From: a virus | Virus record (IMG/VR): IMGVR_UViG_3300036820_000022 | Coordinates: 1 to 58,220 of that record | DNA length: 58,220 bases | Strand: one strand, 5' to 3' | In this document: positions 1 through 58,220 of the stretch, one piece after another | Layout: each line of letters begins with the position of its first letter | Position numbering within the stretch: position 1 is the stretch's first letter | Notes under the pieces: model-generated | What the model saw: the letters and a program-made list of their open reading frames with translations, nothing else | Told to the model about the DNA's origin: nothing | Database searches by the model: none | Translations under genes and position numbers: made by a program

Positions 1-48
1 AATCTGGCGCGCGAAAGCGCTACGCTGGTTCGAATCCAGCCCTGCCCA
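1..48 (+). tRNA. tRNA-Tyr, 3' part (cut by window edge)
   Basis: The window opens just after the expected GTA anticodon. A long variable arm of the class II type, a T arm with TTCGAAT in its loop and a 3' acceptor strand (CCTGCCC plus A) follow. A long variable arm right after AATC fits tRNA-Tyr. It is host sequence outside the prophage. The identity is inferred, because the anticodon itself is outside the window. Confidence 0.8.
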
Positions 49-52
49 GATC

Positions 53-126
53 GCGGGCGTTGCATAGTGGTAATGCCCTTGCCTTCCAAGCAAGAGTCGC
101 GGGTTCGATTCCCGCCGCCCGCTCCA
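53..126 (+). tRNA. tRNA-Gly (anticodon TCC), phage attachment gene
   Basis: This is a full cloverleaf. Acceptor GCGGGCG (53-59) pairs with CGCCCGC (116-122), followed by T and an encoded CCA. The anticodon stem CTTGC/GCAAG closes the loop CTTCCAA with anticodon TCC at 85-87. The T loop is TTCGATT. The gene lies 4 nt after tRNA-Tyr. Its 3' half from base 81 is the attL core, so the integrated phage supplies the 3' half and keeps the gene intact. Confidence 0.97.
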
Positions 127-127
127 G
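81..127 (+). repeat. attL core, 47-bp direct repeat
   Basis: The 47 bases from the anticodon stem to one base past CCA are identical to 58094-58140. The match ends on both sides (T80 against C58093, A128 against C58141). This is the tRNA-3'-half identity block typical of tyrosine integrases that use tRNA genes. Confidence 0.95.
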
Positions 128-134
128 AAAAAAC

Positions 135-157
135 GCCTTATTTTGTAAGGCTTTTTT
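135..157 (+). terminator. Rho-independent terminator after tRNA-Gly
   Basis: Stem GCCTTA/TAAGGC with loop TTTTG is followed by six T. It would end tRNA transcription coming from the left. It is phage DNA, not host DNA, and the TTA at 138-140 is at the same time the stop codon of the leftward integrase. The prophage therefore brings its own terminator to the host tRNA operon. Confidence 0.75.
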
Positions 158-1385
158 CTTTCTTGGTCCGCTTGGCGGAAAGTGGCCGTGGGGCAACGTG
201 TGGGGCAGTAGCTGATTTTTGCTCACTCCCGATCTTCGCGAAGAGGTCGTCGAGTCGCTCGACCGCGTCGCCCACGCGCGAGCTGTACACGTGGCCGTAA
301 ACATCGAAGGTCGTCTTGATGGAGCTGTGCCCCATCCGGTCCCTCGCGATTTCCATCGGGACGCCGGCGAGCCCCATGAGCGCGTTCGCGGTGTGGCGCA
401 GCTCGTAGATCCGTAACTCGCGCGGGAACCGGTACTGCGTGTCGCCGGCCTCCCGCACGGCCTTCTCAGCCTCCTCGGCGGCGCGCACGAGCAACGGGCG
501 CCACCAATACGATCGAAGGCTCGTGAGGCGAATGAGGGCCCCCTGGCGGGTCGTAAAGACGGCGTCGCCGCTGCCTTCATCGAGGCATAGCTTTAGCCGC
601 CTGCGCAGCGCGTCGACGGCGATCGCCGGCAGATCAATCCGGCGCCGGCGCCGCTTCGTCTTGGTGGGCTCGAGGGTCGGGCGATAGCCGGTCGCTGCGG
701 TCGATACGAGGTCGGCCGTAACGAGCAGGTAGCCTTCGTCCAAGTGGACGTCGCGACGCCGAAGCGCGAGCAGTTCCGCCGGCCCCATCGTCGAGGTAAG
801 CGCCAAGATGACAAACGCCTCGAGGCGGTCGCCGCGCGCCGCCGCCAGTAGGAACCCGACTTCGGCCGGCGATAACGCGCGCATCTCTCGCCGCGGCATC
901 TTCGGAGGAGTAACGAGGGCGGCCGGATTGCGGGTAATAAGCTCGAGCTGCGTCGCCTCTCCGAGCACGCGTCGAAGCAGCGAATAGACCGCGCGCCGCA
1001 TCCGCGGGCCAACGTCGAGCTCGTCGATGTGCCGGCGCACGTCAACCGGCGTTATCTCGATGAGGCTCTTGGTCCCGAGCGATCCGAGGTGTTTGGACGT
1101 CCAACGGTAGTATTCGCGCGTGTTCGAACGCACGGGCGCCGTCTGAATCCATCGCTCCACGTATCGGGCAAGCGGCTCGAGGCTGCGTTCGTCGGTGCGC
1201 CGCTCGACGTAGGGTCGCATTTGCTCCTCGACTGCAACTCGGGCGCTGCGCGATCGGTCCGCGCGCCGGCCGAAAAACTTCTTGCGACTGCCGCGCGCAA
1301 TCGTAACCTGGGCGACATACCGGCCGTAGCTGTCGCTCCAATATACGGATCCCTCGCCGTTAGCGCGCTTTCGCTTCGCCGGCAA
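138..1385 (-). CDS. int: Tyrosine-recombinase integrase
   Basis: The 415-residue protein should integrate and excise the phage at tRNA-Gly. It has an N-terminal arm-binding part, a SAM-like core-binding part (about 60-165) and a C-terminal catalytic domain. Visible catalytic residues are the beta-hairpin Lys (about 242-244), Arg330 in YELRHT, His353 in MGHSS and Tyr363 in DVYGHV. The first Arg, expected in a TGxR context, reads STMG (Gly201), and the His of HxxR is Tyr327. A TTG start is used because no ATG or GTG lies between it and the upstream in-frame stop. Its stop codon lies in the tRNA terminator stem. Confidence 0.93.
   Translation of the reverse strand: MPAKRKRANGEGSVYWSDSYGRYVAQVTIARGSRKKFFGRRADRSRSARVAVEEQMRPYVERRTDERSLEPLARYVERWIQTAPVRSNTREYYRWTSKHLGSLGTKSLIEITPVDVRRHIDELDVGPRMRRAVYSLLRRVLGEATQLELITRNPAALVTPPKMPRREMRALSPAEVGFLLAAARGDRLEAFVILALTSTMGPAELLALRRRDVHLDEGYLLVTADLVSTAATGYRPTLEPTKTKRRRRRIDLPAIAVDALRRRLKLCLDEGSGDAVFTTRQGALIRLTSLRSYWWRPLLVRAAEEAEKAVREAGDTQYRFPRELRIYELRHTANALMGLAGVPMEIARDRMGHSSIKTTFDVYGHVYSSRVGDAVERLDDLFAKIGSEQKSATAPHVAPRPLSAKRTKKEKSLTK
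186..212. promoter_or_regulatory. Candidate left arm-type integrase sites (two copies)
   Basis: CCGTGGGGCA (186-195) and GTGGGGCAGTAGC (200-212) are direct repeats inside the 3' end of the integrase gene. The second recurs exactly at 58003-58015 beside attR. Distances to the two core repeats are similar, about 75-80 bp. Integrases of the lambda type bind such arm repeats flanking the core; the assignment here is inference from repetition and position. Confidence 0.55.
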
Positions 1386-1467
1386 TGGCTTTGGCAGCGC
1401 GTAGTAGGCGCCGCAGTTCGGGCGTGACTGTTAGGAACTCGATTCGTCCGTCAGCGTGTACTATCAC
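1360..1467 (-). CDS. Small ORF (35 aa) overlapping the integrase start
   Basis: A GTG-started ORF, beginning MIVHADGRIEFLTVTPEL and ending in an Ala/Arg/Lys-rich helix, reads into the first 26 bases of the integrase gene in another frame. The overlap suggests translational coupling, which would explain the weak TTG start of integrase. No family is recognised. It could also be chance, since it is very short. Confidence 0.4.
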   Translation of the reverse strand: MIVHADGRIEFLTVTPELRRLLRAAKAIAGEAKAR

Positions 1468-1475
1468 GCTGCCTG

Positions 1476-1967
1476 CTAAGGCAGTTCGTTCCACTGATCT
1501 TGGAGTTGAATGAAACGCTTTTCCCATTGCGAGCACGACGCGCCGTTGTGATCACCAAAATACAGGGCCGAGCATTTCGATAAAAGCTGCACTGCTTGCT
1601 CAATCTCGACGCCGCTATTGTCGAGGCCCTTCCAGTGCAATAAGTATACGGACCACGCATTGAGAAGTGCGCCTTGATATACCGTGTTAGGGTCTTTCTT
1701 TTTGCAATATTTGTTGTAGTCTACGTCAACCGATTTGAAGGTTGTAACTTCCGTGGCGAGAGTTCTCTTAATTTCATCCGCTGAAATGGCTCCGACGCTG
1801 CGCCCTGCGGCGGCCGTTTCCATTAACATAAGCGACGAAGACATCAGCTCCGAAATCGGTAATGAGGCACAGGTAATTTTGGCTGTTGCCCGCGCCGGGA
1901 GGAGCCCAACGAAGGCGTTGGCCGAAACCGACACTGCAAGCGCCATGGCCCAGCTAATTATCCTCAT
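1476..1967 (-). CDS. Secreted or periplasmic protein of unknown function
   Basis: The ATG at 1967 is chosen because GGAGG lies 11 nt upstream and the product then begins with a signal peptide (MRI, hydrophobic stretch, cleavage near PARATA). The mature part of about 135 residues has paired Cys residues and resembles small exported proteins of the Rap1a/Tai immunity type in layout; this is a weak resemblance. Lying between integrase and repressor, it is a likely lysogen-expressed cargo gene. Codon use is less GC-biased than in the phage core, which suggests later acquisition. Confidence 0.65.
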   Translation of the reverse strand: MRIISWAMALAVSVSANAFVGLLPARATAKITCASLPISELMSSSLMLMETAAAGRSVGAISADEIKRTLATEVTTFKSVDVDYNKYCKKKDPNTVYQGALLNAWSVYLLHWKGLDNSGVEIEQAVQLLSKCSALYFGDHNGASCSQWEKRFIQLQDQWNELP

Positions 1968-2099
1968 TTTCCACAGCCTCCAAAAAGTTGCGAATAAGCA
2001 TGAGCAGAGATTCTTAAGGCGACCACGGTGGCACAAAACCGAGGGAACATGCGTTCGTGGGAAGAACGAAACGACCACAGCCTATGACAGCTGCGAACG

Positions 2100-2765
2100 T
2101 CATTGAGCTTTTCGATCCCGAGACGCGCGAGCGGCAGGCTTGCCTTTCTCTCGCGGCATGGCTTCGTTCGGAGGAGTTCCAGTGTTGGCCTCAGCCCGAG
2201 CACCAAGCACCGGCTCCAGGCGACCCCCGAGCTTATCAAGACGCTGATGCGCGCGAGCAATTTCTTTCCGGAGACCTTGGGCCCAAAGTGGTTCCTCTTC
2301 GCCGGAAGACCCCGGCGGCGTAGCGGCGCCGCTTAGCTCGTCTCCTGTCTTTAGGCCGTCAACGAAGTTCCGGATGCTCCGCTGGCGCTGAGTCAAGCTG
2401 TCGTTCTCTTCTTCGACTATGTTCGAAGACTGCATGATCTTCGGAGCTACTCCAACCGCCTTCGCATCGGAAAAGAAATACTCGTACCACATTTCCTCGG
2501 CCGCATCGGACCCGAGGATCAAGCCATCGAAGCTAATCTTTAGCCGCTGAGCGGTCCTCGCCAGCAGTAGAACGTCGGGCAGATTATGGCCGTTCTCCCA
2601 GAGGGAGACAGACCCGCGGCTAGCCCCAATTTCATTCGCCAGCTCCTCTGACGTCAAATCGGCTCGTTCCCGAGCGTCGGCGATCCGGGCGCCAATTTCA
2701 GTAGCCAGCTGCTTGCGGACCACTTCGTCAAAGACCCCAGGCGGAATCCGCCGACGCTCGGGCAT
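2100..2765 (-). CDS. XRE-family repressor (CI-like)
   Basis: From the ATG at 2765 the protein is about 221 residues. An N-terminal helix-turn-helix of the Cro/CI type (ARIADARERADLTSEELA, then GASRGSVSLWENG) is followed by a variable linker and a Gln/Lys/Pro-rich tail. It is transcribed away from the rightward early genes and lies next to an inverted-repeat operator, so it is the expected lysogeny repressor. No Ser-Lys LexA-type self-cleavage domain is visible, so induction may not use RecA-stimulated autocleavage. The frame is open up to an ATG at 2822, but that lies inside the operator and lacks a ribosome site. Confidence 0.85.
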   Translation of the reverse strand: MPERRRIPPGVFDEVVRKQLATEIGARIADARERADLTSEELANEIGASRGSVSLWENGHNLPDVLLLARTAQRLKISFDGLILGSDAAEEMWYEYFFSDAKAVGVAPKIMQSSNIVEEENDSLTQRQRSIRNFVDGLKTGDELSGAATPPGSSGEEEPLWAQGLRKEIARAHQRLDKLGGRLEPVLGARAEANTGTPPNEAMPREKGKPAARASRDRKAQ

Positions 2766-2809
2766 CCTGGATATTTCTAGGCATGCCAGTATTCTTTCTG
2801 TGCAGGGTA

Positions 2810-2839
2810 TTGCACATAACATGTCACGGATGTTATACT
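2810..2839 (+). promoter_or_regulatory. Early rightward promoter with inverted-repeat operator
   Basis: TTGCAC (2810-2815) and TATACT (2834-2839) are separated by 18 bp. Between and over them lies a perfect inverted repeat, ATAACAT-N7-ATGTTAT (2816-2836). A repressor bound here would cover the promoter. The start of transcription would fall near 2846, only about two bases before the ATG of the next gene. Confidence 0.7.
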
Positions 2840-2847
2840 GCCGCGTA

Positions 2848-3087
2848 ATGGATGCTGAACAGGGCCAATCTCGGACGCTAGCATCGCTGCTTCAGCGATA
2901 CCGGGCAGACGCCATCGCTCAGGCGCTCGGCCGGTCGCGGTCGATAGCCCATGCCTGGCGCTCCGGGAAATATCTGCCTGACGTCGCCGCTCTCCCTGAG
3001 TTAGCCCTCTTCTTACGGATGGATCTAGAGGAACTCACGAGGATCGTCGCTGCCGATGCGAACGCGCGAAAAGCCGAGGTCGCCTAA
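2848..3087 (+). CDS. Cro-like small DNA-binding regulator
   Basis: A 79-residue protein with a helix-turn-helix pattern: LLQRYRADAIAQALGRSR followed by IAHAWRSGKYLPDVAALP, the spacing seen in XRE/Cro folds. It is the first gene rightward of the repressor, the Cro position. The ATG at 2848 lies about 9 bp after the -10 box, so the mRNA is probably leaderless or nearly so. A longer in-frame ORF exists upstream but would start inside the opposing repressor gene. Confidence 0.75.
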   Translation: MDAEQGQSRTLASLLQRYRADAIAQALGRSRSIAHAWRSGKYLPDVAALPELALFLRMDLEELTRIVAADANARKAEVA

Positions 3088-3089
3088 CC

Positions 3090-3410
3090 ATGACGACCAC
3101 CCTAGCGCCTGGGCGCCCCGCGCGCCTAAATCAGGCGGCCGAACCCAAGGTTAGGCGCCGCTCCGGCCGCCCGATCGCGGACCTGGTCTCGGCTTTCGAG
3201 ACCGCATTTGAAGCGCTCGTCGTCGAGAAAGATGACGCCGCGGTTATGCTGCGCGGCCTCGCAATGTTGTCGGCGGTCCACCGCCAGCTTCGCGCGCTTT
3301 CGGATCACTTAAGCGAACGCGCGGAACGGCTGCGCGGTCTCATTCCAGTGCAGAGCGAGATTGTTAAATCTCTCGATCGCGAGCTTTGCGCGCGGACGGC
3401 GGCGCGATGA
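3090..3410 (+). CDS. Early protein of unknown function
   Basis: A 106-residue basic protein with a predicted helical C-terminal half. It starts 3 nt after the Cro-like gene and ends in an ATGA overlap with the excisionase-like gene. No family is recognised. Its place in the immediate-early cluster suggests a regulatory or accessory role. Confidence 0.7.
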   Translation: MTTTLAPGRPARLNQAAEPKVRRRSGRPIADLVSAFETAFEALVVEKDDAAVMLRGLAMLSAVHRQLRALSDHLSERAERLRGLIPVQSEIVKSLDRELCARTAAR

Positions 3411-3685
3411 ACACGGCGCCAGAAAAGCCCGCGCGTCGGAAGCGTTCCAAACGTTTCCAGAGTCGAGCGCCTCTGATGACCGCCGCAGAGCGCAAGCTTA
3501 TGGCCGAGGGCTACGCCACCGTCCAGGAAGCCACGAAGTACCTCCGCTGTTGCAAGACGCGGACGTATGAACTGATCCACGGCGGCATCCTATCGCATGC
3601 GCGCCACGGTGGCAGGTTCGTCATTCCGTGGGCCGCAGTCAAGAGTTACGCGCGGCAATGCCTCGTCATTGGAAAGATCGCCTAA
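3407..3685 (+). CDS. Excisionase/HTH_17-type DNA-binding protein
   Basis: A 92-residue protein. The C-terminal half has the winged-helix pattern of MerR/excisionase proteins: YATVQEATKYLRCCKTRTYELIHGG, then a wing with RHGGRFVIPWAAV. It could be the Xis partner of the integrase although it is 2 kb away, or a general regulator. The ATGA overlap sets the start at 3407. Confidence 0.75.
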   Translation: MNTAPEKPARRKRSKRFQSRAPLMTAAERKLMAEGYATVQEATKYLRCCKTRTYELIHGGILSHARHGGRFVIPWAAVKSYARQCLVIGKIA

Positions 3686-3855
3686 TGCAGCGTCTTATCG
3701 ACTCTGTTTTACTGACCATAATTCTCGCGATGCTCGCCGCCGCGCAAGAACCGCACTACCATTTGATTTCCAACTTCATCGCCAACGCGCAGCAGGTTCG
3801 CGCGGAGATCGCGACTACCGCCAACACGTTTAACGCAGTCGCGGGGGCGTTGTGA
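3685..3855 (+). CDS. Small membrane protein (56 aa)
   Basis: TAATG overlap with the upstream gene sets the start. A hydrophobic segment (LIDSVLLTIILAMLAAA) near the N terminus is followed by an amphipathic helix. It may be a signal anchor. Function unknown. Confidence 0.6.
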   Translation: MQRLIDSVLLTIILAMLAAAQEPHYHLISNFIANAQQVRAEIATTANTFNAVAGAL

Positions 3856-4010
3856 ACGACGCGATGGACCTTGGCTACAAGCCGCACGACACCCCCGAAC
3901 TCCGCGACGGCAAGTTCATATTTCGGCGCATTACGCCTGCGCTTCGCCGCCTGCTGCGCGCTGCCAGAGCCATTGCGGCAGAGCGCGCCGAGAAGAAGAG
4001 CGCCGCCTGA
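3852..4010 (+). CDS. Small basic early protein (52 aa)
   Basis: A GTG-started ORF overlaps the stop of its neighbour by GTGA, and its own stop overlaps the next ATG. The product ends in an Arg/Ala/Lys-rich helix. Coupling at both ends is the main evidence that it is translated; no family is recognised. Confidence 0.6.
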   Translation: MNDAMDLGYKPHDTPELRDGKFIFRRITPALRRLLRAARAIAAERAEKKSAA

Positions 4011-4243
4011 TGGAGACGCCGGGCCTGAGCGATGTCCTCGCGATTAGTTGCTTGTCTGAAGTTGCCCGTCGCGCTGGTATCACTCGCACGCGCATCTTTC
4101 GCTTCCGGTGGCGGACGGCGCAAGCGCAACAGTCGCTCATCGAGCCGTTGGCCCAGGCGCTCTACCGCACTCCAGATTTCATTCGCGCCGCGATCGAGAT
4201 AGATCGCCGCCGCATCGAGCAATCACGCAAGGAGAAGAAGTAA
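4010..4243 (+). CDS. Small DNA-binding-like protein (77 aa)
   Basis: SCLSEVARRAGITRTRIFRF resembles a helix-turn-helix, with a second helix pair after it. It overlaps both neighbours by one base. It is possibly another early regulator; no specific family can be assigned. Confidence 0.65.
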   Translation: METPGLSDVLAISCLSEVARRAGITRTRIFRFRWRTAQAQQSLIEPLAQALYRTPDFIRAAIEIDRRRIEQSRKEKK

Positions 4244-4452
4244 TGCAGTGCCATGTCTGCGGCAAGTTCTGTGAAACTGACGGCGACCTCGGCGTCGAGT
4301 ACGGTTCGAGCCCGGTTGTCGTCCCGCTTCACGGCGAGAGCATCAAATGCGCGGAATGCTTCGAGGTAGTGCATTGCACCTGTGCCCGCGGCACGGTATG
4401 CATCGCCTGCGAGATGAGCACCGCACCGCTGCCTGCAGGGTTTATCTCTTGA
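4243..4452 (+). CDS. Cys-rich zinc-binding-like protein (69 aa)
   Basis: Starts MQCHVCGKFC and contains further CAEC, CTC and CIAC pairs, a pattern that fits two zinc sites. The TAATG overlap sets the start. It is one of many small Cys-rich proteins in this prophage. Function unknown. Confidence 0.7.
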   Translation: MQCHVCGKFCETDGDLGVEYGSSPVVVPLHGESIKCAECFEVVHCTCARGTVCIACEMSTAPLPAGFIS

Positions 4453-4745
4453 CTCTCGTGTTCGCTGCAGTCGCGGCTCTAGCCGTTGACGCCGTCGGGC
4501 TCGTCCTCGTCTTTTCGGTGGGCTATCACGTTGCCAAGCGCGTCGGCGAGCGGCAGATGCGCACGTCGTTCGTCGCGATTAACCGGGCGCTGATCGAGCT
4601 TCCGCCTTTAGAGCGCGAGCGCATTATCAAGGCCGCGCCGGACAAGATCGTCGGGCTGCTTCAAGCGGCGACCATGCGGCGCAAGGCTGCGGCTGCCAAG
4701 GCGCAGGGCGATGCTCAAGCGGTAGCTGCGGAGCGGCGGGCGTAA
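4449..4745 (+). CDS. Membrane-anchored helical protein (98 aa)
   Basis: A TTG overlapping the previous stop gives a product that begins with one transmembrane helix (FAAVAALAVDAVGLVLVF) and continues as a charged, Ala-rich helix. GTG at 4458 is an alternative start. The one-base overlap with the next gene supports the frame. Function unknown. Confidence 0.6.
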   Translation: MTLVFAAVAALAVDAVGLVLVFSVGYHVAKRVGERQMRTSFVAINRALIELPPLERERIIKAAPDKIVGLLQAATMRRKAAAAKAQGDAQAVAAERRA

Positions 4746-5041
4746 TGAATCAGCGTTCGCTTTTCGACCCTACCATCGACGCGCGGTTTACGGAGTTTCA
4801 CCGTGAGAACCCGGGCGTCTACGCTTTGCTCGTTAGCCTCGCGCGTCAAGCGAAGGCTGTCGGCAAAACGCGTATCGGCATAAAAGCGCTGTGGGAAACA
4901 ATGCACTGGAACGTTTGGCTGAATACCGACGAAGAGCCGCGGTTCAATAACAGCTACGTGTCTCGTTACGCCAGGCTGATCGTTGACAACGAGCCAGATA
5001 TAGCGCCGATGATCGCGCTTCGAAGGCTGAGGGCAGCGTGA
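4745..5041 (+). CDS. Conserved phage protein of unknown function (98 aa)
   Basis: The pattern FxxFHxxNPGVY, then RQAKAVGKTRIGIKALWE and FNNSYVSRYARLI is familiar from many siphophage early regions, where it stays uncharacterised. Helical, probably soluble. It overlaps both neighbours. Confidence 0.75.
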   Translation: MNQRSLFDPTIDARFTEFHRENPGVYALLVSLARQAKAVGKTRIGIKALWETMHWNVWLNTDEEPRFNNSYVSRYARLIVDNEPDIAPMIALRRLRAA

Positions 5042-5514
5042 AAGAGCAGGTTGGCGAGTTTACTCGCATCCTCGCGTTCGAACCTGGCTATGATAAGCGG
5101 GACGACGGCTATGGTGTTTACGGGATGAACCTGCGCTTCGTCCTCAAGGGCGAGCTTGGCGCCGTTCAGTTTCTGCTCTACACCGACTTCGATGTAAGCT
5201 CACTGCGCGAAGGTATTACGGGTCGCAGCAGCCGCGCCGTCGGCCCGATGCCCGCAGGCTTAGGATATCACGCGCTTAAGCCGTTGCGCGACGGCCAATG
5301 CGCTTCAGATTGCGAGTACGTCGAGGGCGGGAAGTGCTACTACGATGGCTCCGGGCTTAACGCTGAGGATCCGTTCGATATTCTCACCGACGACGGTGAG
5401 CCCGCGCTTTGGAAGTTTCTTGAGCAATACTACCGCGCGACGTTTGAACGCGCGGGATATCCGCCCGAGCTTGGGCGTCGATGGAAGCAACACTCTCAGG
5501 TGGCATCACAATGA
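5038..5514 (+). CDS. Conserved phage protein of unknown function (158 aa)
   Basis: A GTG start overlaps the preceding stop. The protein has an alpha/beta look, with a CASDCEYVEGGKCYYDGSG segment that could bind a metal or form disulfides, and it ends in an ATGA overlap with the exonuclease gene. I recall similar proteins beside phage recombination genes, without known function. Confidence 0.7.
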   Translation: MKEQVGEFTRILAFEPGYDKRDDGYGVYGMNLRFVLKGELGAVQFLLYTDFDVSSLREGITGRSSRAVGPMPAGLGYHALKPLRDGQCASDCEYVEGGKCYYDGSGLNAEDPFDILTDDGEPALWKFLEQYYRATFERAGYPPELGRRWKQHSQVASQ

Positions 5515-6674
5515 ATCAAAGTGTGTCGCGCGGCATCCCCATGTCCGCGAGTGCCTCTCGCCAGCGGGAGGACGATGCAATATCGCTGGCAACAAACGCA
5601 CGAACCGAGGAACTGAGTGGGCTGGAAAATGTCAGGTTCCAGCCCCCTCAGGGGTCTGCTTTGAGTAGCGCGCTTGCCGTCCGCCCCGATTGGGTTGATC
5701 TCTCCGATCTGCCCGCGGGCGTTGACCCGTTCGCCATCGCCGTATCCCGGACCGCACTGACGATTCCGCAATGGCTCTCCGTGCGCCGAACGGGCGTCGC
5801 GGCATCCGAGATCGCGTCCGTGCTTGGCGAGAGCAGCTTTAAGACGCCATTCGCACTTTTCATGGAAAAACTCGGCGAATGGGAGCCCGACGATCTTTCC
5901 GATAACGAGGCCGTCGAAATCGGGATCGACCTCGAAGAGTATTGCGGCCGCAAGTTCGCCGAGCGCACGGGGCGCAAGGTCCGCCGCGACAACTTCCTTC
6001 GCCGATGCGCCGAGCACCCGTTCCTGATCGCCGACGTTGACTTCGACGTCGTCGCTGAAGATGGCCAAGCGCCGGAGATCGCCGAGTGCAAGACGTCGCT
6101 CGGACGTGCGGCTTTCACTGATCTTTGGGGCGATGGGCCCTCGGACGTTCCGAACTCCTACGTGCTGCAAGTTATGCAGCAGCTCGTCGTGAAGGGCCGC
6201 AAGCGCGGTTGGATTCCCGCGCTGCTCGCCGGGCCGCGCGTCAAAGTCTACGTCGTCGAGTACCGCGCCGACCTGGCCGACATTATCGTCGAAGCCGCGC
6301 GCGAGTTCTACCAGCGCATGATCGACCGCAACCCGCCGCCGGTGACGTCGCTCGCCGACGCCAAGCGCGCCTTCCCGACGTCGCGCGCCATCGAAGTTCA
6401 GGCCAGCGCTGAGATCGCCGGGGCTGTTGCTGAACTCGTCGCCGCTAAGGCCGTCGAGAAGTCCGACAAAGCGCGCGTCGAGGAACTGCAAGGGAAGATC
6501 GCCGGCTTCATGGCCGATGGCGACACCCTCATGCTCGGCCGCACACGGCTTCTCACTTACAAAAACGTCGAGCGCTCGGGCTACACCGTTGCGCCGTCAA
6601 CTACACGGCAGTTTCGCCTCTCTAGCGCCACTGCTAACCCGCGTCCGTTTCGCCCGCGTGGCGACAAGGAGTAA
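5511..6674 (+). CDS. YqaJ/lambda-Exo-like recombination nuclease
   Basis: A 387-residue protein. GVAASEIASVLGESSFKTP is the YqaJ N-terminal motif, followed by the metal-binding PD-(D/E)XK residues: Glu in IGIDLEEYCG, Asp in DVDFDVVAED and the ExK of EIAECKTS. It should degrade double-strand ends 5' to 3' and feed the annealing protein encoded next. The C-terminal 90 residues form a charged helical tail, also common in this family. The ATG at 5511 overlaps the previous stop; the frame runs 30 nt further upstream without a good start. Confidence 0.92.
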   Translation: MNQSVSRGIPMSASASRQREDDAISLATNARTEELSGLENVRFQPPQGSALSSALAVRPDWVDLSDLPAGVDPFAIAVSRTALTIPQWLSVRRTGVAASEIASVLGESSFKTPFALFMEKLGEWEPDDLSDNEAVEIGIDLEEYCGRKFAERTGRKVRRDNFLRRCAEHPFLIADVDFDVVAEDGQAPEIAECKTSLGRAAFTDLWGDGPSDVPNSYVLQVMQQLVVKGRKRGWIPALLAGPRVKVYVVEYRADLADIIVEAAREFYQRMIDRNPPPVTSLADAKRAFPTSRAIEVQASAEIAGAVAELVAAKAVEKSDKARVEELQGKIAGFMADGDTLMLGRTRLLTYKNVERSGYTVAPSTTRQFRLSSATANPRPFRPRGDKE

Positions 6675-6680
6675 ACGTAC

Positions 6681-7808
6681 ATGAGTACCACTGCCGCAGA
6701 CAAGCCGACCAACGGCGCGGCGATCGTTCCGACCGACCCTAATCCGTTTGGCACCCGTCGGGCGCCCAGCAACGCCGCAGTTGAAGTCGAGAGCCAGCGC
6801 GCGATCGCCGAGACGCAAGCGGCCATGGTCATCGCGCAGCGCTTCCCTCGCGATCCCGTCGTCGGGATGGACCGCATTCTTCAAGCCTTTACGCGCACGA
6901 CGCTGGCCGAAAAGGCGCTCTACACGTACGCCCGCGGCGGGACAGATATCACCGGCCCGTCGATCCGCGCAGCCGAAGCGATCGCCCAAGATTGGGGCAA
7001 TATGCAGTTCGGCATCCGCGAGCTAGAGCAGCGCAGCGGCGAGAGCACCGTCGAAGCCTTTGCCTGGGACGTCGAACGAAACACGCGTTCGACCAAGGTC
7101 TTTCAGGTCAAGCACATTCGGCACACCAAAAAGGGTCAATACCGACTCGAAGATCCGCGCGACATATACGAACTCGTCGCCAACCAGGGCGCCCGACGGC
7201 TGCGCGCCTGCATCCTTTCGATCATCCCGGGCGACGTTATCGAAGCTGCGGTGAAGCAAGCCGAGAAAACGCTTCAGACCAAGGTCGAGCTAACGCCGGA
7301 AAAGATTCAGTCGATGCTCGATATGTTTGGGTCGATCGGCGTGTCGCGCCGGATGCTCGAAGCGAAGATTCAGCGGCGCATCGAGGCAATCACGCCGGCG
7401 CTCGTCGTGCAACTCGGGAAGATCTACAACTCCATCGAGGACGGCATGAGCGGGGTTCAGGATCACTTCGAGATCGAAGAGCAGGCCGCCGACGATGCCA
7501 GCGGCAAGTCGCGCACCGACGCGCTAGCCGATAAGCTGAAGGCTAGGCAGAAACCTGAAGCCGCAGCGCCACCGGCCGAACAAGAGAAGGTCGCGCCGGC
7601 TGCCGAGCAGATCGACGACAAATCGGTTCGCGCCGAGCTGCGGACGAAGATCGCCAAGCTTTGGGAGCACCTTCCGCTCAAAAAGCGCGAGGCCATCCTC
7701 AAGGCAGAGTATCCGAAGCAAAACTCGATCATCGACCTTGCGACCGACCAACTCATCGAGTTCCACGATAAGCTTCCTGAACTGCTCACGCAGGGCGAAG
7801 AAGAGTGA
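6681..7808 (+). CDS. Probable single-strand annealing recombinase partner
   Basis: A 375-residue protein with the conserved block QAAMVIAQRFPRDPVV, then RTTLAEKALYTYARGG, FGIRELEQRSGES and ELVANQGARRLRACIL. I recall this block from phage proteins that stand next to YqaJ exonucleases. Position and length fit a RecT/Erf-like annealing protein, but the family name is not certain. An acidic/Ala-Pro linker precedes a C-terminal helical domain. AAGGAG lies upstream of the ATG. Confidence 0.75.
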   Translation: MSTTAADKPTNGAAIVPTDPNPFGTRRAPSNAAVEVESQRAIAETQAAMVIAQRFPRDPVVGMDRILQAFTRTTLAEKALYTYARGGTDITGPSIRAAEAIAQDWGNMQFGIRELEQRSGESTVEAFAWDVERNTRSTKVFQVKHIRHTKKGQYRLEDPRDIYELVANQGARRLRACILSIIPGDVIEAAVKQAEKTLQTKVELTPEKIQSMLDMFGSIGVSRRMLEAKIQRRIEAITPALVVQLGKIYNSIEDGMSGVQDHFEIEEQAADDASGKSRTDALADKLKARQKPEAAAPPAEQEKVAPAAEQIDDKSVRAELRTKIAKLWEHLPLKKREAILKAEYPKQNSIIDLATDQLIEFHDKLPELLTQGEEE

Positions 7809-8521
7809 GAATCGACGAGGCGACGTTCGTGATCTTTGATGTGGAGAGCACGGGGCTCGATCCAGACAAAGACGAGGTGGTGGAAGTTGCGGCGGTAGCG
7901 ACGTCGCTCTCCAACCCGCTGCTGGGAATGTGGTCGTCGCTCGTCAAGCCGTCGATACCGATTCCGCCCGAAGTCAGCGCCATCCACGGTATCACCGACG
8001 ATGACGTTGTCGGCGCGCAGCCGTGGCCGGAGGTGCTGAAGCAGCTCCACGCCTTCCTTGCGCCGTTGTCGCCGATCGCGAAAGTATCGCACAATTTCGC
8101 TTTCGACTCAGGCTTCTTACACACGCGCAACGGCATCTGCACGGCGCGCCTAGCCCAGCACCTATGGAGCGGGGCGCCCAACTACAAGAACAACACCTTG
8201 CGCTTCTGGAGGGGCTTGCAACCCGAAACCTTTGGCATTGCGGCACATCGAGCGCTTGGCGATTCGCTCGTTACCACCGCGCTGCTGCGCGACGAACTGA
8301 CCTCGCCGGAGTTCCAAGCCCTAAAGATCGACGACGTCGAGGCGCTGATTGAATACGCCGAGACGCCGATTCTGTTCGATGCTTGGCCTTTCGGAAAACA
8401 TAAGGGCCAGCCGATTGACGCTGCGGATTGGAGTTATATCCGTTGGTGCCTTGAGAAGATGCCCGACCTTTCGCGCGATATGCGCTACACCCTCGAACTT
8501 CAACTAAAAGGAGCCGCGTAA
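7805..8521 (+). CDS. DEDDh 3'-5' exonuclease (DnaQ-like)
   Basis: A 238-residue protein. Exo I motif FDVESTGLDP, Exo II HNFAFDSGFL and Exo III HRALGDSLVT are all present. The C-terminal segment FGKHKGQPIDAADWSYIRWC matches the small domain often fused to phage and bacterial exonucleases of this kind (DUF3820-like). It probably trims DNA during replication or recombination. The GTG start overlaps the preceding stop by four bases. Confidence 0.92.
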   Translation: MRIDEATFVIFDVESTGLDPDKDEVVEVAAVATSLSNPLLGMWSSLVKPSIPIPPEVSAIHGITDDDVVGAQPWPEVLKQLHAFLAPLSPIAKVSHNFAFDSGFLHTRNGICTARLAQHLWSGAPNYKNNTLRFWRGLQPETFGIAAHRALGDSLVTTALLRDELTSPEFQALKIDDVEALIEYAETPILFDAWPFGKHKGQPIDAADWSYIRWCLEKMPDLSRDMRYTLELQLKGAA

Positions 8522-8523
8522 CT

Positions 8524-8877
8524 ATGCTCCTCCTCGACCCGACGACACAGCCCGACTTCTTTGTCTCCCGAGCTAACCGAACCAGAACCGAACTCCTCGC
8601 CAACCGACGCCGTTTCCAACGTGAGGGCGTAACGCTCGTCGCGGGCGATCGTAACTCCCTGTTCTTTCTCCCGATCGAAGCGCGCCGATCGATTGCCGTG
8701 CGGCCTGGGGTTAGACTCTCAGATTTCCAGCCCTCGACGTTCGATCAGATCCTAGACGGCGCGCTTAAAGGCGCATTCGCGAAGTTCGGAACCGTTCTCT
8801 ATCCATTCGCTTTTGGTTTACTGGCCGTGATGGTCGCGGTCCAAATCTACATACATTTCCATCCTTCCATTCCGTAG
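8524..8877 (+). CDS. Tail-anchored membrane protein (117 aa)
   Basis: A soluble N-terminal part rich in Arg/Phe is followed by one C-terminal transmembrane helix (FGTVLYPFAFGLLAVMVAV). Only 2 nt separate it from the exonuclease gene. The recessed membrane helix points to a membrane-attached early protein; function unknown. Confidence 0.65.
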   Translation: MLLLDPTTQPDFFVSRANRTRTELLANRRRFQREGVTLVAGDRNSLFFLPIEARRSIAVRPGVRLSDFQPSTFDQILDGALKGAFAKFGTVLYPFAFGLLAVMVAVQIYIHFHPSIP

Positions 8878-8884
8878 AGGAACT

Positions 8885-9706
8885 TTGCCGCTACCATATG
8901 AGAAATTCTATCCTAAAGAATGGGAGGGCGACGCGCAGTTAATGTCGTGCTCCCTATCCGCGCGCGCTCTGTGGCGCCACATGCTCAACACTATGCGCGA
9001 AGCTGAGCCTTTCGGATTCTTTATCGGTCGCGCCGGCGAGACGATCGATCTCGTGCAATGGTCGAAGCGAATCAACGCACCACTGCGCGAAGTCCGCCAT
9101 GGAATCTCCGAGCTTGAGAGTAAACATGTTTTTTCGCGCGACGTCCTCGGCCGGATCTTTTCGCGCCGACAATTACGGGAAGTCGCTAAGTCGCTTGACG
9201 CCTTCGAGAATGGAAAAATGGGCGGCAATCCGGCCCTCCTTAGCGCCGAGGACCTTAACCAAGGGGTTAAAGGTGAGGTTAAGCCACTGGATAAGGCGGG
9301 GGTTAAGCCCGTGCGCGGGGGACTAGATACTAGATTACTAGATACTAGTTCGGACTCACTACGTTCGTCCGCGCTCGCCTTCGGGTCATGGCCCCAAAAA
9401 ATGGATCGGCTCCGGGCGCTCGCCCTAATCTTCATCGCCGAGTTCGCGAACTGCCGCGACGCGACCAAAGCGGAAAAATACGTCGGGGCCTACACCGGCT
9501 ATCTCGCCGCCATTCGCGGCCGCGGCTTGTCGATCGAGCAGGCATGGCAAGCCTGCACCGATGCGCGCGATGCCTGCGGCGGCCGGCCGCTCTTCGCCGG
9601 CTCCGTCCGGACGGCTATAAACTTTCTCCCGACGCGCGAGACCCCAAATAGCGACACGGCCGGCGAGTCGCCATCTGCCCGCTATCGCCGGGTGCAAGGG
9701 CTGTGA
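8885..9706 (+). CDS. Replication initiation protein (lambda O/replisome-organizer type)
   Basis: A 273-residue protein. The N-terminal part (KFYPKEWEGDAQLMSCS, ALWRHMLNTM) resembles the winged-helix domain of phage replisome organizers, and the C-terminal part is helical like a DnaD/loader-binding domain. The next gene is a DnaC-type loader, the classic O-P arrangement. TTG at 8885 is preceded by AGAGGAAC. The middle of the gene (9256-9349) contains iteron-like repeats, as in lambda where the origin lies inside gene O. Confidence 0.8.
   Translation: MPLPYEKFYPKEWEGDAQLMSCSLSARALWRHMLNTMREAEPFGFFIGRAGETIDLVQWSKRINAPLREVRHGISELESKHVFSRDVLGRIFSRRQLREVAKSLDAFENGKMGGNPALLSAEDLNQGVKGEVKPLDKAGVKPVRGGLDTRLLDTSSDSLRSSALAFGSWPQKMDRLRALALIFIAEFANCRDATKAEKYVGAYTGYLAAIRGRGLSIEQAWQACTDARDACGGRPLFAGSVRTAINFLPTRETPNSDTAGESPSARYRRVQGL
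9256..9349 (+). repeat. Iteron-like repeats, candidate replication origin
   Basis: GGGGTTAAAG, GAGGTTAAGCC and GGGGGTTAAGCCC recur within 9260-9310, and CTAGATACTAG occurs twice (from 9323 and 9338), forming an AT-rich, partly palindromic block. All lie inside the initiator gene. This is the arrangement of a lambda-type origin. Origin function is inference from position and repetition. Confidence 0.55.
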
Positions 9707-10461
9707 TCCACGTGAGCGAGATCGATCCGATGCCCGAGATTCGGGAGCGCATCGCGGCGCGCCAAGCCCTGCCGAACCCGCGGGTTGCTGAGTTCGAAGC
9801 GCGTGAGGCGCAGCGGATCCAGCGTGAGCGCGAACAGCGCCGGAGCCGCCTGCGCCTATCGAGCGGCGTCCCAAAAATGTTCGAGGCCGCAGCCATCGAG
9901 CGCGTCGACGTCGTGCCTGGGAACTCAGACGGCGTGCACGCGGCGGCGTTTGTCGTCGAGCAAAGTTTCAAGGCGAGCCTCGCGCTGCACGGTAGCGATT
10001 CCGAACGCGGGCAGGTCGGAAATAGCAAAACGACCTTGGCCTGCGCGATCGTGAATGCCGCGACCGAGCTGCTGATCCCCGCAAAGTTTACACGTGCATG
10101 CAGCCTCTTCGACGATTTTCTCGAGGCGTCGAAGTACAGCAGCGACGAGAGCGTTGTCGAGATTCAGCAACACCTGTCGCGCACCAACGTGCTTGTCATC
10201 GACGATCTCGGCCGCGAGCGATTGAACAAGTTAACGCTGCCGTGGCTGTACGAGCTGCTCGATCGCCGGTGGGCTGAATGCCGCCCGCTGATCGTAACGA
10301 CCAATCTAAGTTTCGACCAGCTTTACGAGCGCTATGCTGCGGCTTGCAAGGCATCCGGCGAACCCGATTCGACCGCCAACGGCATCGTCGACCGCCTCCG
10401 TGGCCTTATCCCGATCGACCGTTGGGTGCAAGTCACTGGACAGTCGCGGAGGGGCCGATGA
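9703..10461 (+). CDS. DnaC-like helicase loader ATPase
   Basis: A 252-residue AAA+ protein. Walker A is GQVGNSKTTLA (Ser in place of the usual second Gly before Lys), Walker B is VLVIDDLG, and a sensor-like LIVTTNLS follows. The basic, Arg-rich N-terminal segment would contact the helicase. No phage DnaB is seen in the window, so it probably loads the host helicase. The GTGA overlap couples it to the initiator. Confidence 0.9.
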   Translation: MIHVSEIDPMPEIRERIAARQALPNPRVAEFEAREAQRIQREREQRRSRLRLSSGVPKMFEAAAIERVDVVPGNSDGVHAAAFVVEQSFKASLALHGSDSERGQVGNSKTTLACAIVNAATELLIPAKFTRACSLFDDFLEASKYSSDESVVEIQQHLSRTNVLVIDDLGRERLNKLTLPWLYELLDRRWAECRPLIVTTNLSFDQLYERYAAACKASGEPDSTANGIVDRLRGLIPIDRWVQVTGQSRRGR

Positions 10462-10622
10462 CCGACGTAAAGCGCGCGCTGCGTATCGACCGCGCGAGCC
10501 GTCGCGATGGCACGTGCAGGGTGTGCGGCCTAACACGTACCGTCTTTGCCGTCGTGCTCCCAAACAGTGTCCATGCGTGGTGCTGCGAGAGCTGCGCGGG
10601 CGACTGCGAGGCAATGCCGTAA
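10458..10622 (+). CDS. Small zinc-ribbon protein (54 aa)
   Basis: Two Cys pairs, CRVCG and CCESC, separated by about 20 residues form a likely zinc ribbon. The ATGA overlap with the loader gene sets the start. Function unknown. Confidence 0.7.
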   Translation: MTDVKRALRIDRASRRDGTCRVCGLTRTVFAVVLPNSVHAWCCESCAGDCEAMP

Positions 10623-10623
10623 A

Positions 10624-11139
10624 ATGGCAATTGACGTCCACTTCTCAAGCAAGGCGCTAGATTGGGAAACGCCGCAAGCCTTTTTTGATACGGTAAACGC
10701 GGAGTTCGACCTGCAATTGGATGTGTGCGCGACTCCCGCGAACGCAAAGCTGCAAGCGTTCTTTACGCCCGCTGAAGATGCGCTAGGGCGTAAGTGGTCC
10801 GTCGCGTACGGAATAGATGACCTTGGCGGCTGCGCAGTGCCGCTTCCCGCGCGCTGCTGGATGAATCCACCGTATGGTCGCGAGATCGGAAAGTGGATGA
10901 AGAAGGCGTACGAAGAAAGCCTGATGGGCGCGCTTGTTGTGTGCCTTGTTCCCACGCGAACTGACACCGCCTGGTGGCACGACTATGCGGCGAAAGGCGA
11001 GATCCGATTCGTGCGGGGCCGCTTGAAGTTTGGCGGCAGCAAATGGAACGCCCCGTTCCCGTGCGCCCTGGTAATATTCCGGCCGCCGTATGAGATTTGG
11101 ACGAACGGGCGCGATCTATTCTCTGAGCCAGTTCAATGA
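10624..11139 (+). CDS. Phage DNA N6-adenine methyltransferase
   Basis: A 171-residue protein of the phage Dam-like type: HFSSKALDWETP at the N terminus, the catalytic NPPYG motif in CWMNPPYGREIGKW, and the conserved RLKFGG segment towards the end. It probably methylates adenines in phage DNA as protection from host nucleases or for regulation. The ATG at 10624 lies 2 nt after the previous stop. Confidence 0.9.
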   Translation: MAIDVHFSSKALDWETPQAFFDTVNAEFDLQLDVCATPANAKLQAFFTPAEDALGRKWSVAYGIDDLGGCAVPLPARCWMNPPYGREIGKWMKKAYEESLMGALVVCLVPTRTDTAWWHDYAAKGEIRFVRGRLKFGGSKWNAPFPCALVIFRPPYEIWTNGRDLFSEPVQ

Positions 11140-11390
11140 CGATACGCGAGCTACAAATCGGCGCCGATCGCCTCGAACGCTTGCCGTGCCCCGCGTGTTG
11201 CGGCGGCGGACGAGTTGCCGGCGGCCGAAGCTGGGGCCGAGGGATAAGCGATATGCCAATGAGCGTCGGTCCGTGCTTACGCTGCGACGGCAGCGGTTTT
11301 GAAAGCGCGGCGGACTACCGCGACCGCGTGCTCTCGTACTTCACCGGCGGCAACCGCGCGAACATCGCCAGTGCGTTGGAGGCAATGTGA
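11136..11390 (+). CDS. DnaJ-type zinc-finger protein (84 aa)
   Basis: CPACCGGGRV and CLRCDGSGF repeat the CxxCxGxG pattern of DnaJ zinc modules, without a J domain. It overlaps both neighbours. Its role is unknown. Confidence 0.75.
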   Translation: MTIRELQIGADRLERLPCPACCGGGRVAGGRSWGRGISDMPMSVGPCLRCDGSGFESAADYRDRVLSYFTGGNRANIASALEAM

Positions 11391-12232
11391 ACGGGCCGCT
11401 GCGCGATCTAACGCAGGCGCTCATCGCGTACCGCGGTTGGCACGTTATGAACGGCAGGCTTACGGCATACGGAGTAGGACCGAGAGTGTGGCCGACGTTC
11501 AAGCCGTTCAGTGCCATCTGCGAGTCTCCAAACCATACGACTGTTCCGCACGACGCGCCGCATATTGGCTGTACTTGTGGCCTCTACGGCTTCGCGGACG
11601 AAGCAACGCTTATGCAGGTATTAGGTGCTACAGTTCTCGGGCGTGTTGCGCTGTGGGGCCGCGTCGTCGTTTGTGGACTGTGCCATGTTGGCGGCGGATG
11701 CGTCTGCACAATGGTGCCACCGGAGGGCCTAAAGAAATCCTGCCCGGGCGTCCGCATTCACGGCTACCGCGCAGAGTACGCATATCCGCAAGTGCTCTAC
11801 TACGTAAAGACCCCGAGCCTAGATAACAAGAATCGCGTCCGTGAACTGGCTGCTACTTACGGAATCGACGCCGTACCGATGCCAGACAGGCTTAGCAATC
11901 CTTGCGACTTTGTTACATTCGGCGCGACGCGTAGGTATCTGATGCCGCAGCGCACGGGCGCTGCCATCAGCGCGCAAATGGCCGGAATGGCGCCTATCCT
12001 TGTCAATGAAAAGGAGCAAATCCCGTACTCCAACTTTAAGACGTCCTTCTCGAAGTTAGCCGATTTCATACTTGGCGGATTCCCAGCGCTGAGAATATGC
12101 TTAAAATGCACGCACCGTAAGGCGACGCATTACCTCGGGAAATCATGCCTAGCTCACACGGACTACAACGAAAGAGGCCGCCGGGACTGGTGCCCGTGCG
12201 AGCGATTCGAAGAGTCGCACGCCGATGGCTGA
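11387..12232 (+). CDS. Conserved phage protein with Cys clusters (281 aa)
   Basis: The segment APHIGCTCGLYGF, with paired Cys before and after (VVCGLCHVGGGCVC), is a pattern I recall from phage proteins of unknown function. A second Cys-rich part, ICLKCTHRKATHYLGKSC, lies near the C terminus. It may bind zinc at two sites. GTGA overlap with the gene before. Function unknown. Confidence 0.7.
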   Translation: MNGPLRDLTQALIAYRGWHVMNGRLTAYGVGPRVWPTFKPFSAICESPNHTTVPHDAPHIGCTCGLYGFADEATLMQVLGATVLGRVALWGRVVVCGLCHVGGGCVCTMVPPEGLKKSCPGVRIHGYRAEYAYPQVLYYVKTPSLDNKNRVRELAATYGIDAVPMPDRLSNPCDFVTFGATRRYLMPQRTGAAISAQMAGMAPILVNEKEQIPYSNFKTSFSKLADFILGGFPALRICLKCTHRKATHYLGKSCLAHTDYNERGRRDWCPCERFEESHADG

Positions 12233-12359
12233 AATCGGCGAAGGCATCGAGACGATCGAGATCAAGCCTGCGGATATCCCGGTGCCCACGCGGATGCCCG
12301 CGCTGCCGACGCGCGCGCCCGAGTTGGTTCCCGTTGCACCTGCGGAGATTGCGAAATGA
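12225..12359 (+). CDS. Small Pro-rich ORF (44 aa)
   Basis: Starts eight bases before the end of the upstream gene and ends in a four-base overlap with the next. The product is acidic at the N terminus and Pro-rich after. Only the tight coupling supports it. Confidence 0.5.
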   Translation: MAEIGEGIETIEIKPADIPVPTRMPALPTRAPELVPVAPAEIAK

Positions 12360-12550
12360 TGGCCGAGCAACTCTCCGACGTTCTCGCGGCGCTGTGCATC
12401 ATGGCGCTGGTCGGGCGCACCGTTAACGCCGCAAACAAAGCCGTTTCCCCAACCCAGGCCGCGCGACGTCGCTCCATTCGGCGCGCGGTCGAATCTTCAC
12501 CGCTCGCTCCGCGCGAGCAGAAAGCACAGCATGGCACGCACCAAAACTAA
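12356..12550 (+). CDS. Small protein with hydrophobic N-terminal helix (64 aa)
   Basis: A hydrophobic stretch (LAALCIMALVG) is followed by a basic tail. It overlaps the next gene by 20 bases. Function unknown. Confidence 0.5.
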   Translation: MMAEQLSDVLAALCIMALVGRTVNAANKAVSPTQAARRRSIRRAVESSPLAPREQKAQHGTHQN

Positions 12551-13079
12551 GACCGCAGAGCTCAAGCCCGACCTCGTCGCCGGGATGGAAGTTATAATCG
12601 TTCGCGAGGGCTCGACAAAGGGACAGATCGGCACGATTGCCGAGGTCGACCACGAGGATAGCCAGGTCCGGCTTTCGCAGTGGGGCTGGCTGCCGTTCGA
12701 CGCCGTCGAGTCGATCGCGACCTCGGCGCAAGCCCCGCAAAGCCGCAACGGCACTGTTGACGGCGAAGACGCGAAGCTCGTCTTTGATGGCGGCGCCGGC
12801 GCTCCAACCGGAGACGAGCCGATGATCAAGCCCGCGCTCGACGACCTGGTCAAGTCGCTGGCCCGCGCGCAGATCAAACGCGCCGAGTGCGCCGTAAAAA
12901 AGAAAAAGGCCAACGAGGACTTCCAGGAAGCGGATGGGGTCTTCGACGCGATCGCCGCTGAGATCGTCGAGCATTACGGCAACGTCGAGCAGCTGCGGAT
13001 GCAGTTCGGCGCGACCGAGTCCGACGGCGAGGAAGCGGCAGAAGAAGAGCGCGAGCCCGTCGGCGCCGGCGTCGAGTAG
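12531..13079 (+). CDS. KOW-like domain protein (182 aa)
   Basis: Residues 15-60 (AGMEVIIVREG, GQIGTIAEVDHEDSQVRL, GWLPFDAVES) form an SH3/KOW-like barrel pattern as in NusG or ribosomal proteins. A helical part with a Lys run and an acidic C terminus follow. KOW folds bind nucleic acid or protein; a role in transcription or translation is possible but not shown. Confidence 0.65.
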   Translation: MARTKTKTAELKPDLVAGMEVIIVREGSTKGQIGTIAEVDHEDSQVRLSQWGWLPFDAVESIATSAQAPQSRNGTVDGEDAKLVFDGGAGAPTGDEPMIKPALDDLVKSLARAQIKRAECAVKKKKANEDFQEADGVFDAIAAEIVEHYGNVEQLRMQFGATESDGEEAAEEEREPVGAGVE

Positions 13080-13307
13080 ATGCGCCGCTTCCAACCGCCC
13101 AACGTCCGCGCGCGCATCATGGAGTTGCTTTCCGATGGCAAGCCGCGGTTAACCCAAGAGATCGCCGACGAAATCCACACACGCTTCGGGTTCTCAATTC
13201 TCACGGTGCGCGCGGAAATGTCGCTCGTCGCTTGGCTGCGCTACATCGACCGCGTTCGGATCGGCAAAACGTGGCAGTATTGGCGTAACGATATCGAGGC
13301 GCGGTGA
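13080..13307 (+). CDS. Winged-helix-like small protein (75 aa)
   Basis: VRARIMELLSDGKPRLTQEI followed by FSILTVRAEMSLVAWLRYI and a basic wing fits a small winged-helix DNA-binding domain. It starts directly after the previous stop and ends in a GTGA overlap. Possibly a regulator. Confidence 0.65.
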   Translation: MRRFQPPNVRARIMELLSDGKPRLTQEIADEIHTRFGFSILTVRAEMSLVAWLRYIDRVRIGKTWQYWRNDIEAR

Positions 13308-13519
13308 CGGTCGCGACCGCGGGCTGCGCGGTTTGCGTTGCCAAGGGCGACGTCCGCGCGGCCTCGTCGCACCAGCCGCAGCGGCGTTGCCCGTCGTGCC
13401 GCTCCGCGCTCTGTAACACCCACTCACGGCGGTATTGCCGCAGCGATGGCAAGTGGGGCCGCGTCTGCGGGATTTGCCACACGCATCTGCACGACGAGCA
13501 GTTTCGGGGGGTGGGGTAG
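13304..13519 (+). CDS. Cys-rich zinc-finger protein (71 aa)
   Basis: CAVC, CPSCRSALC, YC and CGICH give enough Cys/His for two cross-braced zinc sites. GTG start overlaps the preceding stop. Function unknown. Confidence 0.65.
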   Translation: MTVATAGCAVCVAKGDVRAASSHQPQRRCPSCRSALCNTHSRRYCRSDGKWGRVCGICHTHLHDEQFRGVG

Positions 13520-13521
13520 CG

Positions 13522-14304
13522 ATGAGCGACAAGAGTAAGATCCAGTGGACTGACGCCACGTGGAATCCAGTTACGGGCTGCACGCAAATCCCGGGCGCGC
13601 ACGGAGGCCCTAGTGGGTGCGACAACTGTTACGCAAAGCGGCTGATCGACACGCGCATGATGGCGAACCCCAAGAGCAGCCGGTACGGCCATCCGTTCGA
13701 AGATGTGATGCTGCATCCCGATCGGCTAGATCAGCCGCTGAAGTGGAAAGAGCCGCGCCGGATCTTCGTCAACTCGCTGAGCGATCTGTTTCACCCCGCA
13801 ATCCCGAGACAGTTCCTTTTTGAGATCTATCTCAGAATGGTGAAGGCCGAGCGCCACACCTTCCAAGTGCTGACGAAGCGGCCGGAACGTGCCAAGAAAA
13901 TGATTCCGCGTGCGATGAATGCGTGCGCGTTTTACGACTGCGAGCTGCTTAGCGATCCACCGGAGAACGTCTGGCTCGGCACGTCGATCTCCTCGATGGC
14001 CGACGCGTGGCGCGCTGAGGCTTTACGAAAGACGCCGGCAGCGGTGCGCTTCCTTTCGCTCGAGCCATTGCTAGGTCCGATCGCGCCTGAAGTACTTCGA
14101 GGTGTCGATTGGGTGATCGTCGGCGGCGAAAGCGGACCCAGATGGCGACCGATGGATCTCGAGTGGGCTCGCGAACTGCGAGCGTACGCAGGCGGCGGAT
14201 TCGGCATCCCGTTCTTCTTCAAGCAGATCGCCGCCATGCGGCCTACCGACGACATGATCCCCGATGATCTGCGCATCCGCGAGTATCCGGAGGCAGGGGC
14301 GTAA
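13522..14304 (+). CDS. Phage Gp37/Gp68-type protein (DUF5131), three-Cys radical-SAM-like
   Basis: A 260-residue protein with IQWTDATWNPVTGC near the start and a C-x14-C-x2-C pattern ending GCDNCYAKRL, the signature of PF07505. Conserved FVNSLSDLFH, FQVLTKRPER, WLGTSIS, FLSLEPLLG and WVIVGGESG follow. The family is frequent in phages and is thought to be radical-SAM-like because of the Cys triad; its substrate is not known to me. ATG 13522 is chosen because the product then begins MSDKSKIQWTD, as in relatives. Confidence 0.9.
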   Translation: MSDKSKIQWTDATWNPVTGCTQIPGAHGGPSGCDNCYAKRLIDTRMMANPKSSRYGHPFEDVMLHPDRLDQPLKWKEPRRIFVNSLSDLFHPAIPRQFLFEIYLRMVKAERHTFQVLTKRPERAKKMIPRAMNACAFYDCELLSDPPENVWLGTSISSMADAWRAEALRKTPAAVRFLSLEPLLGPIAPEVLRGVDWVIVGGESGPRWRPMDLEWARELRAYAGGGFGIPFFFKQIAAMRPTDDMIPDDLRIREYPEAGA

Positions 14305-14486
14305 TGAAACTCTTGCTTATCGCGGCGCTGCTCGTCGTCGCTTCGCCTGTGCCGTCACCCGCGCCATCCCCGACGCCGCACCACTGGCGCTGCATCGGCG
14401 ACCCGTTCGACGCTGACCTCGGACCGATTGCGTGCTGGAAGATCACGCCGTCGCCGAGTCCCAAGCCGAAGCCAAGCCCACGATGA
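14304..14486 (+). CDS. Small exported Pro-rich protein (60 aa)
   Basis: A typical signal peptide (MKLLLIAALLVVASPVPS) is followed by Pro/Ser repeats and two Cys. It overlaps both neighbours. The same opening, MKLLL, and the Pro-Ser-Pro-Thr style recur in the larger exported protein at 25964. Function unknown. Confidence 0.6.
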   Translation: MKLLLIAALLVVASPVPSPAPSPTPHHWRCIGDPFDADLGPIACWKITPSPSPKPKPSPR

Positions 14487-15037
14487 CTGTAACGCTGCTC
14501 TCGCGGCACAAGGAAGAGCGCAAGACCGTCCCAGTGATGTGCGTCGAGCGCCTCACCGAGAATATCCGCTGGGACTGTGGCGAAAATCCGGTATGCCACG
14601 GGACGCCTTACGGCTTCGCATGTCATCATAAGGCGCAGTTCGTCGTCTACGCCCTGGGTGCAAAGCGCGCGCGCCTTTATTGCAGCAACTCGCAATGTCT
14701 AGCCGAGTCCTTGAAGTGTCGCCTGCCACGCCCCGCTGGCGAGGCAGAGCAGATCGAGGTTAAGCAGATTGAAGAGATGCGGCAGAGAAAAGCGATCGCC
14801 GACGCCAAGAAACAGCACGACGAAGCTGGCCGATGCGAAGCTCATGCACGCACGCTTTCCGGGCACTGCGAGCGGCTGCCAAAATTCTTCGTAGAGAACG
14901 GCCGCGACGAACCTGCGAGGCTTTGCTCGCATCACACGGTGCGTTACCGAAAGCGTACGGTCGTCTGCCGCCAAGGGGTCGGCATCATCGAGCGTCCGCG
15001 CAAGATCGAGCCAATCCTGCACGCCGTGAATAACTGA
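14483..15037 (+). CDS. Cys-rich protein with central coiled coil (184 aa)
   Basis: An N-terminal Cys-rich part (WDCGENPVCHG, FACHHK, YCSNSQC), a charged helical stretch rich in Glu/Lys/Arg (about 80-115) and a second Cys/His part (CEAHA, HCERL, CSHH) are visible. This suggests two zinc modules joined by a helix. ATGA overlap sets the start. Function unknown. Confidence 0.65.
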   Translation: MTVTLLSRHKEERKTVPVMCVERLTENIRWDCGENPVCHGTPYGFACHHKAQFVVYALGAKRARLYCSNSQCLAESLKCRLPRPAGEAEQIEVKQIEEMRQRKAIADAKKQHDEAGRCEAHARTLSGHCERLPKFFVENGRDEPARLCSHHTVRYRKRTVVCRQGVGIIERPRKIEPILHAVNN

Positions 15038-15052
15038 GAAAAGGAGACCAAA

Positions 15053-15340
15053 ATGCACGATTTCAACCCCCGGCTTCGCGACGGGCTCCACTTCTTCGAA
15101 GAGGCGAAGAAACTTACGAACGAGTTCTTCAAGACGCACCAGCGCGACGAAGGCCGCGCTCTCTGCGACGAGGCCGACCTCGAAGGCCAGTACCTCACCG
15201 GCGCGCACGATGCGCAAAAGCACGCGTTGCGGCCTGAAGCGATCCACGCTGCCATCGACGCGTACGAAAAGACCGGCGGCATGAGGCACGCGATCGATGC
15301 TGCGCTCGGAAAAGTTGAGCAGCCCGGCAACGGCTGCTGA
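15053..15340 (+). CDS. Conserved-looking helical protein (95 aa)
   Basis: A strong AAAAGGAG precedes the ATG. The product is an acidic, helical soluble protein starting MHDFNPRLRDGLHFFEEAKK. No family is recognised. The independent ribosome site suggests higher expression than its coupled neighbours. Confidence 0.7.
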   Translation: MHDFNPRLRDGLHFFEEAKKLTNEFFKTHQRDEGRALCDEADLEGQYLTGAHDAQKHALRPEAIHAAIDAYEKTGGMRHAIDAALGKVEQPGNGC

Positions 15341-15367
15341 TTCACCACACTACTGAGAAAGGAACCC

Positions 15368-15532
15368 ATGGAAACAGCTATCGAGTTCTTCGAAAAGGTC
15401 GTCGGCCGACCGCCAAGTCCAGCCGAGGAAGCCGGAAACGTCTCGCTGCCGGTGTTGCTCATGCTCATCGACGCGAAGGTGATTCCGCCGAAGGAAGAAG
15501 TCGTCTCGGAAAATCCGGGCTCGGCGAAGTAA
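15368..15532 (+). CDS. Small acidic protein (54 aa)
   Basis: GAAAGGAA lies upstream of the ATG, and its TAA overlaps the RusA start. Starts METAIEFFEKVVGRPPS. No family recognised. Confidence 0.6.
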   Translation: METAIEFFEKVVGRPPSPAEEAGNVSLPVLLMLIDAKVIPPKEEVVSENPGSAK

Positions 15533-15993
15533 TGAGTAGCGATCGCGCCGCAGCCGTGCAGGCTGACGTTCAGGTTGCGGCGCCGTCGCGAGCCATTCTC
15601 CATTTTTGCGTTTGGCGGCCGCCGGTATCGACGAATGCGCAGTATAAGCGCGTTACGTTTCAGCGCCGCGTCAAGGGTAAGATTCAGACAGTAAACGCCT
15701 TGAGCAACAGCGCGGAGGCCGCGGATTTCAAGGATGCCGTGCGCGCCCATGCGATTGTTGCGACGCAGCGCGCCGCGTGGCCGAAGCCCGAAATCGTGCA
15801 GCACGTGGCCGTCAAGATCGTCGTTTGGAACACGAAGCACGATTGCTCAGCGGCCGAAAAGCTGTGCCTCGATGGAATGGAAGGCGTCGTTTACGCGAAT
15901 GATCGCGTCGCGCATCCGCGACTCAACGATATCGACTCCGACGGCGGAAAGCCTCGCGTCGAGATCGTCGTCGAGTTGCTGAGGGCGTCGTGA
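15532..15993 (+). CDS. rusA: RusA-like Holliday junction resolvase
   Basis: A 153-residue protein. The segment containing KHDCSAAEKLCLDGMEGVVY and then ANDRVA matches the RusA pattern D-x5-K-x3-D-x2-G-x3-x-ND, with the catalytic Asp residues present. It would resolve branched DNA before packaging and works with the exonuclease and annealing proteins encoded upstream. About 35 N-terminal residues may be longer than needed; the TAATG overlap nevertheless supports this start. Confidence 0.85.
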   Translation: MSSDRAAAVQADVQVAAPSRAILHFCVWRPPVSTNAQYKRVTFQRRVKGKIQTVNALSNSAEAADFKDAVRAHAIVATQRAAWPKPEIVQHVAVKIVVWNTKHDCSAAEKLCLDGMEGVVYANDRVAHPRLNDIDSDGGKPRVEIVVELLRAS

Positions 15994-16202
15994 AACTATT
16001 ACGAACCTTTATTCTCGCGCTTGCAATGCTGCCGCTCTACACTGCACTGCACCTTTGCGGGCAGTGGCGCGCAGCCGATAGACTCATTGACTGGTGGAAA
16101 GCGTGCATTCTGAAGCAGCCCGACGCGCTGCTTCGGCAAATAGTAAACGAGATGCTGATGAACGGGAAAGCTGCGGTGCTTGTGAAGGCGTGGCTGGAAT
16201 GA
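15990..16202 (+). CDS. Small membrane-associated protein (70 aa)
   Basis: GTGA overlap with rusA. An N-terminal hydrophobic segment (TFILALAMLPLYTALHL) is followed by an amphipathic, Trp-containing helix. Function unknown. Confidence 0.6.
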   Translation: MKLLRTFILALAMLPLYTALHLCGQWRAADRLIDWWKACILKQPDALLRQIVNEMLMNGKAAVLVKAWLE

Positions 16203-16251
16203 CCCCGCTCTCTTCCCCCATAGTAGAGCCCCCCTTACTGCTGGAGCAAAG

Positions 16252-16914
16252 ATGAGTAGGCCGCGATTGCTGGATTTATTCTGCGGCGCAGGCGGCTGCT
16301 CTGTCGGATATGCTCGCGCTGGCTTCGAAGTGGTTGGCGTTGACATCAAGCCACAACCGAGATACCCGTTCCCTCTTAGCTTTCTAGAGTGGAATGTCTT
16401 AGATTTGCCACTTTTTATATTTAATGATTTCGATGCAATACACGCCTCGCCGCCCTGTCAAAAGTTTAGCGTAATGTCCAGGTCGAATCCAGGAACAGCC
16501 AACAAGTATCCGGACCTTATAGAGCCCATTCGCGAACGATTGCGGGCCAGCGGTAAGCTATACATCATCGAGAACGTCCCAGGCTCGCCGTTGATAAACC
16601 CCACGTTGCTCTGCGGGCAAATGTTTGGGCTGGACTTGTTCCGCCACCGCCTCTTTGAAACGAGCTTCGCATTGCCGTTTATGCTTCACTCGCACGCGAA
16701 GGTGGGCAGCGCCGCGGGGCAGCACGCTGGAAATGGCGGTTGGCAGCCGGGCCGCATTATCTCAGTCGCAGGCAACTGCGCGCCGATCGCAGAGGCGAAG
16801 CGCGCGATGGGGATTGACTGGATGCGCCGCGACGAACTCGCTGAAGCTATCCCGTCGGCGTACACGCAATGGATTGGCGAGAGATTACTTACTGCGTTAG
16901 GGAGGGCTGCATAA
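16252..16914 (+). CDS. C5-cytosine DNA methyltransferase
   Basis: A compact 220-residue enzyme: motif I LLDLFCGAGGCSVGY, motif IV SPPCQKFS with the catalytic Cys, and motif VI YIIENVPGSP. It lacks a long target-recognition region, as is usual for small phage versions. GGAGCAAAG lies before the ATG. Base composition is less GC-rich than its neighbours and it has its own 50-nt leader, which suggest separate acquisition. No partner restriction enzyme is visible. Confidence 0.92.
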   Translation: MSRPRLLDLFCGAGGCSVGYARAGFEVVGVDIKPQPRYPFPLSFLEWNVLDLPLFIFNDFDAIHASPPCQKFSVMSRSNPGTANKYPDLIEPIRERLRASGKLYIIENVPGSPLINPTLLCGQMFGLDLFRHRLFETSFALPFMLHSHAKVGSAAGQHAGNGGWQPGRIISVAGNCAPIAEAKRAMGIDWMRRDELAEAIPSAYTQWIGERLLTALGRAA

Positions 16915-17342
16915 TGCAATCGCCACTAGGTGCTCGGGAACTCCAGGAGATTGAGGAACGCGCTTCAAGGGCGACGGTAGGACCGTGGGTTGCCGAGATT
17001 TCGCCGGATGGAACCGTAGCGATGGTGGACCACGCCACGTTGCGCTCAGACGAGGCCGATGAGCCTCTAATTATTGCCTCGTGTGACGTTGCCGGAAACC
17101 TCGACAACGATGCAGTTTTCATTGCGGCGGCGCGAACCGACGTACCGCGATTGCTGGCTACGATCCGCTCCCTCCAGCAGCCGGTAACCGATGAAGCGTT
17201 GAACGACGCGGTGCGCGCCTTCGTTAACTACGGCAGAGTACACGCCGACGAGCGCGACGTTATGCTTAACGCGATGCGCGCGGCCCTCGAAGCAGCCTTC
17301 ACCCTAAGCCAGCGCAACGCGCAAGGAGAGAAACTACAGTGA
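16914..17342 (+). CDS. Ead/Ea22-like phage protein (142 aa)
   Basis: The pattern RASRATVGPWVAE, then IIASCDVAGNLDNDAVFIAAARTDVPRLL is that of Ea22-like proteins common in phage accessory regions. Function is unknown. The TAATG overlap with the methyltransferase sets the start. Confidence 0.8.
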   Translation: MQSPLGARELQEIEERASRATVGPWVAEISPDGTVAMVDHATLRSDEADEPLIIASCDVAGNLDNDAVFIAAARTDVPRLLATIRSLQQPVTDEALNDAVRAFVNYGRVHADERDVMLNAMRAALEAAFTLSQRNAQGEKLQ

Positions 17343-17458
17343 ACGATTACCGCCAGCCGTTGTTTACCATTCGCGGCTGGAACACGCTATTCGGGCAACC
17401 GCCGCCACTGTGGACGCGGGCCGCGGCGTACAACGCAACAGGAGGCTACGAAGGATGA
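17339..17458 (+). CDS. Very small ORF (39 aa)
   Basis: Coupled at both ends by GTGA and ATGA overlaps. Starts MNDYRQPLFTIRGWN and is rich in aromatic residues and Pro. No family recognised. Confidence 0.45.
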   Translation: MNDYRQPLFTIRGWNTLFGQPPPLWTRAAAYNATGGYEG

Positions 17459-18189
17459 GTGACCCCAAGCCGGAGGCCCTAACGGATGCGGAGTACGCGC
17501 GGTTCGTTGCGACGATGTGGGCTGCACCCGCCGACGCGAACTGGGACCGGGGCTCACTCCTCGTTCTCTGCGATACTATCGACGCCGACCGTCAGCGCAT
17601 TGCAGCGTTGGAGTCCAGTATCGCAGCGGGATTGGCGCTCTGCGAAGAATGGATAGACGGCAACGATAACGCATGTTCGGCAACTACTGTCGTCGCCATT
17701 CACGCAGCCCTTCTCTGCGAGGGCGATGGAGCCTCCCCAAAGTCCCTGCTCGCTGAACCTTATAAGGCTCCCGCAGATTTAGACTTAACGAAGCCCATTG
17801 TTCCAAGAAAGCCGCCGGTGGGACGCAGAGGCACGGAGTTTTGCCAAACGTGTCATGGACGCATCCAGGTGCGGTGCGCTAAAGGCTGCACGCAGTACAA
17901 TGAGCCGTCTTTTCCCATGAGCGGCGGTAACGCTATCGACCACACGGCGCTGATTGCGCGGTTGAGAGACGACGCGTTCGCAACGCCCGTACGATTCCCG
18001 ATAAAACGTAGCGCCGTTCTCGCAGCCCACGCCATCGAGGAATGCGACTCCATGCGGAAGGCGCTGATAGCGCTGTGTGACGGAGGCCCGAACGGCGCGT
18101 ATCACGGGCGCTACAGTTACGACATGGATGCCTTCATCGAAAAGGTTCGCGCCATCATCGAGGGTGGCGGAAAGGTTCACGATGAGTAA
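17455..18189 (+). CDS. Accessory protein with zinc-knuckle segment (244 aa)
   Basis: Starts MSDPKPEALTDAEYARF. The first part has heptad-like helices (ADRQRIAALESSIAAG), as in Ea22-like proteins, and the middle has FCQTCHGRIQVRCAKGC, a probable zinc knuckle. AGGAGG lies just upstream. Function unknown. Confidence 0.65.
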   Translation: MSDPKPEALTDAEYARFVATMWAAPADANWDRGSLLVLCDTIDADRQRIAALESSIAAGLALCEEWIDGNDNACSATTVVAIHAALLCEGDGASPKSLLAEPYKAPADLDLTKPIVPRKPPVGRRGTEFCQTCHGRIQVRCAKGCTQYNEPSFPMSGGNAIDHTALIARLRDDAFATPVRFPIKRSAVLAAHAIEECDSMRKALIALCDGGPNGAYHGRYSYDMDAFIEKVRAIIEGGGKVHDE

Positions 18190-18219
18190 ACGGACGCCGA
18201 GCGGGTGCGACTGCGGGCA

Positions 18220-18354
18220 ATGCCGAGAGTTAAGCTGTGGGGCTACCGCTGCGAGCGGTGCGATCACGAATGGATTCCCCGTGACAAAGAGCAAGAGCCA
18301 AGGGTCTGCCCCAAGTGTAAGAGTCCATACTGGAATACGCCCCGACGCGCATAG
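18220..18354 (+). CDS. Zinc-ribbon protein (44 aa)
   Basis: MPRVKLWGYRCERCDHEW followed by IPR and CPKCKSPYWNTPRR is a clear rubredoxin-like zinc ribbon. The frame lies inside a longer ORF of another frame that lacks such a pattern, so this is the likely product. The GTG at 18205 is an alternative in-frame start. Confidence 0.75.
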   Translation: MPRVKLWGYRCERCDHEWIPRDKEQEPRVCPKCKSPYWNTPRRA

Positions 18355-18360
18355 TGTACG

Positions 18361-18627
18361 GTGGGCCGCATGAGCGGCGGGTTCAATGCCGAGGCGTTTA
18401 GCCTCGACGATCTCCAGAGCGCGCTCCCTGCCGAGGCTCTACGATCTGGAGAGATGGAAGAGTTACGCCAGGTTCTACTCTTTCAAGGATGCCGCGAGCG
18501 ACTTTTAGACGCCGAGCATCTGGCAGATCAGATTTTGGAATCAGCAGACGCAGAACTTCCGAATGTCGTTGCTGCGTGGCTACAATTGCCTTCTGGACGG
18601 CGAGAATCTGGTCGAGTCGAGCCATGA
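18361..18627 (+). CDS. Possible small protein (88 aa), competes with an opposite-strand ORF
   Basis: GTG-started ORF; product acidic and helical. It ends in an ATGA overlap with a 21-residue ORF (18624-18689), which in turn overlaps the next GTG, so the coupling chain of the operon passes through here. The opposite strand carries an equally good ORF (18398-18655). Which one is translated cannot be decided by eye. Confidence 0.5.
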   Translation: MGRMSGGFNAEAFSLDDLQSALPAEALRSGEMEELRQVLLFQGCRERLLDAEHLADQILESADAELPNVVAAWLQLPSGRRESGRVEP

Positions 18628-18655
18628 CGGCTTTTACGAACGATTGTTCGGGCAT
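18398..18655 (-). CDS. Alternative leftward ORF (85 aa)
   Basis: Starts MPEQSFVKAVMARLDQI and continues as an amphipathic helix with heptads, preceded by AGAGGGG. Codon choice looks protein-like. It overlaps 18361-18627 completely, and all neighbours run rightward, so it is kept only as an alternative. Confidence 0.35.
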   Translation of the reverse strand: MPEQSFVKAVMARLDQILAVQKAIVATQQRHSEVLRLLIPKSDLPDARRLKVARGILERVEPGVTLPSLQIVEPRQGARSGDRRG

Positions 18656-18689
18656 GTGCCCCTCTCTTAACCTAGGTGAAGCCGCGTGA
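18624..18689 (+). CDS. Mini-ORF (21 aa) linking two genes
   Basis: ATG overlaps the previous stop and its TGA overlaps the next GTG. It is too short to judge as a protein; it may only serve coupling. Confidence 0.3.
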   Translation: MTAFTNDCSGMCPSLNLGEAA

Positions 18690-18967
18690 TCGCGCTCACC
18701 GAATTGTTGTTCGATTCTCGTCGCAGCGCCGGTGAACGCCTTGTGGCTCGCGTGTGCATAACGAAGAAATTACATACGACTGTGCCATTGGTCGTGGCAC
18801 AATGCCCGGTCAACCGAGGGCCCCTTTTTGTGCAGGACCCCGGTTTTTGTGCAAAGCCTGCTGCCGCCGACAAATACGCAGCGAAGGACACGTACCGTGG
18901 CGCGCTTTTCGATTGCGTATACAGAGGCTTCATCGCAGGCTGGGAAGCTCACGCAAGCCAAGGTTAG
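18686..18967 (+). CDS. Accessory phage protein ending at an in-frame TAG (93 aa)
   Basis: The C-terminal part (DKYAAKDTYRGALFDCVYRG, then FIAGWEAHASQG) resembles the ends of Ea22-like or other accessory phage proteins. The frame stops at TAG 18965-18967 but stays open for 74 more codons directly after, so the gene may have been longer. GTG start overlaps the mini-ORF upstream. Confidence 0.6.
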   Translation: MIALTELLFDSRRSAGERLVARVCITKKLHTTVPLVVAQCPVNRGPLFVQDPGFCAKPAAADKYAAKDTYRGALFDCVYRGFIAGWEAHASQG

Positions 18968-19192
18968 CCGCAGAATACGGAAGAATCGTTCGAGGGATAC
19001 CTAAAGCGGACGCTCGGGGAGAACTATTCCTCGATTGTTATTGACGCGTTGGACGCTCTAGGTCAGCCGTGGGAGTTGCAGAGGCTCCGAGAGATGGAGG
19101 CGCGGGCGAAAGATGAGCTTGAGGTCCCCCACTCCGCGCCCGTGAAGCGTATGTTGCAGCGCATCCTCAACGGCCCCGCTTCCGAGCCGTGA
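18968..19192 (+). pseudogene. Coding-like continuation after an amber codon
   Basis: In the same frame as 18686-18967, 74 sense codons follow the TAG with protein-like content (EESFEGYLKRTLGENY, and later LQRLREMEARAKDELEV), ending at a TGA that overlaps the next GTG. No ATG or GTG start lies near its beginning. It could be the lost C-terminal half of the upstream gene, a readthrough extension, or a separate protein with an internal TTG or ATG start. Confidence 0.5.
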
Positions 19193-19380
19193 AGTACTAC
19201 CGCTTCATGTGCCGCGTCGGCGACGTATTACGATGGGTGGCTCTCGCATACTGCTACGCCTTCCTGGTCGTAACCGTACCGATCGCGTGGATCTGGCAGT
19301 TGATCTATTTGCCGGCGGCGGGATCCAATATAGACGACTTCGATCATCGGCTAGCGCTCATCCCAAAGCGGACGAGTTGA
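19189..19380 (+). CDS. Small membrane protein (63 aa)
   Basis: GTG start overlaps the upstream stop. A long hydrophobic helix (WVALAYCYAFLVVTVPIAW) is followed by a short polar tail. Function unknown. Confidence 0.65.
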   Translation: MKYYRFMCRVGDVLRWVALAYCYAFLVVTVPIAWIWQLIYLPAAGSNIDDFDHRLALIPKRTS

Positions 19381-19451
19381 TGAGAATTAGGCCGTTCGGC
19401 CCAATGTTCAACTCAAGCGGGCGTCAAAGGAACGTGATGCAATCACACTAA
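19380..19451 (+). CDS. Mini-ORF (23 aa)
   Basis: TGATG overlap with the membrane protein gene. Basic, no recognisable pattern. Low confidence. Confidence 0.25.
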   Translation: MRIRPFGPMFNSSGRQRNVMQSH

Positions 19452-19475
19452 CGTTCGATTCGGAGACGCCGTAAA

Positions 19476-19823
19476 ATGGATAACAAAGACATCGCCTCAG
19501 TTTTAGCCGAGTTGGGTGGCACGATCATTCGCGCGCTACTGGACCGTGGAGTCGGAACTAAACGCGCAACGGACGCTGGCGAACGCTATCTCGACCTCGT
19601 TAGCCGGATGGCGACAGAAGCGCGAAACTTTAAGACGCTGGGCGGGAGCGGAATCGTCTCTATCAGGGACCTCGAGCCAGAGACCCTCCAAACAATCGTG
19701 GTCTTACAAAAAAGCGAGTGGGGTCGCATATGGCTGGATGATAAAGACGGTCTCTGTTTCCGATACACATCCGAAAGGGGACAAGGTACTCGTTTTCAAG
19801 AGGAGAGCTCGTTTCAGGTATAA
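19476..19823 (+). CDS. Unknown protein (115 aa)
   Basis: Starts MDNKDIASVLAELGGTI. The last 40 residues look like a small beta domain. Codon use is less GC-rich than in the phage core. No family is recognised. Confidence 0.6.
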   Translation: MDNKDIASVLAELGGTIIRALLDRGVGTKRATDAGERYLDLVSRMATEARNFKTLGGSGIVSIRDLEPETLQTIVVLQKSEWGRIWLDDKDGLCFRYTSERGQGTRFQEESSFQV

Positions 19824-19835
19824 GAAAGTCATGCG

Positions 19836-20204
19836 CTGCGTAACATCAGCTTCGCCCTAACGACGCAGCAGATCCGCGATCGCACAAAGACGGTGACACG
19901 GCGGCTGGGCTGGCGATTTCTGAAGCCGGGCGATCTGCTTTCGGCAGTCGTGCAATCTCGCGGGCTACGCAAGGGCCAGAAAGTCGAACGGCTCGCAACA
20001 ATCCGCGTCGTCTCCGTCCGGCGCGAGCGTTTGCTGGCGATCCGGCGCGATACGGACTACGGCCTCGAAGAGTGCCGGCTCGAAGGGTTTGCCGATCACC
20101 CCGAGCTGCAATGGCCCGACCGTTTCGCGGCCTGGTTTGCCGCAGGTCACGGCTGCGAGATCGATGACGAGGTTACCCGCATCGAGTTTGAGTACGTCGG
20201 GTGA
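19836..20204 (+). CDS. ASCH/PUA-like domain protein, probable CTG start
   Basis: About 122 residues. TKTVTRRLGWRFLKPGD, then GLRKGQKVERLATIRVVSV and the Arg/Asp pattern after it match the ASCH-type phage proteins I recall, which begin with xISFxLTTxQ just before this block. Here that block (NISFALTTQQI) is encoded in frame upstream of the first GTG (19893), and only a CTG (19836) is available before the in-frame stop. The domain probably binds RNA or modified bases. Confidence 0.7.
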   Translation: MRNISFALTTQQIRDRTKTVTRRLGWRFLKPGDLLSAVVQSRGLRKGQKVERLATIRVVSVRRERLLAIRRDTDYGLEECRLEGFADHPELQWPDRFAAWFAAGHGCEIDDEVTRIEFEYVG

Positions 20205-20214
20205 AACACCCGTT

Positions 20215-20232
20215 CCGTAACACATGTTACGG
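20215..20232. promoter_or_regulatory. Palindromic operator-like site 1
   Basis: CCGTAACA-CA-TGTTACGG is a perfect 18-bp palindrome between two genes. A partial copy (GACACTTGTTC) follows directly. It shares its arms with the sites at 21116, 21388 and 32499. Confidence 0.6.
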
Positions 20233-20285
20233 TGACACTTGTTCGGCAGGGAAGGCCGGGATGTTTTTCGTACAGGCGCGGTCCT

Positions 20286-20477
20286 ATGCCATCCAGAGCT
20301 CCCAGAGGACTCTCGCGCAAGCAACTTGCGAAACGAAAACGGCAGCGTGAAGCAGCCATCTCGGCTCAGCCGCGCTTCTGCTCGCGCTGTCAAAGCCAAA
20401 TGGTGCGCCGTCGACGGGGCGACGAGCCATGGCGCTGGGTATGCTCTAACTTTTGCGGCGCGGAGATCAGCGTTTGA
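20286..20477 (+). CDS. Small basic zinc-ribbon protein (63 aa)
   Basis: A basic N-terminal helix (SRKQLAKRKRQREAAIS) is followed by FCSRCQSQM and WVCSNFC, one zinc site. ATG at 20286 is favoured because the upstream part of the frame overlaps the palindrome. Ends in a TGATG overlap. Confidence 0.6.
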   Translation: MPSRAPRGLSRKQLAKRKRQREAAISAQPRFCSRCQSQMVRRRRGDEPWRWVCSNFCGAEISV

Positions 20478-20722
20478 TGCCTGGACGCGTTACTCACACT
20501 GCCGGCGGCCGCGGCGATGTGTCGATGGGTCGACAGCACGGCGGCGCCGGAATTACGGCGCGCGAATATGGCCCACCGGCTGATGCGCAACCGCCTGCAT
20601 GCTGGGATTGCAAATCCCCGATGCGCCTATGTGAAGGCAGAAAACCGCCGCACGCGCAGTTCTGGGGCTGCAGCGCTTACCCGAAGTGCAAGCGCTCTCT
20701 CTGGATTCGGAGGCCCGATTAG
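20477..20722 (+). CDS. Topoisomerase-type zinc-finger protein (81 aa)
   Basis: CWDCKSPMRLCEG, then FWGCSAYPKCKRSLWI is the pattern of C-terminal zinc fingers of bacterial topoisomerase I (CPxC, FxGCSxYPxC), here as a free protein. It probably binds single-stranded DNA or RNA polymerase. Confidence 0.75.
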   Translation: MPGRVTHTAGGRGDVSMGRQHGGAGITAREYGPPADAQPPACWDCKSPMRLCEGRKPPHAQFWGCSAYPKCKRSLWIRRPD

Positions 20723-20869
20723 ACGGCGGACACTTGTTACAGGGTTTGCGTCACGTAGCCAGGATTCGCGCCTGCTGGAACCCTCAGTACTGCTCGTATT
20801 TGACGAGCTGGCCGGTAGCATCTCGGCCAACGATCGAGCGGCTCGCGCCCTCGAAAACGATGCTGGACT

Positions 20870-20902
20870 CGCGGCGAAAGCCGCGTGGTTATAATATAAC
20901 CA
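20870..20902 (+). promoter_or_regulatory. GNRA-type hairpin plus palindromic -10 element before the omega gene
   Basis: CGCGGC-GAAA-GCCGCG (20870-20885) is a perfect tetraloop hairpin. Directly after it, TGGTTATA-A-TATAACCA (20886-20902) is a perfect 17-bp palindrome containing TATAAT (20890-20895). No good -35 box is seen at the usual distance, so an activator may be needed. About 160 bases upstream (20723-20869) hold no convincing gene, only a partial operator-like sequence at 20728-20740. Confidence 0.6.
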
Positions 20903-20918
20903 TGGCAGGAGGGGAAAA

Positions 20919-21152
20919 ATGACCGACCTGAACCGCACCGCCGAACGCGCGCAGGCAAAAGCCGGATCGCGATTCACCCTCGTGGGCGCGATAGTGAGGC
21001 GAGCGCATCAACTGACCGAAGGTTACCCGCCGCTGGTCACCGGCGTCGAGATCGACAAGCACGCGACGACGGCCTTGAGAGAGATTGCCGCCGGCGCGGT
21101 GGAAATCGGCAAGAGCGTAACACCTGTTACGGTAAAGGAGTTGGCGGCGTGA
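20919..21152 (+). CDS. rpoZ: RNA polymerase omega subunit-like protein
   Basis: A 77-residue protein. GSRFTLVGAIVRRAHQL, GYPPLVTG, DKHATTALREIAAGAV follows the omega pattern closely (G-x-RF-x-LV, RRA-x-Q, PLV, DK, ALREI-x-x-G). Omega wraps the C-terminal tail of beta-prime, helps assembly of RNA polymerase and mediates part of the ppGpp response. A strong GGAGGGG ribosome site and the preceding palindromic promoter suggest high, regulated expression. It lies deep inside the prophage, so it is a phage gene; it may replace or compete with host omega. Confidence 0.85.
   Translation: MTDLNRTAERAQAKAGSRFTLVGAIVRRAHQLTEGYPPLVTGVEIDKHATTALREIAAGAVEIGKSVTPVTVKELAA
21116..21131. promoter_or_regulatory. 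Palindromic operator-like site 2
   Basis: CGTAACA-CC-TGTTACG is a perfect palindrome inside the 3' end of the omega-like gene. Same arms as sites 1 and 3. Confidence 0.55.
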
Positions 21153-21355
21153 AGGAGATCGACGAGTTGTGCGCGTGCGGTCACCTTGCATCAGCCGACC
21201 ACAGCTATCCGCCCTACGTAGATTCAAGCCGACACCATAAACCATGCACCCCAATCCAGAGAAAGGGCGCAATCTTCGAACTCCTAGCGTGGTGCCGTAT
21301 TTGCGCGCCGAAGGAATACGAGGACGCGGTGAAAAGAGGGGCTGAACTTCTATAA
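21149..21355 (+). CDS. Small Cys/His-containing protein (68 aa)
   Basis: GTGA overlap with the omega-like gene. CACGHLASADHSY and CRICAP suggest a zinc site. Function unknown; co-translation with omega hints at a linked role. Confidence 0.6.
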   Translation: MKEIDELCACGHLASADHSYPPYVDSSRHHKPCTPIQRKGAIFELLAWCRICAPKEYEDAVKRGAELL

Positions 21356-21387
21356 CGGCATCGAAAAGGACCGACAAAGAGCCTAAC

Positions 21388-21405
21388 GCGTAACACTTGT
21401 TACGC
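21388..21405. promoter_or_regulatory. Palindromic operator-like site 3 with possible promoter
   Basis: GCGTAACA-CT-TGTTACGC is a perfect palindrome in the 135-bp gap after 21355. TTGTTA inside it could be a -35 box for AGTAAT 17 bp downstream (21420-21425), so a bound protein would block this promoter, which faces the packaging genes. Confidence 0.6.
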
Positions 21406-21490
21406 AAACCGCACAAAATAGTAATTATCACGCCAAAGTGCTGCACGTTCGGCAGGAATCCAAGCGACGGCTAAATGAAGCCGACGCAAC

Positions 21491-22150
21491 GTGCACGCCG
21501 AGCGTACAACGCGCGCCGTCTTTTGGCAGTTAGCCTTCTGGCCACCTAACCGCGAGATCGTCGTCTCTGAGCGACGGGCGGTTTCCGGCGTCGCGGCGCG
21601 GCTGCAAATCCTCGAACTCCACGTTTTAACCCTCCAGCGCAGCACGATCGAAGGCCCGGAATCATACCCGTGCACCTATCCGGGCTGCGCGCGCGGAAAC
21701 AATCACCCGTTCGGGACGTCGGGCCACCTGGGCAATCATCGCCTCGCAGCCCACGGCATCCGCAGTACCAACGAAGAGTCGATCCGCCGCCAAGAGCGGC
21801 GCGATCGCAACCGTGCAAAAGAGCTTGGGCCGGCGCCTGAATACATCGACCGCGCGCACATCCGCGAAGTCGTCTCCCACGCGCTGCCGGCGCTCCGTGA
21901 GGCGCGCCAAGGCGAACTCGACGCTGGCGACCGAGAGCACGTGCGCCGACGTTTGTCACACTTTGTCGGCAAAGAGTTGCCTCGGGAGTTACGGCGCGCG
22001 CCGGCGGAGATTTGCCTCGCCGTCGCAGAGATCGCCGCCTCGGGGCTCACCCCGACCTATCCCAAGATCGTCGAGTCGGCGCAGACGGACTTACACATCG
22101 AGCGGATCACAACGCTGTTCACCAAGACCTCGATGCCGGTGGCGATGTGA
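21491..22150 (+). CDS. C2H2-type zinc-finger protein before the terminase (219 aa)
   Basis: YPCTYPGCARG followed by SGHLGNHRLAAHG has the C-x4-C-x12-H-x4-H spacing of C2H2 fingers. A highly charged, helical second half follows. GTG at 21491 is the first start after an in-frame stop; a shorter start is possible. The position before TerS suggests a link to late expression or packaging. Confidence 0.6.
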   Translation: MHAERTTRAVFWQLAFWPPNREIVVSERRAVSGVAARLQILELHVLTLQRSTIEGPESYPCTYPGCARGNNHPFGTSGHLGNHRLAAHGIRSTNEESIRRQERRDRNRAKELGPAPEYIDRAHIREVVSHALPALREARQGELDAGDREHVRRRLSHFVGKELPRELRRAPAEICLAVAEIAASGLTPTYPKIVESAQTDLHIERITTLFTKTSMPVAM

Positions 22151-22689
22151 AGAAGGCATCTGCTACAGCCCCGGACGAGGCGCGGCGAAGCCCGCGCAAA
22201 AAGGCGCCGAAAGCGAGCAAAACGCCCGGCAGAATCGGCAGGCCGCCAAAGCTTACGCCTGAGCTTCAAGCCGAAATCTGCGAGGCGCTCGAAATAGCCG
22301 TGCCCGAGAAATACGCAGCCGAGGCAGTCGGCGTTTCCGAGGTGACGTTTCACGAGTGGATGCGGAAAGGCAAAGAAGGAGCCGAACCGTTTGACGAGTT
22401 TTTCGTAGCCGTGACGCGTGCGCGCGCGAAAGCCGTCACGAAGCTCACAAAGCACGCTCTGGGCGGCGAAAAAGGCAGCTCTCAGGCGGCGTGGTTTCTC
22501 GAGCGCCGCTTCCGTAAGGCGTACGGCGCGCACGTTATGGTCGGCGGGATGGAAGACGGCGAGCCGATTCGGCTTGCGGGCGACTTGAAGATTTCCGCTG
22601 ATCTGCGCGCCAGTTCCGATGCGACCAAAAAGATTCACGATGCGATCCGTTCGGCTGCCGGTACGGCGCCGGAGTTGGAGGAAAAATGA
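22147..22689 (+). CDS. Terminase small subunit
   Basis: A 180-residue protein. A Lys/Ala-rich lead is followed by GRPPKLTPELQAEICEAL, then AAEAVGVSEVTFHEWMRKG, the helix-turn-helix pattern of small terminases, and a helical oligomerisation part (FVAVTRARAKAVTKLTKHA, AAWFLERRFRKAYG). It should recognise the packaging site and deliver DNA to TerL, encoded 1.2 kb downstream. GTG overlaps the preceding stop. Confidence 0.85.
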   Translation: MKKASATAPDEARRSPRKKAPKASKTPGRIGRPPKLTPELQAEICEALEIAVPEKYAAEAVGVSEVTFHEWMRKGKEGAEPFDEFFVAVTRARAKAVTKLTKHALGGEKGSSQAAWFLERRFRKAYGAHVMVGGMEDGEPIRLAGDLKISADLRASSDATKKIHDAIRSAAGTAPELEEK

Positions 22690-22901
22690 AACGCTTCGAC
22701 CGCGTGCGCTACGTCCCGGTGGCCGACGAGGTTTGGGAAGCGTCGAAGTGCCGCATTCTTGGCGCTCAGGACCTACCGCCCGGCTCAACCGGCCGCGTCA
22801 TCTCCGTTCGGCGAAAATCGCAGCGTGCCGTCGTGCAGTTTGTCATCGGTGACAGCCGCGGCGCGCGCATCGTGCCGCTGGCGGCGTTGGAGGCGGCGTG
22901 A
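22686..22901 (+). CDS. Small SH3/KOW-like protein (71 aa)
   Basis: DLPPGSTGRVISVRRKSQRA with flanking beta strands resembles a KOW/SH3 barrel. ATGA overlap with terS. Function unknown. Confidence 0.6.
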   Translation: MKRFDRVRYVPVADEVWEASKCRILGAQDLPPGSTGRVISVRRKSQRAVVQFVIGDSRGARIVPLAALEAA

Positions 22902-23206
22902 TTAGCTCCCTTCGCGCGTTCTGGAGTTCACTATGGTTGGGCGAGCGTTTTGAACCTAGTCGGCCACTAACCGAAGCGGAATGGGTTGCGAAGTACGGTG
23001 ATCGTCCGTTCCGCATCGTGCGCCATGGATTGCGATTCGCGGGCGGTGGCTATCACGCGCCTGAGATCGAGTATCGACCCGGATACGAACGCACGATACC
23101 GACGACGGAGCGCGCGATGTCAGTGTTACGAAAGCCGATTCCGAAAGGCTGTCCACCGGCGCCCACGCCTGAATCGGTGCAATACGTCGTTCACGGCTAC
23201 TGGTGA
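22898..23206 (+). CDS. Unknown protein (102 aa)
   Basis: GTGA overlaps at both ends. Starts MISSLRAFWSSLWLGERFEP. Rich in aromatic residues, Pro and Arg; no family recognised. Confidence 0.6.
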   Translation: MISSLRAFWSSLWLGERFEPSRPLTEAEWVAKYGDRPFRIVRHGLRFAGGGYHAPEIEYRPGYERTIPTTERAMSVLRKPIPKGCPPAPTPESVQYVVHGYW

Positions 23207-23874
23207 GCAACCTTAAGCTCGTCCTTTGGTCGGGCGGCTGTGATTCGACGTTGGCGCTCTACGAAGCGCTTCTCGATCAAAAGCTCTGGGTCGTCGACGG
23301 CAAGCAGCTTTCCGAGGTTCGAGCGATCTCCGTCGTGCATCCGAGCGTTCCGTGCAACGGCCAGCAAGCGGTATCTCGCGCGAAAATTCTTGCCGAGTTC
23401 CAAAAGCGCGGCCTCGTCACGCGGCACAGCACGGTTACGGTTTCTAACGATGCCGACACTCCGCGCCGTGGCAAGGATGGCGGTTCAATCCAGACGCAAA
23501 TCTGGCTCGGGGCCGTCGCTCCGTATCTCGACGACACCGAGAGCCTGAACCTCGGCTGGATCGAAGGTGAGTTCGACAACGCCGACCATGCGATCGCAGC
23601 GTTCGACGCGCTCCAGAAGGTCAACGGCAAGACCGGGAAGCTTGCGTTTCCACTTCAGAGGCGCACCAAGCCTGAGATCATCGAGCGGCTGCGGAAAGCC
23701 GAACTGCTCGACCTGTGCTGGTATTGTGAAGGCGTTGGCGATGATCGTAGCGCGGATACGATTGAAGCGTCCTGCGGCAGCTGCTTGAAGTGCATTAAGC
23801 ACGCAACGGCGCTTTGGCAGCTCGAACACTGGCCACACGAAGCACTTGTCGCCGCGACGATTCTGGACAAATGA
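23203..23874 (+). CDS. QueC-like PP-loop enzyme
   Basis: A 223-residue protein. The ATP-binding PP-loop LVLWSGGCDSTLALYEA and the C-terminal zinc cluster CWYCEG, then CGSCLKC match 7-cyano-7-deazaguanine (preQ0) synthase. Some phages make preQ0 to modify guanines in their DNA. No FolE, QueD, QueE or DpdA partner is visible here, so it may use host preQ0 precursors or act on another substrate, as QueC-like proteins do in some defence systems. It lies between terS and terL. Confidence 0.75.
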   Translation: MSNLKLVLWSGGCDSTLALYEALLDQKLWVVDGKQLSEVRAISVVHPSVPCNGQQAVSRAKILAEFQKRGLVTRHSTVTVSNDADTPRRGKDGGSIQTQIWLGAVAPYLDDTESLNLGWIEGEFDNADHAIAAFDALQKVNGKTGKLAFPLQRRTKPEIIERLRKAELLDLCWYCEGVGDDRSADTIEASCGSCLKCIKHATALWQLEHWPHEALVAATILDK

Positions 23875-23887
23875 GCGATGCGACGAT

Positions 23888-25408
23888 ATGGGCGATAAGT
23901 TGACCCCCAAAGCCGCGCAGATCGACGAAGACACCGTACTTGCGGGGACGTCGCCGGCGGGATTAGCGTTCGTCGCAACCAAAAGCGACCCGCGCCCGTA
24001 CGTTCCCGCGGAGTTCCATCTCATCATGGCCCAAGCGATGGTGGACCTCGAACAGCATCGGCTTGACGCGTTGTTTATGAGCGTGCCGGTGCGTCATGGC
24101 AAAACGAGGCTCGGCTCCAACATCATGCCTGCGTGGTTTCTTGGGCTTCATCCCGATCGCGAGATTCTGGCCGCGTCGCACGCCGCTGAGTTCGCAGCGG
24201 ATAAGGTCGGCGGACCGGCGCGTGACTTCTTCGTTCGGACTTCAAAGCGTTACTTCGGCGTCACGATCGACCCGTTAGCCAACGCGCGCGGTCGCTGGAA
24301 AACCTCTGGCGGCGGCGGAATGCGCGCGGTCGGCGTACAGCAAGGCATCGCGGGCCAAGGCGCGGACCTCGCGATCGTCGACGACCCGTACGCCAACGTC
24401 GAGGACGCGATGAATCGGCGGCAGCGCGATAAGGCGTGGGAATGGTATCAAGCCGAGTTCGTCACCCGCTGCTCACCCGGCGCGCCGCACATTCACATTA
24501 TGAGCCGGTGGAACGTCGATGACCACATGGCCCGCGCGCTCGAACAGGCCAAAGAGGCAAAGCTGCGCTACCGCGTTCTTGACTTCCCAGCGTTGGCAAT
24601 CTGCCCGAAGTGCGACGATTACGGCGTCGACGCCGTCAATCAATGCGGTCACGGCATCCGCGATTCGTTGGGCCGGCTACCCGGTGAAGCGTTGTGGCCC
24701 CAGGAGCGACCGCGAGACTTCTTGCTTCAGCAGCGCATTCGCACGACGCCGCGGTTCTTTGACGCGCTCTACCAAGGACGGCCGCGCCCCGATGCCGGCG
24801 CGATCTTCCGGCGCGAATGGTTCCGTCGCTATCACATAATCGGACCGCGCATCTTCCTGCACGACGAGTTCGGCAGAGTTAGCGGCGGCTACGATTTGCA
24901 CCAGTGCCGCATCTTTATGACCGTCGATCTCGCCGCCGGAACGTCATCGACCGACGGAGACTTCACCGTCTTTGGCGTCTTTGCGCTGGGCCCAAAGCAC
25001 GAGCTCATCGTCCTGGATTGGTTTCGCGATCGTATCGATGGCACGCGGCAGATTCCGATGCTGCGGGCCTATTGGAACAAACATCGTGCCGTGCGCATCG
25101 GCGTCGAGGCTGTTGCCTATCAGTGGGTCTTTATCCAAAACGCGCTCGCCGAAGGTTTGCCGATCGTCGCGATCAAGCGCGGGCGCGAAGGCAAAGAGAC
25201 ACGTTCGCTACTCGTCGCCAGCCGCTACGAAATGGGCCAGGTCTTTCATCCGCTGCCGGCAGATGCGCCCTGGGTCGTCGGAATGGAGAATGAACTGATC
25301 GACTTTCCGGTAGGCGCACACGACGATCAGGTGGACGTGATGAGTGACGCGGGCGCCGTGGTAGCCGAAGCCGAGACGCGACCGATGGCGATAGGAGTGC
25401 AGGTGTGA
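23888..25408 (+). CDS. Terminase large subunit
   Basis: A 506-residue motor-nuclease. Walker A-like FMSVPVRHGKTRLGS, Walker B LAIVDDPY, and an RNase H-type nuclease domain with FMTVDLAAG and the late Asp pair in HDDQVDVMSD are visible. GHGIRDSLGRLPGEALWP is typical of this TerL group. ATG 23888 gives MGDKLTPK; the frame is open 42 nt further but overlaps the QueC-like gene. Confidence 0.95.
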   Translation: MGDKLTPKAAQIDEDTVLAGTSPAGLAFVATKSDPRPYVPAEFHLIMAQAMVDLEQHRLDALFMSVPVRHGKTRLGSNIMPAWFLGLHPDREILAASHAAEFAADKVGGPARDFFVRTSKRYFGVTIDPLANARGRWKTSGGGGMRAVGVQQGIAGQGADLAIVDDPYANVEDAMNRRQRDKAWEWYQAEFVTRCSPGAPHIHIMSRWNVDDHMARALEQAKEAKLRYRVLDFPALAICPKCDDYGVDAVNQCGHGIRDSLGRLPGEALWPQERPRDFLLQQRIRTTPRFFDALYQGRPRPDAGAIFRREWFRRYHIIGPRIFLHDEFGRVSGGYDLHQCRIFMTVDLAAGTSSTDGDFTVFGVFALGPKHELIVLDWFRDRIDGTRQIPMLRAYWNKHRAVRIGVEAVAYQWVFIQNALAEGLPIVAIKRGREGKETRSLLVASRYEMGQVFHPLPADAPWVVGMENELIDFPVGAHDDQVDVMSDAGAVVAEAETRPMAIGVQV

Positions 25409-25689
25409 CCTCGGCGTGGATCTGCGAGCGCTGCTGGCACCACAATCCGGTGGGCATCGGCATCTGCCAGAACCCGACGTGCGCGGGCGAGCCGGTTTCG
25501 CGGACGGTGGATGCGCGAGCGAGTCGGCCGTTCCGCCACTGCTTCAACCTCGACGGTACGCCCAAAGAATCGTTCGCGCGGTTTGATGAGGCGCAAGAGG
25601 AGTGCTTTCGGAGCACCTCGCGCGCCAAGCGTAAAGCGGCCTATCCCTGCTCCGAACACGGCTTTCATGTCGGGTCGAGAGCGGCCTGA
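25405..25689 (+). CDS. RanBP2-like zinc-finger protein (94 aa)
   Basis: WICERCWHHNPVGIGICQNPTC matches the W-x-C-x2-C...N-x6-C-x2-C pattern of RanBP2-type fingers. GTGA overlap with terL. Function unknown. Confidence 0.65.
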   Translation: MTSAWICERCWHHNPVGIGICQNPTCAGEPVSRTVDARASRPFRHCFNLDGTPKESFARFDEAQEECFRSTSRAKRKAAYPCSEHGFHVGSRAA

Positions 25690-25706
25690 TTCCAGAAAGG
25701 ACTACC

Positions 25707-25967
25707 ATGAACGAACAAAAGCCCAGCCCCGGACGCATCGTGCGATATGTCGACCACGACGGTAAAACGCTCCCGGCCGTCATCACCCGCGTGCGCCCAG
25801 ACGGTAATGTCGATCTGCACGTCCTCCATGAAAACACGCTGAACATTCCCGAGTCCGACGCCAACGCTTCGGCGATTCGCTCGGGAACCTGGCACTGGCC
25901 GCGCGACAAGCCGTCGGCCGCGGAAATCGAGACCGCATTCGATTACGGAAAGAACCCAACGAGATGA
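25707..25967 (+). CDS. Conserved phage protein (86 aa)
   Basis: GRIVRYVDHDGKTLPAVITR, then WHWPRDKPSA is a pattern I recall from small phage proteins near terminase, of unknown function. GAAAGGA precedes the ATG. Confidence 0.7.
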   Translation: MNEQKPSPGRIVRYVDHDGKTLPAVITRVRPDGNVDLHVLHENTLNIPESDANASAIRSGTWHWPRDKPSAAEIETAFDYGKNPTR

Positions 25968-26926
25968 AACTCTTACTGGCCCTGATGCTCGCTACGGCTG
26001 CCGCAATCTCGGTGCTCCCGACCGCAGCGCCAGCCGTGAAGAAGCACGCGACGCCGCGCTGCCTGCCGTCGATGGTTCCAGGCTACTCCACGCTGTGCAT
26101 CGCGAACAAGACGATCGTCACGCCTGCGCCGTCGCCGACGCCGATTCCGACAGCGAGCCCAACGCCAGAACCGACGATCGCGCCAACCTCGACGCCGACC
26201 GTTGCCCCAACTGCTTCCCCGTCGCCGCCGCCTTACGGCACGATCGTTTGGCAAGCCGGAAGCCCGACGCTCGGGAATTGGGAAACTGCGAACACCTATC
26301 AGTGCGGCAACCCGGTACTCACCGGCTCGACGTTCTACTTTGATCTGAAGCAAGACGGCACGAAATGCGGGCGCAATCAGATGCTGCCGCTCACTGCTGG
26401 CGGGTCGACGTTCCAGCTAACGGCAGAGCGTGTCTACACTTGGGTGTTCGGCTACGTCGACGGCAATCCACTCGGGCAGCCGCCCGGCATGGGGAACGAC
26501 GACGGCGAGGCGCAGTCGGTTGTTTGGCAGATTCACGGAAACGACGAGCCCGATACACCGTGCACGCAGCTTGGATTCGGTAACACGCCGCCCAACAGCA
26601 GCAGCGGACAGCCGCAGCAGTGGCTAATAGACGACTGCGGTTCGAGTCTTAGCGCGCCGTTTTGGGTTGGTCCGTACACTCCGCAGGAAACCGACGCATT
26701 CGTCATTCAGGCGAAGATATCGAGCGGCTCGGACGGGTGGACGAGGCTCTGGCGTAACGGTTCACTCGTCGCCTCGAGCACCGGCGCCAACTTCAAAGAA
26801 TCGACCGGCGGACCATTCTGGAACTTCGGCGTCTACAAATGGCGCTGGGAACTCTCGGGCGGTGGCGGATCGAAGATGACCGAGGTTCAAGACACCATCG
26901 TCGGCATGACGCTGTACGAGCAGTAG
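25964..26926 (+). CDS. Exported polysaccharide-lyase-like/lectin-fold protein
   Basis: A 320-residue protein: signal peptide (MKLLLALMLATAAAISVL), then a long Pro/Thr/Ser linker (about 50-95, PTPIPTASPTPEPT and similar) and a C-terminal domain from about 95. The end, GWTRLWRNGSLVASS followed by GPFWNFGVYKWRWE, is close to the strand pattern of heparin-lyase-type (jelly-roll) polysaccharide lyases. It may cut or bind surface polysaccharide. Signal peptide and location suggest lysogen cargo rather than a virion part, though it is coded between terL and portal. Confidence 0.75.
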   Translation: MKLLLALMLATAAAISVLPTAAPAVKKHATPRCLPSMVPGYSTLCIANKTIVTPAPSPTPIPTASPTPEPTIAPTSTPTVAPTASPSPPPYGTIVWQAGSPTLGNWETANTYQCGNPVLTGSTFYFDLKQDGTKCGRNQMLPLTAGGSTFQLTAERVYTWVFGYVDGNPLGQPPGMGNDDGEAQSVVWQIHGNDEPDTPCTQLGFGNTPPNSSSGQPQQWLIDDCGSSLSAPFWVGPYTPQETDAFVIQAKISSGSDGWTRLWRNGSLVASSTGANFKESTGGPFWNFGVYKWRWELSGGGGSKMTEVQDTIVGMTLYEQ

Positions 26927-27031
26927 ATGACCACCCGAACTTTCGCCTTCTACGTCCTCGCCATCGCGCTTGGCGTTATCTTAGCCGCCCTCGCTCTCAA
27001 GCAGATCTGGCACGGGATTCATTTGCAGTGA
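26927..27031 (+). CDS. Mini membrane protein (34 aa)
   Basis: MTTRTF plus one transmembrane helix (LAIALGVILAALALK). It starts directly after the preceding TAG and ends in a GTGA overlap. Possibly a small lysis or membrane protein. Confidence 0.5.
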   Translation: MTTRTFAFYVLAIALGVILAALALKQIWHGIHLQ

Positions 27032-27336
27032 AGCGCCCCGCCAAAGTTAAGCGCGGCCGCGCCATCAAGACCGTCACGCTCTCGAATATCGCGCGCCCAA
27101 GCTCGGCGAAGATGAAGCCGCTGTCGTCGCACGCTGCCCCGCACAAAAAGCGCGGCGAGCACAAAGAGCCCAAGGCGAAAGGCAAAACTGCGTCGACGCC
27201 CCGGGCAGCACGCGCACCTCGCGGCCACAAGCACGAGGGCAAAGTCCGGACAGCAAAGGATACGAACATCGAGAAGAAGGCGTCAAAGCCGCGCAACGAG
27301 CCGGCATCGCCTAAGAAGCCGAAGTGGTTTTCGTGA
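27028..27336 (+). CDS. Lys/Ala/Pro-rich, histone-H1-like basic protein (102 aa)
   Basis: From the GTG at 27028 the product is extremely basic with repeated KP, AK and HK runs and almost no hydrophobic core, so it is probably disordered and binds nucleic acid. H1-like tails of this type condense DNA. Its place just before the portal would fit an internal virion protein or a packaging aid, but that is inference. Confidence 0.6.
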   Translation: MKRPAKVKRGRAIKTVTLSNIARPSSAKMKPLSSHAAPHKKRGEHKEPKAKGKTASTPRAARAPRGHKHEGKVRTAKDTNIEKKASKPRNEPASPKKPKWFS

Positions 27337-28199
27337 ACGCCGCCGTTCTCAGCATCATCGAGAAGCAGCGCGAAATGTGGCGCCTTCAGAAAGCCGACCG
27401 ACGAGCGCGGCGTTCCGAGGATGCCTGCGCTGCCTGCGCGGTTCGCCAGTGCAGGCCAAGCCGTCGTAAGTGCGAGCAGTGCCTAGAATACGATAATCAA
27501 GCGAAGAAAAACGGACACGCGCGCTTTCTCGCGGCTGGGCTATGCGTTGTCTGCGGTAAAGCTAAACCGCCGACCGGACGTTTAACCTGTGTTAGGTGCT
27601 GCGCTATCTCGACTTCCGACCAAAAGGCTCGGCGCGCCAGACGCGTCGCTCAGGGCGCGTGCTCGCGCTGCGGAGTAGATCGTGACGACCTACGCTTCAA
27701 AGAGTGCGCAACGTGCCGCGAGTTCGGGCGCAATAGGTACACTGAAGCGCTGACCCAAGCTGGAAAGAAGCGGCATGCCGAGATCGTTGCCGAGCGCGTC
27801 GCTATTGGACGCTGCCCTCGCGACGGAGCCAAGCTGGCCGATGGAGCCTGCGCGGCATGCGAAGCAACGCGCCACGAAAAGTATCGACGAGCGCATCGGC
27901 GTAAGCGGCAACTGGCGATGAAGCGTGGGACCTGCACGACGTGCGCGGTGCTCAAGCCGCAGCCAGGATACAAAGTCTGCCGCCGGTGCATCGACCGTAC
28001 GATCGCGCACCAAAAGCGAGTTCGCCAAGCTCGGCCTCGCGTCGAGCGCGGCCCACGTACCCACTGCCGTAACGGCCACCTGTTCGATGACCGGAACACG
28101 CACGTTTACAAAGGGCGCCGACGCTGCCGCGCCTGCGTGGCCGCTGCGGGCGAAAGATACCGAGAGCGTAAGGGGACACGCCAGGCCGTAGCCGCCTAA
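27333..28199 (+). CDS. Multi-zinc-ribbon protein with repeated modules (288 aa)
   Basis: Six Cys modules follow each other: CAACAVRQC with CEQC, GLCVVCGK with CVRC, GACSRCGV with CATC, GRCPRDG with CAAC, GTCTTCAV with CRRC, and a last HCRNGHLFDDRNTHVYKG with CRACV. Linkers are Arg/Lys-rich. The last module is known from the ends of HNH-type and other phage proteins. It is probably an RNA- or DNA-binding array; GTG overlaps the preceding stop. Confidence 0.75.
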   Translation: MNAAVLSIIEKQREMWRLQKADRRARRSEDACAACAVRQCRPSRRKCEQCLEYDNQAKKNGHARFLAAGLCVVCGKAKPPTGRLTCVRCCAISTSDQKARRARRVAQGACSRCGVDRDDLRFKECATCREFGRNRYTEALTQAGKKRHAEIVAERVAIGRCPRDGAKLADGACAACEATRHEKYRRAHRRKRQLAMKRGTCTTCAVLKPQPGYKVCRRCIDRTIAHQKRVRQARPRVERGPRTHCRNGHLFDDRNTHVYKGRRRCRACVAAAGERYRERKGTRQAVAA

Positions 28200-28220
28200 G
28201 CTTCCCGTAGAGCGGCCGGG

Positions 28221-30392
28221 ATGGACGAAACCCGGTCTTTGCGCGCTGAAGAGCTCGACGCCACAGAATCCCACCCCTATCTCAAGGTCAGCCAGCCGAC
28301 GCCCTACGAGCCCGACCTGGCCGCGTATGCCGTCGACGAGGCCAACGACCCCTACCGCCGCTTTACCGCATCGGTCGAGTCGGGCGCCACGATTCAGCTC
28401 CGGGTCGCTTGCCGCGACGGGCGCCGCGAGATTCTCGACCTGTCGAACATCGAGGCCCGAGCCTGGATTCGCGATCCGCTCGAAGACCGCACGGCGTTCG
28501 TCAACGCCAAGATTTCCGAGCGCCGGGCGACCGTTGCGCTCAAAGCCGCGCGCCGGCTCACTGCCGCCGGCAAGACCGTCGTCGATAGAAAAGACGTCAA
28601 GCCCGACGAGGAAGCGTTCATGCTCGAGTTCGGGCTCGCGCAAGAAGCGCTCGTTCCGCTGCAGGAAGGCGGCTACGCCAAGAAGCTGCAGCTGCGCGAA
28701 GACAACCTCGGCCGAGCCCGCGCACGTGCAAGCCTACGCGAGGACGGCTTTTGGGATGGCGGATTCGACGATGCTGCCGGCGTCGGCTACGACGCTCCGA
28801 CCGAACGGGAATATCTGCCTCGAGGCGGTCCGATGGGCCAGCAGCAGCTTATCTCCGACATTTGGGATGCCCAAGCGAAAAGTTTCTTCGCCTGGACTCA
28901 CGATCCGGCGGTCCGCTTTGCGATCGAACTGCTCTCCGACTTCACGCTCGGCCGAAGCTTTTCGATTATCGCCGCGTCGGACAAGGTGCAGCCCATCATC
29001 GACGAGTTCGTCAATCGCGAGTTGCTGCCGCAATCGCAGCAGTCGGTCACGCCGTGGGGCCCGGGCCGGATTACGAACCGCCTGCACGATATGGCGACCT
29101 CGCTGTGGCGAGATGGCGAGCTGTTCCTGCGCAAGTTCTCGATGGGCGACGGGCGCATCAAGGTTCGCTCGCTTCCGCCTGAGACGATCTGGGAGATCGT
29201 TACCGACGCCGAGGATCCGCTGGAAGTCTTTTACTATACCCAAAGATACCAAACGCGCGTGATCTTGTTCGCGCCGCCCAATCTCGAACCGGCGAAGGCG
29301 AAATGGATCGAGCGGACGATTGCGCGTGACGAGATGATCCACGTGCTCATCAACGCCAAGGAATCCGACGCGCGCGGCCGCGGCGACCCGTTTGCAAGCC
29401 TCGGCTGGGCCAAGCGGTTGCGCGACTATTTCGATGCGATGATTCAGAAGCAGTTTGCGCAAGCGGCCTATCAGTGGTGGATCCAAGCCGACGGCGGGAC
29501 GGGGGACTTGCAGCGCTTGGCCGGCACGGCGATTCCGTCAGAGAAGCCTCGGCCGGGGTCATATTTTATGACCAACAAGGCCGTCGAGATCAAGTCGATC
29601 AGCAGCGATATCCGCGGCGCCGTCTCGGGCGAAGGCACGGCCTACGACGCGCTGCTTAATCACGTGGCGCTGGCCTTTGGGCTCAACAAGTCTTACTTCG
29701 GCGTCGATTCACACGCCAACCGCGCGACGGCGCTCGTCGCGACCGAGCCGACGGCAAAGCATCTCGAGACGCGCCAGGACCTCATCATCGCCTTCCTGAC
29801 CAAGCTTATGGGCGACGTCATTACCGAAGCGGTGAAGTTCGGGCAAGTGCCCAGCGGCGAAGACCTCAGTTTCAAGGTTCAGCTTCCCTCGATCATCAAG
29901 GCCGATGCGACGACTCGCGGCACGATGATTCGACAAGCCGAAGGCATGGCGTACGTCAGCAAGCAGACCGCCGCGGAGACGTTCTGCGCCGAAGCGGAGA
30001 TCCCGGATTACGATTTCGACGGCGAGCAGCAGAAGATCAAGGACGAGCTCGGCAACGATCAGGACCCGAGCAAGCTCATTCTCAAAGATATGGAAATGGT
30101 CGCGAAGGGCCAGCCCTTGGCCAATCAGGCCGCGTGGGCGCCCGGCGATGTGCCCAATCCAGCATACGCTCCGCCTTCTAACGGTGCTTCGAACGGCCAT
30201 TCGAATGGCGTAGTCGCCAAGCCCACGACTCCCGATCCGCACGACGCGAGCCCAACGTCGGGCGCCGGCGCGGCTGCGATTCGCAACGAGCTCGGGCACG
30301 GCGGACCTGGCGATAAATCGACGATGGCATCTGAGGCTGCGTTTCGCGAGTACGCAAAGAAGCACAATCTCGTCGTGATCTATCCGGACTGA
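28221..30392 (+). CDS. Portal protein
   Basis: A 723-residue protein. From about 195 it follows the portal pattern: helical segments around the DNA channel (AKSFFAWTHDPAVRFAIEL, MATSLWRDGELFLRK), a wing, and the helix near 490 with NHVALAFGLNKSYFGV. It forms the dodecameric vertex through which TerL pumps DNA. About 190 extra N-terminal residues are unusual and may be an additional binding domain. A disordered Pro/Asn/Ser tail follows about 640. Confidence 0.9.
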   Translation: MDETRSLRAEELDATESHPYLKVSQPTPYEPDLAAYAVDEANDPYRRFTASVESGATIQLRVACRDGRREILDLSNIEARAWIRDPLEDRTAFVNAKISERRATVALKAARRLTAAGKTVVDRKDVKPDEEAFMLEFGLAQEALVPLQEGGYAKKLQLREDNLGRARARASLREDGFWDGGFDDAAGVGYDAPTEREYLPRGGPMGQQQLISDIWDAQAKSFFAWTHDPAVRFAIELLSDFTLGRSFSIIAASDKVQPIIDEFVNRELLPQSQQSVTPWGPGRITNRLHDMATSLWRDGELFLRKFSMGDGRIKVRSLPPETIWEIVTDAEDPLEVFYYTQRYQTRVILFAPPNLEPAKAKWIERTIARDEMIHVLINAKESDARGRGDPFASLGWAKRLRDYFDAMIQKQFAQAAYQWWIQADGGTGDLQRLAGTAIPSEKPRPGSYFMTNKAVEIKSISSDIRGAVSGEGTAYDALLNHVALAFGLNKSYFGVDSHANRATALVATEPTAKHLETRQDLIIAFLTKLMGDVITEAVKFGQVPSGEDLSFKVQLPSIIKADATTRGTMIRQAEGMAYVSKQTAAETFCAEAEIPDYDFDGEQQKIKDELGNDQDPSKLILKDMEMVAKGQPLANQAAWAPGDVPNPAYAPPSNGASNGHSNGVVAKPTTPDPHDASPTSGAGAAAIRNELGHGGPGDKSTMASEAAFREYAKKHNLVVIYPD

Positions 30393-30426
30393 AACCTCTT
30401 CCCGGTGCTGAAGGTTAAGTGCCGGG

Positions 30427-30467
30427 CAAAGCGCTCCGATCCACTCTCCGGGGCGCTTTGTCTTTTC
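30427..30467 (+). terminator. Terminator-like hairpin after portal
   Basis: CAAAGCGC and GCGCTTTG pair over an 18-nt loop, followed by TCTTTTC. It directly precedes leader cassette A. The T run is interrupted, so termination may be partial. Confidence 0.55.
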
Positions 30468-30470
30468 TGC

Positions 30471-30518
30471 GGACACGAGTAGCCCGAAGGCTTCTCGCTT
30501 CGGCCAAGCCGCGCGGCC
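30471..30518 (+). promoter_or_regulatory. Leader cassette A (GGACAC plus hairpin)
   Basis: GGACACG starts 48 nt before the ATG of the next gene. Hairpin CCGAAG/CTTCGG (30484-30503) follows, then CCAAG. Same layout as cassettes B-F. Confidence 0.6.
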
Positions 30519-30926
30519 ATGGCGATTCAAGCGAGAGACCCGCGCACCGACAGCACTTCGAGCCCGCAAACGGGCCAGCAGCACCGCGGCGGCTTTGCCG
30601 ACGTTGCCGGCATCGACTTAGGTAACGGCACCGTCGCGCTCGTCCTGGTAACGGCAACGCGCACGGCGACTACCGTCGATGCAGCCGATTCCTCGACGCA
30701 GCTGCTCGATGCCGATACGACTCGCCTCGCCGCGACGATCCAGAATACGGACACGGTGGAGACGGCATACCTTGGCCTCGGCGTCGATGCGGTCGTGGGC
30801 CAGGGAATCGCGATTGCGCCAAACGGCATCGCAAACGTTCCCGCTAGTAAAGTCGCGGGCGTGATCAACGCCATTTGGACCGGCAGCCCGTCGGGCGACG
30901 CCGCCATTCTGGCGACCACGGCCTAA
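30519..30926 (+). CDS. Small structural protein, probable head decoration (135 aa)
   Basis: Ala/Thr/Gly-rich beta-type protein with no Cys, starting MAIQARDPRTDSTSS. Composition and position after the portal fit a capsid decoration or accessory protein. The ATG is 48 nt behind GGACAC and has no Shine-Dalgarno sequence, which is notable for a structural gene. Confidence 0.6.
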   Translation: MAIQARDPRTDSTSSPQTGQQHRGGFADVAGIDLGNGTVALVLVTATRTATTVDAADSSTQLLDADTTRLAATIQNTDTVETAYLGLGVDAVVGQGIAIAPNGIANVPASKVAGVINAIWTGSPSGDAAILATTA

Positions 30927-31063
30927 TGCTGTTTCTCGACTATCTCGCCGGCATCGTGACGGGCGTCGCGCTCGCAGTCTTCGTCGGCATCGTGCGCTTC
31001 GAGTTCGATATTCGGATACCGATGCCGTGGAAGCGTGGCGCTGACAGCGATCGGTCCGATTAA
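30926..31063 (+). CDS. Small membrane protein (45 aa)
   Basis: TAATG overlap. One transmembrane helix (YLAGIVTGVALAVFVGIV) and a charged tail. Function unknown. Confidence 0.6.
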   Translation: MLFLDYLAGIVTGVALAVFVGIVRFEFDIRIPMPWKRGADSDRSD

Positions 31064-31064
31064 A

Positions 31065-31187
31065 GTGCCGCGCGCACGCCGTTGGCGTTGCAGTAACGGC
31101 CATATTACGGTGTCGCCGATTCGACCGACGTCGTGCAGCGAGCCAACTTGCACTTCCAAAAAGTTTTCTGAGGATTTTCGCGGATGA
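31065..31187 (+). CDS. Mini zinc-ribbon protein (40 aa)
   Basis: GTG-started ORF ending in an ATGA overlap with the GroES-like gene. RRWRCSNGHITVS followed by SCSEPTC gives a one-site zinc ribbon like those elsewhere in the phage. It fills the gap that otherwise would be empty. Confidence 0.55.
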   Translation: MPRARRWRCSNGHITVSPIRPTSCSEPTCTSKKFSEDFRG

Positions 31188-31510
31188 AGTTAAACCCATC
31201 GGGCCGTCAGGTTGCGATCGAACCCATGAAGCAGTCCGAAACGACGTTAGGCGGCGTGAATCTTCCGCAGACCGCCGTCAAGTTGCTCAGCGAAGGCAAA
31301 GTGATCGAGCTCGGTCCCAACGTCGATCAAAAGCTGTTTCATAACGGCATCAAAGTCGGTGACCACGTCGCCTTTTCGGCGTATGCTGGAAGCTGGGTGA
31401 AGTTAGCAGTGCGCCGCGACAATCTTTCGCACGACGACAACGTTAAGTTGATCGAAGATACCGACGTGCTGTGCATTCCGACTGAGATCGGCGTTCCCTC
31501 AGCCGCATGA
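31184..31510 (+). CDS. groES: GroES-like co-chaperonin
   Basis: A 108-residue protein. SGRQVAIEPMKQSETTLGG, then VNLPQ (mobile loop region), GKVIELGP, IKVGDHVAFSAYAG and a final VKLIEDTDVLCIP follow GroES from end to end. GroES caps GroEL during folding. Phage versions (T4 gp31 type) adapt host GroEL to fold the major capsid protein, and this gene lies in the head cluster 3 kb before the capsid gene. The mobile loop is shorter than in E. coli GroES. Confidence 0.85.
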   Translation: MKLNPSGRQVAIEPMKQSETTLGGVNLPQTAVKLLSEGKVIELGPNVDQKLFHNGIKVGDHVAFSAYAGSWVKLAVRRDNLSHDDNVKLIEDTDVLCIPTEIGVPSAA

Positions 31511-31803
31511 TCGCCTACGATCCCGAAGATATCATCGAGGAGCAGCAGAACGTCGAGGAGATCGTCGAGCAAATCTTTACGCCAAGCGACTACTCGACGC
31601 CCTATGCGATGATCGCCAAGAAGTCGCTCGAACGCGCGCGCTACCTCGACGAGAATCCCGAACTTTCCAAGGCCGTGAAGAAGATGCTGATCGGCTTTGG
31701 CATCTTCGCTCAGGAGCGCGGCCTAAAACCAAGCGAAATCGAGTGCGACTACAAGATGACCGGCGAGGGCCGGATCGTCATTACGCTGCGCCGCGCGTGG
31801 TAA
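31507..31803 (+). CDS. Unknown acidic protein (98 aa)
   Basis: ATGA overlap with the GroES-like gene. N-terminal acidic helix (DPEDIIEEQQNVEEIVEQIF) and helical middle. No family recognised; co-translation suggests a linked role in capsid assembly. Confidence 0.6.
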   Translation: MIAYDPEDIIEEQQNVEEIVEQIFTPSDYSTPYAMIAKKSLERARYLDENPELSKAVKKMLIGFGIFAQERGLKPSEIECDYKMTGEGRIVITLRRAW

Positions 31804-31952
31804 TCGACGCCCAAACCTACATCGGTCGGATGGAAGGCAAGGTCGTCGTCGCGATCTGCGCGCCAGTTCTCGGCCAAGCGCGGCGAGACGGTGAGAACAT
31901 CAAGATCGATGTCCAACCCGTTCTCATCCTCAATGCGATCTCGTCCAACTAG
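31797..31952 (+). CDS. Small beta-type protein (51 aa)
   Basis: GTG start inside the end of the previous gene. Ends VQPVLILNAISSN. It resembles the next small protein in composition, and the two may be related. Function unknown. Confidence 0.5.
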   Translation: MVIDAQTYIGRMEGKVVVAICAPVLGQARRDGENIKIDVQPVLILNAISSN

Positions 31953-32148
31953 GTTCGGGCGCCAGCGTCCTCGCGGCGCTACGATTCCCAAGGTGCAGCT
32001 TTCGCCACTCATCGTCGGCTACGAGCTCGTCGGCGGCCGGCTGCAAGTCATCTTCGCCTGGATCGACGTCGCGGCGGTCGATTCGACCAACGGCGTGCGC
32101 CTCGCGATGGTCCCCTCGACCCTGATTTACACGATCTCAGCCAACTAA
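31933..32148 (+). CDS. Small protein (71 aa)
   Basis: ATG lies inside the previous gene. A basic start is followed by beta strands (VQLSPLIVGYELVGG) and it ends TLIYTISAN, much like the LILNAISSN end of its neighbour. Possibly a duplicated small virion protein. Confidence 0.55.
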   Translation: MRSRPTRFGRQRPRGATIPKVQLSPLIVGYELVGGRLQVIFAWIDVAAVDSTNGVRLAMVPSTLIYTISAN

Positions 32149-32150
32149 GC

Positions 32151-32198
32151 GGACACGCGGCCCCCGCGCTACGGCAGCCTCGCCGTACAAGCCGGGCC
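32151..32198 (+). promoter_or_regulatory. Leader cassette B (GGACAC plus hairpin)
   Basis: Starts 2 nt after a stop codon. GGACACG is 48 nt before the ATG; hairpin TACGGC/GCCGTA (32170-32187), then ACAAG. Confidence 0.6.
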
Positions 32199-32504
32199 AT
32201 GAGCGTCTCGACTTCGCAAGTCAATCCGTTGACGACCGGCGACACCCAAGAGGCGATGCCGGCGGTCCATTCAACTTTTCGCAAGAAGTTCGGCATCCCG
32301 CCCAAGGGAACGCCGCCGCCGGGCGGTTGGGCTGACTCCGACTACGGCTTCCCGCTGCCGCCGTCCGATCACCCGCTGGCCTACAAGTTCGCGCGCGCCG
32401 TACTGAACCGCGCTCATCAGGCCACGAACTTCGACCCAGCCGACGTCGCCAAGCAGGTTCGTAAAGCCAAAACCATCGTCGCCAAGCACGATAAGGGCGC
32501 GTAA
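32199..32504 (+). CDS. Unknown head-region protein (101 aa)
   Basis: Pro/Gly-rich middle and a helical, basic C terminus (AKQVRKAKTIVAKHDKGA). I recall similar tails (HPLAYKFARAVLNRA) in phage head-cluster proteins of unknown role. Preceded by cassette B, without a Shine-Dalgarno sequence. Confidence 0.6.
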   Translation: MSVSTSQVNPLTTGDTQEAMPAVHSTFRKKFGIPPKGTPPPGGWADSDYGFPLPPSDHPLAYKFARAVLNRAHQATNFDPADVAKQVRKAKTIVAKHDKGA

Positions 32505-32516
32505 CACTTGTCACGC
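32499..32516. promoter_or_regulatory. Operator-like palindrome over the prohead protease start
   Basis: GCGTAACA-CT-TGTCACGC differs from a perfect palindrome by one base. It spans the stop of one gene and the TTG start of the next, so a bound protein could affect either transcription or translation at this point. Confidence 0.5.
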
Positions 32517-33824
32517 AGCCTGCTTTCGTACCCTGACAAGTTCGGTGGCGTCACCTCTAACTACGCCTTCCGTGAATCCGTCGTCATCGGCAACTTCGAC
32601 GCTGTCGAAAACGTCGTGCTGCTGCGCGCCGGCCACGGCAATCTCGGTCAGCGCCACTGGTACTCGGCTGCCGCGCTGCAGGATGCCGTCGCACGCGACA
32701 TCTTTGAGGCCGCGCAAGCCTATTTGGATCACCCCTCGACGATCGAAGAGCAAACGCGGCCCGAGCGCTCCGTGCGCGATTTGGCTGGCTGGTACTCCGA
32801 CGTCGAGGTCCGCCCGTACACCGATCCCGAGGTCGGAAAGACGGTCGCGCTGTTCGGTACGTTCCACCCAGCGGTCGGCAAAGACGAGGTCGTCACGATC
32901 GTTCGGACATGCATTGAATACGCAAAAAGGTACCCGAGAATGGCGTGGGCGGGCCTGAGCATCAATGCTTACGGTGACAGCGTCCCTCAGACAATCGACG
33001 GTGAGCAATGGAATGTCGTCGATCGTATAGAGGGAGTCGACTCGGTCGATATCGTCACCAAAGCCGGCGCAGGCGGAACACTTGTTGCGTCTCTCAAGGA
33101 GAGCTATCGAATGAAAACCGGTTCCAAAAGAAAGCCGACCCGCGAAGCCGACGTCAAGTTGACGCTCGACGCCGACGCGATTCGCGATGGCATCAAGAAG
33201 CTGTCCGAGAGCGGCAAAGCCGAACGCAAAGCCGCGATCGTCAAGGTCGTTGAGTCCGCGCAGGGCGGCGTTAAGGTAACGCCCGAGCAAGACGCCGAGA
33301 TCGATCGCCAGTTAGGCGTTGTCGATGGCGGCGCGCTCGATAAAGTGCTCGACGACGCGACCGGCGTCTCGGACGAACCCGACGACGAAGAAGGCGCGAT
33401 CGATCCGCTGAACCCGGCGGCCGCGACCGAAGGCGATGCGGAAGTCGAGGCGATGCCCGACGATCCCAAGTTCCTCAAGGCGCAGCTCAAGAAAGAGCGC
33501 GGCGCGCGCAAGACCGCCGAGAGCAAGGTCGAGACCGCCGAAGAGCGCGCGACCGAAGCCGAGCGCAAAGCCGGGCTGCAAACTCGCGAACGCATGGCCG
33601 AAAACGTGCTCAGTCAACTCGAAATCCCCGACGACTACCGCCCGCGACTTCGCTGGGAGTTAGTCAAGGAAGGCTTTACGCACGAGAAATCGATGCGTGA
33701 GCACGTTAAAGCGTTCGACATGGCTCACATTCGTCGCAACGACGGTGCCGGAGTTGTTTCCGGCTCGCCGACAGGCGGCGGCAGCAAAGTTTCCGCCGAC
33801 AGCTTCACCTTCGAGGAGGCGTAA
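32508..33824 (+). CDS. Prohead protease with fused scaffold domain
   Basis: A 438-residue protein. The first 200 residues carry the phage prohead-protease-like pattern (DHPSTIEEQTRPERSVRDLAGW, MAWAGLSINAYG, VDSVDIVTKAGAGG). From about 210 the protein turns into a charged, coiled-coil-rich scaffold (KAQLKKERGARKTAESK and following). Such fusions shape the prohead and then remove themselves. TTG at 32508 is the first possible start after the preceding stop. Confidence 0.8.
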   Translation: MSRSLLSYPDKFGGVTSNYAFRESVVIGNFDAVENVVLLRAGHGNLGQRHWYSAAALQDAVARDIFEAAQAYLDHPSTIEEQTRPERSVRDLAGWYSDVEVRPYTDPEVGKTVALFGTFHPAVGKDEVVTIVRTCIEYAKRYPRMAWAGLSINAYGDSVPQTIDGEQWNVVDRIEGVDSVDIVTKAGAGGTLVASLKESYRMKTGSKRKPTREADVKLTLDADAIRDGIKKLSESGKAERKAAIVKVVESAQGGVKVTPEQDAEIDRQLGVVDGGALDKVLDDATGVSDEPDDEEGAIDPLNPAAATEGDAEVEAMPDDPKFLKAQLKKERGARKTAESKVETAEERATEAERKAGLQTRERMAENVLSQLEIPDDYRPRLRWELVKEGFTHEKSMREHVKAFDMAHIRRNDGAGVVSGSPTGGGSKVSADSFTFEEA

Positions 33825-33830
33825 AGCCAG

Positions 33831-34364
33831 ATGGGCACTCTCGTAATCGCAAATCCGAGCCGACCGCGCCGTGCGGTGCGTCCGCTCATCTCGGCCGCAA
33901 TCGATCTGACGGTCGCGTCGGGCGTAATCAATCCCGGCGAGCTCTGTTACCGCAACTCAACGGGCAACGTCGCGTCGCTCAACACCCCTGGCTCGAGCAA
34001 CGCAAACGCCGCCAACGGCGTCGGCATCTCGAACACGCAGTATCCGGTCACGTTCACCGATGGCGTCACCGGTTCGCCGATCCCCAGCAACGACACGCAC
34101 ATCCCGATGGTGTCGCTGTACGAAGACGGCGAACATCTTATGAAGACGACCTCTGGCGACTCGTACAAAGCCTACGACACCGTGTACCTCGGTGCCGACG
34201 GCCGCACGATCTCCAAGACCGCGACTGGCACGGCCGTAGGGTACGTCTCGCCGGATCAGCGGCAGATGGGCAGCAACGCGTCGCAGGCACCATTCCCGAT
34301 CGCCGGCGGTACCGGCGTGCTCGTTTACATCCGCATTCAGCCGGCGCTCGTCAAGGGCAACTAA
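33831..34364 (+). CDS. Capsid decoration/head protein (177 aa)
   Basis: A Ser/Thr/Asn-rich beta protein with GVINPGELCYRNSTGNV, then a pattern like phage head decoration proteins (DUF2190-like look). GGAGG lies just upstream. It sits between scaffold and major capsid, the usual place of a decoration protein. Confidence 0.65.
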   Translation: MGTLVIANPSRPRRAVRPLISAAIDLTVASGVINPGELCYRNSTGNVASLNTPGSSNANAANGVGISNTQYPVTFTDGVTGSPIPSNDTHIPMVSLYEDGEHLMKTTSGDSYKAYDTVYLGADGRTISKTATGTAVGYVSPDQRQMGSNASQAPFPIAGGTGVLVYIRIQPALVKGN

Positions 34365-34386
34365 CGGAGGCATAAGCGCAAATCAC

Positions 34387-35601
34387 ATGGATATCTCTGC
34401 AGTCCGCAAACGGCTGGCCGAAGCCGGAGGCAATCGAGAAGGCGTAGCACGCAGCGTCGCCATCGCCGCGGCGGTCAACCGCGAGAAGTTCGGCGAAAAG
34501 GCGCAGAGCTGGTGCACCCGTTGGGGCCGTCAGTTCCAGCGCGAGCACGGCTACGATGGGCTCAAGCTCATCAATCAGCCCGGCTTCAACTTCAAAGAAG
34601 CCGCACGGCAACTGCGCGACAAGATGGGTTTGCGCGAAGACGTTGCAACGAGCCAGGTGTACGCCTTGGCAACGGGCCTCGTCACGCAAAACCTCTCCAA
34701 CGCCTACGAAGTCGTGCCGACGGTCTACCGCGAAGTCGCCAAGATTCTGAGCTCGACGCGGGCCGAAGAGACGTACTTCCCGCTGCAGGGAGCCAACGTT
34801 CCCAGCCCCGTGGAAGACGACGAGGCGCTCCCGACCTCGAGCCTCGGCGGCAACTTGACGCGGATCCGCAACTACAAGTTCGGCGAAATCCTCGAGCTGT
34901 CCAACACGCTCGAAGAGGACGACCAAACCGGTCAAGTGGCCGAGCAGGCTTCCAATCTCGGCGACAAGATGGCGTACGCCGAAGAGCAGTGGTGGGCGTC
35001 GCAACTCATCACGGCCTACGCGACCGGAAACATTCGCCAGGCCGATGGCGGCAGCGCAGGCGGGATCATCCCGGGCGCGTGCATCGCTGGATCGGCGCCG
35101 GTCGGCTACGGCGGTCCGGTTACCACGGCAGGCATTCCGACGCGCGACGGCATCGCGAACCTCTTCACCGCAGCCGACTACATCACGAACGTGCTGGGAG
35201 ACCTGGCGCTGTTCGAAGTGGACTGCGGCGTCTTCGCCAACGCCGACAAGATCACGGTGAACACGATTCTCAAGTCGGACTTCAATCCGAACACGCCGGC
35301 GAACACGCCCAACACGGTCAACGGCATCTTCGCTCGCAATCAGCTCGAAGATATCTTCGTGGCCAAGTTCACGCGGTTCTTCAAGTTCTTCGCGGGTCAG
35401 ACGCTCTCAGGCGCGGGTAATCCGTGGTTCTTGGGCGAGGCCGGCAAGATCGGCGCGTTCCAGGATCGCACGCCGCTGACGGTGATCATGGAAGTCCCCA
35501 ACGCTGGCGACTCGTTCAACAAGAGCGTGCGTCGGACCAAGTGCGAGCGTCGGTTTGGTGCCGGCGTCGTGATCCCCGAAGCAACTCTGAGGGGGAACTA
35601 A
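34387..35601 (+). CDS. Major capsid protein
   Basis: A 404-residue protein. A helical N-terminal delta-like domain (1-90), then the capsid body with VPTVYREVAKILSSTRAEE, SLGGNLTRIRNYKFGEILE, EQWWASQLITAY and the late FGAGVVIPEATLRGN. Size, position and composition are those of an HK97-fold capsid protein. GGAGG precedes it by 14 nt. Confidence 0.85.
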   Translation: MDISAVRKRLAEAGGNREGVARSVAIAAAVNREKFGEKAQSWCTRWGRQFQREHGYDGLKLINQPGFNFKEAARQLRDKMGLREDVATSQVYALATGLVTQNLSNAYEVVPTVYREVAKILSSTRAEETYFPLQGANVPSPVEDDEALPTSSLGGNLTRIRNYKFGEILELSNTLEEDDQTGQVAEQASNLGDKMAYAEEQWWASQLITAYATGNIRQADGGSAGGIIPGACIAGSAPVGYGGPVTTAGIPTRDGIANLFTAADYITNVLGDLALFEVDCGVFANADKITVNTILKSDFNPNTPANTPNTVNGIFARNQLEDIFVAKFTRFFKFFAGQTLSGAGNPWFLGEAGKIGAFQDRTPLTVIMEVPNAGDSFNKSVRRTKCERRFGAGVVIPEATLRGN

Positions 35602-35603
35602 AG

Positions 35604-36134
35604 ATGAAAAAGCTTCTCCGCATCGTCCCGGTCGCGCTGCTCGCGATCACGAGCCTTGCGCTGTCGCTCTCGCTGCGCCCGCAGGTAGCGACCGCGCAAA
35701 TCCCTCCTCCGGGTGCGCCGACCTTTTCGCTGACGTCGGCGTGCAGCTCCGATCCATGCGCATCGACCTCCTACGCCTACATTCAGGTTCCCGGCGGGTC
35801 GGCGATGTGCACGTTCAACGTCTACGGCACGTTCGAAGCGACCGGCGTTTACGAGACGACCAACTCGGCGTCGCCGACTTCTGTGCTTGCGCAGTGGCAA
35901 CTCGCCGTCGTGTCTCCCAGCAACAACTGGCTGGCAAACACGGGCTTTTCGACTGCGACCTCTCGAGCGTTTCAAGTGCTGGCGACTTTACCGGCCAGAA
36001 GCGTCTCGTACGTTCGCGTTCGACTGAGCGCCTACACTTCAGGAACGGTCAGCGTTCAGCCGGCTTGCGCCGGTAGGGCCGACAGTATCACGTCGATCCC
36101 CGGCGACACGCCGACGTCTTCGCCCACCCCGTAG
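35604..36134 (+). CDS. Signal-peptide protein downstream of the capsid gene (176 aa)
   Basis: MKKLLRIVPVALLAITSLAL plus a cleavage-like ATAQ gives a clear export signal. The mature part is a Ser/Thr-rich beta domain with paired Cys (CSSDPCAS), ending in a Pro/Ser/Thr tail. AAAG precedes the ATG closely. An exported product in the middle of the head operon is odd: it may be cargo, or the signal may be kept on a virion protein. Confidence 0.7.
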   Translation: MKKLLRIVPVALLAITSLALSLSLRPQVATAQIPPPGAPTFSLTSACSSDPCASTSYAYIQVPGGSAMCTFNVYGTFEATGVYETTNSASPTSVLAQWQLAVVSPSNNWLANTGFSTATSRAFQVLATLPARSVSYVRVRLSAYTSGTVSVQPACAGRADSITSIPGDTPTSSPTP

Positions 36135-36157
36135 CCTCCAAGGATTCGCATAGCAAA

Positions 36158-36191
36158 GAGGGCGTCGAGCAATCGGCGCCCTCGCCTTTTT
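36158..36191 (+). terminator. Rho-independent terminator
   Basis: GAGGGCG/CGCCCTC stem with a 12-nt loop, then GCCTTTTTC. It follows the capsid and exported-protein genes and ends two bases before cassette C. Confidence 0.85.
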
Positions 36192-36192
36192 C

Positions 36193-36239
36193 GGACACGA
36201 CGCCGTTGCTTTGGGCTCACCTAAGCCAAGTCGGCTCCG
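36193..36239 (+). promoter_or_regulatory. Leader cassette C (GGACAC plus hairpin)
   Basis: GGACACG starts 47 nt before the ATG, immediately after the terminator T run. Hairpin TTGGGCT/AAGCCAA with one bulge (36211-36229); CCAAG again lies about 15 nt before the ATG. Confidence 0.6.
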
Positions 36240-36761
36240 ATGCCAAGAAAACGCCTTGAAGAAAACGCGACCGCTGTCGCCCCCGCGGCCTCCACGGGGA
36301 TGCTCGATGGAAAGGTCGCGGTCCAAGCCCCAGCCGCCCCCCCGGCAGTCCACCGCCCCAAGGATGGGACGAAGGAACGTCCGCCGGCCCCGGTCGTGCG
36401 TGACTCGATGGCCGCGCTGACCGCGCGCCTGGGCTCACCCACCTTTTGGGAGAACAACGCGCGCTTTGAGTGGGCGAAAGCGCCCAACAATCACCACTAC
36501 GAGTTCACGCGCTTTTACTTCCACGAGCTCGTGCTCGTCGACGTCTGGAAGACCTCGAATCCAAGCGATAAGAAGGCCGCCGAGCACAAGCGCAAGTGCG
36601 TCGACGCTGAGAATACCAAGCGCGTTGCCATGGGCGAGAAGCCGATCGGCCTGATTGCCGTCGTGCGCGGCGCGATCATTCCCGACGAGTATTTTTCGCG
36701 CGTACTGGCCGGCGAGACGTTTGCCCTAATCGAGCGATCGACCGAAGGGGTTTTGGTCTAA
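36240..36761 (+). CDS. Head-tail region protein (173 aa)
   Basis: A Pro/Ala-rich lead of 55 residues precedes a folded part with WAKAPNNHHYEFTRFYFHEL. No family recognised. It stands between capsid and connector genes. Confidence 0.6.
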   Translation: MPRKRLEENATAVAPAASTGMLDGKVAVQAPAAPPAVHRPKDGTKERPPAPVVRDSMAALTARLGSPTFWENNARFEWAKAPNNHHYEFTRFYFHELVLVDVWKTSNPSDKKAAEHKRKCVDAENTKRVAMGEKPIGLIAVVRGAIIPDEYFSRVLAGETFALIERSTEGVLV

Positions 36762-36765
36762 CCTC

Positions 36766-37410
36766 GTGGCGATTACCGTCGCGAACGTTCGAACGGCGAT
36801 CGGTGACAGGCCGCAGCTATGGCCAGCGCCGGGCTCGCCGCCTGAACTGATGGGCCAAGCCGACGGTGTCAGGACGATCTTCAGCATCCGCTACGAAAAC
36901 TATATCGACGGCACGCTGACGGTTTACGAAGCCACGGCGCCGCCGTCGAGCAGTGGCGAAACGGCCGTGTGGACCGCGGTCGATCCGTCGCTCTACGTGG
37001 TCGGATCGACGCCCAACCCGACCAGCACCGGCGCGACCAACGCGATCATCACCTTCAACGCGGCGCCCGACGCCGGCACGTTCATCGGAGGGGGCTATCA
37101 AGTCACGGCGTTCTCCGACGACGATCTCAACGGTTACTTGACGCGCGCGCAGGCGTTGTACTCCGACGACGCTTCGGTGCTCAAGCGGGCGCAGTTCGAT
37201 ATCATCGACGCGCTGCTGATGGACTACAACCGGCTCTACCTGCTCGCCCAAGGCGAGTACCGAACCGATCCGGCCTCGTACGCCGCATCGCTCAAGCAGC
37301 TCAAAGCCGAGCTGCGCAAAGACCTCACAGGCGATCCGGTTCCGGGCTCGTCGAGCCCCGCGATGCTGATCGGCAACGTTGTGACGCGCCGATATCAGCC
37401 GTTTCGGTGA
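36766..37410 (+). CDS. Head-tail connector-like protein (214 aa)
   Basis: Starts with GTG. The C-terminal half is helical and pattern-like for gp6-type adaptors (LTRAQALYSDDASVLKRAQF, then LLMDYNRLYLLAQGEY). The N-terminal half has an inserted beta part. Position supports connector function. Confidence 0.65.
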   Translation: MAITVANVRTAIGDRPQLWPAPGSPPELMGQADGVRTIFSIRYENYIDGTLTVYEATAPPSSSGETAVWTAVDPSLYVVGSTPNPTSTGATNAIITFNAAPDAGTFIGGGYQVTAFSDDDLNGYLTRAQALYSDDASVLKRAQFDIIDALLMDYNRLYLLAQGEYRTDPASYAASLKQLKAELRKDLTGDPVPGSSSPAMLIGNVVTRRYQPFR

Positions 37411-37414
37411 CATA

Positions 37415-38077
37415 ATGCAGATCGCGTGCTTTTGGTTAGAGGGAACTTTACGCGCGCGGCGCTCGCTCCGGCGCTACTCGCGCGAGGGATCGCCCGACGC
37501 CGCTGTCTGTAAGCAGCCGTGGGGTTACCACAACGCCCATGCGCTAATCGACGACGTCCCGTTTGAAATCAAGCCGAGCGGTGTCAGAAGCGAATACCGA
37601 ACGTTCGACTTCCTGGGCGCCGATAAGCTCGAGCTTTTTCCGGCCGAAGATCCGCGCTGGCCGGCCAAATGCGAACACTGCGACTATCGCTTTGAGGACG
37701 GGGACAAGCGCCAGGTATTTATCCGGCCGCTTTATCGACGCATAGATACGAGCGAAGAGTTGATCCTCGACGACGCACCGCCGGGTGCGATGTGGGATGC
37801 CTGGTGGTACGGAGATTCTGATTTTCCGACGCCGCCACGCCCCGATGGCATCCACTTAATGGTGCGCTGCCCCGGCTTTATGGCGGAAGACGGGAGCCAT
37901 GCCGACTGGTACGTCGACGGCATCGCCGGGAACGGAGACCGGAATTCTTACGGATGGAGTCGCTCGGGCATTCCGAACCAGCATCCGCCGAGCGTCACCG
38001 CAAACCCGTCGATCCAGATCACCCAGACTAACGGCTACCATGGGCGGCTTAAAAGCGGTTTTTTGGTACCAGCGTGA
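37415..38077 (+). CDS. Conserved phage virion-region protein (220 aa)
   Basis: Contains CEHCDYRFEDGDKRQVF, then LDDAPPGAMWDAWW and DGIHLMVRCPGF, which I recall from a conserved phage protein family of unknown function near the head-tail junction. GTGA overlap with the MuF gene. Confidence 0.75.
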   Translation: MQIACFWLEGTLRARRSLRRYSREGSPDAAVCKQPWGYHNAHALIDDVPFEIKPSGVRSEYRTFDFLGADKLELFPAEDPRWPAKCEHCDYRFEDGDKRQVFIRPLYRRIDTSEELILDDAPPGAMWDAWWYGDSDFPTPPRPDGIHLMVRCPGFMAEDGSHADWYVDGIAGNGDRNSYGWSRSGIPNQHPPSVTANPSIQITQTNGYHGRLKSGFLVPA

Positions 38078-39996
38078 TCGTCGAACTCAACGGCACGTCG
38101 CTGCGCACCGCGCGACAGTGCGCGCACCGGATGCTCGAACGGACCAACCCGGTCAAGTCCAACGATGCGCCGGCGCCGCGGGCCTACAAGATTTCCGCCG
38201 TCGCCGAACGGCTCGAGCGCCAGCGTATGCGGGCCAAGGTCGCCGGCACCCGCAAGCTGCGGCTGCAGCTGCTCTCGATTCTGCACGCGTGGCGATCGTC
38301 AGTCGTCGCCGCGGTGCGCCGCAGCAACAAGCGCGAAGCCGACGTCGGGCAACTCGATAACGAGCTCGGCGCGGCCGTCGACGCTGGCATCCTCACCGAC
38401 GATCAGCGCCACGCCATCATCGCAGCCGTCACCGAGGCGCTCGCGTCGATGGATCCCAAGGCAATCGCGACGGCCATCGCCGCAGCGCAGCAAGAGCTGT
38501 TCAATGCGGGTCTCGATTCGGGCAAAGCCGAGGTCGGCATTACCTGGGATATGCCGCCGACGCTCGCGCTGGATCAACTCAATGCTGCGACTATCCCATT
38601 CTCGCAAGAAATCGTCGATCGCGAGGTCGCCGCGATAAAGCAGGCGCTCCAAGACGGCATCGCGGCCGGAGACGGCATACCGGCGATGGCGCAGCGGATT
38701 CAAGACACCTTTGACGACGGGATGCACATTCTAGCGCAGGGACCGCCTGGCCGTGACGGTGAGCGCCCTGTAGTGCGCGTGATCCCAAGCGATTCATGGG
38801 CCGAGATGGTCGCGCGCACCGAGACGTCGCGAGCGATGAATGCCGGAATCATGCAGACCTACCGCTCGGCGGGAGTGGCGCGAGTGATGTGGATTAGCGC
38901 CGAAGATGAGCGCCAGTGTGCGGCTTGCGAAGCCGCCGATGGGGACATAGTCTTACTCGGTCAGGTCTTCGCCGACGTTGGAGCAACGGAACCGCCGGCA
39001 CATCCGTCGTGCTGCCCGGAGGGAACACTAATCTTGACGGAGCGCGGCGAGGTCCCTATTGAAACGGTTGGCGTCGGCGATTTAGTTTGGACTCATCTGG
39101 GACGCTGGCGCCCTGTCGTTGGCCTCATGCAACGCGAAGTTTCGGAGCATCTTTGGACGGTCCGGGCCGGGCATAGGATACTCAGGATCACCGGAAACCA
39201 CCCCGTTTATACGCCTAATGGGTGGACGCGGGCCGCGTCCTTGAAAGTAACGGATGAGGTCTACTGCGTGAATTCGGAAGCGGTGCTGAGTGCAACCTCC
39301 CAGCCGAATAACGCGCCAGCCGTTCGCTCTCAAGTAGGCATCCTTCACCGCATCTGCGGCGCGCTTTTTGGGAACCGCGTGCCAACCCCCACCATCGATC
39401 TCTACGGCAAAGAAGCGATCGGTGATAGCAACGTCGATCATGTATTTTCCCACGGCGTAGTTAAGGACCGCGCTAATGCCAGCAGCAGCGAGTGCGTCGT
39501 GGACGATGGTTTCATAGACGGATATGGCGCGACCTTGGCGGCTTCGGGCTTTACGGGCGAGAGCGTCCTCGCTCACCTTGCTTCCACGCACGGCATCGTG
39601 AGCGGCCTTCGAGAGCGCAGCGCGCTCGGCAGCGCTCGTGCGGCTCATCCGGAGGTACATAGCACCGCTTCGGTTGCGCTGCTTGAGCCCGACGCGTGCA
39701 AAACCGCTGACGATTGCGGTCCTTGCGACTCCGTAGCGCTCCGCCAGGGCTTTAACCGAAGCACCGGCGATGTGCTCCCTGTAGATTTTCCGACTTTGGT
39801 CGTAAGTAAACGCCCGCTTCATACTGCCGTTGTACCCATCGCTTCGTTTGAATGCCTGAACTTCGAAGGCATCGTTTACAACTTCGAAGTGGCCGAAGAC
39901 GAGTCGTATGTGGCCGAAGGGATTGTCGTGCATAACTGCCGCTGCACCGTAGTCTCAGCCGGCACAGCCGAAGCCTCCGACGACGAGGCCGCGTAG
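38074..39996 (+). CDS. MuF-like head morphogenesis protein interrupted by an intein
   Basis: The 640-residue precursor has a helical portal-binding part (1-240) and the MuF/SPP1-gp7 core (MVARTETSRAMNAGIMQTY, RVMWISAEDERQCAACEAAD). The family's conserved ending PPxHPxCRC is split: PPAHPS is followed by an intein of 309 residues (313-621) starting CCPEGT and ending VVHN, then CRCTVV. Splicing would restore PPAHPSCRCTVV and give a protein of about 331 residues. The GTG overlaps the previous stop. Confidence 0.9.
   Translation: MIVELNGTSLRTARQCAHRMLERTNPVKSNDAPAPRAYKISAVAERLERQRMRAKVAGTRKLRLQLLSILHAWRSSVVAAVRRSNKREADVGQLDNELGAAVDAGILTDDQRHAIIAAVTEALASMDPKAIATAIAAAQQELFNAGLDSGKAEVGITWDMPPTLALDQLNAATIPFSQEIVDREVAAIKQALQDGIAAGDGIPAMAQRIQDTFDDGMHILAQGPPGRDGERPVVRVIPSDSWAEMVARTETSRAMNAGIMQTYRSAGVARVMWISAEDERQCAACEAADGDIVLLGQVFADVGATEPPAHPSCCPEGTLILTERGEVPIETVGVGDLVWTHLGRWRPVVGLMQREVSEHLWTVRAGHRILRITGNHPVYTPNGWTRAASLKVTDEVYCVNSEAVLSATSQPNNAPAVRSQVGILHRICGALFGNRVPTPTIDLYGKEAIGDSNVDHVFSHGVVKDRANASSSECVVDDGFIDGYGATLAASGFTGESVLAHLASTHGIVSGLRERSALGSARAAHPEVHSTASVALLEPDACKTADDCGPCDSVALRQGFNRSTGDVLPVDFPTLVVSKRPLHTAVVPIASFECLNFEGIVYNFEVAEDESYVAEGIVVHNCRCTVVSAGTAEASDDEAA
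39010..39936 (+). other. Intein in the MuF-like protein, with the endonuclease slot coded on the other strand
   Basis: Block A: CCPEGTLILTERGEVPIETV with Cys1. Block B: GNHPVYTPNGW with the TxxH-like TGNH. Block F/G: FEGIVYNFEVAEDESYVAEG and VVHN with the final His-Asn, then Cys+1 of the extein. All splicing residues are in place. Between about residues 404 and 590 the sense product shows no LAGLIDADG, HNH or other nuclease pattern and has odd composition; in that stretch the opposite strand encodes a nuclease. Confidence 0.88.
39082..39822 (-). CDS. DUF559/Vsr-like endonuclease antisense to the intein
   Basis: From ATG 39822 the protein is 246 residues; the frame is open up to 39933. An N-terminal helix-turn-helix (SVKALAERYGVARTAIVSGF) is followed by basic helices and a nuclease core: YETIVHDALAAAGIS, GKYMIDVAITDRFFAVEIDG, GWHA, then DAYLRANGWRVIRL. 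This matches the DUF559/very-short-patch-repair fold (D...ExD, WH, R-x3-L-x3-GWxVxR). Codons lie exactly opposite intein codons. The last 50 residues antisense the intein N-terminal domain and are probably not folded. No clear ribosome site or promoter is seen. Confidence 0.75.
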   Translation of the reverse strand: MKRAFTYDQSRKIYREHIAGASVKALAERYGVARTAIVSGFARVGLKQRNRSGAMYLRMSRTSAAERAALSKAAHDAVRGSKVSEDALARKARSRQGRAISVYETIVHDALAAAGISAVLNYAVGKYMIDVAITDRFFAVEIDGGGWHAVPKKRAADAVKDAYLRANGWRVIRLGGCTQHRFRIHAVDLIRYFQGRGPRPPIRRINGVVSGDPEYPMPGPDRPKMLRNFALHEANDRAPASQMSPN

Positions 39997-40347
39997 ATGC
40001 CGCGCGTGCCGTCATCGTCTCGCTGGCCGCAGCGCCTTGCGGCGACGCAGCAGGCGTCATATTTCGTCGATAACCGCAATCCGACGACCGATAAGCTCGA
40101 CCGCGTCGGCCCGTACTTAGCCGAGATCATTCCAACCAGCGGCGATCTGCAAGTTCCATCTACTGACAAGAGCGGCAATCCGATTATGGTGAACATCGAC
40201 GCGCGGCTTTGGCTGCCGGCCGAATCGGGCGCAGCGTCGAGGTCAATCGTTACAAACATTCTCACCAACGCCGCTTTTGCGGTCGTCTACGTGCAGCCGT
40301 GGGATGACCGGCTCGAATGCTTCGTCGTGCGGAGAACGCCGCGATGA
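39997..40347 (+). CDS. Head-tail adaptor-like protein (116 aa)
   Basis: A small beta protein (VGPYLAEIIPTSGDLQ, VNIDARLWLPAESG) one codon after the MuF stop. Position and size fit a stopper or head closure protein. Family not certain. Confidence 0.6.
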   Translation: MPRVPSSSRWPQRLAATQQASYFVDNRNPTTDKLDRVGPYLAEIIPTSGDLQVPSTDKSGNPIMVNIDARLWLPAESGAASRSIVTNILTNAAFAVVYVQPWDDRLECFVVRRTPR

Positions 40348-40838
40348 TCGGCGGAAGCTCCAACGCCGAGCAGATCCTCGCGAAGCTGAGGGCGCAAGCA
40401 GCGCGGCTGAGCGACCTTTCGGTGCCGCTGACCCAAGCCGGCATCGTCGTGCGCGATGCGGCGGTCATGCGCATCAAAGAGCAGGGCGGCGACCAGGATT
40501 GGCTACCGAACAAGCGCGGCGGCCATACCGGAATCGACTCCGGGCGCATGATGAGTTCGATCCAAGTCTCACCGGTTGCGCAAAACGCCGTCAGCGTCGG
40601 CACCAATCTTCAGTACGCGAAATGGTTCCAGGAAGGAACCGGGATCTACGCCGGTCACACCCCGTGGACGATCAAACCGAAGTCGAAAAAGGCGCTGGCG
40701 TTTACAAGCGGCGGCGTCGAATACGTGCGGCGCTCGGTGACGATACCAGGCGAACCCCGGAGGCCCTACCTGCTTATTACGGATACGGAAAAGGCAGGGA
40801 TACGCGATGTGTTTTATCATTGGATCAATGCCTCTTAG
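40344..40838 (+). CDS. Tail completion protein (gp10/gpG-like)
   Basis: A 164-residue protein. KEQGGDQDWLPNKRGGHTGID, SGRMMSSIQVSPV, VSVGTNLQYAKWFQEGTGIY and the late IPGEPRRPYLLI follow the pattern of phage virion morphogenesis (HK97 gp10/Mu gpG) proteins. ATGA overlap sets the start. Confidence 0.8.
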   Translation: MIGGSSNAEQILAKLRAQAARLSDLSVPLTQAGIVVRDAAVMRIKEQGGDQDWLPNKRGGHTGIDSGRMMSSIQVSPVAQNAVSVGTNLQYAKWFQEGTGIYAGHTPWTIKPKSKKALAFTSGGVEYVRRSVTIPGEPRRPYLLITDTEKAGIRDVFYHWINAS

Positions 40839-41526
40839 CGAACACGAAAAGGCTCTATGCCGAAAGCGTTATCGGAAGAATCGCACCAAAATACTGGCGC
40901 GGATGAAAGCCGCGTATGACGCGAACCCTGAAGCTAAAAAGGCGCGCTCTAAGGCTTACCGCTCCGCCAATCCAGATGGCTGCGCCGCCCGGGACAAGGC
41001 AAAGCGGCAACGTTATCTCGCCGAGGCCCAAGCTGGCACCGCACCATTTAGGTGCTGCAAAAAGTGCGGATCTAAAGTTGAGTGGCGCGGCCGCGATTGC
41101 CGCGTTTGCCGAAAGGCGGTCAATCTAGCCTATCGGGCCGCTAATCCCGAAAAAGTTAAAGCTATCCAGGCAGCTCGGTACGCTGCCGACCCGGATGGCG
41201 AAAGGGATCGAGTGCGTACCTGGCGCTCTGCAAATCCAGCTAAGGTTGCCGCGATAAAGCACCGTCGGTACGCCCGCGAAGCCGGCGCGCAAGGGGACCA
41301 TATGGAGTCAGAGTGGCGCGCGATCGTCGAGCTACAGAAATACCGTTGCGCCGACTGCGGCCAGAAGGTCAAACTTACCAAAGACCATATCGTTCCGCTG
41401 TCCCGCGGAGGCTCCAACTTCGCATTTAATCTGCAGGGTCTCTGCGTGCGCTGCAATTCTCGAAAGAATTGCAAGCTGCCCGCGGGGCTGCAACACACAC
41501 TTTTTGACCGAGGAGCGGCAGCGTGA
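40828..41526 (+). CDS. HNH endonuclease, free-standing
   Basis: About 232 residues. An Arg/Lys/Ala-rich N-terminal half carries repeated RxANPxxxxAxxARY modules and a zinc knuckle (CCKKCGSKVEWRGRDCRVC). The C-terminal HNH core is YRCADCGQKVKLTKDHIVPL, then GGSNFAFNLQGLCVRCN. It is wedged between two tail genes, overlapping both, as homing endonucleases do. ATG 40828 or 40807 could start it. Confidence 0.85.
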   Translation: MPLSEHEKALCRKRYRKNRTKILARMKAAYDANPEAKKARSKAYRSANPDGCAARDKAKRQRYLAEAQAGTAPFRCCKKCGSKVEWRGRDCRVCRKAVNLAYRAANPEKVKAIQAARYAADPDGERDRVRTWRSANPAKVAAIKHRRYAREAGAQGDHMESEWRAIVELQKYRCADCGQKVKLTKDHIVPLSRGGSNFAFNLQGLCVRCNSRKNCKLPAGLQHTLFDRGAAA

Positions 41527-42812
41527 GCGACACGACGAATATCGAGCTCTGGAGCAAGATCGACGACGCCATCTACGCAAACATCGTCGCGGCCACGCAG
41601 TCCGGCGGACCGTTAGCGGTTCAGAGTAATCCCGACGGCACGACGGGTATTCAGCATATAGCGCGCGTCGCGCCGCCGACGCAAAAGCTCTTTCCCAGCG
41701 TCGGCGTCATGTGCCTGAGCTACGACGAAGTGATCTCCGGCTCGGCCAAGCACGATTTTACGGCCACGTGGGCGATCGTAGTAACGGTTCAGCAGCCCTT
41801 TGACCCGACGATCGACGATATCGGCGAGACGGCGATGACGCTGCTGCGCGCCTATCAGGACGACGGTTCCGGAAACGGCATCTCTCCGCTGCTGCGCGGC
41901 AACGTTACCGTCAACGGCATCGCGCAATGGTCGCAGATCACGGCGATGGAGCGCCATCTACTCGAAGGCAAGACGTCTGAAGATATGATCGCGACCGCGA
42001 TCTACACCTTCGAGGTCCACTACTCGATCAAGATCGCACCGGTCACGGTTCCCGCGCCCGGCGGCTCGGGCTACGTCAATCTCACCGGCCAAGGCTTCGT
42101 CGATACCGGCTCGCCTGGCGGCCTGCAAACCGACAGCAGCGGCATTATCGACTCGACCGGTTCGGAAGACTGGGAGATCGACGCGACCAACGGCGCCCTG
42201 GTCAGCGCGGTCAATGGCGGCAAAATCTTTCTCGGGCCCGACTTTCCGTTTATCGACGGGAGCAACGCCGGCTCGTACCTCACCGCCGACGGCGGCACGG
42301 TGCAGATCGGCATCGGCTCGGGCGACTCGTGCGAGGTCAGCTTCGGCATCTCAGCAGTCGGTACGATTCACGTCTACGGCAAGCTCAAACTCTCAGGTTT
42401 CGGCTCGCTCGAGGTCGGCGGTGCCGGCGATGGAACACTTGTTATCGGGGCGCTGGGCGAGTTCGATCTGCCCGGCGATGCCGACGTGCTAATGCAAGGC
42501 AACCTCACCATCGAATCACTTGTTTCGGTGCCACCCGATATCGCGACGCTGACCGATACCGGCGGCGTGCTCGCCATGTTCACGCACACCGAGGTCGGCT
42601 TGGCCGCGGCGTTCAGCGACAGCTCGTTCTTGGACGGTTCGCTGGGCGAGATCACGGCCTGGGCCTGGGACTTCGGCGATTCATCGGGGACCTCGACCGA
42701 TCAGAATCCCGACTATACCTACGCGGCCGGCGGCACGTATAACGTTTCGCTGACCGTGACGACTGCCGGGGGCGGTTCATCCCAGGGTTCGGCCCAGGTA
42801 ACGGTCGCCTAA
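41523..42812 (+). CDS. Tail terminator-like protein with C-terminal PKD/Ig-like domain
   Basis: A 429-residue protein. The first 170 residues look like a tail terminator/minor tail protein (AQWSQITAMERHLLEGKTSE, IYTFEVHYSIKI). A Gly-rich beta region follows, and the last 85 residues form a PKD fold (AWAWDFGDSSGTSTDQNP, TYNVSLTVTTAG). PKD domains on virions often aid weak binding to surface sugars. GTG overlaps the HNH gene. Confidence 0.75.
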   Translation: MSDTTNIELWSKIDDAIYANIVAATQSGGPLAVQSNPDGTTGIQHIARVAPPTQKLFPSVGVMCLSYDEVISGSAKHDFTATWAIVVTVQQPFDPTIDDIGETAMTLLRAYQDDGSGNGISPLLRGNVTVNGIAQWSQITAMERHLLEGKTSEDMIATAIYTFEVHYSIKIAPVTVPAPGGSGYVNLTGQGFVDTGSPGGLQTDSSGIIDSTGSEDWEIDATNGALVSAVNGGKIFLGPDFPFIDGSNAGSYLTADGGTVQIGIGSGDSCEVSFGISAVGTIHVYGKLKLSGFGSLEVGGAGDGTLVIGALGEFDLPGDADVLMQGNLTIESLVSVPPDIATLTDTGGVLAMFTHTEVGLAAAFSDSSFLDGSLGEITAWAWDFGDSSGTSTDQNPDYTYAAGGTYNVSLTVTTAGGGSSQGSAQVTVA

Positions 42813-42816
42813 AAGC

Positions 42817-42863
42817 GGACACGGGGCACCCTCTGTCGGCGCCTGAGGCCAAGAGCGCCGCCC
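42817..42863 (+). promoter_or_regulatory. Leader cassette D (GGACAC plus hairpin)
   Basis: Begins 4 nt after a stop codon. GGACACG is 47 nt before the ATG; hairpin CGGCGC/GCGCCG (42837-42860) carries CCAAG in its loop. Confidence 0.6.
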
Positions 42864-43388
42864 ATGAGGATACGGTATCAGCCCAAGCGCGGCGCGGTCG
42901 AAGTCGAGCTGCGCGATATCGTCGGCGGCAGTCCGCTTGCGAAGTGGTACACCGGCGACGAGCGCGACATTCCGCCAGGCACAAAGGTCGTTTGGGGCGA
43001 CGGCGCATCGCCGGCTTTCCAACTCGACGCGGCACTGGCGATCTTCCGGCACGGCCCCGACTTCGTCGACGCGTCCACCGGCAAAAACCCGCTTTACTCG
43101 TGCGCCAACTGCGGAGCCGAAGCGCTTGCCGAGCACGCGTTTGACTACGAGCGCGACCAAACGATTCCGTTCGTCAACGCCGACGGCAAGCGTTTGTGTC
43201 CGTCGTGCTGGCTGGGCGCGCACCCCGACCGTATTCCCTACTTCCGCGACACGCTGCGCTACGGCAAAGACGCCCCCGACGTCATCAAGCGCGCGCAAGC
43301 GATCGCCGCCAAAGCCGCGCCGGTGCAAGCCGCGCCACCACCCGATAAACCGGCGGATACCGCCGCGCCCGGAGGATCTGCCAAGTGA
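42864..43388 (+). CDS. Tail-region protein with zinc ribbon (174 aa)
   Basis: SCANCGAEALAEHAF and LCPSCWLG form one zinc site in the middle, and the C terminus is a Pro/Ala linker. Function unknown; it precedes the tail tube gene. Confidence 0.6.
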   Translation: MRIRYQPKRGAVEVELRDIVGGSPLAKWYTGDERDIPPGTKVVWGDGASPAFQLDAALAIFRHGPDFVDASTGKNPLYSCANCGAEALAEHAFDYERDQTIPFVNADGKRLCPSCWLGAHPDRIPYFRDTLRYGKDAPDVIKRAQAIAAKAAPVQAAPPPDKPADTAAPGGSAK

Positions 43389-44689
43389 GCCTTCATCTTC
43401 CCGATCGCGCCGCACGTGCACGTGGCGAGCGCCGGCTATACGGCCCGCGTGATTTCGACCTCCAGCTTTTCGGTCAGGCGCCCTCTGCCGAGCTCGTAAC
43501 CCTCGGCATCGGCAAGGAAACCGTCTACGGCACCGCCGTCTCGCCGACCGTCTTTTTGATTCCGAGCAGCGAAGGCTACGACGGAACCAACGAGCTGCTC
43601 GAGCGTCCCGGCGCGCGAAAGCGTATTGGCCAGACCGAGCAACTCACCGGCATGTTCACCGGTAAAGGCCAAATGCAAGTCGAGGTCGATCCCGACACGA
43701 TCGGCGCGCTCCTCTTGCTCGCCTTTGGCGCCGAATCCATCGGAGCCGACGCGAGCAATCCCGACGCCGAAGCGGTCACGACGACGCTGTCCGTCGGCGT
43801 GGGTGTCGGCAACAACTGGGCAACTCCGGCAGCGATGACCAATATCGTCAAGGGTCAGTCGCTCACGATTGATTCGGGCGAGACGGTTGTCGTGCGCGCC
43901 ATCACGGCCACGCAGTTCTTCGCCTATTTCACCACGGCGCACGCTTCAGGCGTGGACGTCGTGAACGCCTCGGTCGTGCTCGCGTACGATCACAACTTCA
44001 CGCTCGCCTCGCCGCGGCACTCGTTCACTGCCCAACTCAACGACGTCATTTCGTCCAAGAACTCCTTCGGCTGCAAAATCTCCAAGCTCAGCTTCAAGAT
44101 CACGCCCAAGGCGATCATCGAAGCGATGGTAACCGTCGAGTACCAGGGCGAAGCCAACGTCAGCTCGCCGACCTCGCCGAGCTATTCGGTGCTGCGCGGA
44201 CTGGTGTTCACGACCCCCGGCAACGCCGTGACGATGAACGGTATCGCGATCGACTCGTCGGTGCAGGCCATCACGATCGATATCGACCTCGGCCTGATTA
44301 CCGATTACCCGAAGTACGGCAATGGCCGGTATCGGGCGCAGCTTCCCGAGACGCAGACCAAGGTTTCGCTCGGGCTCGACCTGGCATTCGAAACCGACAC
44401 GATGCTGCAGAACTTCTGGGGCGCGCCCAGTTCGACCGGGCCGCAAGGCGACGTCGTACCGGCGCCGATCGTCGTGACGGTGGACTCAGTCGATAACGTC
44501 AATACCGCGCTGCCGTACAGCACGACGTTCACCTTCCCCAACGCCAAGCCCAAGACGGCGCCCGTAACGCGCAAGGTCGGCGACTATCTCAAGCAGACGG
44601 TGCAGTTCGAGAACTCCGAGTCGACCAACGGCGCGGGCGATGATTGTTCGGTGCTGCTCTGTAACGCCGCTAGCGGCGCATCGTTCTAA
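43385..44689 (+). CDS. Major tail tube protein
   Basis: A 434-residue beta-rich protein. LVTLGIGKETVYGTAVSPT at the start of the folded part is typical of siphophage tail tube proteins (similar words open many of them), and the strands and Thr/Gly content fit. Its place directly before the tail chaperones agrees. GTGA overlap upstream. Confidence 0.8.
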   Translation: MSLHLPDRAARARGERRLYGPRDFDLQLFGQAPSAELVTLGIGKETVYGTAVSPTVFLIPSSEGYDGTNELLERPGARKRIGQTEQLTGMFTGKGQMQVEVDPDTIGALLLLAFGAESIGADASNPDAEAVTTTLSVGVGVGNNWATPAAMTNIVKGQSLTIDSGETVVVRAITATQFFAYFTTAHASGVDVVNASVVLAYDHNFTLASPRHSFTAQLNDVISSKNSFGCKISKLSFKITPKAIIEAMVTVEYQGEANVSSPTSPSYSVLRGLVFTTPGNAVTMNGIAIDSSVQAITIDIDLGLITDYPKYGNGRYRAQLPETQTKVSLGLDLAFETDTMLQNFWGAPSSTGPQGDVVPAPIVVTVDSVDNVNTALPYSTTFTFPNAKPKTAPVTRKVGDYLKQTVQFENSESTNGAGDDCSVLLCNAASGASF

Positions 44690-44696
44690 CTTCTCA

Positions 44697-44764
44697 GCGG
44701 TTCCACGTGAAACCGCGATCGCTTCGAATGCGCCAGCTGTACTGTAGCCGGCGCATTCGTTTTT
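44697..44764 (+). terminator. Two hairpins after the tail tube gene, the second a terminator
   Basis: GCGGTT/AACCGC around CCACGTGA (44697-44716) is followed by CGAATGCGCC/GGCGCATTCG (44725-44759) and TTTTTG. The second is a strong rho-independent terminator, so tail tube expression can be uncoupled from the tail genes downstream. Confidence 0.85.
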
Positions 44765-44776
44765 GTAAGGAGACTT

Positions 44777-45418
44777 ATGCCTAGCGAAGCGCTCCGTCGT
44801 AAAGCCGGTGCCAGAGGCGCAGGTGACGGCCAACCGACCGAACTAGAAAACCCCGCGGCCGCCAAGAAAAAGCCCGAAAAAACGCCGGAGGAGGTCCGCA
44901 AGATTCTTCGCCCCGACGTTTTGGAGTTTGCGATTACGCGCCAAACTTCCGTCGATGGCGTCGTCGCGGCGCTGCCATTCAAGCTCGTCGTCCCGATGGT
45001 CTTTACCCTGGGCGACATTTTGCAGCGCGACGTCGAGGCTGACTTCGAAGCCTACATCCAACTCATTATGACCGAGGTCGCGGAGATTACCGGCAAATCC
45101 GACCTCCGCATTAATCCGATGCGGATGTTCTTGCAAGAGAATCTGCCGTTTATCGACATTGCCGTGGCGACCTCAAACGTGCGGCGCTTTCTGGATCGCA
45201 TCTTGCTCAAGGCGGCCTACGTCGTGGATCCCGGCGATCGCGATCAGACGAAGCGAATCGCGCTGCCGACCGACCTCGTGCAACTCAAGCGAAACGATAT
45301 CGTCGCGATCGGCGCGCAGTTCGTTGGGCGCTGGTTCGACCGCTGGTTGGAAGCGCGCAAGGCCGAGCGCGAGGCAGCGGGCGCTCCAAAAAACGCGGCG
45401 GGGGCAGCGCAGACGTAA
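44777..45418 (+). CDS. Tail assembly chaperone, upstream part (G-like)
   Basis: A 213-residue helical protein directly before the tape measure gene, the conserved position of tail assembly chaperones. TAAGGAGA precedes the ATG. Its end contains the heptamer A AAA AAC, from which a -1 shift joins it to the next ORF. It should coat the tape measure during tail assembly. Confidence 0.8.
   Translation: MPSEALRRKAGARGAGDGQPTELENPAAAKKKPEKTPEEVRKILRPDVLEFAITRQTSVDGVVAALPFKLVVPMVFTLGDILQRDVEADFEAYIQLIMTEVAEITGKSDLRINPMRMFLQENLPFIDIAVATSNVRRFLDRILLKAAYVVDPGDRDQTKRIALPTDLVQLKRNDIVAIGAQFVGRWFDRWLEARKAEREAAGAPKNAAGAAQT
45388..45394 (+). promoter_or_regulatory. Programmed -1 frameshift site (A AAA AAC)
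   Basis: In the upstream frame the codons are CCA AAA AAC GCG, giving the canonical X XXY YYZ heptamer at 45388-45394. The -1 frame is open from here to 45615, so slippage yields a fusion of 206 plus 73 residues (279 in all). Confidence 0.8.
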
Positions 45419-45615
45419 GCCACCTGATGGCTGCCCTTTTCGATGCCTACGGATGGACACCGGACACCGTTTACGGCCTCACGTACGCCCAGGCGCAACT
45501 CTGGGCTGAACGCGGCCGCGAGCGCATTCGAGACCGAGCGCGCCTGCAAGCCCAAGAGCAGCGCGAGACGTTTATCGACATTCTCTGCGCGGCTGGCGCG
45601 ATAAAACGAAAATAA
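45394..45615 (+). CDS. Tail assembly chaperone, frameshifted part (T-like)
   Basis: In the -1 frame the product reads RGGGSADVSHLMAALFDAYG and continues to the stop just before the tape measure gene. An ATG at 45427 could also start a separate 62-residue protein, but its lack of a ribosome site and the slippery heptamer favour expression as the G-T fusion. Confidence 0.75.
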   Translation, partial: RGGGSADVSHLMAALFDAYGWTPDTVYGLTYAQAQLWAERGRERIRDRARLQAQEQRETFIDILCAAGAIKRK

Positions 45616-45616
45616 G

Positions 45617-48600
45617 ATGGCCGACGATCAGCAAAATCTCCAAGTAACGATTACCGCGACCGATGCGGGCGCAACGGCCGTACTTGCTGACGTTCAGGCG
45701 AAGATCGAGGCGATCGAGGCCGAGCTGAAGGCCGTTGGCGCAAGCGGTGCGTCGGCGGGGTCCTCCATAGCGTCCGGAATGTCGCAGGTGGCCGATAAGG
45801 CTGGCGCTGCAAGCGGTGCCGCGGCCGTTCTCGGCGGCTCCGCGAAGGCCGCTAAAAACGAACTCTCTGACCTAAACGAAGTCGGTGGCAACGCGGCGCG
45901 CATGTTCTCGGCGCTGGGAGTCGAGGGCGGCGAGGCTGCCGGCCGCGTCGGCGCTCTCGTCGGCGCGCTGGGCAGCATGACCGCGGTCGCTCCCGAACTG
46001 ATCGCATTCTTCGCCGTACTCGCTGCCGGCATGGCGGTCTTTGACTTCTTCAAGCAGGGCGTTAAAGACGCCGAGGATCTCCAATCGGAAATGTCCTCGA
46101 TGGGCGCGTCGATCCGCGCTCAGGGCGGCGATTGGTCTGCGCTCTCTGGCCAAATCAAAGAGTTCATCGATAGCGAGTCGATGGCGTCGGGTTTCACCGA
46201 AAACGAGATGGCGTCGGCGCTCAACTCACTCGTTACGTCGCTTGCCGGCGTCGAGAGCGGAACGAAGGCCGTCAGCGACTCGGAGAAGATTCTCGCGGTC
46301 GCTGAAGAGGTCGCGATCGCTAAACACATCAGCTTAGCCGAAGCGACGCACGATATCACTGAGGCCGAGGCTGGCCGCGGCATGGCGCTTGCGCAGCTCG
46401 ATCCGCGGATCAAGACGATGATCCAGGATCACGACACGCTCGACCAAGTGCTCAAGGTTCTCCACGACGATTACCAGGATCAGCTCAAGGATACCGATAG
46501 CGCGCAGATGGCGCAGGCGCGTCTGCACGCGGCGCTCGCGGCGACCGGCGAGGAACTGGGCTCGCGGCTGCTCCCGTATATCGTGCAGCTCTCCACGGAG
46601 CTCATCGGCATCATCCCGGCAGCCGAAGACATGGGTAGCGCGGTCGTCGACGTGTTCCAGACGATCTCGCACACGGTCGGCATTGCGATTCACGATATCA
46701 CGGCCTTTCACGACGCCGTCGATCTTGTCGATATCGGGCACGTCAACGAAGAACTAAACAAATCGCTCGCCGATCAGAACTGGCTGAGCAAGAACGATCC
46801 GGCTAGCGCGCTGAAAAAGTTCCAGCAGGCCGCGACCGACTACGGCAAAGCCTACAAGACGGCCGAGAACGAGATTACCGCGGCGATCAAGCAGCACATC
46901 GCCGCCGTCGATAACCTTAACACCAGCTTCAATCCGACGCTCGGCACTAAAGCCCCAAGTTCGGGCTCCGGCTACACGCCGCCGGTTCTAACCGACGAAA
47001 TCGACCAAGATAAGCTCGAAACGCAGGCGCAAGAAGAGAACATGCGTGTGTCGGACGCCCTTGCCGACGCGAAAGACCGGGCGACGGTAGCGGAAGCAAG
47101 CCTTTCGGCGGCGATGAAGGACGCCACCACCGTCGCGGGCGAGCAGAGCGCCCAGGCCGCGCTCGACGCCAAGACCATCGAAGACCTCAGCGCCCAGCAC
47201 AAGATCCTCAACAACGCGATCTACGACGAAACGCGGATGCTTGGAGTTGATGAAACTGCGCACAAGGCCGCGACCGCATCGTACGAATCGGCTAAATCCG
47301 CGCTTACGTCTTTTACACAGGCGCACGCTGGCGAGAAAAGTATGTCCGAGGGCGACAAGGAGACGATCGAGCAGCTCCGGTCGGCCTATCAAGCAGCCGA
47401 ACAGGAATGGGAAAAGACTGGCTCTGTCGTCCATACGCTCACGAGCGAAATCCGCGCGCACCGCGAGGAAGCCGCGCGCGATGCTGCGCAGGAAATAGCG
47501 CTCGCTTCAGCGGCGCGAGACTCTGCCGCATCAGCCGAGCGTGATTGGGATAAATACTACCAGGACCAGAAGCAAAAGGCGCAGGATGATCTTGCAACCT
47601 TCCGGCTGAGCAACGCGCAAAAGGTCGTTTACTTCGCGCAGCAGCTTTCGAGCGTTCAGGGACTCATCCAGCAAAACCAGGCCGTTCTCGATGCGCTCTA
47701 TCAAGAGGACGTCGCCGCGTTTAAAGCTGGCGATTTCGCAAAGGTTCGCGATGTCGAGCAAACGATGGCGCAAATCTCGGCGCTCATCGCGCACGAGGTA
47801 GATCAGGCCAAACAGTACGACGAAGACGAGCTCAACGCCAAGAAAGAAATCCTCCAGCAAGAGGCCGACGCCTATAAGGCGATGATCGACAAAGAGCAGC
47901 AGATCACGCAAACGTTCCTCGACGATATCCTGACCGAACACAAAACCTTCGCGCAAGAAATCAAGTCGGTCATGGATTCGATGCTCAAAGATTACATCGC
48001 CGGAATGAGCAAAGCGATGTTCCCACAAAACGCGGGCCAAACTGGCTCAACCAACGGGTTCGCCCAGTTCTTCCAAGGATTCTTCGGCGGCGTTTCGGGC
48101 AGCTCGGCGCAGACGCAGAACGCCGATACGCAACTTCAAAACGCCGGGATGAAGCTCGAGTCGGTCGCCACGGGGCCACAGACGCAGGCCGCCCAAGCGC
48201 TCTCCGGTTCCGCGCAGCAGCTCGATCAGGCCGCACTTGCGCTGCAACGCAGTTCGTCGAGCAGTGGCGGCACAAGCGGGCTCGCTACCTACCCGACGCC
48301 TTCGGGAAATGCGTTGGTGACGTACACCGGCGGCGTCGACGCCGACGAGATCACGACCGACTTCAACACCGCTTCCACCGCCGGGGACAACACGACGTAT
48401 CCGCTTTCGGGCGGTCAATCGATCATGCTCGGATGGAACGGCGCATCAACGGCGTCGCTAGGCAGCGACGAAGGGGATCAGGCGCTTTCAGAGATTCCAG
48501 GCGTCGGCGTTCCGCTTTCGATGACCAACGTTTCCAGCGTTGCGCCTGCCGGCGCGAGTTCGGCGTTTTCAAAGATCGGTGGCTACGTCAGCGAGGCGCT

Positions 48601-49531
48601 GATGGGCTACATGATGGGCCAGTCGATCAACTCGCTAGAAAATCCGAACGAAGCTCCAGGCGACAGCAGCGCAACGTTTGCCGGCATCGGCGGCGCGCTC
48701 GGTGATATCGGCGGCACGATCGTCGGCGGCCCGGTCGGCGGCTTCATCGGCTCGATTCTTGGTTCGCTCGTCGGCGGACTGTTCGGCTCGCACGAAACGG
48801 CCGCTGAAGAACCCGACGTCTCCGAACCCAACTACGGCACGCAATGGAGCTACGGTCAGTTTGTTTCAAACATGATCGGCACATACGGCACGTACAACGG
48901 CACGACGATCCAGGCCCAGCAGGCGTACAACCAATACGAAGGCGGCACGCCGATGGGCCAGCAGGTCTTTCAAGAGCTTGCCGATCTGCCCAAAAACCTC
49001 TCGCCGGTGGTCGAAGGGCTCGCGTCGCAACTGCGCGCGCTCGAAGACGGCGACACGAACTCAAACGCGCTGGAAATCAAGAGCCAGAGCCAAGGCATGT
49101 TCACCCTGGAATCCGGCGCGACGGTTAGCGTGCAGCAGTACATGCAAATGATCGGCCAGTTTATGTCCGAGACCGCCGGCATGATTCCGACGTTTCAGCT
49201 TACGCGCGCCTATCCGAATCTCAACAAGAGCACGCTCAAACAAACCGGCGAGTACGACCCGACGGTCAGCTATGGCCCGCTGCCGCCGCAAGGGACGCCG
49301 CCGCCCTATTCCAATCAGCCTGGCTATCCAAACGGGCCGTCGGGGCCCAATGGTCAGCGGCAAATCAATCTCACCGTCAACGTAAACGGGACGGTCATCG
49401 GCGGTGGCCAGATTCCCGACCAGGTCGCGCAAGAGATCGCCCAAGCGCTCCAACGCCTCGATATCGGAACGGCTGCCGGCGGAATCTCCACGCGTCTTGG
49501 CTCAAGCCGCGGCGGCGGGGGCGACTGGTAG
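45617..49531 (+). CDS. Tape measure protein
   Basis: A 1304-residue protein: helical, Ala/Gln/Lys-rich coiled coil through most of its length, a hydrophobic segment near 130 (APELIAFFAVLAAGMAVF), and a Gly-rich hydrophobic stretch about 1015-1055 (GGALGDIGGTIVGGPVGGF). It sets tail length; at the usual 0.15 nm per residue this means a tail near 195 nm. No lysozyme or peptidase domain is seen. It starts one base after the previous stop. Confidence 0.92.
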   Translation: MADDQQNLQVTITATDAGATAVLADVQAKIEAIEAELKAVGASGASAGSSIASGMSQVADKAGAASGAAAVLGGSAKAAKNELSDLNEVGGNAARMFSALGVEGGEAAGRVGALVGALGSMTAVAPELIAFFAVLAAGMAVFDFFKQGVKDAEDLQSEMSSMGASIRAQGGDWSALSGQIKEFIDSESMASGFTENEMASALNSLVTSLAGVESGTKAVSDSEKILAVAEEVAIAKHISLAEATHDITEAEAGRGMALAQLDPRIKTMIQDHDTLDQVLKVLHDDYQDQLKDTDSAQMAQARLHAALAATGEELGSRLLPYIVQLSTELIGIIPAAEDMGSAVVDVFQTISHTVGIAIHDITAFHDAVDLVDIGHVNEELNKSLADQNWLSKNDPASALKKFQQAATDYGKAYKTAENEITAAIKQHIAAVDNLNTSFNPTLGTKAPSSGSGYTPPVLTDEIDQDKLETQAQEENMRVSDALADAKDRATVAEASLSAAMKDATTVAGEQSAQAALDAKTIEDLSAQHKILNNAIYDETRMLGVDETAHKAATASYESAKSALTSFTQAHAGEKSMSEGDKETIEQLRSAYQAAEQEWEKTGSVVHTLTSEIRAHREEAARDAAQEIALASAARDSAASAERDWDKYYQDQKQKAQDDLATFRLSNAQKVVYFAQQLSSVQGLIQQNQAVLDALYQEDVAAFKAGDFAKVRDVEQTMAQISALIAHEVDQAKQYDEDELNAKKEILQQEADAYKAMIDKEQQITQTFLDDILTEHKTFAQEIKSVMDSMLKDYIAGMSKAMFPQNAGQTGSTNGFAQFFQGFFGGVSGSSAQTQNADTQLQNAGMKLESVATGPQTQAAQALSGSAQQLDQAALALQRSSSSSGGTSGLATYPTPSGNALVTYTGGVDADEITTDFNTASTAGDNTTYPLSGGQSIMLGWNGASTASLGSDEGDQALSEIPGVGVPLSMTNVSSVAPAGASSAFSKIGGYVSEALMGYMMGQSINSLENPNEAPGDSSATFAGIGGALGDIGGTIVGGPVGGFIGSILGSLVGGLFGSHETAAEEPDVSEPNYGTQWSYGQFVSNMIGTYGTYNGTTIQAQQAYNQYEGGTPMGQQVFQELADLPKNLSPVVEGLASQLRALEDGDTNSNALEIKSQSQGMFTLESGATVSVQQYMQMIGQFMSETAGMIPTFQLTRAYPNLNKSTLKQTGEYDPTVSYGPLPPQGTPPPYSNQPGYPNGPSGPNGQRQINLTVNVNGTVIGGGQIPDQVAQEIAQALQRLDIGTAAGGISTRLGSSRGGGGDW

Positions 49532-49535
49532 CTTC

Positions 49536-52500
49536 GTGGCCGTCCACATCGTCGAAAGTACGACGGGGAGCGCTGCCTCCGCTGAAGCCGTAACCGTTAG
49601 CTTTCCCAGCGCCGAAACGGGCGATCTGCTGGTTTTCACCTATTCGGCGTACTTCAAAGAATTTGGGGAGAGCGCGTGGCTCCCGAACAGCGGATGGCAA
49701 GCAGTTCCTCCGACCACGAATGCCGTCGACGGCGTCACCGGAATGCTCTTTCACATAGTCGCCGAGGGCGAAACGTCGTGGACTCCCTGCAACGATGACA
49801 GCAACAGCGTCGCTGGCCTCTGGCAATGTTATCGCGTTCAGGGCCACAGCATTGCAAACCCGATCCTCAATTTCTATCAGGCCGCGGGAACCTCGATCTA
49901 TGACTTGACCTGTCCTGGCGCAGCGGCTGTAGCGGTGCTGGGCATGGCGTTTGCCGTCGCGCTATTCAACGACACGACGGTCGGAATGTCGGGTGGCGTC
50001 TCAGGCGGAGAATCTTGGACCGTCGACAGTCTTGCCGGAAGCGGAAGCACCTTTCACGCCGTTGCGCACGTGCAGTTCATCGACAATGTGACCCCCGCAA
50101 CGGGCGTCTGGGCGAGCAATCCAAACAACTCCGTGGAGTTCGTCATCCAGTGCGAGCCCGGCGGCTCCGACGACGGGTACGTCGTTATGCAGGAAATCTC
50201 GCCGTCATTCTTTTACGGCGGCTCGGGGCTCGGTTTCGGCCTATCGTGGACGCCGACGGTCGGGAATCGCCTCGTTGCGGTGTTCTTGGGCTCAAGCCTT
50301 CTTGGCGGCGAAACGCTGACGCCGAATACCGGCTGGAATATCCATATCAATCAAGCCGGGATCATCGTCGCGGTCAAAACTATTTCCAGCGGCGACGGCG
50401 AAAACTACACGGTTTCAGCCGATTCCCCTGGCATTTCTGGAGCCAACTGGGCGGCCTTCGTTTACGAAATCGGTTCGGATAACGATTGGGTCGGCGGCGC
50501 GTACGCCGACATTAGCGGTGGCGCCTACCAAACCCCAAGCTTTACGCCGCCGACGTCGCCGGCGTTCATTATTTACGCGGTCACGTCGTACACCGACGAA
50601 ACCCCGACGTGGCCGGATTACACCTGCGATTCGGGTCAAGTCCCCGATGGCGGCTACGCCGAATCGATCAACGGCGGCGGCATCGATAATAAGTTTTGCT
50701 GCGCTGCGGGTCACATGCTCGTCGGCGGCGGCGGGACCGATGCGACCTTTGGTCTGCCTGGTGGCCTCACGACCGCTTACGGTGCCACGCTTGCGTTTAG
50801 CGGAGCCGTCCCATGCCCGTCCGATCCGCCCGCGACGACGATCGGCTCGCTCTTTCCCGTAGGCATCCCTCAGGCGCGCGTCACGGTCTACCAAGCGCTG
50901 ACCGACGACGAAGGCGCGCTGCAAGTCGTAACGTGGGACGGCGGCAACTCGCTCGAAGTCCGCGACGACTTTATCGGCGGCTCGATTCAGTACGAAGATA
51001 CGCCATCGGGATGCGGCGCGGCGACGCTCTCGCTCGGCATTCCGTGGGAAGCCATGGAACAAGGGCCAGCGGGAACGCCGTACTGGCTCGCCCGTAACAT
51101 CGTGGAAATCTCAGCCTGGGACGACGTTGTTCAATCCGACTACACCCACGGCGACGCGAAGATTTACGTCGGCTCGCGCTACGGCTACGACGCCGCGCTT
51201 GGCCAAGACAAGCCGCAACTGATTCTCGACGACGGCACCAACGTCACCTATCGAATCAAGGTAACAGGCGTCGGCACGGACGGCGGCGGCGATTACGTCA
51301 CGGTGATGACGACTCCCGGAACCTACCCCGATTCGCCCTCGGAGATCCCCGATTACGCCGCCGGGACAGCGATCTACCGGCGCCGCTATACCGGCATCAT
51401 TATGAAGCGCGGCCTCTACAACAGCCGCCAGCCGCAGGGCCAAGTCACCTGCACCGGCCTCGCGCAGTACCTTAATGAAGCCGTCGGGACGTTCACGATC
51501 AACCTCGACGAGGTCGGCGACGCGCTCTATAACTGCCTCGCGCAGTTCGCTTCGCGCTGGCCGCAGCTCACGATCGACGTTTCCAACTTCCCCTATACCG
51601 GCAACAGCTACAGTGGCAGCAACCAGCAGTACACACTCGCCGACGAGATCACGCAGATTCTCTCCTGCGGCATCACTAACGGCGACACGTGGGTCGTGCG
51701 TGTCGGGCACGATCGTGTCGTTCGGCTATTGCAGCTTTACTCGCAAGCCTGCACAGCCTACAACTACAATGTCACGCTGCGCCAGGGAACGGGCACGGGC
51801 GATAACTCGGCGTTCGAAGCGCTCTCCGTCACCGGCCAAGACGAGGACGTTTCCAACTTCTACAACTCAGTCGAAGTCACGGGCGACACCAACCCGACGA
51901 CAAAGCAAGCCTACGGCGCGATCGTGCAGGATGACGAGTCGATCGAGATATTCCGTCAGGTCGATGGCGTTCCGATCTCCAACACGAGCTGCAAGAGCGA
52001 CGATGCCTGCGCCGCGTATGCCCAAGCGCTCCTCAACGATAACGCGATTCCGCGCAACAACTATCAAGTCAACGTCTACACATACAACAACGTCCTACCG
52101 ACCTACGCGCCGATGGGACTCGCGCGCGGCGACGTGATCTTGGGCGTCCATAACATCATCATTAAAGACTTCCTTGGCGGAGCGGACGATATCGACGGCC
52201 TCGTGCAGTCGGTCGTAACGACGATGGACGGTAAGACCGGCGACACGTCGCAGGTCGCGCAGTTCGCGCAGATCGAGCCGAACTGGAATCTCGCCGTCAA
52301 AGAGCGTGCGAACCGCTTTGCGATCACACTGCGGCGCAACGTAGTGCCGCCGGTGTCGGTCGATTCGTACATGGTCGGCGCGTTTGCCGATCAGATTCAT
52401 TACGCGAGCACGAGCCTCGACGTCACCGTGGGAGGAACGGACGGATTCCAGGTCGCGTTTGCGTACGGCGGCGGCATTCGCACGATAGCGCAGACCGTGC

Positions 52501-54014
52501 TGACGATGAATCCCAGCACGACGAACTACGTCTTTTTGGATTCGGGCGGCACGTTTCACATTCAGGGAGCCAACTCGATTCCAGCCGACGATACCTGGAT
52601 GCTGCACTCGATCTATCAGACGAGCAGCGGCGGCGTCATCGGGCATATATTCAAAGCGCCCCAAGGCGTGCTCGGCAACAACGGCAGCGGCGGCCCGGGC
52701 AGCGGCTCGGTCACCGAAGTCGATACGGGAACGGGGCTAACCGGCGGACCGATTACGAGCAGCGGCGAGATTTCGTTTGCGGACGTTGACGATCAGCGCA
52801 TCCTTGCGAATATCTCCGGCGGTTCTGCGGCACCGGTCCCCAAGTCGCTGTCGGATATTCTCGACGACGTTATCGCATCGGCGCGGGGCAGCATCATCAC
52901 GCGCGGCGCAAGCGGCTGGACGAACCTCGCGCCGGGAACGCTCGATGACGTTCTAACGAGCGGCGGCTCGGGGGCTGACCTATCATGGGCTCCCGCAGGC
53001 GGAAGCTCGACGCCCATCGTTCCTTCGGGCACATCGTTCCCCGGCTCGCCGACGAGCGGGCAGCTTTTCTTCCGCACCGACCTGCTCGCGCTCTTTTGGT
53101 ACAGCGGCTCGGCCTGGAAGAACGCCGACTCCATTGCGTCTCTCAACGACGTCGCGCTGACCTCGCCGGCAAACGGCGATGTCCTTACCTACGATTCGGG
53201 AAGCTCTACCTGGAAGAATGCGGCTCCGTCCGGTGGGGGAGTCTCATCGCTGCAATCTCTCACGGGTTCGCTGACCCTAGAATCGTCGGACAGTTCGGTC
53301 ATCTTTACAACTCCCGACTCGACGCATATCAACCTGAAAGCAGTCGGGAGCGGCGGCGCAAGCGTTGCTCCGTGGTATCCATTCCCGATTATTCAAGAAG
53401 CTCTCGGTACGACTGAATCGGGCGCCTCGACCTCGGTGGCCGCCAACCTGCCGGTAACGGCGACTGCCGGAAATACGCTGATTGCGATTCTCGCAACGTA
53501 CGACGATATGACGATTACGGCTCCGACGGGATGGACAATCATTCTTGCAGTCCCCGGTTTGAGCGGCGACAGCACCGGCCAGGTTGCCATTATGCTTAAG
53601 GTATCGGCGGGAACAGAAACGGGGATCGCGGTTACCCTTCCACTGTCAACGACGTTCGCGATACGGCTGCTTGAAATCTCCGGTTCGCGCTCTCTAGACG
53701 CGTCGGCGACGGCTCACCAGGCTAGCGCAAATAGCAACGGCGCAATCACCTTCCCTGCGATAACGCCGAGCGCGGGGGCGATGATCTTCGGCGTGGCCTC
53801 TGGCTACGCACAGAATGGATCGACGGCCAACTTGTCAACAGGAAACTATCTAAACGCAAGCATCGTTGTCGCCACGCAGAGTTCCGGCGGGTACTCGTTA
53901 TTTGCCGGAATTTATCTCGGCAAAGGGACCGGCTCGGCCGTTATCCCTATGCAGCTCCTTCCCTCTGGCCCACTGTATGGCGGATTCGCGTCGGCGATGT
54001 TCTCGCTACTCTGA
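49536..54014 (+). CDS. Tail tip/fibre fusion protein (1492 aa)
   Basis: The GTG at 49536 follows the tape measure stop; the frame is open further back but only inside that gene. The first 480 residues hold repeated jelly-roll-like beta domains (SFPSAETGDLLVFTYSA and similar). About 480-990 looks like the tip protein of siphophages (Gp37-like). From about 1090 come fibre repeats, including SGQLFFRTDLLALFWYSGSA, LYTYDSGSSTWKNA-like words and another beta domain at the end. It probably forms the tip and binds the receptor. Confidence 0.8.
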   Translation: MAVHIVESTTGSAASAEAVTVSFPSAETGDLLVFTYSAYFKEFGESAWLPNSGWQAVPPTTNAVDGVTGMLFHIVAEGETSWTPCNDDSNSVAGLWQCYRVQGHSIANPILNFYQAAGTSIYDLTCPGAAAVAVLGMAFAVALFNDTTVGMSGGVSGGESWTVDSLAGSGSTFHAVAHVQFIDNVTPATGVWASNPNNSVEFVIQCEPGGSDDGYVVMQEISPSFFYGGSGLGFGLSWTPTVGNRLVAVFLGSSLLGGETLTPNTGWNIHINQAGIIVAVKTISSGDGENYTVSADSPGISGANWAAFVYEIGSDNDWVGGAYADISGGAYQTPSFTPPTSPAFIIYAVTSYTDETPTWPDYTCDSGQVPDGGYAESINGGGIDNKFCCAAGHMLVGGGGTDATFGLPGGLTTAYGATLAFSGAVPCPSDPPATTIGSLFPVGIPQARVTVYQALTDDEGALQVVTWDGGNSLEVRDDFIGGSIQYEDTPSGCGAATLSLGIPWEAMEQGPAGTPYWLARNIVEISAWDDVVQSDYTHGDAKIYVGSRYGYDAALGQDKPQLILDDGTNVTYRIKVTGVGTDGGGDYVTVMTTPGTYPDSPSEIPDYAAGTAIYRRRYTGIIMKRGLYNSRQPQGQVTCTGLAQYLNEAVGTFTINLDEVGDALYNCLAQFASRWPQLTIDVSNFPYTGNSYSGSNQQYTLADEITQILSCGITNGDTWVVRVGHDRVVRLLQLYSQACTAYNYNVTLRQGTGTGDNSAFEALSVTGQDEDVSNFYNSVEVTGDTNPTTKQAYGAIVQDDESIEIFRQVDGVPISNTSCKSDDACAAYAQALLNDNAIPRNNYQVNVYTYNNVLPTYAPMGLARGDVILGVHNIIIKDFLGGADDIDGLVQSVVTTMDGKTGDTSQVAQFAQIEPNWNLAVKERANRFAITLRRNVVPPVSVDSYMVGAFADQIHYASTSLDVTVGGTDGFQVAFAYGGGIRTIAQTVLTMNPSTTNYVFLDSGGTFHIQGANSIPADDTWMLHSIYQTSSGGVIGHIFKAPQGVLGNNGSGGPGSGSVTEVDTGTGLTGGPITSSGEISFADVDDQRILANISGGSAAPVPKSLSDILDDVIASARGSIITRGASGWTNLAPGTLDDVLTSGGSGADLSWAPAGGSSTPIVPSGTSFPGSPTSGQLFFRTDLLALFWYSGSAWKNADSIASLNDVALTSPANGDVLTYDSGSSTWKNAAPSGGGVSSLQSLTGSLTLESSDSSVIFTTPDSTHINLKAVGSGGASVAPWYPFPIIQEALGTTESGASTSVAANLPVTATAGNTLIAILATYDDMTITAPTGWTIILAVPGLSGDSTGQVAIMLKVSAGTETGIAVTLPLSTTFAIRLLEISGSRSLDASATAHQASANSNGAITFPAITPSAGAMIFGVASGYAQNGSTANLSTGNYLNASIVVATQSSGGYSLFAGIYLGKGTGSAVIPMQLLPSGPLYGGFASAMFSLL

Positions 54015-54018
54015 GCCT

Positions 54019-54867
54019 CTAGGCGGAACGGATCGCCAGCTTCGTAAAGAGCCAATAGGTGAGGCGCGGCGGCACGAATAGAAACGCTTCCTGCGCCACA
54101 TAGACCAGGCTCGACGCCAAAGTGTTGGTGTAGCCGTACTCCATAACAGCCGTCCGTTTTGCCGTAAGAGTGTCGGCCAATTGTTGCAGCGTGTGGGTGG
54201 CCTTCGTCGCATTTTGGTGTAGCCGATAGGCGGCTAATGGCTCTGCGAGATTGGCGATACTTCCGTGAAACGCAAGGCGGAAGATGAAGTCGTAATCCTC
54301 GCAGGTTTTGAAGCGTGTATCAAATCCCCCGGCAAGCAGCCCGTCGGCTCGCCGGAACATGATGGACGGAGCGCCGAACGGATCGTAAAGAAGAAGCGCC
54401 CGGCGTAGCTCTTCGTCGCTCGTCGGGTACGTTCGGAATCCGGTAGTATTTCCGGCCTCGTTAATTATTTCCAATGCTCCGCCAAGCAAAACGTGCTTCG
54501 GGTTTTCCTGGAAGAACGCGATCTGTTTTTCGAATCGCCCAGGAAGCGCGAGATCGTCCGCTCCGATCAGGGCAATAAGTCCCCCGCGCGCCTCATGGAT
54601 ACCACGGTTCAACGTGTAGGCCACGCCTTGATTGCTGTGTCTCAATAGTCGGATGCGCGAATCGACCGCGGCATATCCCGCAATCATTTCAGCGGTTCGG
54701 TCAGTCGATCCATCGTCAATAATCAGGAACTCAAAATCGGAATAGGACTGCGTTCGAACGCTGTCTATCGTGTCGGCCAGGTACTGTTCGCCGTTGTAAA
54801 CTGGCAGCAGTACGGTTAAGGGCAGATCGCCCACTGGCGCTTGCTCCATCATCTTTAGTATCGGCAA
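54019..54867 (-). CDS. Family 2 glycosyltransferase on the reverse strand
   Basis: About 282 residues. TVLLPVYNGEQYLADTIDSV, IIDDGSTDRTAEMI, ALIGADDLALPGRFEKQI and EDYDFIFRLAF are the GT-A motifs, including the DxD-like ADD. It has no long membrane domain, so it is probably cytoplasmic or loosely attached. It is less GC-rich than its neighbours and runs against them, so it is likely cargo that alters lysogen surface sugars, or it glycosylates the tail fibre. M6 or M7 are alternative starts. Confidence 0.88.
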   Translation of the reverse strand: MPILKMMEQAPVGDLPLTVLLPVYNGEQYLADTIDSVRTQSYSDFEFLIIDDGSTDRTAEMIAGYAAVDSRIRLLRHSNQGVAYTLNRGIHEARGGLIALIGADDLALPGRFEKQIAFFQENPKHVLLGGALEIINEAGNTTGFRTYPTSDEELRRALLLYDPFGAPSIMFRRADGLLAGGFDTRFKTCEDYDFIFRLAFHGSIANLAEPLAAYRLHQNATKATHTLQQLADTLTAKRTAVMEYGYTNTLASSLVYVAQEAFLFVPPRLTYWLFTKLAIRSA

Positions 54868-54895
54868 GTCGAGCGCGAGCCTCCAGCCCCGACCG

Positions 54896-54973
54896 CTAGC
54901 CGAACGCGAAGACGGCCACCGCCCCCAGGACGCCGACCACGATCGCCCAGGCGAAAATCTCAGATGATTTCAT
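54896..54973 (-). CDS. Mini membrane protein (25 aa) before the glycosyltransferase
   Basis: MKSSEIFAWAIVVGVLGAV and a short end form one transmembrane helix. Same direction and 28 nt upstream of the glycosyltransferase. Too short for certainty; it could anchor or accompany that enzyme. Confidence 0.4.
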   Translation of the reverse strand: MKSSEIFAWAIVVGVLGAVAVFAFG

Positions 54974-55023
54974 GCTGCGAGCCTAGCCGAGCCCGCGCAA
55001 TCGTGCCTAAACCTCTCGTGTCT

Positions 55024-55069
55024 GGACACCCCGGGACCCCGAACGGCCAGCTTTTACGAAGAGCGGCTC
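55024..55069 (+). promoter_or_regulatory. Leader cassette E (GGACAC plus hairpin)
   Basis: GGACACC is 46 nt before the ATG. Hairpin GCTTTT/AAGAGC (55050-55064, one G-T pair) follows, and GAAGAGCGG lies before the start. Confidence 0.5.
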
Positions 55070-55390
55070 ATGGGTCCATACGAAGCGATACTCCAGGGGA
55101 TTCTGCAGCAGACCCTCTCGGTGCCATGGAATAGCGGTCTCATTACCGTGTTCGTCCTCTTTGCCTGGGGCTGGGCGATTTCGGTCGGCGTTCGGGGCGC
55201 CAACACGTTTCCGAGCGTCCACTTCGTCGGGAGTCTGCTTTTCGGGGCGATGGTGATCCGCTACGCGCAGTCGTACGTCGTGTACCACAAAGGGTTGGCC
55301 GAAGGCGCGTGGCCAGCTGCGTTCACCCTCGCGCTCGTTATCGGCGTCGCCTGCGCGCGGCGAAATTCTCATGTTTCAAAGAGCGATTAG
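55070..55390 (+). CDS. Holin-like membrane protein (106 aa)
   Basis: Three hydrophobic segments (SGLITVFVLFAWGWAISVGV, FVGSLLFGAMVIRY, AAFTLALVIGVACA) and a short charged tail fit a class I holin-like protein. It opens the lysis cluster that contains the endolysin. Confidence 0.65.
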   Translation: MGPYEAILQGILQQTLSVPWNSGLITVFVLFAWGWAISVGVRGANTFPSVHFVGSLLFGAMVIRYAQSYVVYHKGLAEGAWPAAFTLALVIGVACARRNSHVSKSD

Positions 55391-55823
55391 GGCCGACCCC
55401 GTGAACGCTGCCCTCTCGCTCTTCCTGCAGCAGCTCGGGATGACGATAACCATCCTGGGCGCGGTCATTACCCTCGCCCGGCGCCGCGAGATCGCCGTCT
55501 TTTTCTCGACGCACGCCCAGAAGGCGCGCCAAATCCAGCGCCTTGAGGCCGAGAACGCCGAGCTGCGAAGCTCGCTGGCTGGCTCGGTGCTCGCCAACGA
55601 AGGCTTCCAGAACCGGATCAGCCAGCTCGCCGACCGCGTCGACGCCTTCGAGCAGACCCAGGAATCGATTGCGAGCGATTTCAAGACGCTCACCGCCAAG
55701 TTTACTGCGGGGATCGCGTACATCGCGACCGAGCTCGCGCACGGCGACACAAGCCGGCTGCCCGCGCTCATCCGCGACGACGTCGTCGTCGAGATTCAGC
55801 GCCAGGCCAGGTCCCCACGGTGA
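55371..55823 (+). CDS. Membrane-anchored coiled-coil protein (150 aa)
   Basis: One transmembrane helix (LGMTITILGAVITLA) is followed by a long coiled coil (ARQIQRLEAENAELRSSL to about residue 115). The layout resembles i-spanins or accessory holins. It overlaps the holin-like gene by 20 bases. Confidence 0.65.
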   Translation: MFQRAIRADPVNAALSLFLQQLGMTITILGAVITLARRREIAVFFSTHAQKARQIQRLEAENAELRSSLAGSVLANEGFQNRISQLADRVDAFEQTQESIASDFKTLTAKFTAGIAYIATELAHGDTSRLPALIRDDVVVEIQRQARSPR

Positions 55824-55824
55824 C

Positions 55825-56031
55825 ATGCTGCGCCTCTACCGTTCGCTGCCCGACGCCCTTCGTGACGGCTGGGCCGTGTACGACCGGTGGAACCAAGGCG
55901 TCGTGCTGACCCAGCGCATCGAAGGCAAGACCGAGGTCGCGCTGATCGATTTCCTCGGCGCGCCGCTGCCGAAGTACGATCCGGCGAGCGTCGACGCGAT
56001 CGTGACCGGCGGCGTCGATCCGGAGTGCTGA
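55825..56031 (+). CDS. Small protein of the lysis region (68 aa)
   Basis: Starts MLRLYRSLPDALRDGWAVYD. Mixed alpha/beta, no membrane segment. Function unknown. Confidence 0.6.
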   Translation: MLRLYRSLPDALRDGWAVYDRWNQGVVLTQRIEGKTEVALIDFLGAPLPKYDPASVDAIVTGGVDPEC

Positions 56032-56078
56032 GCTACTGGTTTTCCAACATCAAATGATGTAGCAAAATCGGTAGCCGA

Positions 56079-56124
56079 GGACACCCTCGGCTTAGCCCCG
56101 CGGCCCCGCAAAAAAGCGGGGGGC
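56079..56124 (+). promoter_or_regulatory. Leader cassette F (GGACAC plus hairpins)
   Basis: GGACACC is 46 nt before the ATG and sits in the loop region of GCCGAG/CTCGGC. A second hairpin, CCCCGC-A6-GCGGGG (56104-56121), ends 3 nt before the ATG and would hide the ribosome site. Confidence 0.55.
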
Positions 56125-56625
56125 ATGGACAATGGGATCGCGATCAATCCGGGCAGAGAGGCGACTTTTTGGAGTAGGGTCCGCCGCGACCCACTCGGCT
56201 GCTGGGAGTGGACCGGGCCCGTTAACAGTTCCGGGTATGGCGCCCAAGGCGATATCGCCTATTTCACTCGCGGCGCGCCGTGGAGAGGCGCTCATCAAAT
56301 CGCATGGCGCTCAGCCTTCGGCGCGATACCGCCGGGACTAAACGTTCTCCACCACTGCGACAATCGCAGATGCGTTAGGCCGTCGCATTTGTGGCTCGGC
56401 ACTCAAAAAGAAAACGTGGCCGATTGCGCGACTAAGGGCCGCGCGAACAAGACGGGGCCTAAGGGCGAGATGGCTCCAAAGCACAAGCTCACCGCTTCGC
56501 AAGTCCTGGAAATCCGCCATCGTTTTGCCTCGGGCGAGCACTACGCGTCGATCGCTAGCGCCTACGGCGTCCACTACTCGACGGTCTATCACGTCGCCCG
56601 TAAGGCAACCTGGAGCTGGTTATGA
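56125..56625 (+). CDS. HNH endonuclease (HNH_3/I-HmuI-like)
   Basis: A 166-residue protein. CWEWTGPVNSSGYG, then AHQIAWRSAFG, IPPGLNVLHHCDNRRCVRPS and HLWLGTQKENVADC form the HNH_3 domain. The C terminus KLTASQVLEIRHRFASG and IASAYGVHYSTVYHVARK is a NUMOD-like helix-turn-helix that would give DNA specificity. It lies inside the lysis cluster, right before the endolysin, as a free-standing homing endonuclease. Confidence 0.9.
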   Translation: MDNGIAINPGREATFWSRVRRDPLGCWEWTGPVNSSGYGAQGDIAYFTRGAPWRGAHQIAWRSAFGAIPPGLNVLHHCDNRRCVRPSHLWLGTQKENVADCATKGRANKTGPKGEMAPKHKLTASQVLEIRHRFASGEHYASIASAYGVHYSTVYHVARKATWSWL

Positions 56626-57251
56626 TTTACGGTTGCGACGTAAGTTACAGCCAGGGCCTTCCCCGTTGGGATGAGGCAGTTAAGAGCGGCCGCGTGCAGT
56701 TCGTTTTCAACCGGGCCTGCTACGGCACGAACCCTGCCGACGACGACGGCGCGAGCTTCGTCCACAACCACGATGCGCTCAAGCGCCTCGGAATTCCGAT
56801 GGGTGCCTACCAGTTCTATCTCTTCGGCCAAGACGGCGCGGCGCAGGCGCAGCACTTTCTGGAGGCCGCCGACGGCCGCTACGGCACGCTGTTCCCGGTC
56901 ATCGACGTCGAGGAAGAGAGCGCCGCGCAAGGCAACGGCGGCACCGTCGAAGAGCGCATCGCCAACCTCGCCGCGTACAGCGCCGCGATCGAAAAGGGCC
57001 TGGGCTGCAAGCCGATCATCTACACGAATTCCGATTCGTGGAGCACGTACTTCGGGGACACCGACGGCTTCGCGGGTCATCTGCTTTGGGTCGCCTCGTG
57101 GGGCTCACCCGGCAAGATCGCGCTGCCCGGCGGATTCAGGAGCGCCCAGCTTCAGCAGTACGCCGACGACGGGTGCATCGATGGCTTCAACGGCAACGTG
57201 GACCTCGATTGCCTCCTCGGCCCGACGACGATTGCCGATCTGACGCGATGA
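56622..57251 (+). CDS. GH25 endolysin (lysozyme)
   Basis: A 209-residue protein of glycoside hydrolase family 25: GCDVSYSQG at the N terminus, PMGAYQFYLF, the catalytic FPVIDVEEE, PIIYTNSDSW and WVASWGSPG, ending near LQQYADDGCIDG. It cleaves the glycan of peptidoglycan. No signal peptide or wall-binding domain is seen, so it needs a holin. ATGA overlap with the HNH gene. Confidence 0.93.
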   Translation: MIYGCDVSYSQGLPRWDEAVKSGRVQFVFNRACYGTNPADDDGASFVHNHDALKRLGIPMGAYQFYLFGQDGAAQAQHFLEAADGRYGTLFPVIDVEEESAAQGNGGTVEERIANLAAYSAAIEKGLGCKPIIYTNSDSWSTYFGDTDGFAGHLLWVASWGSPGKIALPGGFRSAQLQQYADDGCIDGFNGNVDLDCLLGPTTIADLTR

Positions 57252-57481
57252 TCCCAAAGCTCCGCGCAGCGCTCGTTCCGCTCAACCGGCACAGCGTTGG
57301 GTGGGGCGGCTTCGCACTGGCGACCGTCGGCATCATCGCGCCCTCGAGCATCGATCTACTCTTCCCGCACTTCGATCCGGCCTTCCGCGCATCGCTGCAC
57401 GAGTGGGGCCGGCTCGCTGCGCAGTTCGGCGTCGCCGCGGCGTTCATCGGGCGCGCGCCGCAGATCAGCGGCAGTCCGTAA
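57248..57481 (+). CDS. Small membrane protein, second holin candidate (77 aa)
   Basis: Two hydrophobic segments (GWGGFALATVGIIAPSSI and LAAQFGVAAAFIG) and ATGA overlap with the endolysin gene. Either this or the protein at 55070 may be the holin, or one may be an antiholin. Confidence 0.6.
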   Translation: MIPKLRAALVPLNRHSVGWGGFALATVGIIAPSSIDLLFPHFDPAFRASLHEWGRLAAQFGVAAAFIGRAPQISGSP

Positions 57482-57482
57482 C

Positions 57483-57527
57483 GGACACGGGAGCCTCGTT
57501 CGCCTTCCTCCGAGGCAAAAGCCAGCG
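57483..57527 (+). promoter_or_regulatory. Degenerate leader cassette G (GGACAC plus hairpin)
   Basis: GGACACG directly follows the stop codon of the membrane protein. Hairpin GCCTCG/CGAGGC (57493-57516). At the expected distance (45 nt) stands a GTG that opens only four codons. The next real gene begins at 57581 with its own GGAGG, so this copy may be inactive. A further hairpin, GCCGGG/CCCGGC, lies at 57534-57550. Confidence 0.45.
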
Positions 57528-57580
57528 GTGCGCGCCGGGTAGCGCCCGGCATCCTACCTCATAGCTAGCTTGGAGGACAC

Positions 57581-57910
57581 ATGACACCGCAAACTTCGCC
57601 CACGCCGCAGACGTTCTTCGGCGAGAACCTTCTCGGTGGCTTGATGATCACGGCGGCGGCCGCGCTCTCAGCCAACGAGCAAACAATCCTCACCGATCTC
57701 GGCGGCTTCACGCCGAAAATCGAATCGGGGATGCTGACGATCGAAGAGGACCTTGAGAACAAGCTGAACCCGATTCTGAAAGGAATCGTCACCAGCGGCT
57801 TCGCGATGCTCAATCCGATCATCGAGGGCGAGCTTCCGACCGGCGAGCAAGACGGTCTCGCGTGGTTGATCAGCGAGCTCAGCGCCGAGGGCAAAAAGCT
57901 CCAGGGCTGA
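57581..57910 (+). CDS. Last phage gene, unknown protein (109 aa)
   Basis: TTGGAGG 8 nt upstream. Helical, acidic protein (LENKLNPILKGIVTSGFAML). Starts MTPQTSPTPQTFFGENLL. No family recognised. Confidence 0.65.
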   Translation: MTPQTSPTPQTFFGENLLGGLMITAAAALSANEQTILTDLGGFTPKIESGMLTIEEDLENKLNPILKGIVTSGFAMLNPIIEGELPTGEQDGLAWLISELSAEGKKLQG

Positions 57911-57925
57911 CGCAAGCCTAAGATC

Positions 57926-57958
57926 GGAAAGGGAGATCGCCGACGCGGTCTCCTTTTG
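57926..57958 (+). terminator. Terminator at the end of the late operon
   Basis: AAAGGGAGA pairs with TCTCCTTTT (one wobble) over a short GC-rich loop. The T run is part of the stem. It closes the phage genes before attR; 57959-58093 contains no gene, only the arm-type site below. Confidence 0.65.
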
Positions 57959-58000
57959 CGTTCGCGGCTGCCCGGGAGGTAGCCGTAAAAAATGGAGCAA

Positions 58001-58015
58001 CCGTGGGGCAGTAGC
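58001..58015. promoter_or_regulatory. Candidate right arm-type integrase site
   Basis: CCGTGGGGCAGTAGC combines both left copies: its first ten bases equal 186-195 and its last 13 equal 200-212. It lies 78 bp before the attR core. Confidence 0.55.
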
Positions 58016-58093
58016 AACGGAGCGGGCGCATTTAGTGGAAGTGGTGGAGCACGATTCTCCTCGTAACGCCGAGCTCAAGCACGAATAACGTGC

Positions 58094-58140
58094 GCCTTCC
58101 AAGCAAGAGTCGCGGGTTCGATTCCCGCCGCCCGCTCCAG
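58094..58140 (+). repeat. attR core: displaced 3' half of tRNA-Gly
   Basis: Identical to 81-127. No 5' half of the tRNA precedes it, so it is the host's original 3' end, cut off by integration and not a functional tRNA. The 80 bases after it (58141-58220) are host DNA in which I see no gene. Confidence 0.95.
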
Positions 58141-58220
58141 CCTTTTCCGGCCTACCGTTAACGTCTAACCTCTCCAAAAGGGAGGGGGCGCTGCCCCTCG
58201 AACCGGCCTAGCCGAAACCC

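Follow-up and report, generated by a model that had tools for sequence, protein, structure and literature searches.

Among the subunits of bacterial RNA polymerase, omega is the one described as enigmatic. In E. coli cells without omega, the distribution of the polymerase over prophage genes is altered (PMC5811629), and GafA, the regulator of a gene transfer agent that resembles a phage, turns on transcription through its binding to omega (PMC9638019). Jumbo phages possess multisubunit RNA polymerases with phage-encoded parts of the two largest subunits (PMC7598289). A small exchangeable component of another host machine, the ribosomal protein bS21, is encoded by phages near terminase and structural or capsid genes, and a late action has been proposed for it (PMC9723584).

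Here, we analyse an omega gene within a stretch of viral DNA of 58,220 nt, positions 1 to 58,220 of the IMG/VR record IMGVR_UViG_3300036820_000022, which is referred to as the window. The original prediction, made without database searches, had taken one of its small open reading frames for a phage-encoded omega subunit, and this assignment is borne out by profile matches as well as by fold comparison. The 77-aa product scores 47.5 bits (E 1.8e-12) against the Pfam family PF01192 with a cut-off of 26, and 39.7 bits against TIGR00690 (rpoZ) of NCBIfam with a cut-off of 23.6. PF01192 matches at this single place in the whole record. In a search of the PDB with phmmer, omega chains rank first (E 6.7e-5). 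The conserved RRA/ALREI-G core and the similar length are common to the phage product and bacterial omega, and all core omega positions are present in the alignment, with 32-36% identity to the omegas of Salmonella and Omnitrophota. An open frame in antisense direction (20889-21446, minus strand) was rejected as an alternative, as the plus-strand product has the family match and codon-level constraint. A scan of genome contigs returned only the housekeeping omegas of Omnitrophota. No family of PHROGs v4 matched any omega tested, the Salmonella protein included, and omega genes are therefore likely to stay unannotated in phages.

An AF2 model calculated from 16 viral and cellular omegas reached a pLDDT of 80.8 and a pTM of 0.66; an earlier model from four sequences was poor (pLDDT 58). 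The three predicted helices (residues 4-15, 18-33 and 48-57) agree with those known from other bacterial omegas such as the chlamydial protein, with helices at 9-15, 19-36 and 44-55 (PMC9973325). Every top structure match in the PDB is an RNA polymerase omega chain, the fit being 1.0 Å over 55 columns at 44% identity, and VIA-align to an E. coli omega gave an rmsd of 1.3 over 59 residues and a Z of 8.6, a value which alone is not decisive for small helical proteins but is so together with the profile scores. Foldseek E-values (PDB, BFVD) exceed 0.01 for such a small protein, so the identification relies on the profiles and on the fact that the top structure matches are omegas throughout; on these grounds it is practically certain that the product belongs to the omega family. 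The two best matches in the viral library BFVD (A0A6J5T227 and A0A6J7WH19, from uncultured Caudovirales) are labelled DNA-directed RNA polymerase, which means that similar proteins are already present in databases.

The window is a nearly bare, complete integrated prophage of a temperate tailed phage of about 58 kb, as indicated by the integrase, the att repeats at a tRNA-Gly gene and the terminase genes (Table 1). Host contamination was considered and rejected, because almost all of the record lies between the att repeats and omega has phage genes on either side. The housekeeping layout with gmk directly upstream and spoT or coaBC downstream, as seen in the Omnitrophota, Salmonella and Acinetobacter loci, is absent; the phage gene sits outside such a gmk-rpoZ-spoT/coaBC operon and just upstream of the terminase genes. 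Its codon-position GC equals that of the adjacent phage genes, giving no sign of a recent import. Searches of the record for beta-prime (PF04997, matched by all 14 controls) and for sigma region 2 found neither, from which it follows that the phage omega can work solely with a host polymerase. Among its neighbours, the Cys-rich ORF has no family match, and the 219-aa protein, whose match to the Pfam C2H2 family is below the cut-off, is a candidate regulator. Elsewhere in the prophage, a Hint/intein-type insertion was observed in a Mu F-like head morphogenesis protein (38074-39996), between HPSC and CRCTVV.

Table 1. Coordinates of features in the window and, where named, in other contigs.
Feature	Position	Strand	Remarks
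tRNA-Gly	53-126		
attL	81..127	+	47-bp repeat at 3′ part of tRNA-Gly
Tyrosine integrase	138..1385	-	PF00589, 44.8 bits
CCGTAACACATGTTACGG palindrome	20215..20232	+	
Inverted repeat CGCGGC-GAAA-GCCGCG	20870..20885	+	directly upstream of TGGTTATAATATAACCA palindrome
Perfect palindrome TGGTTATAATATAACCA	20886..20902	.	8-bp arms, 1-nt centre
Shine-Dalgarno sequence AGGAGGGG	20907..20914	+	AGGAGG six bases before start
Omega (RpoZ) gene	20919..21152	+	77 aa, ATG to TGA; PF01192 and TIGR00690 above cut-offs
CGTAACACCTGTTACG palindrome	21116..21131	+	inside 3′ end of omega gene
68-aa Cys-rich ORF	21149..21355	+	GTG start overlaps omega stop (GTGA)
GCGTAACACTTGTTACGC palindrome, ACACTTGT core	21388..21405	+	gap before packaging genes
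219-aa protein	21491..22150	+	C2H2-like cluster C61, C66, H83, H88; 61% identical in L022
Terminase small subunit (TerS)	22012..22689	+	phrog_4102, E 1e-20; true start uncertain
PP-loop/QueC-like protein	23203..23874	+	PF06508 just below cut-off; 51% identity in L022
Terminase large subunit (TerL)	23846..25408	+	phrog_38, E 1.6e-80; 47% identical in L022
attR	58094..58140	+	47-bp repeat identical to attL
Strand-biased ACACTTGT/GTAACACNTGTTAC sites	window 20215-21405, 32500, 33074, 42431; L022 7616, 7660, 8692		
HD_4-domain proteins	L059:6270-6788; L066 about 6476-7093; L068:6798-7328		

One close relative was found in IMG/VR, a contig of 14.5 kb (L002/L020/L022/L025) with an omega 71% identical to that of the window; a search for relatives based on TerL found distant phages only. 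The gene order of this contig is the same, namely omega, small ORFs, a 222-aa zinc-finger-like protein, TerS, the PP-loop protein and TerL, so that the position of omega before the packaging genes appears to be conserved, as supported by one close relative. The ORF following omega starts with GTGA there as well, and its product is a different protein of 118 aa. By the Nei-Gojobori method, dN is 0.29 and dS 1.30 for omega, a ratio of about 0.22 that is approximate as synonymous sites are near saturation; omega is tighter than TerL (dN 0.50, dS 1.34). Judged from these substitution rates, the phage omega is clearly under purifying selection. Such constraint between two divergent phages bears on the idea that a host rpoZ was captured by chance and has little function for the phage. 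The gene is small, and hosts can often do without their rpoZ, the loss of which causes mild growth defects (PMC9638019), but the ratio, the conserved position and the wide recurrence of omega in phages described below make a mere passenger highly improbable. Further genes have counterparts in the relative. The PP-loop/QueC-like protein is encoded just before TerL in both phages (L020:8068-8733 in the relative) and perhaps has a role in DNA modification. A DUF5131 protein (PF07505, 250 bits; 13435-14304) lies upstream of omega, as does a protein similar by eye in the relative (L020:3325-4077), and a Cys-rich protein with repeated CxxC units and without a Pfam family (27324-28199) resembles by eye one at L020:11110-12021.

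When IMG/VR was scanned twice with alignments of omega, 68 loci were detected, which encode 45 distinct omega proteins; nine of these loci are repeats, leaving 59 contigs, the close relative among them. In 58 of the 59 contigs, representing about 43 distinct proteins (L025-L046, L049-L094), omega has no gmk neighbour, and the sole contig with gmk upstream and spoT downstream (L029, identical to L054) is host DNA. No gmk was present in seventeen other records searched as a whole, and no beta-prime in 40 omega-carrying records searched. A T4-type major capsid protein was detected in 7 of 20 tested records, compared with none of 14 cellular controls, and Terminase_6 profiles left most of the large omega contigs unrecognised. 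Judged from this gene content, many uncultured tailed phages, several of them T4-like, have a stand-alone omega. The original prediction also held that omega genes are rarely reported from tailed phages. This is true for papers and cultured phages, and not for uncultured phage contigs. A description of stand-alone phage omegas was not found in open-licence papers, which is weak evidence of absence, and all inspected matches among the cultured phages of INPHARED (the inspection left out two Enterococcus, two Listeria and two short Escherichia/Salmonella records) turned out to be rpoZ loci of hosts, with gmk and/or spoT next to them, in records filed as phage. Phage-filed records of this kind include L024 (MG065686), L047 (CAKLQH020000003) and L048 (MT839270), and host DNA in such records is a trap for the annotation of phage omegas.

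In many of these unrelated phages, omega is a plain protein of 66-80 aa with no added domain. A tree of 77 alignment columns, including three cellular omegas, places the window and L025 in a long-branched clade of their own (support for this clade 100/100), apart from the main phage group. The plain form, together with the complete set of core positions, would suit a back-up omega that supplements or restores omega function, i.e. folding and stability of beta-prime, during infection or in starved hosts and leaves promoter choice unchanged. The N-terminal region of omega indeed binds beta-prime and helps it to fold (PMC9973325). Against this, the host presumably has an omega of its own, and both the long divergent branch and the location next to late genes point to a role specific to the phage; we regard a back-up function as rather unlikely.

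The MAR motif at the N-terminus, which contributes to ppGpp binding, occurs in many proteobacterial omegas and is not universal. The phage omega begins with MTDLNRT instead of MAR(V/I)T, and the suggestion in the original prediction that a phage omega could change the ppGpp response is weakened since the motif is not retained intact; yet an arginine may still correspond to it, as one alignment puts R6 opposite R3 of the motif. A related possibility is that the phage omega acts as an inhibitor or decoy, displacing host omega and thereby shutting down or reprogramming host transcription, for instance by removing the omega-dependent ppGpp site. The altered N-terminus fits this, given that ppGpp site 1 in E. 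coli is partly formed by omega residues 2-5 (PMC7676912). However, besides the alignment of R6, most other phage omegas keep a MAR-type N-terminus, and site 1 is conserved in proteobacteria and not in all phyla (PMC7676912). Such a decoy is quite unlikely in our assessment. In several large phages, a protein with an HD_4 domain (PF13328, SpoT/MESH1-type hydrolase fold) is encoded about 2-3 kb downstream of omega, which makes a link to ppGpp possible there.

The DNA around the gene contains several conspicuous elements. The strong ribosome-binding site of the original prediction was confirmed (AGGAGGGG). Of the proposed palindromic promoter, the palindrome TGGTTATAATATAACCA is present and includes TATAAT at 20890-20895, but a promoter is not supported, as no sigma-70 site was detected when 19000-24000 was scanned. 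This palindrome may be an operator or a -10 element. The window contains 8 palindromes with arms of 8 bp, compared with 5-14 in shuffles, so that one of this length is not remarkable, and the relative has no palindrome at its omega start. A stronger signal comes from the GTAACANNTGTTAC repeats, with three perfect copies (20217, 21117 and 21390), a one-mismatch copy at 32501, and altogether 7 sites at up to two mismatches versus 0.41 expected. The core of this repeat, ACACTTGT, occurs in 6 copies in the window, all on the plus strand, versus 0.5 expected. L022 has 3 copies, of which two fall into the corresponding gap ahead of its zinc-finger-like gene; the ACACTTGT core within the GCGTAACACTTGTTACGC palindrome, which precedes the packaging genes in the window, recurs there at the same place. 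From their distribution, the ACACTTGT/GTAACACNTGTTAC sites are predicted to be, and likely are, binding sites of a phage regulator.

Late-gene regulators in many phages lie in a place similar to that of omega here, directly before the packaging genes. The explanation we favour, and consider somewhat probable, is that the phage omega is an exchangeable subunit which joins the host RNA polymerase in lytic growth and most likely aids late phage transcription. Once the gene is expressed, for which the lytic phase is the most likely time, its product would fold into the omega three-helix domain and bind host beta-prime, replacing or competing with host omega. The resulting phage-marked host polymerase would then most likely be helped to transcribe late phage genes, either by a preference for phage promoters or by a docking surface for a phage regulator. 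A late role appears most likely because omega is located directly before the packaging genes, beside a conserved putative zinc-finger protein and repeated palindromes, and it is made plausible by the precedents of omega-less E. coli (PMC5811629) and GafA (PMC9638019). The steps differ in strength: action within the host polymerase is likely, and that the transcription of late phage genes benefits is a reasoned guess. Lytic timing and an effect on promoter choice are what we infer from the setting, and expression might instead take place at a different stage or during lysogeny. A more specific version is doubtful: the phage omega, the zinc-finger-like protein and the ACACTTGT palindromes might form a late-gene switch with omega as docking platform, in which the regulator recruits solely polymerase carrying the phage omega. 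If this were true, a private polymerase would be gained by changing the smallest subunit alone.

The recurrence of stand-alone omegas in many uncultured tailed phages adds interest to the prophage case. As omega is the sole known polymerase subunit in these phages, its exchange alone seems to be worth something to a virus. In addition, phage omegas represent a natural set of variants from which the effects of omega on promoter choice and regulator recruitment can be learned.

In comparison with bacterial omega (RpoZ), the phage protein shares a family score above the cut-offs, the three-helix fold, the core and a similar length, and differs in its prophage location outside the housekeeping operon, the MAR motif that is not intact, and the sequence identity of only 32-36% to the Salmonella and Omnitrophota omegas. 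The polymerases of the phiKZ/AR9 type, with phage-encoded beta and beta-prime, are likewise relatives of cellular polymerase subunits, whereas the search for beta-prime (PF04997) found none in the window. The omega-like proteins of uncultured tailed phages are also found on phage DNA and without beta-prime in the records searched; many of their carriers are large and some T4-like, in contrast to the temperate phage of about 58 kb described here, whose omega forms a clade of its own with L025. GafA is the DNA-binding regulator which, along with omega, is needed by the phage-like late genes of the gene transfer agent of Rhodobacter (PMC9638019), but that omega belongs to the host, while here omega is phage-borne and a regulator partner is a guess. 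The nearest analogue is phage bS21 (PMC9723584). It belongs to the ribosome instead of RNA polymerase, and expression data exist for it. Like bS21, the phage omega would be a small exchangeable part of a machine of the host, and the genes of both lie close to terminase genes.
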